From positions 3,259,001 through 3,323,000 of the forward strand of contig OY540817.1 of NCBI GenBank assembly GCA_961205875.1: a stretch of DNA of 64,000 bases, in the 5' to 3' direction. This document shows, in pieces, positions 1 through 64,000 of this stretch. The notes under the pieces were generated by a model, which was not told the origin of the DNA, did not search any database, and was given only the letters and a program-made list of their open reading frames with translations. Both the position numbers and the translations under genes were made by a program. The number at the start of each line of letters is the position of its first letter. Within the stretch, counting starts at the first letter, position 1. Source of the DNA: Sialis fuliginosa (Eukaryota > Arthropoda > Insecta > Megaloptera > Sialidae).

Positions 1-588
1 AATATTTTGTTTGCCTATTAATAATATTAATAATAATAATAATAATAGGTGTAGGCATTACATAGAAACGCAACTTTAAACGAGGTTAGATCGTCTTACA
101 TTTTGACGAGACGAGACTTAACTAACCTGGTTTCATCTCGTCTCGTTTGAATCCTTAATATCGGTGGCATGTTATACATTAGGAAACTGCCTAGGACCCC
201 GAGGTAAAGGGTAGCCCCTAGCTGACGAAAAGAGTATTAAATAAAGTAATAAATAGTATGTGAAGACCTTTTTTTGCTCTTCAGCAAATTACACACATCC
301 AAACAACATTGTAATACAGACCAAAAAAAATTTTGTTATACTTTTTTTAAATTTTCTTATTTGACAGTTTTTTTAACTAGGGGCCTCGAATATTTATTAT
401 GCGTAAAGAACCCAACTTTGATAACGCGCGCTACTGCTTAATACTGTTAATTATAAAATGTGTATTATAAAATATGAGTAGTTTAAATCTATAAAATAAT
501 TAATTCCATCTTGTGGGTATTTGATTTAACTTCAGAATAGCTCACATTTTAAGATAAAATAAACATTTTTACATATTATGGTTGTTCA
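1..588. other. AT-rich intergenic DNA with repeat scraps
   Basis: No coding sequence is visible. Positions 20-48 are an (AAT)n microsatellite. About 95-150 holds a GAGAC/GTCTC-rich scrap (family F). A motif GCCTAGGACCCCGAGGTAA near 188-206 recurs near 660-680, and each is followed about 120-190 bp later by a GGGCCTC or GGGACCTCGAA motif, so both look like copies of one short, uncharacterised repeat. Confidence 0.5.
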
Positions 589-1580
589 CATGGGCGTAGC
601 CAGGATTTTGTTCAGGGGGGGGGGCAAATTTTTTTTTAAACTGATTGGTCGGCGTGTTTTGCCTAGGACCCCGAGGTAATGAGAGAGCAAAAAAAGCTCT
701 CACATTATTGTGGTAACCTTACCTAAAAAGTTTTATAAAAAAATTTTTTAATAAAAATATTTTCAATGGGCCTCAAATTTTTTGCGTCTGGGACCTCGAA
801 ATGTGTAAGAACGGCTCTGATAAATGGCCATTAATGTAAACATTTGGTAAATTATTTTTTTCTTAAATTTAATTCTATCGTTTCGTTGCAACTTGGAACT
901 TTGGCTCGTGAAAATCCGTGATTTTCATTAACTCAATAAATCATTTTTTTGGTGTGTTCTTGATTATTATCGAGGAATTGTAAAAGAGCTATGAAAAATG
1001 TAACATTTTCATTATTTATTATATCTCTAGATAGGTGCGCAAAAAGTAACAATGAAAAGTCATTCTTTTTTTCATTTCTTCTTTTATTTTCGCCACATTT
1101 TTTTCAATAATTAAAATTATATGTATGTGCATATCATTTTGAAGACATAATCCTCTACAAAAATGTACTCTACGTTGCTATTTCGGTGTTTTTTTTATTT
1201 ATAATTTTTTTATTTAATGTAAAAAATCGATCTAATTTGAATTGATAATATACATGTATAGTTGAAATATCAAAAAAACTTTTTTTTTTGTATAAAAAGG
1301 ATAAAAAGGCAATGACATGAATAGTTTACCCGCTATAACAAGAGATTGCAATAAAAAAACAATGATATTTAAATTTTCGAATCTAAAAATGTCAATATTT
1401 AGCCAATGAACTGATTCATTTGTTACTCTTAGTTCACGAGCTAGGGGGAGGGGCAAGCTAGTCTAGAAATATCCCTGTTTGGACAATAATACTGATTTAC
1501 TTATTACTTTTTGTCCACAAGCTAGGGGGGGGCAAGCGCCCCCCCCCCCCCCCCCCTGCCCCACCCTGGCTACGCCCATG
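589..1580. mobile_element. Non-autonomous hAT-like element, 992 bp
   Basis: Imperfect terminal inverted repeats begin CATGGGCGTAGCCAGG at the left; the right end reads CCTGGCTACGCCCATG. The element is flanked by a perfect 8 bp duplication GTTGTTCA at 581-588 and 1581-1588. An 8 bp duplication is the hAT signature. G-runs just inside the left end (about 616-624) and C-runs inside the right end (about 1538-1556) are mirror images. No transposase reading frame survives. A sub-repeat with the core AGCTAGGGGG occurs at about 1438 and 1512. Confidence 0.85.
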
Positions 1581-1588
1581 GTTGTTCA

Positions 1589-2239
1589 GGCCCGTCTAAG
1601 ACAGCCTTAATAAGTAACACACCCTTTCAATACAGTCCATTTGCCCTCACTACGCTCCTCCCACTTATATATTAATGTTAGTAGGTTTTGCATAAAACAC
1701 ATAAAAAACAAAACAACTCGATTTTAATCAATAATAATTTTCTGAATTTTCTCTCATTGTCAGTGCATAACAACAACCCAAATGCTCTCAGACATAGTAA
1801 AGAAACAGTATTCAGTCTAATAAAGGAATAATGCCTTCATGTTATATTTATATGTGTGTACAAGTGTTTAAATTTATAAAAAGTGTTTAATAAATGTTAT
1901 GTGAAAGTTACACATTCAGAATTATTTTAAAACCTAAAGTGTAACTCATGGCCCCAACAATGGTAATTAAATGATATTTGGCTTATTAACTTGACATTTA
2001 ATTCCTAACGTTCAAATGTAGTTGAATAATATTATTTAAAATATCCTCTCCCATTTATTAAATTATGGATACGCCATTGTACAGATGTAAATACAAACGA
2101 TGTAATACAATATACAGAATAGTGTAAATAATTTATTTTGAGAACTCTATATTGAACAAAATTTTAAATAGCTATACATATTTGAAAATGTATACTTATG
2201 TTATGCAATTAATAACACAGCTACACACAAAAAAAACTT
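1589..2239. other. AT-rich non-coding stretch
   Basis: No gene, RNA or structured repeat recognised. Composition is uniformly AT-rich with frequent stops in all frames. Confidence 0.5.
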
Positions 2240-3020
2240 CTGTCAAGTAAATACACAGTGCTTCCTCGTGCTAAATTCACCAAAGGTAGTTAATTATTCA
2301 ACAATTTTAATAAAAACCGATAGTGTTTTATATAAATTGCCTGGAATTGGTTAACCATTTAATTTTTATACAATTTTACTAAAAAATATTAGTTCAAAAT
2401 TTTTCTTAAAATGCACCTGAATATTTTTAATTTTTTGACAATTTCAATCTAAATTTAAATTTATGCAAACGTCAAGATGACATTTAAAACGTCAAAATGA
2501 CATTTAAAATGTCAAAATGAGATTTAATATGTCCAAGCAAATATCAGTTTAGAAAAACAAAATACGAATTTTTAAAATAAATTGAGATAAATCTTTGTCA
2601 GGGAATATTTTTACAACAAACGTTGTAGACCCATATTATAGGAAAATTTAATGCTCTACAAAAAATATTCTATAAAATTTTCACGTAACATGTGTCGTTT
2701 TTGAAATATCTTGAACAAATAAATATTTTGGGATGTCACTCCTTTCCCTTACACACGATTTTGATGATTTTGAAATGAGACCGTCCTCAAACTAGACCCA
2801 ACCATCCGAAGTTTCAACAATATCGGTTCAGTGGTTCATGAGTTATGCGTGTGACAAGGATACAGGGGACAGACGGACGGACAGACAGACAGACACGGAA
2901 CGAAAAGTGTTTGTCTTGACGTGAAACGGAAAGATCAATTTAAAATTTTGAATTCGGAGAACATTTTTTTTGTCTCAATCTGAAACGATCATCGATATTG
3001 CGAGGAAGCAAAATTAAATA
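2240..3020 (+). repeat. Dispersed repeat family A, copy 1
   Basis: The copy begins near AAGTAAATACACAGTGCTTC. It passes a run of CATTTAAAACGTCAAAATGA-type units (about 2475-2530), then a conserved block around GGTTCAGTGGTTCATGAG. It ends in a GACGG/GACAGACA stretch (about 2868-2895) and a terminal block ending GCGAGGAAGC. The same order of blocks is seen at 27410-28250, and inverted at 28290-29035 and 29053-29880. No coding capacity; the class is unknown to me. Confidence 0.75.
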
Positions 3021-3677
3021 TATTAAATATATTTTCAAATGTATTTTTATTAATAGACAAAATGGTTTTCATTATTTAAATATAGATTATACAGACAAAT
3101 ACATTAATTTTGTTACCGACTTTTTCATTGCGTTGGTTGAAAGTAAATATTAAAAGTAATATTTCACACAAAAAACTATCGGTTTTTTGTTCAAACCGAA
3201 TAAAAGATTCTTTAGGAAGTAAAAAATAAAACCATAAATTAGCCATACGATAACTTGATTTAAGACGTGAGTTCTCTTTTTTTAAATTAAATGCCATTTG
3301 ATCGAACCCAAGTTTCAAGAGCGGAAATTAAGGTCTGAAGTTTTCGCTGAACTTGAAAGAGTTGAAAAAGATTACCAAAACAACAAACAGAGCGAATCTT
3401 AAGACGTCTGGCTTTAGTCAAGAGGAGATCTAAGTATTATTTTAATAACAAGAGTAACTTTTATCTACGTGATTGTGAAGTTGGAGCTAGCGGAAAACCT
3501 TCAAGAGTTAAAGTCACTTTTAACTTTTGCTTTGTATAGAAGAAGTCACTATTTATATAACAGGTAGATACGGTCTGTCATTTTTTATGGTTCTCCAACG
3601 ATTTATTCAAATATTCATTGATAACAATAGAAGATTTTTATATCTAAATGTTTGATAATGTGTAATATAGATACTTT
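3021..3677. other. Non-coding stretch
   Basis: An 80-codon open frame exists on the minus strand at 3076-3318, but its product is lysine/phenylalanine-rich low-complexity sequence resembling no family I know. No other structure seen. Confidence 0.45.
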
Positions 3678-4090
3678 TGCTTCCTCGTAATATCGAAGAT
3701 ACGAGAAGCTTTGCGATCGTTTCAGATTGAGACAAAAAAAATGTTTGCCGATTTCAAAATTTTAAATTGATTGAACACTTCTCGTTCCTCGTCTAGCTGT
3801 CTGTCCGTCCGTCTGTCCCCTGTATCCTTGTCACACGCATAACTCATGAACCACTGAACCGAAATTGTTGAAACTTTGTCGGATGGTTGGGTCTAGTTTG
3901 AGGACGGTCCCATTTCAAAATCATCAAAATCGTGTGTTTCGGGGAGGGGTGACATCCCAAAATATTATTTTTTTCAAGATATCTCAAGAACGACTCATGT
4001 TACGTGAAAATTTTATAGAATATTTTTTGTATAGCATTTCTAATTGTCCCCATGTTAAATTTCCTATGTCTTAATCAATTTGGAATACAC
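3678..4090 (-). repeat. Dispersed repeat family A, copy 2 (partial)
   Basis: Inverted relative to copy 1: it starts with the GCTTCCTCGTAATATCGAAG end block, then TCCGTCCGTCTGTCCC, then the conserved ACTCATGAACCACTGAACC block. The distal end (about 4035-4090, containing AATTGTCCCCATG) recurs almost exactly at 41489-41555, so that segment is itself mobile or was captured. Confidence 0.7.
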
Positions 4091-4101
4091 TGTATATAGA
4101 T

Positions 4102-4799
4102 TAGAGCTGGGCGCAGGCTGTGAATTTTTCGGGTCACAGACGTGACCTGACGCGTGAGCGATTTTCAAATCTTAAATCGGAGCGTACGTGATTGTGAGTA
4201 AAATTAAAACAACAGTACTTGACCGTGTGTGAATACATTTTTTTCGTGCGTGAGTCAGTGAATATTTTGAAAATAATTTTTTTTATAAACTAAACTCTTT
4301 TTAATATCTGAACTAATAATGCATACCTACATATGATAATGTTTTAAATCGAATTTTGACATTAAAAAATATAGTATAAAAAATAAATGTAATTTTTAGA
4401 AGCACTTTTACATAGTCAGTATTGCCAACTATATCTGAACACCAAAAATGATTTTAAAATGCATTATAACTTTATTTTCTTATTGTTTGGTTTGCTATTA
4501 CTTGTACTAGAAATGCAGTTTAGAAAAAATAATATGAATATAAAATATAGGTACACAATATATTGCACGTAAAAAACAATAATTTTCATCATTTTAAAAT
4601 TTAATTTACAATAATTACATTAAATCGTGTCACGAGCATGACACGCCGTGCGTGATCGGGCGTGAGTAAAAAATAGGATTCGTGAGCGTGCGTGATCGTG
4701 AATATTTTTTTTGTAACCGTGAGTGAGCAGACGTGACTAAAACTTTTTCTCGTGAGCGTGCGTGATCGTGAGCAAAAATTTCTCACGCGCCCAGCTCTA
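4102..4799. mobile_element. hAT-like MITE with CGTGA-rich arms, 698 bp
   Basis: The ends are inverted: TAGAGCTGGGCGC on the left and GCGCCCAGCTCTA on the right. TAGAG-type ends fit the hAT pattern. I cannot find a convincing 8 bp duplication, so class assignment is tentative. Both arms contain multiple short direct units of the type CGTGAGCGTGCGTGATCGTG (dense at 4678-4795). It lies about 20 bp left of the giant fold-back. Confidence 0.6.
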
Positions 4800-5099
4800 G
4801 TACTACTTGTATGTATAGTAGGGTGGTCGTTATTTCCCAAACTGCTCGGATCCTCGCTCCTACCCCCCAAAAAGTTAGTTTAGGGCTATAAAAGAAGAAA
4901 CCCGTCGCTAAAACTCCCAACAGTAGTCGCTAAACCCTGCCCGTTTTCAAAAAACCGTTTTTTGGCATTATTACGATGTTATATTCGATAATGCGTGATA
5001 AGGACGTTATAAAATTTTCCTAAAATTTTGTGGACAATTATATTTGTAGTATATTGAAGAAACTTTGTTCCTCTATCGTTTAAAATGCTTTAAAAATTT

Positions 5100-5680
5100 T
5101 CTTTGTGAAAAATGGCCGTATCGAAATAAAACAAAAAGCATTCTAAAGTTTCAAGTTTCTAGTTTTGAGATTTTTTAGCATAATTTTTTTTGAGTTACGG
5201 TTATCGCGCAATCAAAAGAAATAGTGAAACACAAAAATTTTCCAATTTTTAAAATTTTTTTTAAGGGTCCGCGGGCTCGGGAAATTTTTTTTCAGATAAA
5301 CCAATGCATTGGTCAGTTAACTTGCTTATTCAGCTTTAATTTGTTTTTTTTTTTGGTCTCTATCAATTTTTTTTTGCCGAGATATCTGACTTTAAATGAA
5401 AAATGATTCTATTGTCTTCGATCATCAATATATCAGCAACTTATGATTAAAAAAAAAAAAAACAAATTAAAACTGAATAAGCAAGTTAACTGACCAATGC
5501 ATTGGTTTATCTGAAAAAAAATTTCCCGAGCCCGCGGACCCTTAAAAAAAATTTAAAAAATTGGAAAATTTTTGTGTCCCACTATTTCTTTTGATTGCGC
5601 GATAACCGTAATTCAAAAAAAATTATGCTAAAAAATCTCAAAACTAGAAACTTGAAGCTTTAAAATGCTTTTTGATGTAT
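5100..5680. repeat. Nested palindrome inside the left arm of the giant fold-back
   Basis: Arms at about 5126-5353 and 5452-5672 are near-perfect reverse complements (for example GGGTCCGCGGGCTCGGGAAA against TTTCCCGAGCCCGCGGACCC). The arms also resemble the right half of the element at 48205-49017, so this is an insertion of that family into one arm only. It has no mirror image on the right side. Confidence 0.8.
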
Positions 5681-5681
5681 A

Positions 5682-5820
5682 TAAAGTTAGCAGGGTACTT
5701 TTAGCAGGATCAAAAAAAAAGTATTTGTCATTTTGTCACTTTTTTGTCGCTATTTTGTCCCGCTAGAATTAATTTTGTACCTTGAGCCGTTTTCAAAAAA
5801 CTAAGACCCTGCTAACTTTA
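5682..5820. mobile_element. Small MITE, AAAGTTAGCAGGGT ends
   Basis: 139 bp bounded by TAAAGTTAGCAGGGT and ACCCTGCTAACTTTA. A third, unpaired copy of the terminal motif follows at about 5824-5838. The same unit is present inverted at 9782-9920, placing it inside the element before the arm was duplicated. Confidence 0.7.
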
Positions 5821-5918
5821 ATCTAAAGTTAGCAGGGTTCGCGATATCTCAGCCACTATTAAAGCTGGAGTAAAAATTTTTGTGTCCGAATTTGTTACTT
5901 GGGCAGTTCTTTCGGCTC

Positions 5919-5983
<65 letters not shown>

Positions 5984-6079
5984 GTTAGAAATGTAAGTAG
6001 GTACATGAAGGTTATAGCCAATGCATCCAGTACACATTTATGAGTTAATTCTGATGATAATTAGTGGCTAATTACAACT

Positions 6080-7870
6080 AAACTAAAATTGAAGAATATT
6101 CTATCTATTTTACATAAAAACTACATAAAAATTATATGATTCCGGAAACAAATTATTTCAGGCTCTCGACTATTTAATTAATAAGGTCTAAAAAAGACAA
6201 TGACACTCATTTGAGTAGGGTCTACTGAGAGTAACAAATTAAAAGTTCGTTTTAATATTTAAAATTGACGAATATTCTATCTATTTTTCATATAATCCTA
6301 CAAAAATATAATATGATTCCGGAAACATTTTATTTTCTGCTCTCGACTATTGAAATAAGGTCTAAAAAAGACAATGACACTCATTTGATTAGGGTCTGCT
6401 GAGAGTAACAAATTAAAAATTTGAATTAATATTTAAAATTGACGAATATTCTATCTATTTTTCAAATAAACCTACAAAAAAATAATATGATTCTGGAAAC
6501 AAATTATTTAATACTCTCGACTATTTAAATAAGGTCTAAAAAAGACAATGACACTCATTTGAGTAGGGTCTGCTGAGAGTAACAAATTAAAAGTTCGTTT
6601 TAATATTTAAAATTGACGAATATTCTATCTATTTTTCATATAATCCTACAAAAAAATAATATGATTCTGGAAACAAATTATTTAAGGCTCTCAATTATTT
6701 AAATAAGGTCTAAAAAAGATAATGACACACATTTGAGTAGGGTCTGCTGAGAGTAACAAATTAAAAGTTCGTTTTAATATTTAAAATTGACGAATATTCT
6801 ATCTATTTTTCATATAATCCTACAAAAAAATAATATGATTCTGGAAACAAATTATTTAAGGCTCTCAATTACTTAAATAAGGTCTAAAAAAGATAATGAC
6901 ACACATTTGAGTAGGGTCTGCTGAGAGCAACAAAATAAATGTTCGTTTTAATATTTAAAATTGACGAAAATTCTATCTATTTTACATAAAACCTCCATAA
7001 AAATAATATGATTCAGGAAACAAATTATTTAAGGCTCTCAACTATTAAAATAAGGTCTAAAAAAGACAATGACACTCATTTGATTAGGGTTTGCTGAGAG
7101 TAACAAATTAAAAGATCGTTTTAATATTTAAAATTGACGAAAATTCTATCTATTTTACATAAAACCTCCATAAAAATAATATGATTCTGGAAACAAATTA
7201 TTTAAGGCCCTCGACTATTGAAATAAGGTCTAAAAAAGACAATGACACTCATTTGTGTAGGGTCTGCTGAGAGTAACAAATTAAAAGTTCGTTTTAATAT
7301 TTAAAATTGACGAAAATTCTATCTATTTTACATAAAACCTCCATAAAAATAATATGATTCAGGAAACAAATTATGTAAGGACCTCGACTAGTGAAATAAG
7401 GTCTAAAAAAGACAATGACACTCATTTGATTAGGGTCTGCTGAGAGTAACAAATTAAAAGTTCGTTTTAATATTTAAAATTGACGAATATTCTATCTATT
7501 TAACATAAAACCTCCATAAAAATAATATGATTCCGGAAACAAATTATGTAAGGACCTCGACTATTGAAATAAGGTCTAAAAAAGACAATGACACACATTT
7601 GAGTAGGGTCTGCTGAGAGTAACAAATTAAAAGTTCGTTTTAATATTTAAAATTGACGAATATTCTATCTATTTAACATAAAACCTCCATAAAAATAATA
7701 TGATTCCGGAAACAAATTATTTCCTACTCTCAACTATTTAAATAAGGTCTAAAAAAGACAATGACACTCATTTAAGTAGGGTCTGCAGAGAGAAACAAAT
7801 TAAAAGTTCGTTTTAATATTTAAAATTGAAGAATATTCAATCTATTCTACATAAAACCTCCATAAAAAAA
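6080..7870 (+). repeat. Tandem array, ten forward 173-174 bp units
   Basis: The marker GAGTAGGGTCTGCTGAGAG (and close variants) recurs at 6213, 6387, 6561, 6735, 6909, 7082, 7255, 7428, 7601 and 7774, giving spacings of 174 then 173 bp. Each unit also has GACGAATATTCTATCTATTT and AAGGTCTAAAAAAGACAATG blocks. Differences between neighbours are few, suggesting homogenisation. Confidence 0.92.
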
Positions 7871-7879
7871 TTATGATGT

Positions 7880-9510
7880 CTTATCTCTTTTTTAAACTTT
7901 ATTTCAATAGTTGAGAGCCTTATAAAAATTTGTTTCCGGTATCAAAATATTTTTATGGAGGTTTTATATAACATAGATAAAATATTCGTCAAGTATAAAT
8001 ATGAAAAACGAACTTTTAATTTGTTACTCTCAGCAGACCCTAATAAAATGAGTGTCATTGTCTTTTTTAGACCTTATTTTAATAGTTGAGAGCCTTAAAT
8101 AATTTGTTTCCTGAATCATATTATTTTTATGGAGGTTTTATGTAAAATAGATAGAATTTTCGTCAATTTTAAATATTAAAACGAACTTTTAATTTGTTAC
8201 TCTCAGCAGACCCTAATCAAATGAGTGTCATTGTCTTTTTTAGACCTTATTTCAATAGTCGAGGGCCTTAAATAAATTGTTTCCTGAATCATATTATTTT
8301 TATGGAGGTTTTATGTAAAATAGATAGAATTTTCGTCAATTTTAAATATTAAAACGAACTTTTAATTTGTTACTCTCAGCAGACCCTACACAAATGAGTG
8401 TCATTGTCTTTTTTAGACCTTATTTCAATAGTCGAGGGCCTTAAATAATTTGTTTCCAGAATCATATTATTTTTATGGAGGTTTTATGTAAAATAGATAG
8501 AATATTCGTCAATTTTAAATATTAAAACGAACTTTTAATTTGTTACTCTCAGCAGACCCTAATCAAATGAGTGTCATTGTCTTTTTTAGACCTTATTTAA
8601 ATAGTCGTGAGCCTTAAATAATTTGTTTCCAGAATCATATTATTTTTATGGAGGTTTTATGTAAAATAGATAGAATTTTCGTCAATTTTAAATATTAAAA
8701 CGAACTTTTAATTTGTTACTCTCAGCAGACCCTACTCAAATGAGTGTCATTGTCTTTTTTAGACTTTGTTTCAATAGTCGAGAGCCTTAAATAATTTGTT
8801 TCCGGAATCATATTATTTTTTTGTAGGTTTAAATGAAAAATTGATAGAATATTCGTCAATTTTAAATATTACTTCGAACTTTTAATTTGTAACTCTCAGC
8901 AGACCCTACTCAAATGAGTGTCATTGTCTTTTTTAGACCTAATTTCAATAGTCGAGAGCAGAAAATAAAATGTTTCCGGAATCATATTATTTTTATGAAG
9001 GTTTTATGTAAAATAGATAGAATATTCTGCAATTTTAAATATTAAAACGAACTTTTAATTTGTTACTCTCAGCAGACCCTACTCAAATGAGTGTCATTGT
9101 CTTTTTTAGACCTTATTTAAATAGTTGAGAGCAGGAAATAATTTATTTCCGGAATCAAAATATTTTTATGGAGGTTTTATATAACATAGATAAAATATTC
9201 GTCAAGTATAAATATGAAAAACGAACTTTTAATTTGTTAGTCTCAGCAGACCCTACACAAATGTGTGTCATTGTCTTTTTTAAACCTTATTTAAATAATT
9301 GAGAGCCTTAAATAATTTGTTTCCAGAATCATATTATTTTTTTGTAGGATTATATGAAAAATAGATAGAATATTCGTCAATTTTAAATATTAAAACGAAC
9401 TTTTAATTTGTTACTCTCAGCAGACCCTACTCAAATGAGTGTCATTGTCTTGTTTCCGGAATCATATAATTTTTATGTAGTTTTTATGTAAAATAGATAG
9501 AATATTCTTC
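7880..9510 (-). repeat. Tandem array, nine inverted 172-175 bp units
   Basis: The reverse complement of the unit in the left array. The marker CAGCAGACCCTA recurs at 8031, 8204, 8378, 8550, 8723, 8898, 9070, 9244 and 9418. The two arrays are arranged head to head around about 7876, so together they could form a stem of more than 1.6 kb. Confidence 0.92.
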
Positions 9511-9617
9511 AATTTAAGTTTAGTTGTAATTAGCTACTAATTATCATCAGAATTAACTCATAAATGTGTACTGGATGCATTGGCTATAACCTTCATGTAC
9601 CTACTTACATTTCTAAC

Positions 9618-9683
<66 letters not shown>

Positions 9684-9781
9684 GAGCCGAAAGAACTGCC
9701 CAAGTAACAAATTCGGACACAAAAATTTTTACTCTAGCTTTAATAGTGGCTGAGATATCGCGAACCCTGCTAACTTTAGAT

Positions 9782-9920
9782 TAAAGTTAGCAGGGTCTTA
9801 GTTTTTTGAAAACGGCTCAAGGTACAAAATTAATTCTGGCGGGACAAAATAGCGACAAAAAAGTGACAAAATGACAAATACTTTTTTTTTGATCCTGCTA
9901 AAAGTACCCTGCTAACTTTA
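9782..9920. mobile_element. Small MITE, mirror copy of 5682-5820
   Basis: Bounded by AAAGTTAGCAGGGTC and ACCCTGCTAACTTTA, in inverted orientation to its partner in the left arm and almost identical to it. Confidence 0.7.
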
Positions 9921-10568
9921 TATACATTGCTTTTTGTTTTATTTCGATACGGCCATTTTTCACAAAGAAATTTTTAAATTCTTGTTCCTTTAATTGTTTG
10001 GATGAGTGTAAGTTCGTTGTTAAAAGATTACGTTTTTAAATTTTTTTTTATATTTAAACAATTATATCTCGGCACCTAAATCACTTAGAGACATCTGTAA
10101 AAAAAGAAATTAAAGGTCTTAAAGTCTACTTTAATGTAGTAACATTTGTTTAGGCCAATACAATTCGACAAATTATCAAAATTCCAAAAAAGGTTAATTT
10201 TTTGCTTTTTTCCGGATTTGGAACGTTATATTTAAGTTAAAAAATTTTTTTAAGCATCTTAAACGATAGAGGAACAAAGTTTCTTCAATAATACTACAAA
10301 TATAATTGTCCACAAAATTTTAGGAAAATTTTATAACGTCCTTATCACGCATTATCGAATATAACATCGTAATAATGCGAAAAAACGGTTTTTTGAAAAC
10401 GGGCAGGGTTTAGCGACTACTGTTGGGAGTTTTAGCGACGGGTTTCTTCTTTTATAGCCCTAAACTAACTTTTTGGGAGGTAGGAGCGAGGATCCGAGCA
10501 GTTTGGGAAATAACGACCACCCTAATGTATAGGTACCTAATAATAACAATTGATATTTTTAATCCTTA

Positions 10569-10768
10569 ACTGGTGTTATGGGGGCCAGCCGGCCCCACAA
10601 ACCACGTTTTGATGTTTTTCTAGAAATCTAAACATCGTGCGCACCCGCCATTTTAAGTAATAACATTATGTCGTGACTCGTGGATGATGCCGGATGTTCG
10701 GCACTTTAGATCCTGCAGGGACATAGGTAGGTGCGTGTCGGGGACCGACTGACCCCCATGATACCAGT
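10569..10768. mobile_element. TA-flanked MITE, 200 bp
   Basis: Inverted ends of about 30 bp begin ACTGGTGTTATGGGGGCCAG on the left; the right reads CTGACCCCCATGATACCAGT. Flanked by TA on both sides (10567-10568, 10769-10770), as for Tc1/mariner-type insertions. The interior is unusually GC-rich for this window. It sits 44 bp right of the giant fold-back. Confidence 0.7.
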
Positions 10769-10779
10769 TACATATGTTT

Positions 10780-11221
10780 TTTTATATATTGTGTAGACCA
10801 GTTACCTTGTGAATTTATAAAAGATGTAGCTGTCACTTGTGTGACCGAAAATAAACTGCCCTGGTCGGCACAAGACTTTTTTATACATCATGATACAGAA
10901 GAAATTACATAAGTTAACATTTTCTGCTAAGAAATTGAATATAAACTACATTACATTAATTGTTGTTTTTGTTAATGTTTCAGATATATTTTAATTATAT
11001 TTGTTTGATAGTTCAACAGTTTAACAATTTTTTATATATTATTATTTCTATACATCTATTTAATTGGCAGTTGTAATAATAAATGCTTTTATTTTCATAG
11101 ATAACTAGATTATTCATATTATTAAAATTATTTTTAAATAAAAACTGAAATTATTATTTTTTAATCAATTCAGATTTGAAAAAAGAGAATAGGACATAAA
11201 TTAGTAAAATAAATATAAATC
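10780..11221. other. Non-coding stretch with one shared 40-mer
   Basis: A block containing GGTCGGCACAAGACTTTT at about 10863-10880 recurs at about 39631-39650 next to another fold-back. Otherwise AT-rich with nothing recognised. Confidence 0.45.
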
Positions 11222-11480
11222 AGTAAAATCCGTTTCCGGTTTAGTGATGGTTTTCAAAAATAGGAGGTGCAGAGTATAAAAGAACCTTCAGTTTAAAACT
11301 TCAGATACACAGACACACAAAAAAAAACGGAACCTTTATGTCTGTCAAGATACTTTTTCTCAGGAACAGTAAGAGGTATCAAGTTGAAATTAATATTAAA
11401 TTTTAAAGTCTACAGCCTCATAGTTCTGTAAAAAAATAAGTTTCTAACTCAATGCTCTAAGGTTTTCTTCCAGTTTTTAA
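11222..11480 (+). repeat. Dispersed repeat family B, copy 1
   Basis: Contains CCGTTTCCGGTTTAGTGATG, then TTTTCAAAAATAGGAGGTGC, a short ACACAGACACACA stretch and an AT-rich tail. Related copies lie at 15280-15500, 42140-42440, 50050-50170 (inverted) and 57340-57550. Confidence 0.6.
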
Positions 11481-11765
11481 TAAAAAAGACCTGTTCTAAA
11501 AACATTTATTTTAAATAATTAATAAGCACATATTTACCCTCACCTCGACCTATACCACTGATTGTGAGTGAATTATCGATAACATTAATTATTTTCCCAT
11601 CATTCCATTCATTCCATGTTGACTTACTTTTGTATTGTTTAACAATTTGTGTTCGCTATTGTTTTATTATAATTGCAAAAAATAATAACAATGAGTGTTG
11701 TCAGAAATAAAATCGTGAATGAGCATTGTCTATTATTGGTTATAAAAAATAATTTTTCTGGTCGA

Positions 11766-12179
11766 CAGGCCCGGATTTACCATGCAGGCAGGGTAGGCAG
11801 CTGCCTAGGGCGGCAAGAATTGAAGGGCGGCAAAGTTTGCTGGAAACTTTGAAAAATTATTATATTCGTGGGAATTGAATTTGATTTTGATTCCATTATC
11901 GATGAGTTTGCCATCCGAAAATCGAGACGTAAAATTTTCAACCCATAAGTAATAATTTCTCTATACGTGTAACTCAAGCATGACTAAAAAAAAGGTCTTC
12001 CGTTTTTATGTTTCCTAATGTAACTTTATAAAAATTTATAAAATTTGAAACTGACGCAACGAAAAAAAAAGATCCTGAGTTTTTATTTTGTAATCTATGA
12101 CTTAAACTGTTAGTTTCCAGGGGGGGGGGGGCAATTTTCGCAACTGCCTAGGGTCGGCAAATTTCTAAATCCGGGCCTG
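11766..12179. mobile_element. Non-autonomous hAT-like element, 414 bp
   Basis: Ends CAGGCCCGGATTTA and TAAATCCGGGCCTG are inverted. An 8 bp duplication is present with one mismatch, CTGGTCGA (11758-11765) against CTTGTCGA (12180-12187). Both subterminal regions carry CTGCCTAGGG. A G-run lies at about 12120-12131. The open frame inside (minus, 11777-11977) looks like chance. Confidence 0.85.
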
Positions 12180-13304
12180 CTTGTCGATGATTGTTGACTG
12201 TTATTAACCAATTCATAGATAGTCCAGGAACATTAGGTTTTCACTGGGGAAAAATTCATTTAATCTTTATAAATAAGGTACCAAAAGTCCCCAACAATCC
12301 CATGCGAGAATATTTTTTTACAGCCCACAAAAGGTGCTAACAATTAGTTTTAAGTAAAATCTCTGTATCTATTGGTTCTATGACTAAAATAGTTATTATT
12401 AAATATAAAGTTTAGAAAATTACCTACAATAAAGATATTACAATTTTTTTCTATATAAATAATTGTTTTCGCTTATTAAGAGGGTATTCTAGTCTAAAAA
12501 TGTGAGAATATTAAATTTTTTTGCATTTTATCAATAAACAGGGTTTCAAAAATATATGTTCAAAACCCTATACCTCAATTCCAAAAACTGACGGAGTTAC
12601 GCGATTTGAAGATGATGCGTAGCATTGAATAGCTATTAGACCGAGCTCTGATAGCAAAAAATGGTACGTCATCGAACACCTCAAATTTAAAATGTGAAAA
12701 TGGTTGGAAATAATGTAAACAACATATTAGACCCGGCAGACTATTAAAAATATGTTAATTGCTATGCTTAATGAATTTTTGAAATGAGTTAAAAAAACAA
12801 TGAATATACCTTACAATACACCTGCATGAAATTTACACAGTTTATAGTAAATAATGTGCAATTTTTGAAAAAAAAATGCTGCTTAGCAATTTTTGTTAAT
12901 TACCTTGTCTGCCTTAAATTTTTATAAGTTATAATTTTCAACAAAAGTACGTCACATAACACCTTTTTTTTATTTATAAAAAAATGAAGTTTGAGATCTC
13001 CCCAATCTGTTAAAACTTTGCTGACTGAAAATTTTTGTTAATTACCTTGTCTGCCTTAAATTTTTATAAGCTATAATTTTTAACAAATGTACGTCACAAA
13101 ACACCTTTTTTTTTTTTTAAAATAAAGTTTGGGATCACCTCTATTTATTAAAACTTGTCTGCCTAACAATTTTTATTAATTAATACCTGCAAACTTTTAT
13201 TTTGCCTGTACTATTTTCATAGAATTTCGATAAATGGTAATATTCAAGTTTCCGAGCAAAGAAATATCTACTACCTGCAAGTCTTATCTCAAATCCCAAT
13301 AGAT

Positions 13305-13672
13305 CAGCGGTTCCCAACTTTCATTATATTTATTTGTGGAGATCAGTTATCAAGTGCTCGGTGCTTAATTAACTTTTCACACAGCTTATGTTTTTTGTTG
13401 GGAGAAGGGGGTGTGCCACTGTATCTTTTTTCGCCATTATAAATTTTTTTACGCGTACCCCTGAGAGTACGCGTATTCCAGGCAGGATATTCATCTATTA
13501 GGATTTTGGAATTCACGACAATGATTTATTTAAATTTTAAATAAATAATTGTCCTGAATTAACAATCAAATCATTAAATTTTATAAAATTAATATTTCTA
13601 TATATTATATATTCATCGGGAGCCGGATGTAAATCTTTGAAGGGCCGGCGCGCAGGTCCTATTTTGGTGATC
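13305..13672. mobile_element. hAT-like element or remnant
   Basis: Starts CAGCGGTTCCCAACTT and ends GGTGATCGCTG, imperfectly inverted, with GGGCCGGCGCGCAGG near the right end as in the hAT element at 46651-47003. Flanking 8-mers do not match, so it may be old. The inner motif TACGCGTACCCCTGAGAGTA is a short hairpin. Confidence 0.55.
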
Positions 13673-13776
13673 GCTGGTCTAGGGTCTAGACTCTAGACTC
13701 TAGGGTAAACCATATTTGTTTTATTTGAAATAATTATGAATGTTTATTATTATTTTTAACTATTCTGATACATTAA

Positions 13777-15045
13777 CCCTCCGTTAGGCGCGCGTACTAT
13801 TGTCGCGAGTTTAGGCGCGCGGCATACATGCGTAGACCATTTTCAAAAGGTCCTATAATAGCTGAATTTGATTTTTATTTCATATGAGTTGAACTATGAT
13901 GTTTATTGATGTATACTTTTGTATACAACACATAATTTTTATTAAAATTTTTATATATTTTGTTGTGGAAAAATAAACAAAATTAAATATCATTTTTAGA
14001 CGTTTTATTATCATAAATTATATATTAATTTAAAAAATAAACATAATATATCTAAATAAAAATATGATAATGAAAATATGTTAATTATGATTAATGTATA
14101 GAAATACAAACAAATTGCAATGAAAATGTTGCAAAGAAAAGTATGAAAATGGCGATCAAAATTGGATATTTTTATTTAGGTAAAAATGCAATGCGAATAT
14201 ATCTCATATGGTCTTTTTATACATATTTGCCGAATTATTGCGATTTTTAGAATAAATATTGCACCGTCCGACATAATCACCTAGCCTATTTGCAGGAAAG
14301 TTGAAGAAAATTTCCCGAGGGGGGAGGGGTGGGGTGATGACGTAGACCTTATCGCATTGACCAAAAAAAAAGATCACTAGGTATTTTTTTTTCACTTTTC
14401 GCTACTTTGGGCAGGCATGACCATGTGTAGACTTTCAATGACCAAAACAAATATCAATTAGCTTTAGCCCCCCCCCCCCCCCAAAAAAAAAACTTTCCCA
14501 AGTACATTATAGAATAGAATATTACATCAATTTTCTCGTTCCCTGAAAGGGGGTGGGGGGGGTAAGTACCCCATTAGCCCCCTCTCCTTCCTATGAACAC
14601 CCATACCTATAATGGTGTGGCGTTCTGCAATTATGAAAATCCTGTACGCTCGGCATTGTCCTAAACTCTTTGTGGGGCTTTAAATACTCCCACGCAAAGT
14701 TTTTTTGGGTTAAACATGTCTATATTTTTGAAAATAGTAAAATATAATACACGCCCATAAAATAAAACCACTATTTCTTACAAAAATGATGAAAATAAAA
14801 AATCGAAGCACTACAAAAATAGTTACACCGTTAGGCGCGCGGCATACATGCGTAGACCAGCCGTTTTTGATTCGCTATAACTCAAAACACCGGGCTAAAA
14901 AATTGCAACTAAGTAACTAATAATATATGAGGATATGTAATCGACAGCTACTCAAAAGGGCACGTGCTAAAATAAAGCGTGGTTTGTATTGTTACGGTTT
15001 TTATAGTAGTGGTCTACGCATGTACGCCACGCGCCTAACGGAGGG
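13777..15045. mobile_element. Non-autonomous piggyBac-like element, 1269 bp
   Basis: Exact TTAA on both sides (13773-13776, 15046-15049). Inverted ends are CCCTCCGTTAGGCGCG and CGCGCCTAACGGAGGG. TTAA target sites and CCC-starting ends are typical of piggyBac. A second copy of the subterminal block (GGCGCGCGGCATACATGCGT) occurs at 13812-13831 and 14834-14853, and its inverse near the right end. C-runs at about 14468 and G-runs at about 14550 are internal. No transposase. Confidence 0.85.
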
Positions 15046-15279
15046 TTAAAAAAATACTATAGTTCCAATAAATAATTGATTGAATCTAGCAAATTATTTA
15101 TTTAAATCGTTGCAATGAAATATTTTACAAGCTCAATCAAATATCTGATAAATTCGATATAATTTATTATTGATTTAAAAAAAGAATAAAAAATAGAATA
15201 TTATTTAAAAGACATAAATTATAGATAATAATATTCTCTGCAGCATGTCTCAAATTAATTTTTTACTTACGTAATTACT

Positions 15280-15500
15280 AAACCGGAAACGGATGTTTAC
15301 TCTTGTCATTTTTTTTTTTAGATTTGTTTTCAAAATAGGAGGTTTTCTTCCCGGACAAAATTTAATCTTAAATATAAAATTTCACCCTTCTACGATTTGT
15401 CGTATTTGAGTTACTGCGCTTACAAACAGACAGACACACAGACATCATAGCGAAAATAATCAGAATAGATTCAGGGAAGGTATATTCTTTTTCTAAATTT
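15280..15500 (+). repeat. Dispersed repeat family B, copy 2
   Basis: Holds TTCACCCTTCTACGATTTGT, GAGTTACTGCGCTTACA and the CAGACAGACACACAGACATC stretch. The same order of blocks is found at 57340-57550. Confidence 0.65.
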
Positions 15501-17010
15501 CGATAACCCTTCACCAAAATTTCGATGTGACAATGGAGAGGAATTTATTTTTTTGGTCGTCACATCGAGGCCCATAACTTTTTTAATTTTTAATATTTTT
15601 CAATAAAAATTGGTATTCAATAAGTTGAATATATATTTAATAAGATGTCTACTACCTGATCGCAAAATAATATGGTATACATATATAAAATTCTCAAACA
15701 TTGACAATCACATCACAGTGGCTTTCCCCCTTAAGACTGACCTGGTAAAAAACATTTTTTCGATAAAAAAACTCTCTTAATATATAAAAGAGATGTAAAA
15801 CCTCGATTGATAATTAAAAAAAAAAAAAAAAGTTGTCAACGGTTATATTACATTTTTTTTTAACAAAAAAATGTGGTCGTAGCGCTTAAAAAATGAAGAC
15901 TGGCAAAGTAAAAAACGTTTTTTTTGCTGGCAGCAAAATTTTAATGCAATAAGAAGTCTCAAAGTTAATGTTAGAAAAAAAATTAAGATGGTGTTTTTTC
16001 ACGGCCTGCGTATAAACTATTTAAACGAAAAAAAATCATTGGCACGGCGCTTAAAAATTAAGACTGACATAGTAAAAAACATTTTTTCGATGGCACACAA
16101 ATTTATAAGCATAGAGGAGGTCTCAAACTTTATTTAAAAAAAAAAAGAAAAAAGGTGTTATGTCACGCCAACGGTTGAGCCGGACATCCATCTCATGCAT
16201 GGATGCTGCACATTCAAAATTAAGGCAGACAAGGTAATTAACAAAAATTTCCAGTCAGCAAAGTTTTAACAGATTGGGGAGATCTCAAACTTCATTTTTT
16301 TATAAATAAAAAAAAGGTGTTATGTGACGTACTTTTGTTGAAAATTATAACTTATAAAAATTTAAGGCAGACAAGGTAATTAACAAAAATTGCTAAGCAG
16401 CATTTTTTTTTCAAAAATTGCACATTATTTACTATAAACTGTGTAAATTTCATGCAGGTGTTTTGTAAGGTATATTCATTGTTTTTTTAACTCATTTCAA
16501 AAATTCATTAAGCATAGCAATTAACATATTTTTAATAGTCTGCCGGGTCTAATATGTTGTTTACATTATTTCCAACCATTTTCACATTTTAAATTTGAGG
16601 TGTTCGATGACGTACCATTTTTTGCTATCAGAGCTCGGTCTAATATGTATAAACATTGTACGCGTTTTTCGCGAAACTGAAAACTGAAAATGCCTACTAT
16701 AATATCACAAGATCTATTGAACCGATTGACTTCAAATTTGCTGTGTATATACCTGTACACATGTTATTACCACCGTTAGCAGAATTGAGTCAAAAACATC
16801 AGTCTCCTGGCATGTCACTCTCGGAAGTTAAAGTTAGCAGACTAAATAAGTATTGTTTCTGAATGTATAAAACAAATTTATACTGCAGTAGTAATCTATA
16901 AAAAGTTGTAAGATTTTATTGTAGGTAATTTTCTAAACTTTATATTTGATAATAACTGTTTTAGTCATAGAACCAATAGATACAGAGATATTTACTTAAA
17001 ACTAATTGTT

Positions 17011-17060
17011 GTCATTTCATCAAGAGAAAATTTTTAACAATTTTCTCTTGATGAAATGAC
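17011..17060. repeat. Perfect 22 bp hairpin
   Basis: GTCATTTCATCAAGAGAAAA followed by TT (17011-17032) is followed, after a 6 nt loop, by its exact reverse complement (17039-17060). It lies at the end of a partial copy of the 12220 repeat. The stem is too short for a usual miRNA precursor. Confidence 0.8.
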
Positions 17061-17229
17061 CAAATGACCCAAATACTTGTCAATATTGGAATCACAAATT
17101 TAATTTATCCATCTAGATATGGAATACGAGTACCAGAAATGCTTTCATGACTATTCTAGATTTTTAGAAAGAGTTTAAGACATTCTAGTATGCAGGTCTT
17201 TGAAAAATCGAAAAAACACGTGTATTTTA

Positions 17230-17560
17230 AGTTTAACTACTACAATTTTTATGCAATATTACAAAAAAATATTAGTTCGAAATTTTTCTTAAGACGTATG
17301 TACCTGATTATTTTTTCGTATATTTTTAATTTTTTGACAATTTCAATCTAAATCCATATCTAAATCTAAAGTTATGTAAACGTCAAAATGACATTTAAAA
17401 CGACAAGATTTCAGGGTACAGACAGACACACACACACACATGCAGGCAGATAGACACGGAACGAAAAGTGTTTGAAATCGGAGAACAATTTTTTTTGTCT
17501 CATTCTAAAACGACGCAAAGCTTCTCGTATCTTCGATATTACGAAGAAGGAATTTACTAT
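17230..17560 (+). repeat. Dispersed repeat family A, copy 3 (internally deleted)
   Basis: Keeps the AAATTTTTCTTAAGACG block, the ATGACATTTAAAACG units, the CAGACACGGAACGAAAAGTG stretch and the CTTCTCGTATCTTCGATATT end, but lacks the central 400 bp seen in full copies. Confidence 0.65.
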
Positions 17561-17689
17561 TTAATACTAATCTTCAAAATGTATAAAATTTGTTATATTT
17601 TAAAATTTATTTGTTTATTACGTAAAAAAAATTGGAAATAATATTTTTTTAATTAAAAATTCTATGAAATTTTTCTCGACCTCGTTTTG

Positions 17690-17850
17690 GACTCGGTCAC
17701 GTGTACGAGATGAACCGAGATGAAATGTCTTCAATTTTCACGAGACGAGACTGTAACTTGTAAAATTCGAGACCGAGTCGAGACTTCAATTACGAAAACC
17801 AAGACGAAACGAGATTTATTTGACTCGTGTCTCGTCTCGTGTGTAAGCCA
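17690..17850. repeat. GAGAC-rich repeat, family F
   Basis: Dense CGAGACGAGAC and its complement, as inverted patches (17735-17755 and 17820-17845). Similar patches are at 95-150 and 58680-58820. Confidence 0.55.
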
Positions 17851-18005
17851 AAAATCCATCAAAACATTTGTGAAACTTTACGTATGACTATTTCGGTTTT
17901 CAGTTTCGAGAAAAACGCGTTCTAAGTTTACGTATAGTTGGTTGTTCAATGTATCTTCTTCAAACCGCTATAACTTCGTGTTGTACAGATATGTTTGTAA
18001 CCCCC

Positions 18006-18707
18006 CGGGAAAAAATTTCAGATCTGAAGTGATCTCGGTTGATCTTCATTTTGGAACAAATCAGATCTTTGTAGATAAATAAACTTTTGTCTACCTAACC
18101 TTAAATAACAAATTAATACACATATACTATATAGAAACCTTGTTTATAATTTAATCAATTAAAAAAAAATTGTACAGAAACGTATTGAATGATATTTGAG
18201 GCCCGTGTATTAAATTAATAAATAAATTCACAACACACCCCCTGTCACAGATGAAGGGTTGTAATTGGTCTCATTCGATCCAGCGGGAAAAATACTTCGG
18301 GATACTAGGTGAATTTTTCTCTGTTTCGCTACTTATGGTATTCATTATAGAAAATCGTAAATATCTCGACTCCTGTGCTAGATAAAGGGTTGTTTTGCCC
18401 CCCACACTCTTAGTATCCCGAAGTATTTTTCCCGCTGGATCGAATGAGACCAATTACAACCCTTCATCTGTGACAGGGGGTCAGTTGTGAATTTATTTAT
18501 TAATTTAATACACGGGTCTCAAATATCATTCAATACGTTTCTGTACAATTTTTTTTTTAATTGATTAAATTATAAACAAGGTTTCTATATAGGTAGTATA
18601 TGTGTATTTGTTATTTAAGGTAGACAAAAGTTTATTTATTTACAAAGATCTGATTTGTTCCAAAATGAAGATCAACCGAGATCACTTCAGATCTGAAATT
18701 TTGCCCG
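18006..18707. mobile_element. Near-perfect palindromic element, 702 bp
   Basis: The two halves are inverted copies from CGGGAAAAAATTTCAGATCT at the left to AGATCTGAAATTTTGCCCG at the right, meeting near 18355. The stem is interrupted only by small differences. A solo end of the same family lies at 26218-26281. The minus-strand 60-codon frame in the centre is a by-product. No duplication could be assigned. Confidence 0.8.
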
Positions 18708-18854
18708 AGCCTATTTATTAATAAACTTAAAAAAAGTAAAATCGATAATTTTTACATTTATAGACGAGAATACCCCATAATAAAAGAAAACGATCACTTC
18801 ACGAAAAAAGGTATTACATCTTTGTTGTAGGTAATTTTCTAGTCTTTATATTTA

Positions 18855-19705
18855 ACTAGCTGGACCCACGCGGCTTCGCCCGCTTGGACTACGGAATTAT
18901 TGTTTAGGATTTTTGAAAAATATACATAGTTGAATTAAGTACAAACACGATTAATTATTATCGTAATAATAACTAATCAAAACCTAACGTACCTAAAAAA
19001 AAAAAAAATCAGAACAAAAATTACTAATCATTTTTGTTCTGTTTAAATTTAAAAGTTAATAATTGAAAACAAAATAAACAACTGCCGGCCGAGCGCTGAA
19101 TCGTCCCTCTCCCCGCGACACTTCATCATAGTTCGCGCGAATTGCCGCGAATAATATGTTATTTTATGTATATTTCACGTTATTTCCTAAACCAAAAAAC
19201 CAAATTGGATTCTGTAAAGGGCAAATTATATCTACATTAAGTACTTATGACGATGAAATCATTTATTTCGATATGGATTAATGTTTTGTAGGTCATAAGT
19301 CCATGTAAACAGAACCCAAATATTTTATGTTTTCTTTGTAACATAAAAGCAGTCATTGTGGCTTAAATATAAAAGTTAGACATATGCTGTCGCGGACTTG
19401 ATTGTAGAACTTTTGATTCTACACAATTCATTAATACATTATTTTGTTCTATATTGAACGGTTTAGGCAGCGTATTACAAAACAGCGCGCCGACGGCAAA
19501 TTTTTTTCCGACATGATTTACTATTATTGTCACTGCTTAGTTGTTATGTTACCTAACCTAACAAAATATAGCCTATAACCTGGCCAGAGAACGTACCTAT
19601 GAATTAAAAAAAAAACACGTAAATCGGATAAGTGGTTCTCGAGTGATAAGCGCACGAACGGACAGACAGACAGACAGAGAGACGTTGAGCTTTATATATA
19701 TTAAG
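18855..19705 (+). repeat. Dispersed repeat family E, copy 1
   Basis: The head ACTAGCTGGACCCACGCGGC, with GGCTTCGCCCGC, resembles a very common insect dispersed-repeat head. The tail has GACAGACAGACAGA and TTTATATATATTAAGGA. It interrupts a sequence that is intact at about 16944-16969 (CTTTATATTTGATAATAACT), which fixes both junctions. A 3' part is present inverted at 34072-34445. The class (non-LTR tail or other) is uncertain. Confidence 0.7.
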
Positions 19706-19984
19706 GATAATAACTATTTTATTGATAGAACTAATAGATACAGAGATATTTACATAAAACTAATTATTAGCACCTTTTGTGGGGTGTAAAAAAGTATGTT
19801 TGCAAGGGATCGATTTCGAGACTTTTGGTACCTTATTTATAAAGACAAAATGAAAGTGTATACAAAAATTCAGCTCCCTGCGAATTTTCCCCCAGTGAAA
19901 CCCTAATGTTCCTGGACTAACTATTAGAATAAGAAATTGGAATAATAGATTTCTAGTAAATATATTTCTCTCATGAGCTACCAA

Positions 19985-20769
19985 AATACCATCGCGACCG
20001 CTCAGTAACCGCTGATTTAGAGTTTGGTGAATTATTTAATAATTAACATTCGAATATATCTACTAATATTAGTCCATTAATAACATTTACATGACATAAT
20101 TAATTTTTGTATCCATTAAATTATTTCATAACGTATAATTGAGTATTTTTTATCTTTGATATTAACATTTACAAATACATTTGACGCAACACACTTGATA
20201 CATAGTTGAGGTTTAAATACTTCTACTTATGTAACTGTTAGTGAATACCATAAATTATCTAGTGTTCGAAAATAGACGAAACAATAAGCTATTTCTTGGT
20301 ATATTTATTATCTTTTTCTAATTTAAATACGAGTGCAAACAACCTGCGGCTTTCTGTAAGATACTTACGAAATACTAGAATAATTTTATATGTTATGTAT
20401 TATTGATATACTATGTATTATTTCCTTTGGAACATGGAAGTAAAAATCGATTAAGACTTACACTGATATATGCCATTAGGCATTAGGGTTTCGAAGGTAT
20501 ACGGCGCCATTTTTAGTTAGAAAAAATAGGGTCAAATTTTATTGATTAAGATCCACATTTTGAACTCCATATGCCTATAGATATAATGGAAATAAGATTG
20601 GTATGAAAATTTTAAAATTTAATTCGTATAACACCTTTCCCTATTTCTCCAAAATATGAAATGATATTGTTTGACAAAAGCTGTTGCTAATTATTTTTGT
20701 TTGATTTTTTGCGCTTGGAATTTGAAACAAAGATTTACATGATAACAGTATCAGAATACAGAAAATTTT
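19985..20769. other. AT-rich non-coding stretch
   Basis: No gene or repeat structure recognised. Confidence 0.45.
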
Positions 20770-20776
20770 GGGTCAA

Positions 20777-20844
20777 GGTATATAAAGATAAGGTAGTCTC
20801 AATAGCTCCTTGACCAATCAGCGTTGGCGCGGGAATTGACGTCA
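20777..20844 (-). promoter_or_regulatory. CRE / E2F-like / CCAAT / TATA cluster, left arm
   Basis: Mirror of the right arm: TGACGTCA 20837-20844, GCGCGGGAA 20827-20835, CCAAT 20814-20818, TATATAAAG 20779-20787. It would point leftward out of the element. Confidence 0.35.
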
Positions 20845-21172
20845 TCCGGGGGATATATTCAAATGTTATACATTTTTTAATAGAATATCAATTACAAAAA
20901 ATTTCTTTATTTATTCTTGTTTTCGTATTTTTTTATATTTTAACAACACATACAATCAAATAAGTACAGATTCAACATTGCAAAATCATAAAAAGCTGTC
21001 AGAATCAAATAACGTATTGCCAACTTAAGAATAGTAAAAATGACACTTCCCGAATAGACCAAATTGTCTGTGATAGCTTTTTTTTATGATTTTGCAATGT
21101 CGAATTTGTACTTCTTTGAGTGTAATTGATATGCTATTAAAAAATGTATGGCATTTAAATATATCCCCCGAG

Positions 21173-21238
21173 TGACGTCAATTCCCGCGCGAACGCTGAT
21201 TGGCCAAAGAGCTATTGAGACTACCTTGTCTTTATATA
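21173..21238 (+). promoter_or_regulatory. CRE / E2F-like / CCAAT / TATA cluster, right arm
   Basis: TGACGTCA at 21173-21180, TTCCCGCGC at 21182-21190, ATTGG (inverted CCAAT) at 21199-21203, TTTATATA at 21231-21238. The order would point transcription rightward, out of the element. Function is inferred from motifs only. Confidence 0.35.
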
Positions 21239-21480
21239 CCTTGGGTCAGGGAATATTGATGTTATATGGGGCCGTCTATAAAAAAACGTACCCAAAAAAG
21301 GGGTGGGGGGAGAAACTGCCTGGCGTCATAGACATAGAACATCTGATTCGAAAACAGAGACGTGTCAAAAGAAAGAGATGGAAACAGGTTTGGAATATAC
21401 TTGTCCTTTTTTTAAACAGGAGTGTAACTATTCATTCTTGGCCCCGAACATTAAAAATATTTATAGATACATATATATAA

Positions 21481-22327
21481 AGAGGTTAAAATACAAAAAA
21501 TAATTAACGTTATAAAAAAAAAATTATTAAAAAAAACGACTGTTGATTTCTAAATAATATAAGTTTTGTTTTTAGTAGACCATAATAGAAACAACTTTCA
21601 ATAAAATGTAAACAACACAGCATTGTCCATTTTCTTACAATTGCATCTTTTTCACCAATAATGTTTAAAAATAATTTTTGTTTTACATCTTCTTTAAGTG
21701 GGAATCTGTGAGAACAGATTTATAATTAATTAATTACCGATAAGTATTATTTAATATTATTGAAAATATTATTTACTTAACGGCGAAAAGATCTTTTTGG
21801 ATCTTTATTCAATCACACAAATATGAATATAGCATGTTTATTGTTTATATTATTTACTTTTCTAATAAAAAAACTTCTTGCACAAAAATCACAAGATAGA
21901 TATACAAAAATATATCTGACAGAAATACTACCCTGAACTGTAGTAAGCTACCAATTAGATTCTTAAAAAAAAAGATAGATATATTCCAAACTACACTGCA
22001 CCTCTCTCTCACTTTTTGAACAAATGTTACACCATTGTGTTAATACAGAATGCGCTGTCCATGCTCTATGTCTATGCCTGGCGTGATGATAATTAACGAC
22101 GAGAGGGGAGGGGTTTCGAACAAATGTGACCTGATGCGACGTTTGGAATGCTTACATAAATTTTATTATTATTTCTTTAAAAAATGTATTTTATTTTTTA
22201 GTGCAATAAGGGGTTGAAAAAAATGTGGTGCAGCGTGACAAAAATGCGTGAAATTTGCGTGATAATTTATAAATGACCCCTATGCATCTTCACCTCGAAT
22301 GACTTATGTACTGCATCATTGTACAGT
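21481..22327. other. AT-rich non-coding stretch
   Basis: No gene or structured repeat recognised. Confidence 0.45.
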
Positions 22328-22335
22328 GTTTTAAA

Positions 22336-23013
22336 CAGGGACTTGAACCGGATTTTATTTATGGTTCGGGTTCTGTTCGGGTTCAAACATATATTTAGGG
22401 TCGGGTTCGGGTTCAACATGTTGCAAACTATTTGGGTTCAAAAACCGTTTTTTTTAGGATTCAGGTTCGGGTTCGGGTTCAAGTATGTAATTGAAATAAA
22501 TTATTTTGTTCGAAAAAAAAAATTATAATTAATAACAAATCAAAACATTTTCTAAAAAAGAAAAAAAACATTAATAACCATTAAAATACTGCTAGAAAAA
22601 ATGACAAAAAATAAAATTACATTTTAAAGATTGAAATTTCTATTTTTCAGATTTTTTTACAAATTGAAATGTAATTCAGTTATACATAGAATTAAAAAAG
22701 AAAATAAAAAATATATAAATTTCAGTAGTTGACTTGATAAGTCACATCATACCATAAAATACAAATAGATTTCCAGTATCAGTACATTTTATAATCTCTT
22801 TTAAAAATTATTGGAGGAAAATATTAAAATATTAAAAATAATTTATTGAACCTTTTAAAAATATATGGTTACCGGTTATCCATGAAAAGGTTCGGGTTCA
22901 GATTCAGGTTCGTTGACGTTGAGATATAGCGGTTCGATTCGGGTTCAGGCTAATGAAAAATACGGGTTTTTTCAGGTTTACGGTTCGGGTTCGGGTTCAG
23001 GTTCAAGTCCATG
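22336..23013. mobile_element. hAT-like MITE with GGTTCGGGTTC arms, 678 bp
   Basis: Ends CAGGGACTTGAACC and GGTTCAAGTCCATG are inverted. Perfect 8 bp duplication GTTTTAAA at 22328-22335 and 23014-23021. Subterminal regions on both sides are runs of a GGTTCGGGTTC unit, in the same direct orientation except at the tips. The core is AT-rich. Confidence 0.85.
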
Positions 23014-23021
23014 GTTTTAAA

Positions 23022-23700
23022 TGTTTCGATTAAATTTTTACGTCAACTGTCTTAATTACATTATAATAAATGGTTTTCCCAAGACAAATTACAGAGAAAC
23101 GGAAAACGACAGATGAAATTAGCCATGAGTTAACGTGGAACTTGCCAGTAGCTGTCAGATCTATAAATACGAACGTGTTTATAAATAATTTTATAAACAT
23201 TTTGACGGAAGCTCCATTGTTATTAGTAGATGTGTAAAAGTGGATTTTCGTGATACAATTATAGAAAAATGCACTTTGTAGTCTATTTAAAAAGTGCATG
23301 TCAATGGGAAAATACTTTGTATGACGAGTTATTTTTTAATTTGCTTATTTTGAAATTTATATTTATAAAATATTTTATTTGTTTTTATTTTCAAGAACTT
23401 ATCTATCTTTGTCGCGATATTTTGTTATATTTTTTGAAATTTTGTATGTTTTAAAATACTTTACCAAACACTAGTACTAGTACTTGATTTTAAATTGTAT
23501 TACTTATGCACAAAACGTACTTAAATATATACGAATATGCTATTGTACTTGAAAAGACTTAAGTACATTATAAATTATAAGTACTCTTTTTCAATTCCAA
23601 ATACATACAAATATACTATATTGATGGTAATTACATAAATAATACAATTACAGAAAGTACTTATTTTTGAACTTAATTTTGGTAATGTACTTATTGTGCC
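23022..23700. other. AT-rich non-coding stretch
   Basis: Several ACTTAAGTAC-type short palindromes occur at 23480-23700 and again at 26500-26560, resembling subterminal motifs of some hAT MITEs. No complete element could be closed. Confidence 0.4.
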
Positions 23701-23830
23701 AGTGCCGGATTAAGTCAGTGTGGGGTCTGTAGCAAATGTTATAAAGAGGCCCTTAGCAGTAGCGTCACTAGGAGAGGGAAGGGAGTGACAGCCTGGGTGG
23801 AAATCGATAGTGTCACCCCCCAAAAATTAG
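23701..23830 (+). mobile_element. Two solo hAT-like ends
   Basis: CAGTGCCGGATTAAG at about 23701 and CAGTAGCGTCACTAGGAGAG at about 23758 both look like hAT left ends, but no matching right end is seen downstream, so these are truncated copies nested close together. Confidence 0.4.
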
Positions 23831-25025
23831 AAAATGTAAACTTTTGAATGAGCTTTGGATCATTCATATCTAATAATTTTTCGCGGAGATATAATTGAAA
23901 ATTTGAATTTTTTTTTGCATTTTTTTAATTATCCCTTAATTTTTTTGAGGAGTGTATAATACAACACCACTTTTACAGACAAACTTTTCTCCATTTAATG
24001 TGTGCAGATTTAGAAAAATTGATTAAAAAAATCAAAGATCGGAGCTTTTTTCGATAAAACGAATCGAGATAGGAAACCCTAAAATTAAATTATTAATTAC
24101 AGTAGATTTGGATACCAATAATTAAGTGATGTGTCACCCCTACAGATTTCCCTGTTAGTCGATGTCAAAACGTGTGAATTAAATTTTAATTCTTTAAACA
24201 TAACTTTCTGTATAGCTCAGATATTAATTAAAGTTACAATTTCACATTGATATGCCACAAAGAAGATAAATCAAAATTGCCTTTGTAGCTTTTCTTTAGT
24301 TTTTCGAGAAATATTTTCCATTAGAGGCCTGTTTCACTTTTTCCCTTATCTGTTTCACTTTTTCCCAAATTAGAGGTTAAAAATGAAACACACTTTTATC
24401 ATTTTTAAAGTCCGTGTTGTATCGTACAGTTCAAATGACGTAAGTATTTAAAATGGTTATTCATAAGCGCATCTAGTAGAAAAAATTAAAGTATGAATTT
24501 GTATCGTTAACTATCAAAAAACATGAAAGATTTGTATTTTGTTTCACTTTTACCCCAGTTGACCCTACTATAAAAACAATTATCTATTATTTATTTACAT
24601 AAAGTATCTCTAAAACCACTCTACCAATAGGTTTAATAACATTAGCAAAGATTTTCAAACTTTTTATTTCCATAGCATCAAATCAAGAAAGAGAGAAAGA
24701 GAATTTATAGTGCACTGAAGCCTGACGTCATCAATCCTTACCCTATTGTACGTTTATCCTGCTTAATCCTTATCTCCTCTCCAGTCCCTCTGTGTATATG
24801 TGTCAATACGAATAAGTGGGCTAAACCAGAACAAGGAAAAAATAAAGAACTCGTATGGCTGGATTGTGTTCAGAGAATACAAAACAAAAACTCGAATTTA
24901 GTGTGTTGATGGCATAAAACTTATTTTCATGATTGTTGCTATCACACTTTGTATAAATATAACATCTATCTGTATAATATTGATATTATTTTGTATATTT
25001 TTATTTTAACAAAGTATACTGTGTG
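23831..25025. other. Non-coding stretch
   Basis: No gene recognised. A block at about 24310-24560 repeats the phrase GTTTCACTTTTTCCC three times in degenerate form. A somewhat GC-richer part at 24700-24800 is not obviously repetitive. Confidence 0.4.
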
Positions 25026-25029
25026 TACT

Positions 25030-25320
25030 AGGATTAGGGTGACCTGATTTTAGTTTTTGTAAACCCTGATATGTAAATGAAGACCCCTTTTTTATTTTAT
25101 TTTATCCTTTTTATTTTAATTTTATTCTGTTTATTTTTATTTTCATAAAATTTATCTTAATCGGTACTTTTGCGCTCCCTGCTCTATTTTTGATGACTTT
25201 TTTTTTAGTCATTTTTTTTTGTAAAACCCGGAGAAATTGCACCGAAACCCTGAGCCCGGAGATCCAGAATGCAAACCCTGAGACTTCGGGTCAAAACCTA
25301 AGATCTGGTCAATTTATCTA
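25030..25320. mobile_element. Degenerate MITE, TTAGGGTGACC end
   Basis: Left end TTAGGGTGACCTGATTTTAG and right end AAGATCTGGTCAA are roughly inverted, with several ACCCTGA/CCCGGAG motifs inside. Target duplication not found. Confidence 0.4.
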
Positions 25321-25985
25321 GGATAGATGTAACTTTATTCTGTGAACAAGAGGTGTAATGAACAAAAATTTTCGAATTTTGGAATGACATTTAGTGATCG
25401 AGTCGTCGCTGTGGAAGATTTGTATAACTGAGACCTTAAAGTACTTAAAATGTCAAGGTGCCAGTCGGTACCTGGGTGCATTTTTTTTAAATCGCGAAAA
25501 GGCCCTACAAAAGGAAAAAAAAGTAATCATTAGGTCTTTCCGCATAAAAAAGGTCCTTACACTCATAACTGTAACCCTACTCATTTATTTCTTATAATTT
25601 TTTTAAAGTTCATAAAACCTTGAATTTAGGTAGGTATTTTCAATCATGAAAATGTATACTTTAAAACTAATATTATCAGATTTTCAAAAGAAATTTCATC
25701 TTCAAAAGAATGTTAACAATATGATATACTTCAATTTTAAAATTCTTACCGGCACCCACCTGTATTTTAATTAACAACTAAGCGCGTTTCTCTACTCTGC
25801 GCGTTTATATTGCCTTTCACTAACACTTTACGAAGGAAGTGGGTGGAAATAATATGACAACCGAATTTTCTCAATCGACATAAGCTTACAAGATCTCAAA
25901 GATTAATATTCTGGAAGATTGTTAAAATAACAAATACACATATTTTTTTTAAATTGATTAAAATACAAACAATACGTTTCAATCT

Positions 25986-26225
25986 CACGATCTACGACGA
26001 TCTGTAAAGATGTACAACGATCTACAAAGATCAACAACGATCTGCAAAGATCTACAACGATCTATTAAGATCACGATCTGCAAAGATCTATAACGATTTG
26101 CAAAGATCTACAACTATCTGCAAAGACCTACAACGATCTACAACGATCTGCAAAGATCATGATCTACAAAGATCTACAGAGATCTACAACTATCTGCAAA
26201 GACCTACAACGATCTACAAATATCT
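25986..26225 (+). repeat. Decamer tandem array, (C/A)GATCT(A/G)CAA
   Basis: About 24 units in a strict 10 bp register, alternating mainly between CGATCTGCAA and AGATCTACAA, with two slips where a unit is cut to 6 bp. It runs directly into a terminal piece of the 18006-18707 family, whose own ends are rich in GATCT, so the array probably grew from that end. Confidence 0.88.
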
Positions 26226-26281
26226 GATTTGTTCCAAAATGAAGATCAACCGAGATCACTTCAGATCTGAATTTTTTTCCC
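26218..26281 (+). mobile_element. Solo end of the 18006-18707 palindrome family
   Basis: Matches the right arm from ATCTGATTTGTTCCAAAATG to CACTTCAGATCTGAA and ends TTTTTTTCCCTGG. Confidence 0.75.
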
Positions 26282-26289
26282 TGGTGTAC

Positions 26290-27409
26290 ACACTTGTACG
26301 TCTTTGGTACAAACGTTTAGTTTCGCTTGTGCAGGCGCGGTTTGTTAAAGCTTGCATGATTCAAATTCAATCAATTTTCAAGCGGCTTGTACAATTAAAA
26401 TACTTGCGCAAAATTATTCTACAGACTGCTTGTACAAAAAGCTTGCAGTTACGTGTGTAGCCACCTTTAAGTACAAGCACAATTTCATTTATTTGAAAAG
26501 TAATTAAGTACAATTACTCAAAAAAGTATTTAAGTAGATATACTTAAGTACAGCTGTGGTCTCAACCTAGTTTCATTAAAAATAAAATTTCAACACAGAT
26601 GTTATATTTAATATAATTTAACAAAAACATTTTCTACAAAAAAAAAACACTCTGCAGTTTGGTTGAAGAGAGAATGATTATAAAAAAAAACAATGTTTTT
26701 TAGATTTTATTGGAAGATGTATCTAATTAACCAACCGAATCCAAATTACTTTGTTCCAATAAAAACAAATGTAACAAAATCACAAATGTATTTTTCTTTA
26801 CCCACATCAAAAACGTTGATATCTCAAATGAGCTTTCTGTGTCCAAAAAACAAATTATACATTAAATATGTTTCTGGATTCAACATAGTATACAATTACA
26901 GCTGGAACATGAATTTTAATTGGTAGACTCTATAATTGTCGGAATGCAAATAAAAATTATGATAACGAATGAGGCAATTTATTTTCAAATTACCTATAAA
27001 TACTTTCTCTGTTACCATATATAATTTTTTATTATTATTTAATTTAGATTATTACATGGGTACCTACATAAGTATTTATATACAATATATTATACATATG
27101 TATAATATAATATAGATTAATTATTTTGTGTAACTGGAACCAATCTTGTAAAAAATACAATTTTAAATTAAATGTTTTTATATACAAACAATAATTGGAA
27201 TAATAACTTATTAATTAAAATAGTTTTCGTATGATGTGAATTATAATTAATTTCTCATATAAAGCTAAATGTAAAGGTTTTATTTAAGCTATAATAAATA
27301 AAATTAATCTACTGGTGTAACTGGTTCTGGGTTTGTGGGGAGGCAACACTGATTTCTAATGTTTCGTTACATTTTACAACTAGGGTCGATGGATAAATTT
27401 TTGCGATTT
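26290..27409. other. AT-rich non-coding stretch
   Basis: No gene recognised. The 26290-26460 part is less AT-rich with repeated CTTGTAC/CTTGCA words. Confidence 0.4.
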
Positions 27410-28250
27410 GTACTAAAAAAACATCTGCCAAGTAAATGCACAGTGCTTCCTCGTGCTAAATTCACTAAAACCGATAGTGTTCAGATAAATTGCCTGGCAT
27501 TGGTTAACCATTTAATTTTTATACAAATTTTACTAAAAAATCTTAGTTTGAAATTTTTCTTAAAACGCACCTGAATATTTTTTCATATATTTTTAATTTT
27601 TTGGTAATTTCAATCTAAATCTATGCAAATGTCAAAATGACATTTAAAACGTCAAAGTGACATTTTAAACGCCAAAATGACATTTTAAACGTCAAAATGA
27701 CATTTAATATATCCAATCAAATATCAATTTAGAAAAACAAAACACGAATTTTTTAAATAAATTGAGATAAATCTTTGTAAGGGAATACTTTACAGCAAAC
27801 GTAGTAGACCCATATTATAGGAAATTTAATGCTCTACAAAAAATATCCTATACAATTTTCTCGTAACATGTGTCGTTCTTGAGATATCTTGAAAAAGGAA
27901 ATATTTTGGGGTGTCACCCCTCCCCCTTACACACGATTTTGATGATTTTGAAATGGGACCGTCCTCAAACCAAACCCAACCATCCGACCAAGTTTCAATA
28001 ATATCGGTTCAGTGGTTCATGAGTTATGCGTGTGACAAGGATTCAGGGGACAGACGGACGGACGGACGGACGGACGGACGGACACACGGACAGACAGACA
28101 GACACGGAACGAAAAGTGTTTGTCTTGACGTGAAACAGATAAATCAATTTAAAATTTTGAAATTGGAGAACTTTTTTTTTGTCTCAATCTGAAACGATCA
28201 CATAACATCTCGTATCTTCGATAATAATCTGAGGAAGCAAAAGCTCGGGA
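27410..28250 (+). repeat. Dispersed repeat family A, copy 4 (full-length reference)
   Basis: Best complete copy: AAGTAAATGCACAGTGCTTC head, four or so units of the type TGACATTTTAAACGTCAAAA (27630-27710), GATTTTGATGATTTTGAAAT, GGTTCAGTGGTTCATGAG, then seven GACG units passing to GACA units (28049-28105), and the CGATCACATAACATCTCGTA end block. Confidence 0.8.
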
Positions 28251-28289
28251 AAATAAATTTTTCGGTAATTAATTATTAATTATTGGTAC

Positions 28290-29035
28290 TATTGCTTCCT
28301 CGCAATATCGAAGATACGAGAAGCTATGTGATCGTTTCAGATTGAGACAAAAAAAAAGTTCTCCAATTTCAAAATTTTAAATTTATTTATCCGTTTCACG
28401 TCAAGACAAACACTTTTCGTTCCGTGTCTGTCTGTCTGTCCGTGTGTCCGTCCGTCCGTCTGTCCCCTGAATCCTTGTCACACGCATAACTCAAGAACCA
28501 CTGAACCGATATTATTGAAACTTGGTCGGATGGTTGGGTTTGGTTTGAGGACGGTCCCATTTCAAAATCATTAAAATCGTGTGTAAGGGGGAGGGGTGAC
28601 ACCCCAAAATATTTATTTTTTCAAGATATCTCAAGAACGACACATGTTACGAGAAAATTTTATAGAATATTTTTTGTAGAGAATTAAATTTCCTATAATA
28701 TGGGTCTGCTACGTTTGTTGTAAAATATTCCCTTACAAAGATTTATCTAAATTAATTTTAAAAATTCGTGTTTTGTTTTTCTAAATTGGTATTTGATTGG
28801 ATATATTAAGTGTCATTTTGACGTTTTAAATGTCACTTTGGCGTTTTAAATGTCACTTTGACGTTTTAAATGTCATTTTGACATTTGCATAAATTTAGAT
28901 TTAGATTGAAATTGTCAAAAAATTAAAAATATATGAAAAAATATTCAGGTGCGTTTTAAGAAAAATTTCGAAGATTTTTTAGTAAAATTTGTATAAAAAT
29001 TAAATGGTTAACCAATGCCAGGCAATTTATCTGAA
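28290..29035 (-). repeat. Dispersed repeat family A, copy 5
   Basis: Inverted relative to copy 4, 40 bp away, so the two form a large imperfect palindrome. All blocks present. Confidence 0.8.
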
Positions 29036-29052
29036 CACTATCGGTTTTATTT

Positions 29053-29880
29053 TTGCTTCCTCGCAATATTGAAGATACGAGAAGCTTTGTGATCGTTTCG
29101 GATTGAGACAAAAAAAATGTTCTCCAATTTCAAAATTTCCGTTTCACGTCAAGACAAACACTTTTCGTTCCATGTCTGTCTGTCTGTCCGTCCGTCCGTC
29201 TGTGTGTGTCCGTCTGTCCCCTGAATCCTTGTCACATGCATAACTCATGAACCACTGAACCGATATTATTGAAACTTGGTCGGATGGTTGGGTGTGGCTT
29301 GAGGACGGTCCCATTTCAAAATCATCAAAATCGTGTGTAAGGGCGAGGGGTGACATCTCAAAATATTATTTTTTTCAGATATCTCTAGAACGACACATGT
29401 TACGTAAAAATTTTATAGATTATTTTTTGTAGAGCATTAAATTTCCTATATTCTACAACGTTTGTTGTAAAATATTCCCTTACAAAGATTTATCTCAACT
29501 TATTTTAAAAATTCGTGTTTGTTTTTTCTAAATTGATATTTGCTTGGATATATTAAATGTCATTTTGACGTTTTAAATGTCATTTTGGCGTTTTAAATAT
29601 CATTTTGACGTTTTAAATGTCATGTTGACATTTGCATTTTAGATTTATATTGAAATTGTCAAAAAATTAAAAATATATGAAAAAATATTCAAGTGCGTTT
29701 TATGAAAAATTTCGAACTAATATTTTTTAGTAAAATTGTATAAAAATTAATTGGTTAACCAATTCCAGGCAATTTATGTAAACACTATCGGTTTTTTATT
29801 TAAATTGTTGAATAATAATTAACTACCTTTGGTGAATTTAGCACGAGGAAGCACTGTGCATTTATTTGGCAGCTATCAAT
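29053..29880 (-). repeat. Dispersed repeat family A, copy 6
   Basis: Same orientation as copy 5 and ending in TTAGCACGAGGAAGCACTGT (29838-29857), the inverted head block. Tandem insertion of copies 5 and 6 hints at site preference. Confidence 0.8.
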
Positions 29881-31190
29881 CTAAACAATCGTGTATGAAA
29901 ACATTGGTGCTTTCAGCTTTGTTGAATTTTTAGAATATTATGAATGGTGTACATTATAATGATATAGTCATAAATAGACATTTTATTCCGGCTAAATGAT
30001 ATTCAACAGTAGTAATTATAGGTCTATTTTAATAATGCACAATAACAAAGTATATTTAGTATACATTATGTACTACATATTTGTGTAGGTTATTTCCAAA
30101 CAAGATCTATGTATTATATTTATTATTCTGTGTATTTATTATTCTATGAACATCAACCCTTTATTATATCAACATAACTAATTTTAATGATGTGCGAAAT
30201 TATGATCAAACCTTGTTTATTAAGTATAGATACAGGATACAGCCATTATTCGTATTTATATAAATGTATTTATTATAAACATATTTTAGGAATAATTAAG
30301 TGTTTGATTAATTATAACCAAATATCACTTTTTTTAATTAAAAAAAACGATATTTTAATTTATTTAACAGATTTTGGCATATGTTCACAAGAGTACATAA
30401 AAAAGTCTACAATTAAAAAAAATAAAATTTACCCTACGACGTTTTCTCATTAAATGACGAGCTTTTCCATTTTTTTCAAAAATGGCTGATTGTGGGTGTA
30501 AAAATCAAATTTTATTTTTGAAAATTTCATCACGTATTTGTAACATAAAAATACATTTTTCCTCTTTTTTCGTAAAAATTCTTTCATTTTTACGTTAATT
30601 ATTGCATTATTAGTGATAAAAAAAGTTTTTCGACAATTTTTTTATTTTTGAGGTTAGGATGCGTTTGAAAAGTAATGCTACCTATGCAGTTCTATAGTCT
30701 TAACTTATAAGTATTTTATTATTATTTTTTATTTTCCTACGACCTATATAACCGGAGATATTTAAAAAAAACAGTTTAGCGATACATTCGAAATGTATCA
30801 AAAATGCACAATTATGCAATTTTCTTGGAACGCACATGGCCGATTTTCCCAAATTTTTTATTTTCAACTAATCTTCGAACATATAAAGTGAAAATCCAAA
30901 AAAATCCAACATCCCGAATGCATCACTTTTTTATCTCTATTCCCTCTACTACTAGTACAAAGGGAGGCGTGAAAAATTTAACAGAAGTGTAATTTTCATA
31001 ACATAACATTTAGGTTTATAAATAAAAAATATATTCATATAAGTAAACATTTATAACATTATTATTTTTATATATTATCTTTTCCTGAAAGGGATGTTAC
31101 TGTGTAGTTTTAGATTGACAACTATTGAAAAGGAAAATCTGATAGAATTATCATGCGATACTCCGATACTTCAAACAAAAATTTCAGAGT
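29881..31190. other. AT-rich non-coding stretch
   Basis: The 88-codon plus frame at 30187-30453 has no recognisable family and a skewed I/Y/K composition typical of AT-rich chance frames. AAGGGAGGCGTGAAAAATTT near 30960-30980 resembles the AAAGGGAGGCGT motif inside the hAT end at 31510, so part of this may be diverged hAT sequence. Confidence 0.4.
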
Positions 31191-31239
31191 GAAACCCTAG
31201 TTTAATTTTGGTTGAATCGAAGTGAAGAATATAATAATT

Positions 31240-31546
31240 CAGGCAAAGCAATACAAGTACTGCTGCCATTCGTAACATCATATTTATGCGAAGCGGGATT
31301 TTCTGCATTTGTTGCAATGAAATCCAAATATCGAGACCGTTTAGTAGTAGAAAAAGAATTATGAGTAGGGCTCTCCTCAATGTCAATGAAGTTTGTGTTA
31401 ATAATAAACAAGCACATTTATCTATCAATTAGGTTTTTAAATTTTTTGTATTAATACATTTTTTTTATAAAATAAAAGAGGAGGGGGCGCCAAAATTAGA
31501 TTTTTTTTAAAGGGAGGCGTAGTAATATAAAGTTTGGAAACCACTG
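31240..31546 (+). pseudogene. hAT transposase C-terminal fragment plus 3' terminus
   Basis: In the plus frame the peptide LLPFVTSYLCEAGFSAFV followed by AMKSKYRDRL is the conserved hAT C-terminal dimerisation segment (ZBED5/FAM200-type spacing). The frame then meets a stop after VVEKEL. About 100 bp further, GTTTGGAAACCACTG at 31532-31546 is a typical hAT right end. No left end or upstream transposase remains, so the gene is a 5'-truncated relic. Minus-strand open frames over the same bases are shadows of it. Confidence 0.8.
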
Positions 31547-31611
31547 AAATTTTTATATGCGATTACGTATCTACTGCGGACTGCGTAAAAAGAGACCTAC
31601 TGTATATATGT

Positions 31612-32776
31612 AAAGGCTGTAGCCGAGTAAGCATGCAAATCATGCCTTTACATGGTTTTGGCTGAATATTTGTTTGGAAGTCTCATTCTATTTAACATTC
31701 AACCTGACCAAATATTAGCTTCCAAAAATTTATAGTGTTTGAAAAAAAATCTTTTTATAATCTGTCAGTCGAATTTGATGGTGCTTGAAATATATTATAG
31801 AGGTACTTATGACTCATCAGAGGTAATTTTATATAATATATAATATTAATATAATAAATATTTATGATAAAAACAAAATATAGAGGTCGTAGCCGGGAAT
31901 ATATGGGAACTGCTCCATTGAATCAATTTTACAAATTTTTTTCTCAACAAAAAATCGCCCCAAATCACTTAGAAATGTTTATAATCGACTTTAGTAGTAA
32001 AAAATCACATTTCCGCTGTGAACTAGCGAATCTTCTTCTATTAAAAACTAGAGACAAGATTTTTTTTTTAATAAAAATGATCTAAGCAAATATTGAAGCA
32101 CAGACATTTAGGGCGATTTAATTTTACTTAAAAAGCAACCTATGAGAAAAAAAATTGTTAAATTGATTCAATGGAGCAGTTCCCATATATTCCCGGCTAC
32201 GGCCTCTATATTTTGTTTTTGTCAGACTATGGGCCCCGTCAAATTTTCGATATGCCTCAGGGCTAGCCCAGTCCTGTTTAGCAACAAATTAGAGATATTT
32301 TAAAAGTATTAAGACACTTGCACTCGCCCGCGCCACGCTCGCGCCACTCCGATACGACCGCATGCGTTTTTATACGAGTATGTTAAACCCTTTGAATCAA
32401 TTTGGGATTTTGATATGTTGTTTGGGTACATACAAGGTATAATATATAAAAAAATTGTGATTGCCTTTCGAAGACAACATGGTCTTTTTTGATTTTTTTA
32501 ATTTTATAAAAAAAAATTTCTGGTTTACTATGTACAGAGGATCATAATAAAATTACCTCTGATGAGTTATACCTAAGTACCTCTATAATATACATATTTC
32601 AAGCACCATCAAATTCGACTGACAGATTATAAAAAAATTTTTTTTTTTAAAACTATAAATTTTTGGAAGCTAATATTTGGTCAGGTTGAATGTTAAATAG
32701 AATATGACTTCCAAAAAAATAATCAGCCAAATCCATGTAAAGGCATGTTTTGTGTGCTTACCCGGCTATAGCCTTT
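31612..32776. mobile_element. Palindromic element, 1165 bp, with nested palindrome
   Basis: The outer ends AAAGGCTGTAGCCGAGTAAG and TTACCCGGCTATAGCCTTT are inverted, and the arms match for about 230 bp (to the TCATCAGAGGTAATTTT block). A second palindrome sits inside (about 31870-32220), with ends AAAAACAAAATATAGAGGTC and their inverse. Its terminal block GTAGCCG is shared with the outer element, so the inner one may be a relative. A short GC-rich patch lies at 32320-32365. Confidence 0.7.
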
Positions 32777-33057
32777 GACGCTTAAATGTTAAATAGCTTG
32801 TGGACAAAATAGACGATTAAACAAAAAGCATTCTGAAATTGAAACTTTAAGCTTTTGAACTGTAGGATATTTCTGTTTAATCACAAATTGTATTATATAT
32901 TATATAGGGAGTGCTGTGGGTACTCCCCCCCTTCGGCGAAATAAAATTCGCATTTGGCTGAAACAATAATTTTTATATCCATTATTAATGTAGTAGGAAT
33001 GTTAACTTCTGACGGGCAATTTTGATAATTTTTCTGAATTTTTTACTTAATCTAAAT

Positions 33058-33537
33058 CAGCGGTTCTTAAACTAGGGTCCGCAAAACTTTTGCGGGGGTC
33101 CGTGAACCATGTTTGGCATAAATTAAAGTACTTTAACATTTCTATTTACCAGTGATTAATTAGAATCTAACGATAACGACCTTCTTTGTTTTTCTGTCAG
33201 GGGGACAAGGGTTATTTTAGTAAGTAGCTTGTTTCTGAAATAATGTTTAATAAATAAATAAAATAATAAAATGTGTGCAAAAAAAGTCATTGCAGTTGTA
33301 AAAACAAAAAATGTAGAGCAAAAAAGGTCATTGCAGTTGTAAAAATAAAAAATGTAAGAAATGTAATGCAAAAAACAATAGTCATTGCAGCTGAAAAGCA
33401 AAAATTGTAAGTATAGAGCAAAAAATAAGGTCCTGCAGTTTGAATATTTTCTTAAAATAACCTCTGCAGGGAGGAGCTCCCTGAGAAAGAATTGTTCAAA
33501 AGGGGGTCCCTAAACTACATAAGTTTAAGAACCGCTG
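33058..33537. mobile_element. Non-autonomous hAT element, 480 bp
   Basis: Ends CAGCGGTTCTTAAACT and AGTTTAAGAACCGCTG-type (right end AAGTTTAAGAACCGCTG) are inverted, with a perfect 8 bp duplication ATCTAAAT (33050-33057, 33538-33545). Inside is a direct array of about 37-50 bp units built on GTCATTGCAGTTGTAAAAA and TGTAGAGCAAAAAA (33288-33430). The subterminal GGGTCC at both ends marks a known style of hAT MITE. A truncated left end of this family is at 53110, and an array scrap at 36597-36660. Confidence 0.92.
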
Positions 33538-33545
33538 ATCTAAAT

Positions 33546-34025
33546 TACTCGTTTTTTGACTTATTGTCAAAAAGCAAATTATAAGAATACAAAAATAAAG
33601 AATTTTTTTAAATTATCGGGAGAAAACTCTATTCTTCTATAGTTACGAATTTGATAAGGTTTTAACAGTGTGTAGCGTATTTTTTAAATTTAGTTCATAT
33701 GATTTTCACTTCATTAAAGCTTTTGGTTTCTATATATATAATTTTTAAAGTAACTTGAATGTTGGAAATACAAATATTTAAATAACTTTATGTTTTTGTT
33801 ACATAAAGTAAATGAATAATGTATATTAATTTAATAATACAAACTTCTTTATCTTTCAATGTTCTATTTAAATGTTTGTGGTTTTGTAAAACCGCTTGAT
33901 TTTAAATAAAATAAGTAAGTGTACAATGTAGTCATGTTTATATGCATTTAATCAAGGCAGGTCTATTTTAAAAGTCCTGTTTTAAAAACAATTCTTCTAA
34001 TAGAAGGAGCTCTTAATATCTCTGG
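33546..34025. other. AT-rich non-coding stretch
   Basis: Nothing recognised. Confidence 0.45.
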
Positions 34026-34071
34026 CTCTAGGGTCGATCCATATGAAATGATCCAGCACTGGTAGCTCGAT
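34026..34071 (+). mobile_element. Solo end of the 54913-56619 fold-back family
   Basis: GGGTCGATCCATATGAAATG followed by CCAGCACTGGTAGCTCGAT matches the left end at 54913-54960. It is cut by the family E copy that follows. Confidence 0.65.
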
Positions 34072-34445
34072 TATCCTTAATCCTTAATATATATAAAGCT
34101 TAACGTCTCTCTGTCTGTCTGTCTGTCCGTTAGTGCGCTTATCACTCGAGAACCACTTATCCGATTTACGTGGTTTCTTTTTTAATTCATAGGTACATTC
34201 TCTGGCCAGGTTATAGGCTATATTTTGTTACGTTAGGTAACATAACAACTAAGCAGTGACGATAATAGTAAATCAAGTCGGAAACAATTTTACCGTCAGC
34301 GCGCTATTTTGCAATACGCTGCCTAAACCATTCAATATTGAACAAAATAATGTATTAAATAACTGTGTAGAATCAAAAGATCTACAATAAAATCTGCGAC
34401 ACCATATGTCTAACTTTTATATTTAAGCCACAACTTACACGCTTA
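34072..34445 (-). repeat. Dispersed repeat family E, copy 2 (3' part)
   Basis: Reverse complement of about 19380-19705: TTAATATATATAAAGCTTAA, TCTGTCTGTCTGTCCGTTAG, GAGAACCACTTATCCGATTT and CTCTGGCCAGGTTATAGGC. The head with the GC-rich motif is missing. Confidence 0.75.
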
Positions 34446-35614
34446 AAAATGACATTCTTTTAATTTCTGGTACATTCCACCAGAAATTCCATGAATCAAC
34501 CAATCAAAGCTCGTTGTTCACTGTTTTTGATCAGTCGTGAACGTGACCAATGGTTAATAAATATTGTGTTTTTTGTTTACCTTCAAACCATTATAACTTT
34601 CGCAGTTTTCAAATTATTGTAATTTTCCTGATACTAACGTAAAGAAAAATTGATTTAGATGCAGAAAATATAAATAGCCTTTAAAATTTATGAATCAGTG
34701 TAATAGTAGCGCGATTTAAACGGACACTGTGACAAAAAGTGAGTAAAAGGCCCTAAATCTAATAAAACTAACAATAAGCTACCAAAAATAGTTGAAATAT
34801 TTTTCAAATAAAATTAACCGTTTTGATGCTATTCACGAAAATACATCTCTTGCCAAAGGGTAAAAAAAGTGTAAGATTTTGCTTTGGCGTTATTGAAAAA
34901 TTAACCTCAAATATTTTGTCCAATTCTTATAAATATAAAACATTTATGATTTTTGGAAGGCAATATAGGACAAACTTTTTGGGAGTGGGAGTCTGGGTCA
35001 GATTTGGGGGCGAGGGATAATTTTTGATTTATTTTAAAAATATTTATTATTTTATTAAAATATTATGAATTTTAAAATGTTCACTAATCATTTTTCGTTT
35101 TAAAGTACCAAGTATAACTTCAAAAATGTTATTAAATTTGTATAAGTATATGTATATTAGTAAAGAGACATATGGTTCATCTGTATATAATATATATTGT
35201 ATACATAACGTATGTAGTACGTAGTAATACATACATACGCATTATTGTACATATATTTCGAAAGAAACTTTTAAAAATCAATATAAGATATGAGATACAC
35301 GTCTGTAATAAAAATATTCTATTGAAATATAAAAACAGGAATGCCATAAAGAAACATGGTTCTAATTGAATTGTACAACTATACATCCTCTTTCCTTTTT
35401 CTTACGTTCATGTATTTTTATATCAATGGTATTTTTCAGTCAGAGTTCTTATCGCATCTATGATATAGCCGTTTATCCAGGGCTGGTAAATATTTTCTAT
35501 ATTTCTATTCATTTTTTTTTTCGTATGAGTATAGGTTACATTATCATTTATTCAAATAAAAATATACATAATATAACAAATTCAGATTTGAAAATTATTA
35601 AAAAGTACATCGTT
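34446..35614. other. AT-rich non-coding stretch
   Basis: Open frames here are short and overlap on both strands without family resemblance. Alternating TATA/ACATA runs at 35140-35250 explain several of them. Confidence 0.4.
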
Positions 35615-36590
35615 AAAAAACATCTGCCAAGTAAATGCAACGTGCTTCCTCGTGCTTAATTCACCAAATGTAGTCAATTAATTATTGAACAATTTTGTAA
35701 AAACACCGATAAAGTATTCTCATGAAATGCCATTGGTAAACAATTTAATTTTTATATAATTTTATTAAAAAATATTTAGGCTGAGGGGCTATGCCCGATG
35801 GCCAATTAAAAAAAAAAAAAAAAAAAAAAACATTTATCTGAATATTTTTTCGTATATTTTTAAATTTTTAACAATTTCAATCTAAATCTAATTTTTTCTG
35901 TTATTCAACGTCAAAATGATATTTAAAAACGTCAAAATGATATTTAATACATATATGTCAAAGTAAATAGCAATTGAAAAAACATTTGTCTCACAGTGCT
36001 TCCCTGTACTAAATTCACCAAAGGTAATTAATTATAATAATTGAACAATTTTAATAAACAACAATAAAGTATTAAGTAATACCCGCATGATTATTTTTTC
36101 GTATATTTTTAATTTGTTTTGACAATTTCAATCTAATAAAATTTTTCTGCTATGCAAACGTTAAAATGACATTTAATATCACCAAACTAAAATTATACAC
36201 TTTAACCACAATAAAACAATGTCACTCGACACGTGTTTCAACTTCACAAGAAGTCCTCATCAGGAGCACGTCGAAATACGTGTCAAGTGACTTTTTTTTA
36301 TTGTGGTTAAGGTTTTTCCATATGTTAAAGTAAAAAGCGATTTAAAAAAACTAAATACGATTTTTTAAAGCAAATTGAGATAAATCTTTGTAAGGGAATA
36401 TTTTACAACATTGTGTTGTGTTGTATATTATAATACATAGATATTTGAATGCTCTACAAATAGGGTTCTATAAAATTTTTACGTAATATATTGTGTCATT
36501 CTTCAAATATCTTGAAAAAATTTGGATGTCATCCCTCCCCCTTACACGATTTTGATGATTTTGAAATACGACCGTCCTCTAACCAATCAA
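35615..36590 (+). repeat. Dispersed repeat family A, copy 7 (rearranged)
   Basis: Starts at ACATCTGCCAAGTAAATGCA, but the early part is duplicated (second start near 35985) and carries a short inserted sequence containing GCTGAGGGGCTATGCCCGAT with a 22 nt A-run at about 35809-35830. A 109 bp MITE interrupts it at 36202-36310. It ends after CGATTTTGATGATTTTGAAA without the GACGG stretch. Confidence 0.65.
36202..36310. mobile_element. 109 bp MITE with TTAA ends and hammerhead-like core
   Basis: TTAACCACAATAAAAC at the left and TTTTTATTGTGGTTAA at the right are inverted, and TTAA could be the duplicated site. The inner arms GTCACTCGACACGTGTTTC and ACGTGTCAAGTGAC also pair. On the minus strand the sequence CTGATGAG, a six-pair hairpin, then TGAAAC, then a 14-pair outer stem resembles the layout of a hammerhead ribozyme. 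Confidence 0.6.
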
Positions 36591-36596
36591 CCAGAG

Positions 36597-36862
36597 TTAG
36601 GCAAAAATTGTAAGTAGTTAGCAAAAAAAGGTCGTTGCAGTTGTAATTTTTTTAAAATAATTCCTGCGCGGACGAAGTCGCGCGGGTAGGGAAAAGACGG
36701 GCAAAGTGATACCTTTTTAAATAATTACATTATAAAAAAATAACAATTTACGTTTATAATGCTACTATATTTTTTTGAATTTTTTTAGTTTTAAAATGAA
36801 AATTTTAGTTTAAAAAAAAACTACAAAGTGGCCAATTTGCCCGTCTTGGTCGGGTAAAGTCA
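36597..36862. repeat. hAT array scrap and GC-rich repeat head
   Basis: 36597-36650 repeats the GCAAAAATTGTAAGTA and GTCGTTGCAGTTGTAA units of the hAT element at 33058. It is followed by CCTGCGCGGACGAAGTCGCG (about 36656-36676), the inverse of a repeat head of the family E type. GCAAAGTGATACC and GGCCAATTTGCCCGTC lie further on. All fragments. Confidence 0.5.
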
Positions 36863-37240
36863 GGGCTTCGAACCGTTATTTTTTTCGTTTCGGTTTTCGT
36901 TCCGGTTCAAGTAAAAAAATATATTTCGATTCGGTTCCGGTTTTCGTTCCGAAAAAAAATAACGATTTTTCCGGTTTTTTCGGTTTTCGGTTCAGCTCCG
37001 AGTGATTAATTTAAAAAAATTATTATTTGTATTAAATTTTTTTTTCTACCATAATTTAGAACAATTTATAGTAGTCCGAACGACAATTAAAGTGGGATTT
37101 AAGATCATGTTAACGCGCGTATTTTAACATGTACTGAACCGTAAAAACCGATATTTTTATTTTGGTTCTGTTCTGGTTTTCGTTCCGGCAAAAAATAACG
37201 GTTTTTCCGGTTTTTGGTTCAGTTCCGGTTCCGCATCACA
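36863..37240. mobile_element. hAT-like repeat with CGGTTTTCGTTCCGG arms
   Basis: Starts CAGGGCTTCGAACCG, a typical hAT-like tip. Both flanks are runs of TTCGGTTTTCGTTCCGG-type units (36885-36995 and 37155-37230) around an AT-rich core, the same layout as 22336-23013 but with a different unit. The right tip is not clearly defined. Confidence 0.55.
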
Positions 37241-37579
37241 TCCACATTCCATGACTGTTGAGTAGATTTTCTAACCTAACAATAAAAAATGATCACAATG
37301 GCGCAAAAACGCAAAAATGAATTTGAACCAAAACACGTATAACTTTACGTTTTAAAGTCATAGAGGTTGACCGGGTTTCTCTGCTCCCGCGTGGTTGCAG
37401 CTATATTCAGTGGAGAAAACTTAAATGGCTACTTTGCTCGCACTGGCCACTTTATCCGTCTTTCCTCTAAGGGCGTTTTTTCACACACCGGCAAAACCGG
37501 TGCCGGTAATGGCGCCAGTTGCAATATAATCAAATCAAGAGTTTTTTCACGTAGACCGGCACGGCTAATTTGCCGGTGA

Positions 37580-37801
37580 CTACACCTGCACCGTCAAATA
37601 CTGCCGGTATTGAAAGTACCTTACAGTCAATAGAGGATGATCCCAATACAGCCTTTTCTTATATTTACGATTTATATACTTCCTTCTGAGATATAATAAC
37701 TCATGAAGGTAACGCTTGTTAAACATTGCACACATGTTTCTATCACTACAGCTAGAACTCAACTGCACCGGCACTGAGAATGCTGACAACGGCATCGCCA
37801 T
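37580..37801 (-). pseudogene. Harbinger transposase N-terminal fragment, left arm
   Basis: Minus-strand reading includes NKRYLHELLYLRRKYINRKY followed by YWDHPLLTVRY. The YW-HPLL-RY motif is characteristic of PIF/Harbinger nuclease N-termini. It then diverges and stops after about 73 residues. No DDE catalytic part is present. Confidence 0.7.
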
Positions 37802-37814
37802 CGATCAATGGTTC

Positions 37815-38145
37815 TTTTTCCATACACCGGCATTATCAGTACCGATGCAGTTGAGTTCTAGCTGTGGTGATAGAAACATGTCTGCAGTGTTCAACAAGCG
37901 TTACCTTCTTGGATTATTATATCTCAGAAGGAAGTATATAAATCGCAAATATAAAAAGGCAGTATTGGGTACATCCCCTGTTGACTGCAAGGTACTTGAA
38001 AGGAAGTTTCTATACACTATTCGCGAAACTTAGAGCAGATGACATCAAATTTGCCAATTACATTCGCATGAGTACCGATATTTTTGATTTCCTGGTCGAA
38101 AAACAAAAAATCAGCGGCACCGGTACCGGTTTTGCCGGTGTGTGA
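37815..38145 (+). pseudogene. Harbinger transposase N-terminal fragment, right arm, frameshifted
   Basis: The first frame reads NKRYLLGLLYLRRKYINRKY. A one-base frame change near 37955 moves to a second frame with YWVHPLLTARYLKGSFYTLF, then LRADDIKF and YIRMSTDIFDFL, ending at a TGA at 38143-38145. These match the Harbinger transposase N-terminal layout (YWVHPL, then F-L-LR-D-KF-YFRMS-FD-LL). The catalytic domain is absent, so it cannot be functional. Confidence 0.8.
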
Positions 38146-38174
38146 GAAAAACGCCCTAACAACTAGTATGAAAT

Positions 38175-39113
38175 GGGTACGCGTCAACTCGGCGCATCCA
38201 ATTCGGCGATAGTCAACTCGGCGCCGGTCAACTCGGCGATGGCCAAACTCGGCGACGGTCAACTCGGCGATAAAAATTAATATTAGTAAATATATTTTTA
38301 ACTAAAATTTGCCCGCGGGTTCATCAGCGTGTATTATTTATAATTTTTTTTCGATCCGTATTTTAATGCGAGGGATGGGGTATGGATGAAAAAATGTAAT
38401 GATTATTTTTTTATTAAATACTATACATAAAAGTAAACAGTGTCATGTAAATACTTTACATTACTTGATTAGTTGTTTTAATGAGTGACCATTTCTATAT
38501 TTTTAATCGAACTATATAATTTTGAACTAGCCACATATTTTCATCTACAATTTTTGATTTGTGACTTTTTTTATTTAAAATCTACATATTATAATTTGCA
38601 ACAATCATTTTTTTGAAATTAAACTTATATTTCAGATTATACAAAATTATGAAAAAACGATGAATATAGCATATAATTTAATAGTAATTTCAAAAACGTA
38701 TTTAGTTTTAATGAAATTTGGTGACAAATTTTCTCATTGTCATAAAATAACAAAAAAAATGTGCTTTTTTTATTCAAATTGAACAATAAACTATTACAGC
38801 TGCTTAATATTTAATTGTTTACAAAAAGTTGCATTCAGATATAACAAACATTATAAAAATTGCTAACTCGACCAATATATTTGTATTTTTTGGCAGAAAT
38901 ACTGTTCTTATTTTTTCCATTCGTGCTTCATACCACCATTCCTCCCGTTAAAATACGGGCCGATAAAACTATTTTATACATAATACACGCGGGTGAAGCC
39001 GCGGGCAAATTTTAGTTAAAAAATATATTTACTAATAATTATTATTATCGACGAGTTGACCGTCGCCGAGTTTGACCGTCGTCGAGTTGACCATCGCCGA
39101 GTTGACCTGTCCC
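38175..39113. mobile_element. FoldBack-like element with tandem-repeat termini, 939 bp
   Basis: Perfect 9 bp duplication GTATGAAAT (38166-38174, 39114-39122). Both termini are short tandem arrays of a unit near 15 bp, GTCAACTCGGCGATG (six units at 38181-38272, about four inverted at 39050-39106). Next comes an inner inverted pair around AACTAAAATTTGCCCGCGG. Long inverted ends made of tandem units plus a 9 bp duplication is the layout of Drosophila FoldBack elements, which are MULE relatives. A GGG tip with 8-9 bp duplication would also fit Merlin. Confidence 0.85.
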
Positions 39114-39122
39114 GTATGAAAT

Positions 39123-39609
39123 ACATTTAGAAGTAGAGCCGGCCCTGTCGACGGAAAACCATTCCAAAACGAAGAAGAATTATAATAACAAGGTGTATTA
39201 TTTACACTATGTGTTATCAAGAATAACACAGTATTGGTATTTCTAATTACATTTGCGTTTCCCTTCTCTGTTCAGCTATCACTCCGATAAATGGTTCTTC
39301 CTTTTATTTTGATAAAAGGTTTGATAAGAAATTTAAACTAAATTATGTTTGTAATTCGACTAAATGTGAAAATGATAAATTGCGTTGAATGTGTTTTTAA
39401 TGATTTAGCGTAGATGATAAAAAATAAGTAAACAAGCAATGATATTTTATATTTCTGTGACTTATAATATTTGTTTCTTTATTTGTGATTTTCCACGCCG
39501 GTTTTATCATTTGGTGAAATTATTGATTAGATTTCTAAGTACTAGTTGACACGTTTTGCCCTTGTGTTAGAGCAAAATGTTTCCAAATGTTATTTTTATA
39601 TGTATTTTT
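39123..39609. other. AT-rich non-coding stretch
   Basis: Nothing recognised beyond a short inverted scrap near 39131. Confidence 0.4.
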
Positions 39610-39669
39610 TAATTACAAAAATAAATTGCCCTGATCGGCACAAGACTTTTGTTATACATAATTATACTA

Positions 39670-41287
39670 GTGCGAGAGCTGATGACATATTTTTCTGCCC
39701 CATCTGAGCACTAGGCAGACTTACGGAAATCGTTTATTCATGTGTTGTACATCATGGGAAAAATAGTCCCAACCCCCACACCCGGGGATAAAGGGGTTTA
39801 ATTCCTTAGTGAACATGTAAAGAAAAAGTGCATTTTTGCCCCATGTGAGCACTAATAAAATCACCACAGGGAGTTAGTTTATGAAAAGTTAGATAGTGAA
39901 AGTGCAATGGGCAGACGCGTAGGGTGGGGATAAGGGGCAGGCAGACGCACTCAAAGATGCAATATTTTTTTTGAAAATTGCCCCATTTGAGCATTGATGA
40001 ATTTTGGAGGGATGGCAGTTTTTGATCTGTAGATGATCGAAAAAACAAAGGCAGACGCGTAGGATGGAGATAAGGGACGGGCAGACGCGCTCAAACATGT
40101 AATTTTTTTAATGAAAATTGTCTCATTTGAGCATTGATGAATTTTTTGAAGGATGACAGATTTTGATCTGTAGATGACCGAAAAAACACAGGCAGACGCG
40201 TAGTGTGGGGATAAGGGATGGGCAGACGCAATTGAAAGTGTTATCCTATTTTTTTAACTGGGTTGTTTTGTAATTATTTTTTTTGCTTGAAGTTGTCCGC
40301 AATGACTCTCTGGATAACACATTAGTTCTTTGAAAACACATTTGTTTACCCCCAACTAACACGAAAAGGAAAAATTTCATTAATATGAAAATCTAAAAAA
40401 AAATATTAAACGTGTAAAAAAGTAGGCGCTGAAATTTTTTTTTATTATATTTTGATTATATTCTTCTTATTCTGTGTAATAAACAAAAAACAAAAAATAA
40501 ATAAATAAAACAGAATTCTTTGGGATTCGAACTCAGGACCTTGGGACTTTGAGTTTTATAAATTTACAAATTTCAGCAAAACGGTACTTAACATCAAAAA
40601 AACTACAAGAGACATATTTTCTTCTTATTTAGATGATTCTAAAACATATTTGATATCATCGGTGGAATATTTAGTACCGAAGATACAATGTTTTTAAAAA
40701 TTTTACAACCCTTTGCCACTTTCAATTGCGTCTGCCCTCCCCTTATCCCCACACTACGCGTCTGCCTGTGTTTTTTCGGTCATCTACAGATCAAAATCTG
40801 TCATCCTTCAAAAAATTCATCAATGCTCAAATGAGACAATTTTCATTAAAAAAATTACATGTTTGAGCGCGTCTGTCCGTCCCTTATCCCCATCCTACGC
40901 GTCTGCCTTTGTTTTTTCGATCATCTACAGATCAAAAACTGCCATCCCTCCAAAATTCATCAATGCTCAAATGGGGCAATTTTCAAAAAAAATATTGCAT
41001 CTTTGAGTGCGTCTGCCTGCCCCTTATCCCCACCCTACGCGTCTGCCCATTGCACTTTCACTATCTAACTTTTCATAAACTAACTCCCTGTGGTGATTTT
41101 ATTAGTGCTCACATGGGGCAAAAATGCACTTTTTCTTTACATGTTCACTAAGGAATTAAACCCCTTTATCCCCGGGTGTGGGGGTTGGGACTATTTTTCC
41201 CATGATGTACAACACATGAATAAACGATTTCCGTAAGTCTGCCTAGTGCTCAGATGGGGCAGAAAAATATGTCATCAGCTCTCGCAC
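39670..41287. mobile_element. Near-perfect fold-back, 1618 bp
   Basis: Ends GTGCGAGAGCTGATGACAT and ATGTCATCAGCTCTCGCAC are exact inverses, next to TA on both sides (39668-39669, 41288-41289). The arms are about 580 bp each and nearly identical: an 80-residue minus-strand frame at 39806-40048 and a plus-strand frame at 40909-41151 translate identically. Each arm holds three tandem units of 140-141 bp marked by GCAGACGCGTAG (39911, 40051, 40192). The spacer (about 40260-40690) is from another repeat, including a tRNA-like GGGATTCGAACTC block. Confidence 0.9.
40505..40690 (-). repeat. Repeat with tRNA-type B-box word
   Basis: GGGATTCGAACTCAGGAC at about 40519-40536 is, on the minus strand, GAGTTCGAATCCC, which matches a pol III B box. 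It is followed by AAAACGGTACTTAACATC and TTCTAAAACATATTTGATAT blocks shared with the palindrome at 56745-57338. No A box recognised, so a SINE or tRNA origin is not shown. Confidence 0.5.
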
Positions 41288-41289
41288 TA

Positions 41290-42139
41290 TACATTGTATT
41301 CCAAGTTTTTATATCTGCCAAAACATATTATTATAATTTTATCTAGGATGCTTACTTTAATTTCATTAATGTATGTATTTTAATCTTTATTAAAGTTGAA
41401 AACAAAATACTGATGATTAATTTAAAATTTATCAGTTAGTTTCGAGGCGGCATTTCAAAATGCACCAATCACACATCGTTAAAGACCAAACAACATTTCT
41501 AATTGTCCCCATGTTAAATTTCCTATGTCTTAATCAACTTGGAATTCACTGTATGTATATATTATATTTGTAGTTGTTAACCCTTTTCGTTAAGAAAATG
41601 ACCATAAATTACATTAAATTAACAATTAATTTCAGAAATAATCGATTTTTTTGTTGAAAGGTACATAATCTAGATTACAAATTAAAAAACCAATAAAATT
41701 TGCAAACAGCTGTTTGTTATACAGAATAAGTAAATTATAAATAAACAGTATATCTTTAAAAAGGTACATTTAAAAAAAATGAATAGAACATAAATTATAG
41801 AAAATAACGTTCTCTACAACTTTTATTGTAAACATTTTTTTCTGATATGAATCATTTTTTATTTCTTCACACAATTTTTTTTTTTGAAATATGATTACAA
41901 CAAAAATTATAGATATAGGTATATTCTCTATAATTTATATCTTAAACATTTTTTCTAATACGTACCGTTTAAAAAATAAAATAAAAATTCAAAAAAGCGA
42001 TTATTTCCTAAAAAAAATTTTGGGGGAAAATGAACAGAAAATAAATGATAGCTAAGAGTATTTTCTATAACTTTAATTTAAAGCATTTTTTTACTGCGCA
42101 CCGTTTCAAAAATAATTAGAAAAATTCAAAAATTGACAT
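41290..42139. other. AT-rich non-coding stretch
   Basis: 41489-41555 duplicates the end of family A copy 2 (4035-4090). The rest is A/T-rich without structure I can name. Confidence 0.45.
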
Positions 42140-42440
42140 CAGTAAACATCTGTTTCCGGTTTAGTGATAGTTTTCAAAAATAGGAGGTGTACATCTACAG
42201 TATACAAGAACCTTAAGTTTAAAATTTCATGTCTGTAAGTCTCATCGTTTTGGCGTTCACAGACAGACATACAGGCAGACACACGCACACACAGACGTCA
42301 TTGAAATAATGGTCGTACTTAATTCGGGGACCCTCAAAACGTGTAATTTCGTTAAAATCTCGAGTTCGAATTTTTTTTTGTGATCACTATACTTTTTTAT
42401 ACAATAAATTTCATGTCTGTATAAAAAAGTAAAAAATAAT
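42140..42440 (+). repeat. Dispersed repeat family B, copy 3
   Basis: Contains TCTGTTTCCGGTTTAGTGAT, TTTTCAAAAATAGGAGGTGT and the CAGACAGACATACAGGCAGA stretch (about 42260-42297). Confidence 0.65.
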
Positions 42441-43049
42441 GACTATTATTTATTGCAAATATAATTGGGAAAAATGAATAGCCAAATCAAAAGTACCAAA
42501 CCAAACGTGTAATATGTGAAATGTACATGTATTATATAGTACAAAAGCTCATTTTCAATTGATTTTTCGCTAATTAAAGTAGTACTATACTAGAACGACA
42601 ATTGCATTATTACGTGCGTTCCACAAAAACACAATGTTGTGTAGATTTGTGTTTATCCAACTGTATTACGTAATTTTATCCTATTTTAAACTTTTCAATT
42701 ATTCATTCAGACGCCACTGATCTATTGTGGCTAGAGCATACCAAAGAAATTACCTCATACCTCCTGTACCGACCATACATATACATAGTTAAAGTCACGT
42801 GAATTATCAATGCAAGTATGGTATTTTTGAAAACAATTCTAATGTTTCTATCGTTTCAGTTTGTAGAGATTTAAAACAGTCTGATCGCAGCATCATATTT
42901 GCAATATTAATTATGAGGTGTAATAAATAGGTCACAGGGTCACAGGTGTTTCATCATCATAGACATATTAAACACAAATATCTATTATATAATATGAATC
43001 GTTGTGTTGTATTGAATCTTTACATTACTATAATTATGTACACAGCCAT

Positions 43050-43290
43050 CCGAAAGTGTACGTAGTGTGCGATGAAGTGGACATGTCGAGTAAATAACTG
43101 GACGGCTGTATTATTTACGATGCGCAGTGCGATGTACGCAATGGATCGAAGGCAGCTGTTTGCGCATGCCCAGTACTTCAGTATGCGGTGTCACTACCGG
43201 CTCTATAATCAGTCACTACTCGTCGTCAGACAGTTGCGTTAGAGTATATGTGTAGATAGATAATTTCGGTTTTGTTGAACTGTAAATAAT
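43050..43290 (+). promoter_or_regulatory. Candidate promoter region of the KLF6/7-like gene
   Basis: A non-repetitive, GC-richer stretch begins about 43050. NRF-1/Ewg-like words TGCGCAGTGCG (about 43119-43130) and TGCGCATGCC (43161-43170) and an E-box CAGCTG (43154-43159) are present. Arthropod-type initiator words are TCAGT at 43209-43213 and TCAGA at 43226-43230. The start site is not determined; this is motif-based inference supported by position upstream of the coding exon. Confidence 0.4.
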
Positions 43291-43291
43291 A

Positions 43292-43441
43292 ATGACAAAA
43301 GTATATTTTACCTATGTTGATGCAAGAAAGATTCCGTTTCTATCAGATGATTGTAAAATGTATTGCAACGACAGTACATGTTTACGTTTCGGGAAGTGGG
43401 ATAGAATCTGTTTAGTGTGTGCTGCTTGCGTGTGTGTGTGA
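43292..43441 (+). CDS. Upstream ORF, 49 codons, cysteine-rich
   Basis: Starts MTKVYFTYVDARKIP and ends in a Cys-rich tail CLVCAACVCV before TGA. It lies about 300 bp upstream of the coding exon in what is probably the leader of the KLF6/7-like gene. I recognise no family. A strong donor-like GTGAGT sits across its stop (43436-43441), so the tail may be spliced away and a longer product cannot be excluded. It could be a translation-regulating upstream ORF, an alternative first exon or chance. Confidence 0.3.
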   Translation: MTKVYFTYVDARKIPFLSDDCKMYCNDSTCLRFGKWDRICLVCAACVCV

Positions 43442-43747
43442 GTGCTACGAGTGTATTACACATATATGTACTACACCATACATGTGCGATTTGAGCTTTA
43501 CTTAACTTGTGATAACGTACATTTCCTTTACTAGGTAGCGTGTGTTTAAATGCAGTTTTAGTTCGTCGTACATGAATTATACCATCATGTTTGTGACATT
43601 ATATACGATTTTCACATTATGTTCATCAAACTAGCCTAAATACTAAGTGCGAGTAGCCCATGTTTTCATTTCGTCCGTTTCTCGTTTTTGTTTTATTTGT
43701 TGGTGATATTTTTGTGATTATTATGAATTAATATTTATGACTGTAAG

Positions 43748-43849
43748 ATGGATATATTACCGAGTGGGAATATATTTAGAGAGTTGCAAGATATCTACGA
43801 TACTGGCTTCTTCTCTGCACAGACATCGCTGGAGGACCATTGGCAACAG
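43748..43849 (+). CDS. luna: Kruppel-like factor 6/7-type protein, first coding exon (luna-like)
   Basis: The exon encodes 34 residues starting MDILPSGNIFRELQ and ending TSLEDHWQQ. KLF6 and KLF7 begin with the same pattern (MD-L-IF-ELQ-TG-FSA-SLE-WQQ), an acidic activation segment that precedes, in later exons, three C2H2 zinc fingers binding GC/CACCC boxes in the nucleus. Human KLF6 exon 1 also has 34 codons and ends in the same place after WQQ (from memory), which supports the exon end and phase 0. The start has A at -3 and G at +4, and an in-frame TGA lies at 43724-43726. Without splicing the frame runs to a TAG at 43919-43921 (57 residues). The zinc fingers and all other exons lie beyond the window. 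In flies this gene is luna, required in embryonic development. Confidence 0.88.
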
Positions 43850-43855
43850 GCAAGT
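43850..43855 (+). other. Splice donor, apparently GC type
   Basis: The exon end reads CAG followed by GCAAGT, which is the consensus for GC-AG introns (strong U1 pairing around the C). A GT alternative 4 nt downstream (CAA followed by GTAAAA, GT at 43854-43855) would shift the phase relative to KLF6/7. Homology of the exon end favours GC. Confidence 0.65.
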
Positions 43856-44610
43856 AAAATCGAAGTAAAATTCTCTTGCATATTTTCAGTTCTCCGAGCC
43901 AATACGGACACGAGCAGCTAGAAGAAAACTAAAACAAAACGACGTATATGAAATTATAGATCGTTCTCTCTAAAGTCTGACGTGAAGCTATCCACGGAGC
44001 GAGACCAAAGGGTTAAAACATTCCTGAAATCCTAGCATGTTTCCTTCAAGCCACTATATTTAATTATTAAAAGCATTCCTGAAATTCTCGCCTGTCTTTT
44101 AGATCTGAATATGTAATTTTATGTGTTTTAAAAACGTTTTTTATATTCCTCAAGAATAATTCGTTTATGTAATGTTTTTATGCATGCAAATGTGAATGCA
44201 AATGTAATAAATTGTATAGGTATATATTCATTCAAAATACACATTTATAGCATATGAGTCACTATATACTGTCATCATAATCATCTTGTTATGCATTACC
44301 TATGTGCAATGAGACCTTGAGTAGTTGTAGCACAGAAGAAATATACGAGAAAATAATTATATGTTATTATGAATTTATATGTATGTTATGCATGCATAAT
44401 TGATAGATGTTTTATCAATAAATTGATATCGCACTGTAATCACGACTGTGAGAAAATCCTAATTGTTTTATCGGATTTATTTAAAAATTAGTTGAATTGA
44501 ATAGAAAAATCATTAGATTCACAACAATTATCAATTCAAAATAAAAATGAAGGAAGCACAGAATATCGATAATTTGCGCGTCTCTTTCTAGCCATTCTTA
44601 TATAAACATT

Positions 44611-45000
44611 TTTAGGGTTCCGTAGAAAACTGGGAACCTTTATAGATTTGCTCTATCTGTCCGTCCGTCTACATGTATAAATTTTATACCGATTAAGAAA
44701 AAATTTAGTATACGTATGTAGATTGAGAACCCAAAAACAGGAATGGTGAGATTTTTGAAAAAACAATTTTTTTGGACCCCCTTCCTATAGATTGAAAAGA
44801 ATATTCATTTTTTTCACTTATTCCATCTTTAGATAGGTCTCCTTAAATGCAACAAAAATGTTTTAGGACCTTTTGATTTTAACCTTTCAGTATTTTTTTG
44901 ACGTTATCAGAGCATCCCCTCCCTAATTTCTAAACTATCGATTCAAAAAATCTGAAAAAATTGCAGAATGTAGGTTTTAATTAGTACTTTCAAAGATAAT
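44611..45000 (+). repeat. Dispersed repeat family D, copy 1
   Basis: Begins TTTAGGGTTCCGTAG, then GGGAACCTTTATAG and CTGTCCGTCCGTC. This head is a widely scattered insect repeat, best known in Lepidoptera. The distal part (AATTTCTAAACTATCGATTC) pairs with copy 2 at 51166-51476. Confidence 0.7.
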
Positions 45001-46149
45001 TATTACGAACACTGTAGCAAAAATAGTTTATGAAATATTTTGAATTTTTTTTATAAATCGTAGTGAGAATATTTTTTTGATTAATTATTTTAATTCTGTT
45101 GTATAGTAATAGTAATGTTATAAACAAATTTAACAATAGTAAATAATCAATAAAAAGCTACTTATCTGCTAATAAATAAATATTATTTTAACCGGACCTG
45201 TTTATAACAGTTGTATAAGGATATTCATAAAAATTATTATGTTAAGGAGTATATTGGGTCCTTAAAAATATAGGACCCCAGTCAGCTGCTTAGGTTTTTG
45301 TGTAATGAAAGTCTCCATGTTTATTTTGGGTCTTAGAAATGAAGCTAACATTGATTATTAATATGCTAACATAAGTATATTTTTTAATTATTCGTATTTT
45401 TTTTCGTTCCCATACTATAGAGACTTTAAAATATGCAATGATTTAATTTAAATTATAATTATTCTAAACAACCACATATACATTAGCAGTTCATTGTAGC
45501 TGTTTAATAATTAAAATACTTCGCTTCGATACATCGCTACATCTACATAGTAATTTCATTGATACAGAAATGATTACCGGAAATAAAAGTAATAAAAAAA
45601 AAATTAATCCTAAAAAATTATATTTTGTTTTTTGTCCTTTCGTGTTCTTCAGTATTCAGTTGCTCAAAAAATGATTGTAATTTCTGCATTTCAATAAAAA
45701 TAATATTTTTGCGTGTTATTTTCGTAGTATGATTTGCAAAATAACAAAATATAAATTGACCTTTTTATATGTTTTATCTAATCTTATTTTGGAACTTATA
45801 CTTATTTGAATTAAGCGTGTATATTCTAATTTTGAAAACTCAAAAAAACAAACCAATGCATAATAGTATACAGGATGTCCCGTAAACATACCAACAAACT
45901 TTCAGGAGTTGTCGAGGACATTAAAACAATCGCTTTTTGTTGATAAACCCATGTCTGCAAATGAGCTGTTTCAACAGTAGAGTAAAAGAAGGACCCCGCA
46001 CAAAAACAATAGATTTTGCTTTTTGGTTGAAATTTTTTGTAACTTGGGGAAATGATAGTTCAAAGTATTCTGATTAAAAGTTTTAATGAGTGCAACCTAC
46101 GAAAATTCATAATTTCTGCTCTAGAGGGTACCGAAACATTCTATGCTTA

Positions 46150-46613
46150 TTAGGGTGTTTTTTTTAATTTTTATTTTTTCGGTCCCGTAGGCCTGTGTTT
46201 TAGCTTTGGATCAAAAGTTAATTGTTCCAAAATTTCAGACTTATAGATCAAACCATTTGATTATTATGGGAAAAATTACTTAATTTATAATTATTATTAC
46301 TTTATTTTATTTTTATTTTTCAGGGGAATATTCTGTATAGAATTAAGTGCTCAATTCATAAATGAATCTTTTTTGTAAGAAATTTAATTCTCTATGATAT
46401 GCTGCTGTAAGAAATTAAAATAAATAAATTTTTCAACGAAATGTTCACGCATAAGTAAAAAAGTAATTTTTCCCATGTTAATCAAATGGGAAAAAGACTC
46501 GGTTTGCGCCGTCCACAGGTTTGATCTATGAGTCTGAAATTTTGGGACAATTAACTTTTGATCCAAAGCTAAAACAGGCCTGCGGGACCGAAAGAATAAA
46601 AAAAAACACCCTA
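46150..46613. mobile_element. Nested palindrome, 464 bp
   Basis: Ends TTAGGGTGTTTTTTTTAA and AAAAAACACCCTAA with TCGGTCCCGTAGGCCTG and its inverse just inside. The arms pair across GCTTTGGATCAAAAGTTAAT; the loop is at about 46290-46440. Confidence 0.75.
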
Positions 46614-46650
46614 AATTGTTTATGTATATTTTTACGTTTATCTCCTAAAG

Positions 46651-47003
46651 CAGGGGTCACCAAACTTCCCGAGTAACGGGCCGGATCGAATTTTTTTAAA
46701 CATAGGGGGCCGGACGAAAAATATTCTTGTTGGAATCCTATTAGAATATTTATTTACATTTGCAATTAGCTATGTAAACAGAGTATATATCGTTTATAAT
46801 GGAAAATATCTATTCAAATGTAGATAAATACACATATCTACACCAAATCCTTAAATTATATAAAATTAATATTTCTTATATGTATAAAATATATAAATAT
46901 GTATAAAATAAATAAATATTTCTTTTATATATATAAAAATCAGGGGCCGGATGAAAAACTTTGAAGGGCCGGATCCGGCCCGCGGGCCGTAGTTTGTCCG
47001 CTG
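46651..47003. mobile_element. Non-autonomous hAT element, 353 bp
   Basis: Perfect 8 bp duplication TCCTAAAG (46643-46650, 47004-47011). Ends CAGGGGTCACCAAACT and AGTTTGTCCGCTG are imperfect inverses. GGGCCGGA motifs occur at both subterminal regions (46679-46711, 46924-46990), and GGCCCGCGGGCC is a perfect 12 bp palindrome. Confidence 0.9.
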
Positions 47004-48204
47004 TCCTAAAGGATCTACTTTTATAAAATTTTGCAATTAATAAAAAGTATTTAGAATTAGCTAGACAATATAAATTTTTTTTAGAAAATGACTAATTTTA
47101 TTAAAAAAATACCCAACCAAAAAATGTCACCAAATGTTTTTTGTATTCATTGACTAATTCGTAACACTTTTTATTCTTTGCAAATTTTTCTAAAAGTTGA
47201 TCTTTTAGGAGATAAAAATAAAAAATAAAATCATGTAATAAACATAAAATGTTTGGATACCCCCTGGAGCAGAAATTACGGATTTTCGTGGGTAGCGCCC
47301 TTTATAACTTTTGATCAGCATATTTTTAATTATCATTTCCACAACAAATTTCAACAAAAAGGCAAAATTCATTGTTTTTTTGCGGGATCCTTTCTTTTGC
47401 CCTACTGCTGAAACGGCTCATTTGCTGACATGGGTTTATTGACAAAAAGCGATTGTTTTAATGTCCTCGGCAACTCCTGAAAGATTGTCAGTATGTTTAC
47501 GAGACACGCTGTATATGCATTTCACATAAATGTGCATAATTTATTATTAAAATTTCGTTGACTATTGATTTTAATAAATATAGCTACCTACTGGTAATTT
47601 ATAAATGAATACAATAGCTATTACGATAATTAAATTAAAATTAATGTTCAAACAGCAAATAATTGAAAAATTTAAATAGTATATTTATTAATTAAAATTC
47701 GTGTGTATATTTTGTTATTAGTTATAAAATATTATAATTTACACAGATTTTTAAATATAATATGTATATTTACCGGATGTTGGAATTGATCTATTTTAGG
47801 TGTTTGCTATGATCTATAATTATAATTTATATAAATAAAATTATTTAGGTATGTAAATCTTTTCTATTTTTTTATTAATTCTAATATAGGTAAGTACCTA
47901 TAAAGGCTTTTTTCTAAAAAAAAAGTTTTTTCAATTCATTATTTATTTATTTTAGCTTATTTGAACTGAAATCGTAATAATTTCAGTAAAATGCTTTTGT
48001 GGAATGTTATAATAGGCATGATGCCTAATTTTTAAAAACTATTTTATGATGATCTTACGTATCTCCTATTTCCAAAAAAATACTTGTTTCTGCAGAAAAT
48101 AAAGGTTTAATCATAAAAATTAACCATTTTAAAACTATTTTTAAATTAAACGCTAAAACTCTCGCAGGTGTCATGGCGCCTATGTAAATGCTCCTTGTCA
48201 ACTA

Positions 48205-49017
48205 CACTCATCCAAACAATTAAAGGAACAAGAATTTAAACATATTTTTTGGGTCTTTTTTGAAGTGCTGTATCTTTGTGAAAAATGGTCGTATCGAAAT
48301 AAAACAAAAAGCATTTTAAAGCGTCAAGTTTCTAGTTTCGGAAAAACGGTTCGATGGATCAATTTCAAAATTTACAGGACTGTTGTGGGTACACTAAGCT
48401 GTAAAGTCACCTGGCAACATTAGTCTTCCCATCAATATTTGTAAAGTAGCGATAGATTTACTAAAAGAACATAAAAGGTCATTTTTTTGTACTTTTTCAA
48501 ACTAATGGTGAGGGTAAAAAAAAATTTTTTTCTAATAAAGTCATCAAAGGGTCTTGTAGGAAATTTATCAAGTTTTTAAAACTGCCCTTAAATTTACTAT
48601 TTAATTATTAGTTGCTGATATATTGATCATCGAAGACAAAAGAATCATTTTTCATTTAAAGTCAGATATCTCGGCAAAAAAAAATTGAGAGAGACAAAAA
48701 AAAAACCAAATTAAAGCTGAATAAACAAGTTAACTGACCAATGCATTGATTTAACTGGAAAAAAATTTCCCAAGCCCGAGGACCCTTAAAAAAATTTAAA
48801 AAATTGGAAAATTTTTGTGTCTCACTATTTCTTTTGATTGCGCGTTAACCGTAACTCAAAAAAAATTATGCTAAAAAATCTCAAAACTAGAAACTTGACG
48901 CTTTAAAATGCTTTTTGTTTTATTTCGATACGACCATTTTTCACAAAGATACAGCACTTCAAAAAACACCCAAAAAAAATGTTTAAATTCTTGTTCCTTT
49001 AATTGTTTGGATGAGTA
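48205..49017. mobile_element. TA-flanked fold-back, 813 bp
   Basis: Ends CACTCATCCAAACAATTAAA and its inverse TTTAATTGTTTGGATGAGTA, with TA on both sides. The arms carry TTTGTGAAAAATGGTCGTAT and AAACAAAAAGCATTTTAAAG. The right half is longer than the left. The same arm sequences occur inside the giant fold-back (5100-5680, 9928-10015), so the two share history. Confidence 0.8.
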
Positions 49018-49454
49018 TATAATAAATCCTTGTTCCAACGCTAATGTTTCTCGGTTTTACTTTTGGTAACACAAAATTGAGCAATTTGATAATTTAAAAC
49101 CACAAAATAGTTTATAAACAGTGCAGTTATTAATGAAACAAAAATTACGTTTACGTAGCCATGACGTCATCCACTCTGACTGGTGTTTTATCAAACATGG
49201 CGGATTGCTGTATTTTGCGTTTTTATTTTAACACAAATCATTTTAATCTCGCTATTAATATAAAAATAAATACATTTTTTAGAATCTTTTTAACTTATTT
49301 CATTATTTAAAATCATAATTTCAGTGATATTTTGTTAAAATGGTCAGTAAAATCAATATTTTTGATATCGGTGAATTATTTGTGAAAATGGTTAATTTTA
49401 TATCTAAAAACACAAAAGTTCAATTTTTAATGCGAAGACCTTTTTTGCTCTGCA

Positions 49455-49500
49455 ACCAGTGGCGTAGTAACGGTGGGGGGGGGGGGGGGAAGATTTAATG
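49455..49500 (+). mobile_element. Solo hAT-like end with G-run
   Basis: CAGTGGCGTAGTAACGG followed by a run of about 14 G. Same tip type as other CAGTGGCGTAG elements; no right end seen. Confidence 0.45.
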
Positions 49501-50049
49501 CCATCCTGTATTAAACAAAAATTCAATTTCGATATTTAATTATTTTGAACCAAATGTGAGAATATCAATTTTATTATTTCTTTGATGTTTTATTTACAAT
49601 ATAGTGGGTTGTACTTATTGATAGAAATGGAGGAATCTCAATCAAAATAGTGTATCGAGATATGTTTACAACAGGTAATATTGGTTTCTATCAAATATCG
49701 TTCAGAATTGTTTGCAGAATACCTTTGGTATTTGAGATGTATCGAATCGATGTTCAGTACAGATTATCTACACACGATATCTGCAGGTAATAGTAATTAT
49801 ACATACTTAATAATTCAATCAACTTAAGGGATTTGATCTCTAAATGTTTTTTTTTTATTTCTGTGTGTATGTATCTACATAAGGGTCATTGATCTTTATG
49901 ATCAATCTTTCGTATAGGGTATTTTTAATGCTGTTAATGGACCTGATGTAAATTAATTATTTCTGGGGTTGCGAACTTTTTTAATATAAATTTTTACTTT
50001 CTTTATACCCATGTATATGAAATATACAATAGTATAAGTAGGTATAGTG

Positions 50050-50170
50050 AAGCTGATTTTTTTCGAAATTTGGATTTTCATGGGATTGATTATACACCTT
50101 CCCTGAATCCATTCTGACTATTTTCACTATGATGTCTGTATGTCTATCTGTCGGTCTGTAACTGTAAAGA
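50050..50170 (-). repeat. Dispersed repeat family B, copy 4
   Basis: Inverse of the CCCTTCCCTGAATC/GACATCAT/CAGACAGACA order: CCTTCCCTGAATCCATTCTG, then ACTATGATGTCTGTATGTCT. Confidence 0.65.
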
Positions 50171-50187
50171 CTAGGATGAGACCGGAC

Positions 50188-50466
50188 TAGAGATTGGAAA
50201 AATAGTTTTTCAACTATTGCGTAAAAATGCATTTATTGTAATTTTTATTACATATCTCCACCGTTTTCAGAAAACTGGTTTGATTGAACACAATTTGAAA
50301 TCGACTATTTGCAACTATTTTAAAACTATTTGCGACACTTTTTACTGCTTCGTTTGTACTAATTATTATTAAATCGTAAAAAAACTATTTATCAACTATT
50401 TTCCGAAAAAAAAAAATCAACTAGTAACTATTTCATTGAAAATAGCAGCTATTTTTCCAATGTCTA
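50188..50466. mobile_element. hAT-like MITE, 279 bp
   Basis: Ends TAGAGATTGGAAAAATAG and CTATTTTTCCAATGTCTA are inverted with one mismatch. Perfect 8 bp duplication GACCGGAC (50180-50187, 50467-50474). The interior repeats AACTATTT about seven times in both orientations. Confidence 0.92.
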
Positions 50467-51165
50467 GACCGGACTTACCTGACTCTCGTCTTATTTCGTG
50501 TACAGCCCTAATCTCCCTAAAGAAATTTAAATCTCTAATTTCTCTCATGAAATGGAAAAAATAGGTGAAAATTAATGAGTTATAAAAAAAAATGTAGTTT
50601 TAAATTTATGGTTTGTCAGGAAAGGGATATTAAAATTTTTATTAATTTTCTCAATAGAAAGTATAGAACTAAAATAATTTTATTTTTTTAAAAATATTTT
50701 TGCCAGGTTAAATTGACGAAACACTTTTTTTTCATTCTTTAAAATTTTCGAAACTTGCAGTGCTATTTCTCATTATAAATATAGTAGAATAGGTGAAGAC
50801 TTTTGTCTTTTATTCGAAAGACAATTAAAATGACTAGATATATCATACTGTGTTGCGGAGAATCCCGGGGCCCTTCCTCGGGAAGATTAAAAAAATACAT
50901 TCAAGTTTTTTTTTTTTAATCTACATAGAAAAATAGTCTCAACTGGTTTGTGAGAGCTCTTTAAATTTGTGACCTTGTGTATACCGTACATATACTTTTG
51001 CTGCTTACGTAACCGAGCAAGTACGTAATACATTGAGTATTAGATGCTATAAATTAAAAAATAAGTAACTTAAAAATAGAAAAATAAAAGTAGATTCTGA
51101 TATTACAATTTGATTTATTACTGAAAACGGGGAAACTCCAGACTGGAAAATTTTAAATTTTTGAT

Positions 51166-51476
51166 TGAAAGTACTAATTAAAAGCTACATTCTGAATTTT
51201 TTTTAGATTTTTTGAATCGATAGTTTAGAAATTAGAGGGGGAGGACGCTCTGATATCGACTTTAAATTCAAAAGGTCCTAAAATAATTTTTGTCGAATTT
51301 TAGAAATTGGGGTAAGTGAAAAAAATTTGAGTACACTTTTCAGTCTATGGGAAATGGTTAAAAATTTTCAAAAATTTCACCATTTTTGATTTGAGAATGG
51401 AAGAGTTATGACATACAGACTGACAGATGGACAGAACGAAACAATAAGGATTCCTATTTGGCTACGGAACCTTAAA
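51166..51476 (-). repeat. Dispersed repeat family D, copy 2
   Basis: Inverse of copy 1, ending GGCTACGGAACCTTAAA. Includes ATAGTTTAGAAATTAGAGGG and CAGACTGACAGATGGACAGA. Together with copy 1 it brackets 6.9 kb. Confidence 0.7.
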
Positions 51477-51644
51477 AATGATATACAAATTGATACATAA
51501 AAATTTTATGTAGAGCTTTCCTAAAATTTGAATATTATTTATTTCAAGGATTTCGTAAAAATTTTCAGGTGATAAACGAATGTATGTAATGGCAGAAATT
51601 TAAGAAGTTATAAAAAATAAATATCAATTTAATACCGTCCTCGT

Positions 51645-51867
51645 AAACTGAATCAGTGAAAATTCCACTGATTCCTTCAGTGAACGAAAAACTGAAAATC
51701 AGCAGTATATACCAGTTTTAACTGATCAACCAGTGATTTTGGCCATATTAACAATGAACCACTGATTTATTCAGTGATTATTCACTGATTAGCAGTGGTT
51801 TACTTTTCACTATTTCACAGTGCAGAGTAGACCATAGTCACTGATAATCAATTCACTGATTCAGTTT
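51645..51867. mobile_element. Short MITE made of CACTGATT words, 223 bp
   Basis: Ends AAACTGAATCAGTGAA and TTCACTGATTCAGTTT are exact inverses. Between them CACTGATT, or its inverse AATCAGTG, occurs about ten times with small variations. No target duplication could be assigned. Confidence 0.7.
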
Positions 51868-52307
51868 TAAGAGTGTGCAAGTATTAAAAAAATCATATGT
51901 TTTACTCAATATCACGTTAAATAATCGGAAGATATAAATTAATTTTGAATTTGCCAATTAATTCTTTGCGAAGATTGAATTGTACTTAAAGTGAAGACTA
52001 AAAAGTAGACAATCCATTCTCGATTAATCATTTATTTCAATTACTCGAACGTGAAGAGCAATTCAGACTTTTCATTTTAATTACAAAGATTAATTTTGTA
52101 ATTGTAGTCCAATATCAAATTCAATATTACAGACAATATTGTTAGCGTAGTTTCTAACTCAATGAGCCGAACAATTCAGTCTCATTGCTTTTAGTTTATA
52201 GTTGCTTGTGCAATTTATGTCAAACATATAGAATAATGTTTGGTACATTGTTAATACTTAAAGATTGATCACTTTAAAATTGATTGGATAGTTTAGAGAG
52301 CAGGTTT

Positions 52308-52562
52308 TTACACGACCCTCCTTCCACAAGAGAAGACACGGGACCCCATATTGGAATTGCGGGCCCCTAAGAATTTACAGGCTTTTTCGACTTCCAAACG
52401 ACTTGTCAATTCGCCATAGAATAAACCTGATCCGCTAAAAAGTTGTTCAGTAGATACACTAGCAGGTGGAGATGATAAGAATTTCCGTACGACATTATAT
52501 ATTTTTTCGTTAGAAATGCAAACGTACATTAAAATGAAAATAATGACACGCCAATGACTCAT
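52308..52562 (-). pseudogene. hAT transposase C-terminal fragment
   Basis: The minus-strand frame of 84 residues contains VRKFLSSPPASVSTEQLFSG, then LFYGELTSRLEVEKACKFL. SSPPAS-EQLFS-G with the RL-EKA spacing is the conserved hAT dimerisation region. Nothing upstream continues the transposase and no terminal repeats are evident, so it is a relic. It differs in type from the fragment at 31240. Confidence 0.85.
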
Positions 52563-53109
52563 TTTAAAATTCGCTACAATAGATAATTTAAAAAATTATT
52601 TACAATAATTACTTTTTGAAAATCAGTTAAATATTCAAGATTATACAAAATTTTACAAGAATGTTAATTTTGATAGTAAGTTTAGCAACATATTTTAATT
52701 TTATTAAAATTCATGAAATCAAATTTTTATTGTTGTCACAAGTTATTTGACAATCGACTATAATCGACATGATTTAACTACATTAGTTTGTAGTTTTGTA
52801 GAAAATATCTGTTTTAATATAATGTCCTCAGAAAAATGAGAATGCAAATAAGGAAGTGGATTTTTAAATCCAAAGTTGCGGATAGCCGATAGGGATGCAT
52901 ATGAGGATATGTAAATTAATGAAGATAATCCGCAGTTGCGGATGCGGATACGGATATCCGTTACAACTCTAGTTCAGGTGTATTATTTGTGGATATTAGT
53001 CAGAAAAAAACAATGTACACATAGTTAGCGATAAATGAAATAATGTTTAATAAATTTATTACAGATTAAATTTATATCCCCAGGTAACCCCGGATTCAAT
53101 GCGCTAGTG

Positions 53110-53150
53110 CAGTGGTTCTTAAACTAGGGTCCGCGGACCCCCGGAGTTCC
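53110..53150 (+). mobile_element. Truncated left end of the 33058 hAT family
   Basis: CAGTGGTTCTTAAACTAGGG followed by TCCGCGGACCCCCGG, matching the left end at 33058, then abrupt change to family C sequence. Confidence 0.65.
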
Positions 53151-54541
53151 GTTTTTTTACATTGTTTCAAATTTGACGATTCTTTCTTTAATATCTTTTG
53201 TGTCGTAGTACTTATCATTTTGTAATTAACAAGTGTCCATGCTGCGTGCTCATTACTGGTTTTATCTTTTCCATAACTGGATAAAAAACATAAACAAAAT
53301 AAAGGGTTATAATTTAAAAATCAAACTATATTTGCGGACTTTGGTAATTAAGTTAATTAAATTAATCCAAAAAATGGAAAACTTGCTCTTATAGCGGCCA
53401 TAACTGGTGCCTTTACCTTATAGTTGGTAATATGTAGACGATACGATCTAACTCCGTAGAGTTTGTAATAACTTCATTATTATTTAATAAACGATTTTAT
53501 TACATTTCGTAACAAAAATGTTTACCAGGAAAAAAAAACACTTCATTAATGTCAATCTTAGAACATATTTCATTAAAAAAATTAATTTGATGACAGATTT
53601 TACTATGTAGTAATAATTATTTTTATGATGTGTCTATATTTATATTTTTACCTTATATTTATATTAGTGATTGAAAGTAACTATGGGCTTTAGAAGTCGT
53701 CTGCCACCCTAAAGGTCAGAATCGCGTTCAACAGATTCAAAAATATTAAAACAAATATCATCCAGTCTTGGCCTCTTTAAGAGCAAGGTATATTGTTTTT
53801 TTGGATTGATGTGCTTCTTTTTTGTAATTCTCGTGAACTCATCTTACTAATAAAACAAGTCTATTTATTTAATCAATTTAATTACCAAAGTCCGCAGATA
53901 TACTTTGGTTTTTAAATTATAGTCTTTTATTTTGTTTATGTTTTTTCTCCAGTAATGGACACAGTAAAACCAGTAATGGGCACCCAGTGATGAACACTTG
54001 CTAATGATTATAAAATGATAAGTACTACAACACAAAAGTTATAAAATAAAGAATCGCAAAATTTGAAACAATGTAAAGCAGTTGTTATGATAATACAATA
54101 ATTAACACTTGAACTACTAAATCAGTCAAATACAATTTTATGAATGTTTTATTATGAAATAATAATAACAAATATGTTATAAAACATAAATATGTATATT
54201 AATAATATAAATATACATATATTATAATAATAAATCAAGAAATATAAAAATATTATATTATAACGTATTTTTTAAAGACCAGTCATTTAGATTTTTATAA
54301 TCGTTTTTTAACTATCAGTAGTTAGTGTTAATAAATAAATTACACTAATAATTAGTTTAAATGTCTATCATTTTGACATCCATTAGTCGATTGTCATCAA
54401 ATTAAGCTGTTTTACAGTTAAGTGTCTTATAGATTATGATTCAGTAATGGCAGAAATCAAATATCAATAAATATTTCTAATTTAGTACATTTAAACAAGA
54501 ATCCAACACTGGGGTATGATCCAAGACTGGTGCCAGTACCT
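53150..54541. repeat. Dispersed repeat family C, inverted pair of copies
   Basis: A minus-oriented partial copy (53150-53435) faces a plus-oriented copy (about 53755-54541). Shared blocks: TTAATTACCAAAGTCCGC, TTATTTTGTTTATGTTTTTT, CCAGTAATGGGCACCCAG. The right end is AAGACTGGTGCCAGTACCT. The single copy at 58031-58543 gives the complete order. Confidence 0.65.
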
Positions 54542-54912
54542 TATTTAAGAAAAAAATAATTGGTGAATTAATATAATTATTTATGAAAACATCTGCTATG
54601 GGAGCTACGGGACTTTCTTATACGTAATTTTGACAGTGGACAGTGTACGTGATTCTTATTAAAAAAAACATATTTCTGACAAACTAATAAAAGATAGAAT
54701 AAAATGAATGAGGCATTATGTATGTATCAAATGAATTTTTTAGAACGTAATAACTTAACTGAAAACGGATGTTTACTCTTGTCAATTCCACTCACGGTGC
54801 TCTGGAAGCCAACTTTAATAAAAAAATTGATTACCTCTGATTTTTTTTTGTACAATTCAATTCTTTAGTATTTAAGGAACATTTTAAGACCAAAAATAAA
54901 AAAATCGCCTTG

Positions 54913-56619
54913 GGGTCAATCCATATGAACTGGTCCAGCACTGGTTGCTCGATCATTCTAAAAAAAAATGATTTTTTGTGTGTAATTACCCTAACATGTT
55001 GGTAGTTCGAAACGACCATTATTTTAATTTTATTGTTTTTTGTTTTTGCGTAACGGCCATATTTGTTCTACAGGTCGCAGCATTTTTTGTACATTAAAGG
55101 GTTCGCGGAAACTAAAATATCTCAGCTTCTATCAAACCTCTCAACACGGGATTAAAAGCAAATTGTTCAGAATAAAACGGGCTACAAGATTACTTCTAGA
55201 CATTTTCACCTAAATGTTATCCTAAAGGGTGAAATTTCAGCCATAATTCTTAGTTCTATTTTTGAAAAAATCCCATTTTCAAGGGGATGTTTTTGCAAGA
55301 AGGGGAAAAGTAAACAAGTCAAATTATTTTTTACAAATAGGTGGGTACTAGTTGTATTCACACACCAAAGTTCAACTCTGAGACTTACCCCCTTTTATTT
55401 TAAAAAATTCTCAAAATTTGAAAATTCGAGAAAATGGCACTTTTCAAAGCTAAATAACTCTGGTGGGGGACCAGATAAAAATCTGAAATTTTAGCCCATA
55501 ATAGTACTATATAATGGTATTATGTACCAAAAATTTTGAGATTGAGATTTGACTACAAGCAGTGGTATTGCAACCACAAAAATGCATGTTTCAATGAGCG
55601 TATACATGTTGTGATTTTGTTTCAATAATAATTAAAACATGTTATATCTTTGTTATGAGTTACTTTAAGTTATTATATGTGTTATAAATTTTTAAAGCTG
55701 ACCTAATTTTCTATCTAAAAATAAAATATATATAGGGTGTAACCTTTGAAAAACAAAAGTTGACATCATTTCCGGTTCAACCGGAAGTGACAGAACATAA
55801 AAAATGAGTTTTTAAAAACATTCAGAAAAAATACAATTTTTTTCTTCATTCAAGCATTCTTCTATTTCCAAGAAGAAAAAAGATAGTAATAGATATTATA
55901 TTAATGTTGACACTCTGTATTAACATATGAACTCCTATTGAATATTGTGGTTGCAATATCACTGCCTGTAGTTAAATCTCAATCTCAAAATTTTTGGTAC
56001 ATAATACCATTATGTAGTACTATTGTGGGCTAAAATTTCAGATTTTTATCTGGTCCCCCACCAGAGTTATTTAGCTTTGAAAAGTACCATTTTCTCGAAT
56101 TTTCAAATTTTGAGAATTTTTTAAAATAAAGGGGGGTAAGTCTCAGAGTTGAACTTTGGTGTGTGAATACAACTAGTACCCACCTATTTGTAAAAAATAA
56201 TTTGACTTGTTTACTTTTCCCCTTCTTGCAAAAACATCCCCTTGAAAATGGGATTTTAAAAAAATAGAACTAAGAATTAAAGCTGAAATTTCACCCTTTA
56301 GGATAACATTTAGGTGAAAATGTCCAGAAGTAATCTTGTAGCCCATTTTATTCTGAACAATTTGCTTTTAATCCCGTGTTGAGAGGTTTGATAGAAGCTG
56401 AGATATTTTAGTTTCCGCGAACCCTTTAATGTACAAAAAATGCTGCGACCTGTAGAACAAATATGGCCGTTACGCAGAAACAAAAAACAATAAAATTAAA
56501 ATAATGGTCGTTTCGAACTACCAACATGTTAGGGTAATTACACACAAAAAATCAATTATTTTTAGAATGGCCAAGCAACTATTTAATTTAATTTTGGACC
56601 ATTTCATATGGATTGACCC
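54913..56619. mobile_element. Fold-back element, 1707 bp
   Basis: Ends GGGTCAATCCATATGAACTG and CATTTCATATGGATTGACCC are inverted. CTTG occurs on both sides (54909-54912, 56620-56623) and may be a 4 bp duplication. The arms match for about 660 bp, for example TTAAAGGGTTCGCGGAAACT with its inverse at about 56410-56430. The spacer (about 55580-55960) includes TTCCGGTTCAACCGGAA, a short palindrome. A solo end is at 34026. Confidence 0.85.
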
Positions 56620-56744
56620 CTTGGCGCTTTTTTAATAATTCATAAAATAAGAAACCGTATGCAGAATTATAACGCGAATTTTATCTAGCTTTTATTGTTT
56701 ATTAACTTTTTACTCTATATAATAGACAAACAAATAAAAAAAAA

Positions 56745-57338
56745 ATATATTGGGATTCGAACTTGAGACCCATAGTTTATAAGAAAAAAAAATCATTTAT
56801 TGGGATTCGAACTCGGGACTCTTAGTTTACAAGATTTGTTGTAATTTTTTGTAAATTTTAAAATATCAACCAAACGGTACTTTATATCGAAAAATCACAA
56901 GAGATACAATAATTTGGTTTTATTGAGAGGATTCTAAAACATATTTGATATTATCGATCCAATAATAATTAGTACTCGAGATATGAACTATTTTCAATTT
57001 TCTTATAAGACCTTTTCCTTGCCTTTCAAGTATTCTTCCAATCTTTTTAAAACTTGGTAAAAAAATCGATCTTGTAAATACCGTTCGTTAGTTAGCGGAA
57101 TTCCTTTATGGATTTCAAAATAGCGGCCGTTCAAAATTGAAAATAATTCATATCTCGTGTATTAATTATCGGATTGGTAATATAAAATATGTTTTGGAAT
57201 CCCCTTAATAAAAGAAAATTATTGTGTCTCTTGTGATTTTTCGATATAAAATACCGTTTGGCTTATATTTCAAAATTTACAAAAAACTATAAAAGATCTT
57301 ATAAACAATGGGTCCCGAGTTCGAATTCCAATAATTTA
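56745..57338. mobile_element. Palindromic repeat with tRNA-like B-box ends
   Basis: The left arm starts ATATTGGGATTCGAACTTGA, duplicated at about 56800 as ATTGGGATTCGAACTCGGGA. The right end reads GGGTCCCGAGTTCGAATTCC. Arms share AACGGTACTTTATATCGAAA and CGAGATATGAACTATTTTCA. Center near 57030. One arm alone occurs in the spacer of the 39670 element. Confidence 0.7.
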
Positions 57339-57339
57339 A

Positions 57340-57550
57340 TCTTAAATATAAAATATCACCCTTCTACGATTTGTCATATTTGAGTTACGGCGCTTACAGA
57401 CAGACCGACAGATACACATACATCATGGCGAAAATAGTATGAATTCAGGGACGGTCAAAATCGATAATTTCATCAAAATCCAGATTCTGAAAAAATCGGC
57501 TCAACAATATTTACTTATACTAGATGTATATTTAATAAACATGGGTATAA
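57340..57550 (+). repeat. Dispersed repeat family B, copy 5
   Basis: TTTAATCTTAAATATAAAAT, CACCCTTCTACGATTTGTCA, GAGTTACGGCGCTTACAGAC, then GACCGACAGATACACATACA and a CATCATGGCGAAAATAG block; ends near ACATGGGTATAAAAAAG. Confidence 0.7.
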
Positions 57551-57554
57551 AAAA

Positions 57555-58030
57555 GTAAACAGAATGAATAAGAATAAGAAGCGACTTATTTTAATGTGTT
57601 TATAAAATATTCTATCAAATAATTAAAGTGTGTAAACCTTGACAATGTTTATTCAGTTAAAATTACTGCACGCATAATTTTTGTGTGATGCTTGAACAAT
57701 AGTAAAAGTAACTGTAAAATGTATACGTTTTTATTATTTTTTTAAATCTCCTTTTGTGACAGTCATTATTAGGTGAGTTTTTATATTTTTTATAAATGCA
57801 TGTAATTTTAATGTCAAATGTTTTGATGTTGTCATGTGAAATTATGTTATTTACTTGTAGTATTGTCCCAAGGTTTTTGAAATTGGGTCAAACGAAAGCA
57901 GTCAAAAGATGGCCCTTTTTAGATCGAGAAATTATATACTCAATCTTTTTGCTGTCTGCCATATGTGACAGGTGTAATTTCACCACAAGCCGGATATTTT
58001 CAGCGAATACAGTTTACATTTTACAGAATG
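57555..58030. other. Non-coding stretch with an unassigned open frame
   Basis: A plus frame at 57796-58089 (97 codons) reads into family C sequence and resembles nothing I know. Treated as chance. Confidence 0.4.
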
Positions 58031-58543
58031 AGGTACTGGCACCAGTCTTGAACGCATTAAGAGCAAGATATATTGTTTTTTGGGACTGATAGGCTACTTC
58101 TTTGTAATTCACATGAACTTACATTATTAATAAAAGAAGTTCCTCTTTATTAAATCAATTTAATTACCAAAGTCCGCAAATATAGCCTTTTATTTTGTTT
58201 GTTTTTTCTCCAGTAATGAACAACGTTAAACTCGTAATGAATACCCAGTGATTGACACTTGAGAAGATTACACAATGATAAGTACTAAGACACAAAAGAA
58301 TCGTTAAATTTACTCGCTTCACTAATTATTTACATAAGAAAATACATTTTTCTTGATAATCTGTCGAACCGCGATATTTATTTTTCCACTATTTTTAAAT
58401 AAAATGATCAATTGTCATCAACTAATGTAACATAAGACAGTTAAGTAATAATCAAATATCAATAAATATTTCTATGTAGTTTAGTACATTTAATTTAAAA
58501 ATGTTCACCACTGGGGTGTTGTTCAAAACTGGTGCCAGTACCT
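58031..58543 (+). mobile_element. Family C element, 513 bp
   Basis: Ends AGGTACTGGCACCAGTCTTG and CAAAACTGGTGCCAGTACCT are inverted. The tip itself (GGTACTGGCACCAGTACC-like) is close to self-complementary. Inside are the CCAAAGTCCGCAAATATAG and CCAGTAATGAACAACG blocks. No matching flanks. Confidence 0.7.
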
Positions 58544-58679
58544 TATTTGATGATTCATTTTAAAAACATTATAAATATTCTTATTAAAAAAATATTTGGT
58601 TAAATAAATATTAAAAATTATTTTGGAATATTTTTATTTTTACTACGGTTAGATGATTATAGCTACATACAAGAAGCGA

Positions 58680-58820
58680 GAAGAGGTAGGTAAGTCGCAT
58701 TTACAACTGCCAGTCTCGTCTTTTTGAAATTAAAGCCATCTCGTTTAAGTCTCGCCCTGTAAAAAAATAATCCTGTCTCGTTCCCGAGACAATAAAGTCT
58801 CTGTCTCGTGTGAATTTTTA
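58680..58820. repeat. GAGAC-rich repeat, family F
   Basis: Repeated GTCTCG words: CAGTCTCGTC, AAGTCTCGCC, CTGTCTCGTT, CTGTCTCGTG with an inverted CGAGAC. Confidence 0.5.
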
Positions 58821-58937
58821 ACGTTAATAATGTCTAGAGTTTCACGTAAGCCAGATACTGGGTGGGCATTTCAGAAACTTGATCTAAAACCACCGAATAA
58901 CTCAGAAACTAACTTTGTAGTATACATTTTTTTATAC

Positions 58938-60948
58938 AGAGTCATTCCATGTCAAATCAACACAGGGTATAAACCTCACCATCTCAGATTTTCATGAAAT
59001 TTGGCACAATTGTACTATTCATTTAGACTTAGAAAAATATCAAATTTTATTGAGATATGTCTACTAGTTTTGAAATTACAGCTATGTAAAGTTTTCAAAA
59101 ATTGATCAAAAAACCGTGATGGAAAATTTTTGAAATGCTCTGGAAGCTGATCTAATTGACTTAGAGAACTGGGCGGGGTGTCATTTTACAGCATATTTCA
59201 CACCGATTCCAATGATATACAACACAATATGGGTTAAGAAAAAAAATGTTTTCAAAATCAAAGTCAAAATTTTGATTTTTAATTTCACAACAAGTACGGT
59301 TTCAAAAATTTTCAAATTAATACCAAACATAGTCATTATAGTTGTGAATCACCTGGCAAAATATAAATGTGGGATGACAATGGATTCTATGTTAAAATAA
59401 TTTAAGACTGAAGCTCGAATTTAAAAATCGCTCTGTATTTCGACTGTGAAAAATTCAACAATGCTAAAATGTATACTTGCATGAACATGAACACTAATAT
59501 GAAGTAACAATACAGTACTAAATTCAAAATGGGCTATTTTTTGCCACAGAAGCATGGCCGTCGCATTACCACGGGCCCCCCAACTAGAATTGTTACGAAA
59601 AAATTTTTTTACGTTTTCAAAACTTTTCAAATTAATACCAAGAATAGTCATTATAGTTGTGAATCACCTGGCAAAATATAAATGTGGGATGATAATGGGT
59701 TCAATGATAAAATAATTTAAGACTGAAGCTCGAATTTAAAAATCACTGTGTATACAGGAAATATTTATGCTATTAAAAAAATGTTAGGCCTAAATTGGTA
59801 AATTTTACACATGACATAGTAGCTAGTTCAATGTAATAAAAAGCTGTATTGTTATATTTTAAGTACCAGTAATCCAAGTTTCAAAATTCCAATTTGTTAA
59901 TGTCAAACTATTCACGCATACAATGACATGTAGCTGTATGTGGTAACCTTATGGGATCGACTTTAGTTTGAATTAAAAATAAATAAATAAAACTATCAGC
60001 TTTCATCATTTTTGAAGTAAGTAGCTTGTTGCAAATAAATCATCAATACTACTAAATATCTTCAGTTATAATTAAAAATATATACAAAAGTAAATCCTGT
60101 GATCCCGACTGGAGAATTAATGTTATTCTTGAAAATGAATTATGAATTTATGAATTAAAATTTTGAATTGAAAGGCCTAAAAAACAAACTTTGATATTAT
60201 TTATTTTTTCTATTTAAAGACCTTAAAAAAAGTCGTTCAAATAAACCTGTATGGTCGAAAAAAAATTTCTTAAGGGGCTCGCAACAATTCCAGTTGGGGG
60301 GCCCGTGGTAATGCGAGGGCCATGCTTCTGTGTCAAAAAATAGCACATTTTGAATTTAGTAATGTATTGTTACTTCATATTAGTGTTCATGTTCATGAAA
60401 GTATACATTTTAGCATTGTTGAATTTTTCACAGTTTAAATACAGAGCGATTTTTAAATTCGAGCTTCAGTCTTAAATTATTTTAACATAGAATCCATTGT
60501 CATCCCACATTTATATTTTGCCAGGTGATTCACAACTATAATGACTATGTTTGGTATTAATTTGAAAATTTTTGAAACCGTACTTGTTGTGAAATTAAAA
60601 ATCAAAATTTTGACTTTGATTTTGAAAACATTTTTTTTCTTAACCCATATTGTGTTGTATATCATTGGAATCGGTGTAAAATATACTGTAAAATGACACC
60701 CCGCCCAGTTCTCTAAGTTAATTAGATCAGCTTCCAGAGCATTTCAAAAATTTTCCATCACGGTTTTTTGACCAATTTTTGAAAACTTTACATAGCTGTA
60801 ATTTCAAAACCAGTAGACATATCTCAATAAAATTTGATATTTTTCCAAGTCTAAATGAATAGTACAATTGTACCAAATTTCATGAAAATATGAGATGGTG
60901 AGGTAAATTTTTCATTAAAATTGTGTTGATTTGACATGGAATGACTCT
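58938..60948. mobile_element. Fold-back element, 2011 bp
   Basis: Ends AGAGTCATTCCATGTCAAAT and ATTTGACATGGAATGACTCT are exact inverses. The arms are so alike that a 62-residue frame at 59212-59400 (+) and 60477-60665 (-) is identical at protein level. The left arm also carries a second, direct copy of about 140 bp (59295-59440 repeated at 59615-59750). Spacer about 59760-60280. Target duplication not clear. Confidence 0.85.
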
Positions 60949-60972
60949 ACAATGTAAAACATTAACTGTTAA

Positions 60973-61557
60973 GGATGTATGGCAGGTATCTAATTTCAAC
61001 GAGAAATAGTTGAAATTTGGAGAAGTTACTCCTTTATAAATCTTAAGTACCCACACAAAATTACAAAAGGTTTTACAACATAGTTTGAAAGTTATTATTT
61101 TTATAAATTAACATGGGTTCTTATAGCAGAATGGTGTATTTACGGTTAAAGTCCAATAAAACACATGGTTCAAGCATCGAGAAAAATCTGAAATTTTCAC
61201 ATGTCACTTACATTTTTGCAATAAATTTCTTAAAAAAAATTTACCCATACAGAACTAAATTAAGAGAAAATAAATAATTATTGGTGACAAATTAAAAAAA
61301 AAAAAATGGCGTACTGAAATGTTTTTATTACATATTTTTTCATGTATGTAAGCATATGAAGTACTAATATTTTATTACATTTGTATGTTCCACATATGTT
61401 CTAAATAGTGTTATTTAAAAATATTTTAATTTATGTCATTTATAACAATAAAATACTTCATAAGCATTTAAAGTGAATAATTCATAATTTGATTTTGATC
61501 GTTCATTGCATCTAGATTTACATTATTTTTGACTCAGATTGTACGTGCCATACATCC
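60973..61557. mobile_element. MITE flanked by TTAA, 585 bp
   Basis: Short inverted ends GGATGTATGGCAGGTA and TACGTGCCATACATCC. TTAA on both sides (60969-60972, 61558-61561). A TTAA site suggests piggyBac, but a TA duplication of a Tc1-like element cannot be excluded because the ends continue the palindrome. Confidence 0.65.
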
Positions 61558-61561
61558 TTAA

Positions 61562-61905
61562 TATTGCTAGAAATGTTTGTGATAAATTAAATGCCTAGAT
61601 TAGTATAAAAAATCATGAAAATTTTGTATTATGAGTCTTCGTTAGTTTCACTTATTTGAAATATACGATTATTTTGCACATTTTCCTTGAGGTATTTCAC
61701 TCCCTTAAACTGTTTTACCCTTCTAAATACACTTACAAAATTTAAACTACGATTTTATCACTTGAAAAGGTTCCCTTGTAAGAGTGACGCTATAACTATG
61801 CTTTATAAGTATTTAATATGCCTTGAAAATGTTTCAATAAGATCAAATAAAAAAAAAACATTTATTTAAAATATATTTCTTGAGTTTTCGTTCTGTAAAA
61901 TACAG
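61562..61905. other. AT-rich intronic stretch
   Basis: Nothing recognised. Confidence 0.4.
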
Positions 61906-61909
61906 GAAA

Positions 61910-62300
61910 TGTAATTTTTCATTTCCGGTTGGGATACCTGGGAATGATTACATCTCCAGGAAAAACGACCTATAAAAACGTCAATGGTTACACGGGGTAC
62001 GTTCTGGAAGCAGTTTTCATTCGAGCCAAACTCGATATCCTAATTAATTCTCAGGGCAAAAAAAATCTAGTACTACCGCCGCGTCCGGGAAAGTAAAATT
62101 GACACTGTTTTGTGTCGCTGCAAAAACAGGAATGTCCACTTTTATATAGAGCACCCGCCGCCGCTAGCATTTCTCTTTCGCACGACCCTGATGTGTGTGT
62201 GTATGCGTGCGGCGTTGCCGGATTTTAATTAGCGGGCATTTAAAAATCTTACGTACGGTAACTTTTGTTAAATATCTTCAGATTTTTATTATGCTTTTTA
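61910..62300. promoter_or_regulatory. GC-richer, non-repetitive intronic island
   Basis: It stands out from the surrounding AT-rich sequence by words such as CTACCGCCGCGTCCGGGAAA, CACCCGCCGCCGCTAGC and GCGTGCGGCGTTGCCGG. It is not repeated elsewhere in the window and not palindromic. It lies about 18 kb into intron 1, a usual place for enhancers or alternative promoters of developmental regulators. Function is inference. Confidence 0.4.
62143..62180 (+). promoter_or_regulatory. Candidate TATA plus polypyrimidine initiator
   Basis: TATATAGA at 62143-62150 and TTCTCTTTCG at 62171-62180. If C at 62175 is +1 of a TCT-type initiator, the TATA starts 32 bp upstream, the expected spacing. No ORF of note follows within 150 bp. 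Confidence 0.3.
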
Positions 62301-62309
62301 TTGCAGTTG

Positions 62310-63233
62310 TTTGGAGTTTTGATTACATTTTTAAATGTATTTTATAATAATGTTAAAACTAATGTAAATTTAATGCATTTCTATTTGAGTTGAATTTTTT
62401 CGCGGTTATAATATACAATTTCCTTTTTTTTTAATTACTTTTTTTTATCTTACTTATTATTAGTCGTGTAATTTGACTTAAAATGTTATTAAACTATGCC
62501 ATTATAATATTAACCCTTTCAGACGCACATTATAATGTACAGTCACCTGCATTAATGGTCTTGCAGTTTATATTCATTTTCGTTTATCACAAACTTAGTA
62601 GGCTCCTCCCATTTGATTATTATAATATTTAAATCATTTCTCCATGTATCAAACAAAGACAGATCTTTTGAAATTCATTTGCTAGATAAAGAACTCCTCT
62701 TCGTTTATAGTATTCATATATATTTGTGCAATTAAATTATTCTGTAATCTATTGAAAATTGTATACGTAAGTTTTGTGGCAATAAATATTTGATATTCCG
62801 AATTTTAGTATTTAAATATATTAAACTTGATAGAAAAAGATAACCGATGATGTTTGTCTTTAAATTTGGAATCTGTTGTAAGCGATTCTAGCCTTTAGGG
62901 TGCCAGACGAGTTCTACAGGCGACTGTACATTGGTTTAGAACTTCCATATCTAACTTAGAATATCAAAGTTTTGACTACAACTATGTATATGTACAAAAA
63001 ATAATATAAAATACCTCCATCTGTTTGATTCTATTCTATTCTATTCTAATATTGTGCATCAAATGGCGTGAAATTGTTGGCAGGTAAGCGAACATACTTT
63101 TTACAGCGATATTATAAAATATTTAGAGCTCAGATTATGAACAAAACGCTAAATAATGTTATTTTTGGGTTAGATAGATATATTTGCTTTTGTAAAATTA
63201 TGACAAGTTTTTTTGATTTTTTATATTTGAATG
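62310..63233. other. AT-rich intronic stretch
   Basis: No gene or structured repeat recognised. A short TTCTATTCTATTCTA run lies at 63030-63045. Confidence 0.4.
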
Positions 63234-63235
63234 TA

Positions 63236-63994
63236 CATTAGGGTGTGTCAAAAAATTTGCTCTTGTTACGAAATAAGTTAGTTTATAACCTAAAATAAAT
63301 CCTCGCCGAAGGATTACCCTGTAGTTCAATTTTAAGGGGTGACGCAAAAGGGAGTCCCGTTTCCCATTTAAATAACATGGGGAAATGATTCTTTAGTATT
63401 AAAGTTGGTATTATTGATTCATGATAACTGTTGAAAATTTTTTAAAGACATCATTTTGTAGAATATAAAATTCTCTACAAAAGTGTCTACAACTAATCAA
63501 AAGTTATACATTCTAAGTGATTTATTTGTTAAAATGAACGTCTCAAAGGCTCTCACAACTGTTTTTATAAGAATAAATGAAATGTTAATTTTATGGGAAA
63601 TTTAATTCTATAAAATTAGTCTAGAGAGGTATAACTGCATTTTAGTTGAAATTTATAAGCATTTTAATATTTATTTATTTACAAAAATCAGTATTTTAAC
63701 GTCAATATTAATAGCAATATATAAGCTATTGGAAAAAGAATGACCCAGCCGATAATTGATATTAAAAAATAATTTTATTCTCTATAAAAAAATGTTTTAA
63801 TCCATTATCATGAATCAGTAATACCTATCAACTTTAGTACTAAAGATTAATTTTTCAAAGTTATTTAGATGGGAAATGGAACTCTCCTTTGCGGCACCTC
63901 TTAAAGTTGAACTACAGGGTAATCCTTTGTAGGTCATAAACTAACTTATTTCGTAATAAGAGCGAAGAAAAATTTATTTTGATACAACCTAATG
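63236..63994. mobile_element. TA-flanked fold-back, 759 bp
   Basis: Ends CATTAGGGTGTGTCAAA and TTTTGATACAACCTAATG are imperfect inverses, flanked by TA (63234-63235, 63995-63996). Arms match for about 200 bp, including GGATTACCCTGTAGTTCAA and its inverse. The element ends 6 bp before the window edge. Confidence 0.8.
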
Positions 63995-64000
63995 TACATG

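Follow-up and report, generated by a model that had tools for sequence, protein, structure and literature searches.

Two nested non-autonomous DNA transposons in a 5.7 kb palindromic structure of Sialis fuliginosa

Introduction

The founding architecture of Foldback transposons is that of FB in Drosophila melanogaster, in which inverted repeats with internal tandem repeats are combined with 9-bp target-site duplications. The FB units are short (~31 bp) and some copies carry the NOF gene. In Tetris, a Foldback element of Drosophila virilis, the inverted repeats are described as a flanking domain followed by a tandem array of AT-rich units of ~220 bp (PMC4079207). The portions of that account considered here report duplications of 8-10 bp, no conserved open frames and no autonomous partner, and its authors propose Mutator on the basis of the duplication length. 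Tm1 of root-knot nematodes, assigned to Mutator/Foldback, is characterised in the corresponding portions of PMC3169594 by composite inverted repeats, a variable number of tandem motifs and 9-bp duplications, and it includes MITE-like members. Galileo of Drosophila belongs to the P superfamily and, in the parts of PMC4168063 used here, is given 7-8 bp duplications, a preference for GTATTAC and a P-superfamily transposase; the longest copy mentioned there measures 9,021 bp with arms of 4,246 and 4,680 bp, carries ~140-bp tandem repeats in these arms and lacks a transposase segment. Furthermore, inverted repeats of up to 1,193 bp are stated in a survey of arthropod MULEs (PMC13359780, excerpts), and Rehavkus is described with 9-bp duplications, a PHD-finger transposase and a minisatellite near one end, before the 3' end, in excerpts of a paper whose table gives 9 bp as the usual length of MULE duplications (PMC6446971).

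Here, a 64,000-nucleotide stretch of the Sialis fuliginosa genome (contig OY540817.1, positions 3,259,001 to 3,323,000; referred to as the window) was analysed with regard to a 5.7 kb palindromic structure, which a preliminary description had read as one layered fold-back element. The structure very probably consists of two non-autonomous DNA transposons, one nested in the other, and there is little doubt that the inner one (the core) is a fold-back transposon of 4.3 kb whose arms contain tandem repeats and its host an older, shorter fold-back transposon (the outer element). This reading is carried by direct observation of the nesting, of the ends and duplications of both families, of the empty site in other outer copies and of the absence of long open frames.

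Architecture of the locus

The features of the locus are given below in window coordinates.

4811-4818, + strand: left 8-bp target-site duplication ATGTATAG of the outer element (from sequence and family check)
4819-5103, + strand: left terminal inverted repeat of the outer element, 97.6% identical over 286 columns to 10239-10524
5126-5680, no strand: hairpin in the outer-element interior, 87.6% self-inverted, also in full-length outer copies
5666-5674, + strand: left 9-bp target-site duplication TGCTTTTTG of the core
5675-9927, no strand: core fold-back transposon, 4,253 bp, palindrome of 90.8%
5675-5921, + strand: left flanking domain of the core, 247 bp, terminal sequence ATGTATATAAAGTTAGCAGGG
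5682-5695, + strand: 14-bp motif TAAAGTTAGCAGGG, left end, terminal copy
5807-5820, - strand: 14-bp motif TAAAGTTAGCAGGG, left end, subterminal, inverted
5824-5837, + strand: 14-bp motif TAAAGTTAGCAGGG, left end, subterminal, direct, head to head with the copy at 5807-5820
5922-5981, + strand: T60 homopolymer
5982-6083, + strand: second flanking domain, 102 bp
6084-7877, + strand: left tandem array, 10 full 173-bp units and a partial (10.3 copies)
7878-7885, no strand: palindrome centre, partial unit (model 2-63) against partial unit (model 3-119)
7886-9515, - strand: right tandem array, 8 full 173-bp units and partials (tandem stretch 7886-9455, 9.0 copies)
9620-9680, - strand: A61 homopolymer (T61 on the minus strand)
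9681-9927, - strand: right flanking domain of the core
9765-9778, - strand: 14-bp motif TAAAGTTAGCAGGG, right end, subterminal
9782-9795, + strand: 14-bp motif TAAAGTTAGCAGGG, right end, subterminal
9907-9920, - strand: 14-bp motif TAAAGTTAGCAGGG, right end, terminal copy
9928-9936, + strand: right 9-bp target-site duplication TGCTTTTTG of the core
9937-10238, no strand: outer-element interior, right part
10239-10524, - strand: right terminal inverted repeat of the outer element
10525-10532, + strand: right 8-bp target-site duplication ATGTATAG of the outer element

The outer element has the ends TAGGGTGGTCGTTATT, inverted repeats of 285 bp and a perfect ATGTATAG at both borders. The core starts with ATGTATATAAAGTTAGCAGGG, finishes with its reverse complement, is bordered by TGCTTTTTG on either side and aligns with its own reverse complement at 90.8% identity over 4,317 columns. 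From the outside in, each of its arms comprises the 247-bp flanking domain, the T tract, a second flanking domain of ~100 bp and the 173-bp array, and the two arrays stand head to head and are almost free of spacer at the centre. No stop-to-stop frame that overlaps the region exceeds 92 aa, and the one of this length extends into the flank. In these respects, the preliminary description was accurate: the outer terminal repeats, the perfect 8 bp duplication, the homopolymers of about 60 nt, the tandem units meeting head to head and the non-autonomous fold-back character were all recovered.

The 'small MITE' of that description may correspond to either of two segments. A symmetrical 139-bp segment between inverted 14-bp motifs (5682-5820) and its mirror image are present, but they are part of the core end; a separate MITE is not favoured at this position because the core-end matches obtained with a 246-base query (best 40 of 116 candidates scored) span nearly the whole query. 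The other segment, the hairpin at 5126-5680, is found on the left side only, in an alignment that overshoots the core insertion site by ~6 bp, and it is not favoured as a separately inserted MITE since its sequence forms the middle of full-length outer copies. We do not invoke a third insertion. Sequence related to the hairpin is also located at 48203-49019 of the window.

The outer element family and the empty site

The outer 16-mer yielded 494 genome matches with up to two mismatches, compared with 101 for the reversed control. Twenty copies of 684-2501 bp were fetched, 18 of which are flanked by perfect 8-bp duplications, while a matching duplication is absent from the other two (L080 and L085); the search proposed in the preliminary description thus did find further copies with these ends and duplications. 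The longer copies are near-palindromes of ~1.7 kb, and in the copies of 2.3-2.5 kb (L075, L087 and L088) all stop-to-stop frames have at most 107 aa. The hAT target consensus is nTnnnnAn; among the 18 duplications position 2 fits in 17 and position 7 in all. With its 8-bp duplications and without long frames in the copies checked, the outer element resembles MITEs of the hAT type, whose usual length is exceeded by the near-palindromes of ~1.7 kb.

For the empty-site test, the core and one TGCTTTTTG were removed from the outer copy of the window and the resulting skeleton was aligned to the 20 fetched copies. In 15 of them the skeleton aligns across the insertion point with the core absent; the site consists of a single TGCTTTTTG in 14 of these core-free copies and of TGCTTTTTT in L076. 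As for the other five copies, the region is missing in three (L073, L077 and L085) and two represent a diverged lineage (L087 and L088). Since the insertion point is uninterrupted in those 15 copies, the core entered a pre-existing outer element. The sequence of events would have begun with the insertion of a short fold-back element (~1.4 kb here), creating the 8-bp duplication ATGTATAG, and the 4,253-bp Foldback-type transposon would later have entered its interior, creating the 9-bp duplication TGCTTTTTG.

The core family

The core ends, ATGTATATAAAGTTAGCAGGG, gave 132 matches with up to two mismatches in the 392-Mb genome containing the window, compared with 3 for the reversed control. Among the matches listed (about 100 of the 132), at least 33 facing pairs were found, 31 of them spanning 0.9-9.5 kb and the remaining two 17.4 kb and 24 kb (the latter at C1:33078407-33102485). 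These pairs occur alone, at other sites and with different flanks. Perfect 9-bp duplications border 16 of the 18 pairs having both flanks to compare, and a matching duplication is absent from two (L093 and L095). In the 10 kb covered of the 17.4 kb pair (L098; C3:33342340-33359788), similarity to the core breaks off around base 1762, and all stop-to-stop frames are shorter than 100 aa. A sister lineage with the ends ACGTATATAAAGTTAGCGGGG was represented by three examined copies, all of which are fold-backs, and 9-bp duplications were found in all three tested pairs.

The short copies L093 and L094 were considered as non-palindromic ancestors of the core family and dropped: with right-end junctions at different flanking-domain positions (188 and 230), they appear to be separate internal deletions. 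L095 retains an inverted piece of the 173-bp unit.

At each core end the motif TAAAGTTAGCAGGG occupies positions 8-21 and, as a head-to-head pair, positions ~133-146 and 150-163. In the window copy, L089, L090, L096 and L095 the motif is matched exactly at all six sites. L094 likewise has six, each matching at 13 or 14 bases, compared with four sites in L093. By chance, a mean of 0.08 hits with at least 12 of 14 matches is obtained in 50 base-shuffles of the window core. The occurrence of a 14-bp motif three times per end in the five best-kept core copies examined is new here, and this arrangement is a putative transposase-binding site. In the three sister-lineage ACGTATATAAAGTTAGCGGGG copies the internal pair is absent and the terminus is kept; given this absence and the reduced number of sites in L093, the internal pair may be dispensable for movement.

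The number of full units per arm in four core copies is 10/8, 6/5, 12/5 and 3/3. In all four full-length copies examined the centre junction is of the same kind: one partial unit, broken off close to model position 63, abuts another broken off at roughly 111-121, and both orientations occur. This single junction type, common to the four copies despite their varying array lengths, is also new here. Comparison of the 173-bp unit with both flanking domains revealed no common motif (score 22 against 21.2 +/- 2.3 in base-shuffled sequence, with 78 of 200 shuffles scoring equal or higher).

The T tract was measured at 30 fetched ends (L009-L038, including both ends of the window copy), where it has 54-80 nt in 20 ends and 13-24 nt in eight, L023 among the latter being an interrupted run; in two ends, where the run starts elsewhere, no length was taken. 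At ten further loci (L089-L098), four of which lacked an anchor, the tract has 60 and 72 nt in L090 and 6-21 nt in L089, L093, L094, L095 and L096. Over the left end and the first unit (246 and 279 bases), the window core shows no difference from the copies at C5:30.93 Mb and C3:10.63 Mb, while the T tracts between these two parts have 60, 18 and 65 nt, respectively, in the three copies.

Alternative explanations for the locus

The preliminary description had concluded from the perfect ATGTATAG at the outer ends that the locus is a single composite, 5.7 kb long and with layered arms, which moved as a whole. This duplication dates the outer element only, and the core, with ends and a 9-bp duplication of its own, occurs elsewhere with other flanks and is missing from an uninterrupted site in 15 of the 20 fetched outer copies, which makes movement as one unit highly improbable; no second facing pair near 5.7 kb was present among the outer-end matches listed (about 100 of 494). 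A satellite array or a local inverted duplication merely resembling a transposon might be suspected from the 834 matches of the 173-bp unit search. However, this search gave only 49 candidate regions (30 scored), and the units sit, at many sites, in elements whose ends are fixed and flanked by 9-bp duplications, so that this explanation is similarly improbable. The chance of an assembly or long-read fold-back artefact is smaller still and practically negligible: long palindromes and 60-nt homopolymers are generally difficult in assembly, and fold-back artefacts at the level of reads have reportedly been described (PMC12870357), but near-identical arms would be expected of an artefact whereas the arms found here differ by ~9%, and similar elements with matching duplications occur at other sites with different flanks.

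Candidate transposases

In the nested reading, each family would be mobilised in trans by cut and paste with a transposase encoded elsewhere, since none is coded inside the core. For the outer element, a hAT-like enzyme would be the most likely mover because of the 8-bp duplications, and for the core a Mutator-like (MULE) enzyme is proposed with modest confidence because of the 9-bp duplications, the superfamily assignment of both elements being based on duplication length. The Mutator-like enzyme would bind the motif TAAAGTTAGCAGGG at the core ends and at the internal head-to-head pair. In the genome, at least 150 matches to the hAT dimerisation domain were found (150 of 613 candidates scored), and there are 10 MULE-domain hits, none of which lies inside a core-end pair among the matches listed (about 100 of 132). 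Two of the 10 MULE loci (L099 and L100) were read with their flanks; both are copies of a single MULE, their frames (482 and 479 aa, respectively) are uninterrupted, and they show no core-family ends. Tandem repeats of 126-134 bp are located downstream of the frames in these two copies. From these hits, no transposase was linked to the core or the outer family.

It is not probable, though far from negligible, that the core is moved by another enzyme, of the P/Galileo, hAT, Merlin or a further type. In favour of this, the Foldback architecture has arisen in more than one superfamily, Galileo being placed in the P superfamily in the parts of PMC4168063 used here, no MULE is linked to the core ends, and a 466-bp element of the window with the ends AGGTATATAAAG is bordered by a 7-bp repeat. 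However, 16 of 18 core pairs and all three tested sister-lineage pairs show a duplication of exactly 9 bp, a length listed as usual for MULEs in the table of PMC6446971, whereas 7-8 bp are stated for Galileo in the excerpts of PMC4168063; moreover, no GTATTAC-type target was seen in the 16 core duplications examined. A Mutator-like enzyme accordingly is kept as the preferred candidate for the core.

Age and exchange between the arms

The left and right flanking domains of the window core differ at 2 of 247 positions. Across 12 core copies the mean number of left-right differences is 1.42, compared with 3.55 between copies (264 comparisons), and in six of the 12 the two ends are identical. From the 2 differences in 247 positions against the 97.6% identity of the outer inverted repeats, the core would have spread more recently than the outer element, provided that inverted repeats within an element do not correct each other.

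Individual 173-bp units on opposite arms of the window core reach 99.4% identity. The mean identity of opposite-arm units is slightly higher than that of same-arm units in the window copy (91.4 vs 90.8) and in L089 (91.5 vs 90.7), and lower in L090 (91.4 vs 92.5) and L096 (87.8 vs 88.0); units from different core copies have a mean identity of 90.3. These values are only suggestive of an exchange of units between the core arms. The arrays would grow and shrink through unequal exchange while the ends and the centre junction stay constant, and some units may be swapped between opposite arms. A joint reading, which is tentative and rather doubtful as a whole, is that of a Foldback lineage with putative transposase sites composed of one terminal and two internal head-to-head 14-bp motifs per end, in which near-loopless kilobase palindromes would be kept by inter-arm unit exchange round a fixed centre and the T tracts may have expanded with a recent burst; through such exchange, a single unbroken palindrome of up to 9.5 kb would be able to transpose and spread.

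Comparison with described elements

The core shares the plan of FB, whose units are shorter (~31 bp), as judged by description only. It has long inverted repeats, variable tandem arrays and target-site duplications, as expected of a Foldback transposon, and its duplications of ~9 bp agree with those of Mutator elements, just as the 8 bp of the outer element agree with hAT. The core is a new family within a known kind, the Foldback transposons, and not a new kind of element.

Tetris is the closest to the core in plan and Tm1 in duplication length. Compared by description and not by sequence, Tetris as presented in the excerpts of PMC4079207 and the core both have arms of a flanking domain and a tandem array, no conserved frames, a variable unit number and no autonomous partner. 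The core differs in its 173-bp unit, in the T tract of up to 80 nt between its two flanking domains and in having no middle domain, the arrays meeting directly in four full copies; furthermore, the unit and the flanking domain of Tetris share a 37-bp stretch, whereas no such shared motif was found in the core (PMC4079207, excerpts). With Tm1, the core has in common the composite arms with variable tandem motifs and the 9-bp duplications, whereas the Tm1 units described are mostly of 14 bp and some members encode a Phantom-type MULE transposase, of which none was found for the core (PMC3169594, excerpts). Galileo resembles the core in its very long fold-back arms, those of the 9,021-bp copy containing also pieces of other transposons according to the parts of PMC4168063 used here. 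As this copy consists of two tandem-repeat arms, the size of the core is not unprecedented. The arthropod MULEs and Rehavkus, as far as the excerpts of PMC13359780 and PMC6446971 describe them, encode transposase, whereas no coding member of the core family was found. In view of the plan shared by Tetris, Tm1 and Galileo and of the size of the 9,021-bp copy, the statement of the preliminary description that no element with such an architecture is known is not supported by the cited excerpts.

A literature search with the end sequences of both families returned only a miR-20 paper, unrelated by title, and no paper on the core Foldback family was noticed in the search. A seemingly unique layered element is thereby resolved as a nest of two families, and the empty sites correct the tempting reading as one element. 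The analysis adds a well-replicated Foldback family with sixteen perfect 9-bp duplications and pairs up to 9.5 kb apart, which could be used for studying the persistence of long palindromes, and offers an internal-motif hypothesis for the recognition of Foldback ends.

Other inverted repeats of the window

Searching the window against Rfam gave nothing at the gathering threshold. Inverted-repeat structures are common in the window, and 15 others were taken. A scan of these 15 for border repeats found a usable repeat at one only (20774-21243); the scan hit at 18029-18685 was rejected as a target duplication, as it lies inside the repeat itself. The structure at 39668-41289 has 573-bp arms that are 99.3% identical and also carry tandem units.

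Loci elsewhere in the genome

Uninterrupted reading frames with a Mutator-like element (MULE) domain were found at two loci of the same genome, one of 482 aa in L099 (C7:18229500-18234000) and one of 479 aa in L100 (C8:1322300-1326800), and in both loci tandem repeats of 126-134 bp lie downstream of the frame. These copies are 94.8% identical across 2,888 columns. Clear inverted ends were not found at either locus when both were read. A copy of the core family, L095, is located at C14:2370620-2372590; its two arms are separated by unrelated sequence, and its flanks, ATGTCACAC and GTGTGACAG, are near-inverted rather than direct repeats.

Further elements in the window

An element of 466 bp at 20774-21243 is bordered by the 7-bp repeat TGGGTCA. 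Its ends, AGGTATATAAAG, are similar to the ATGTATATAAAG of the core, the 4,253-bp fold-back transposon, and the element may be a distant relative.

Further fold-backs and inverted repeats in the window were as follows:

27466-29795, palindrome of 1.58 kb (91.3%) with more inverted copies as far as 29795; units of the AAACGTCAAAATGACATTTA and GTCTGTCC types form short arrays
38183-38272 and 39048-39107, units of 15 bp with the sequence GTCAACTCGGCGACA or its reverse complement, on either side of a possible fold-back
39668-41289, fold-back with 573-bp arms (99.3% identity), each containing 140-bp tandem units, head to head
12634-16645, 4-kb structure with 430-bp inverted repeats (99.3% identity)
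54896-56636, inverted repeats of about 690 bp (94.5% identity)
58938-60948, inverted repeats of about 670 bp (95.5% identity)
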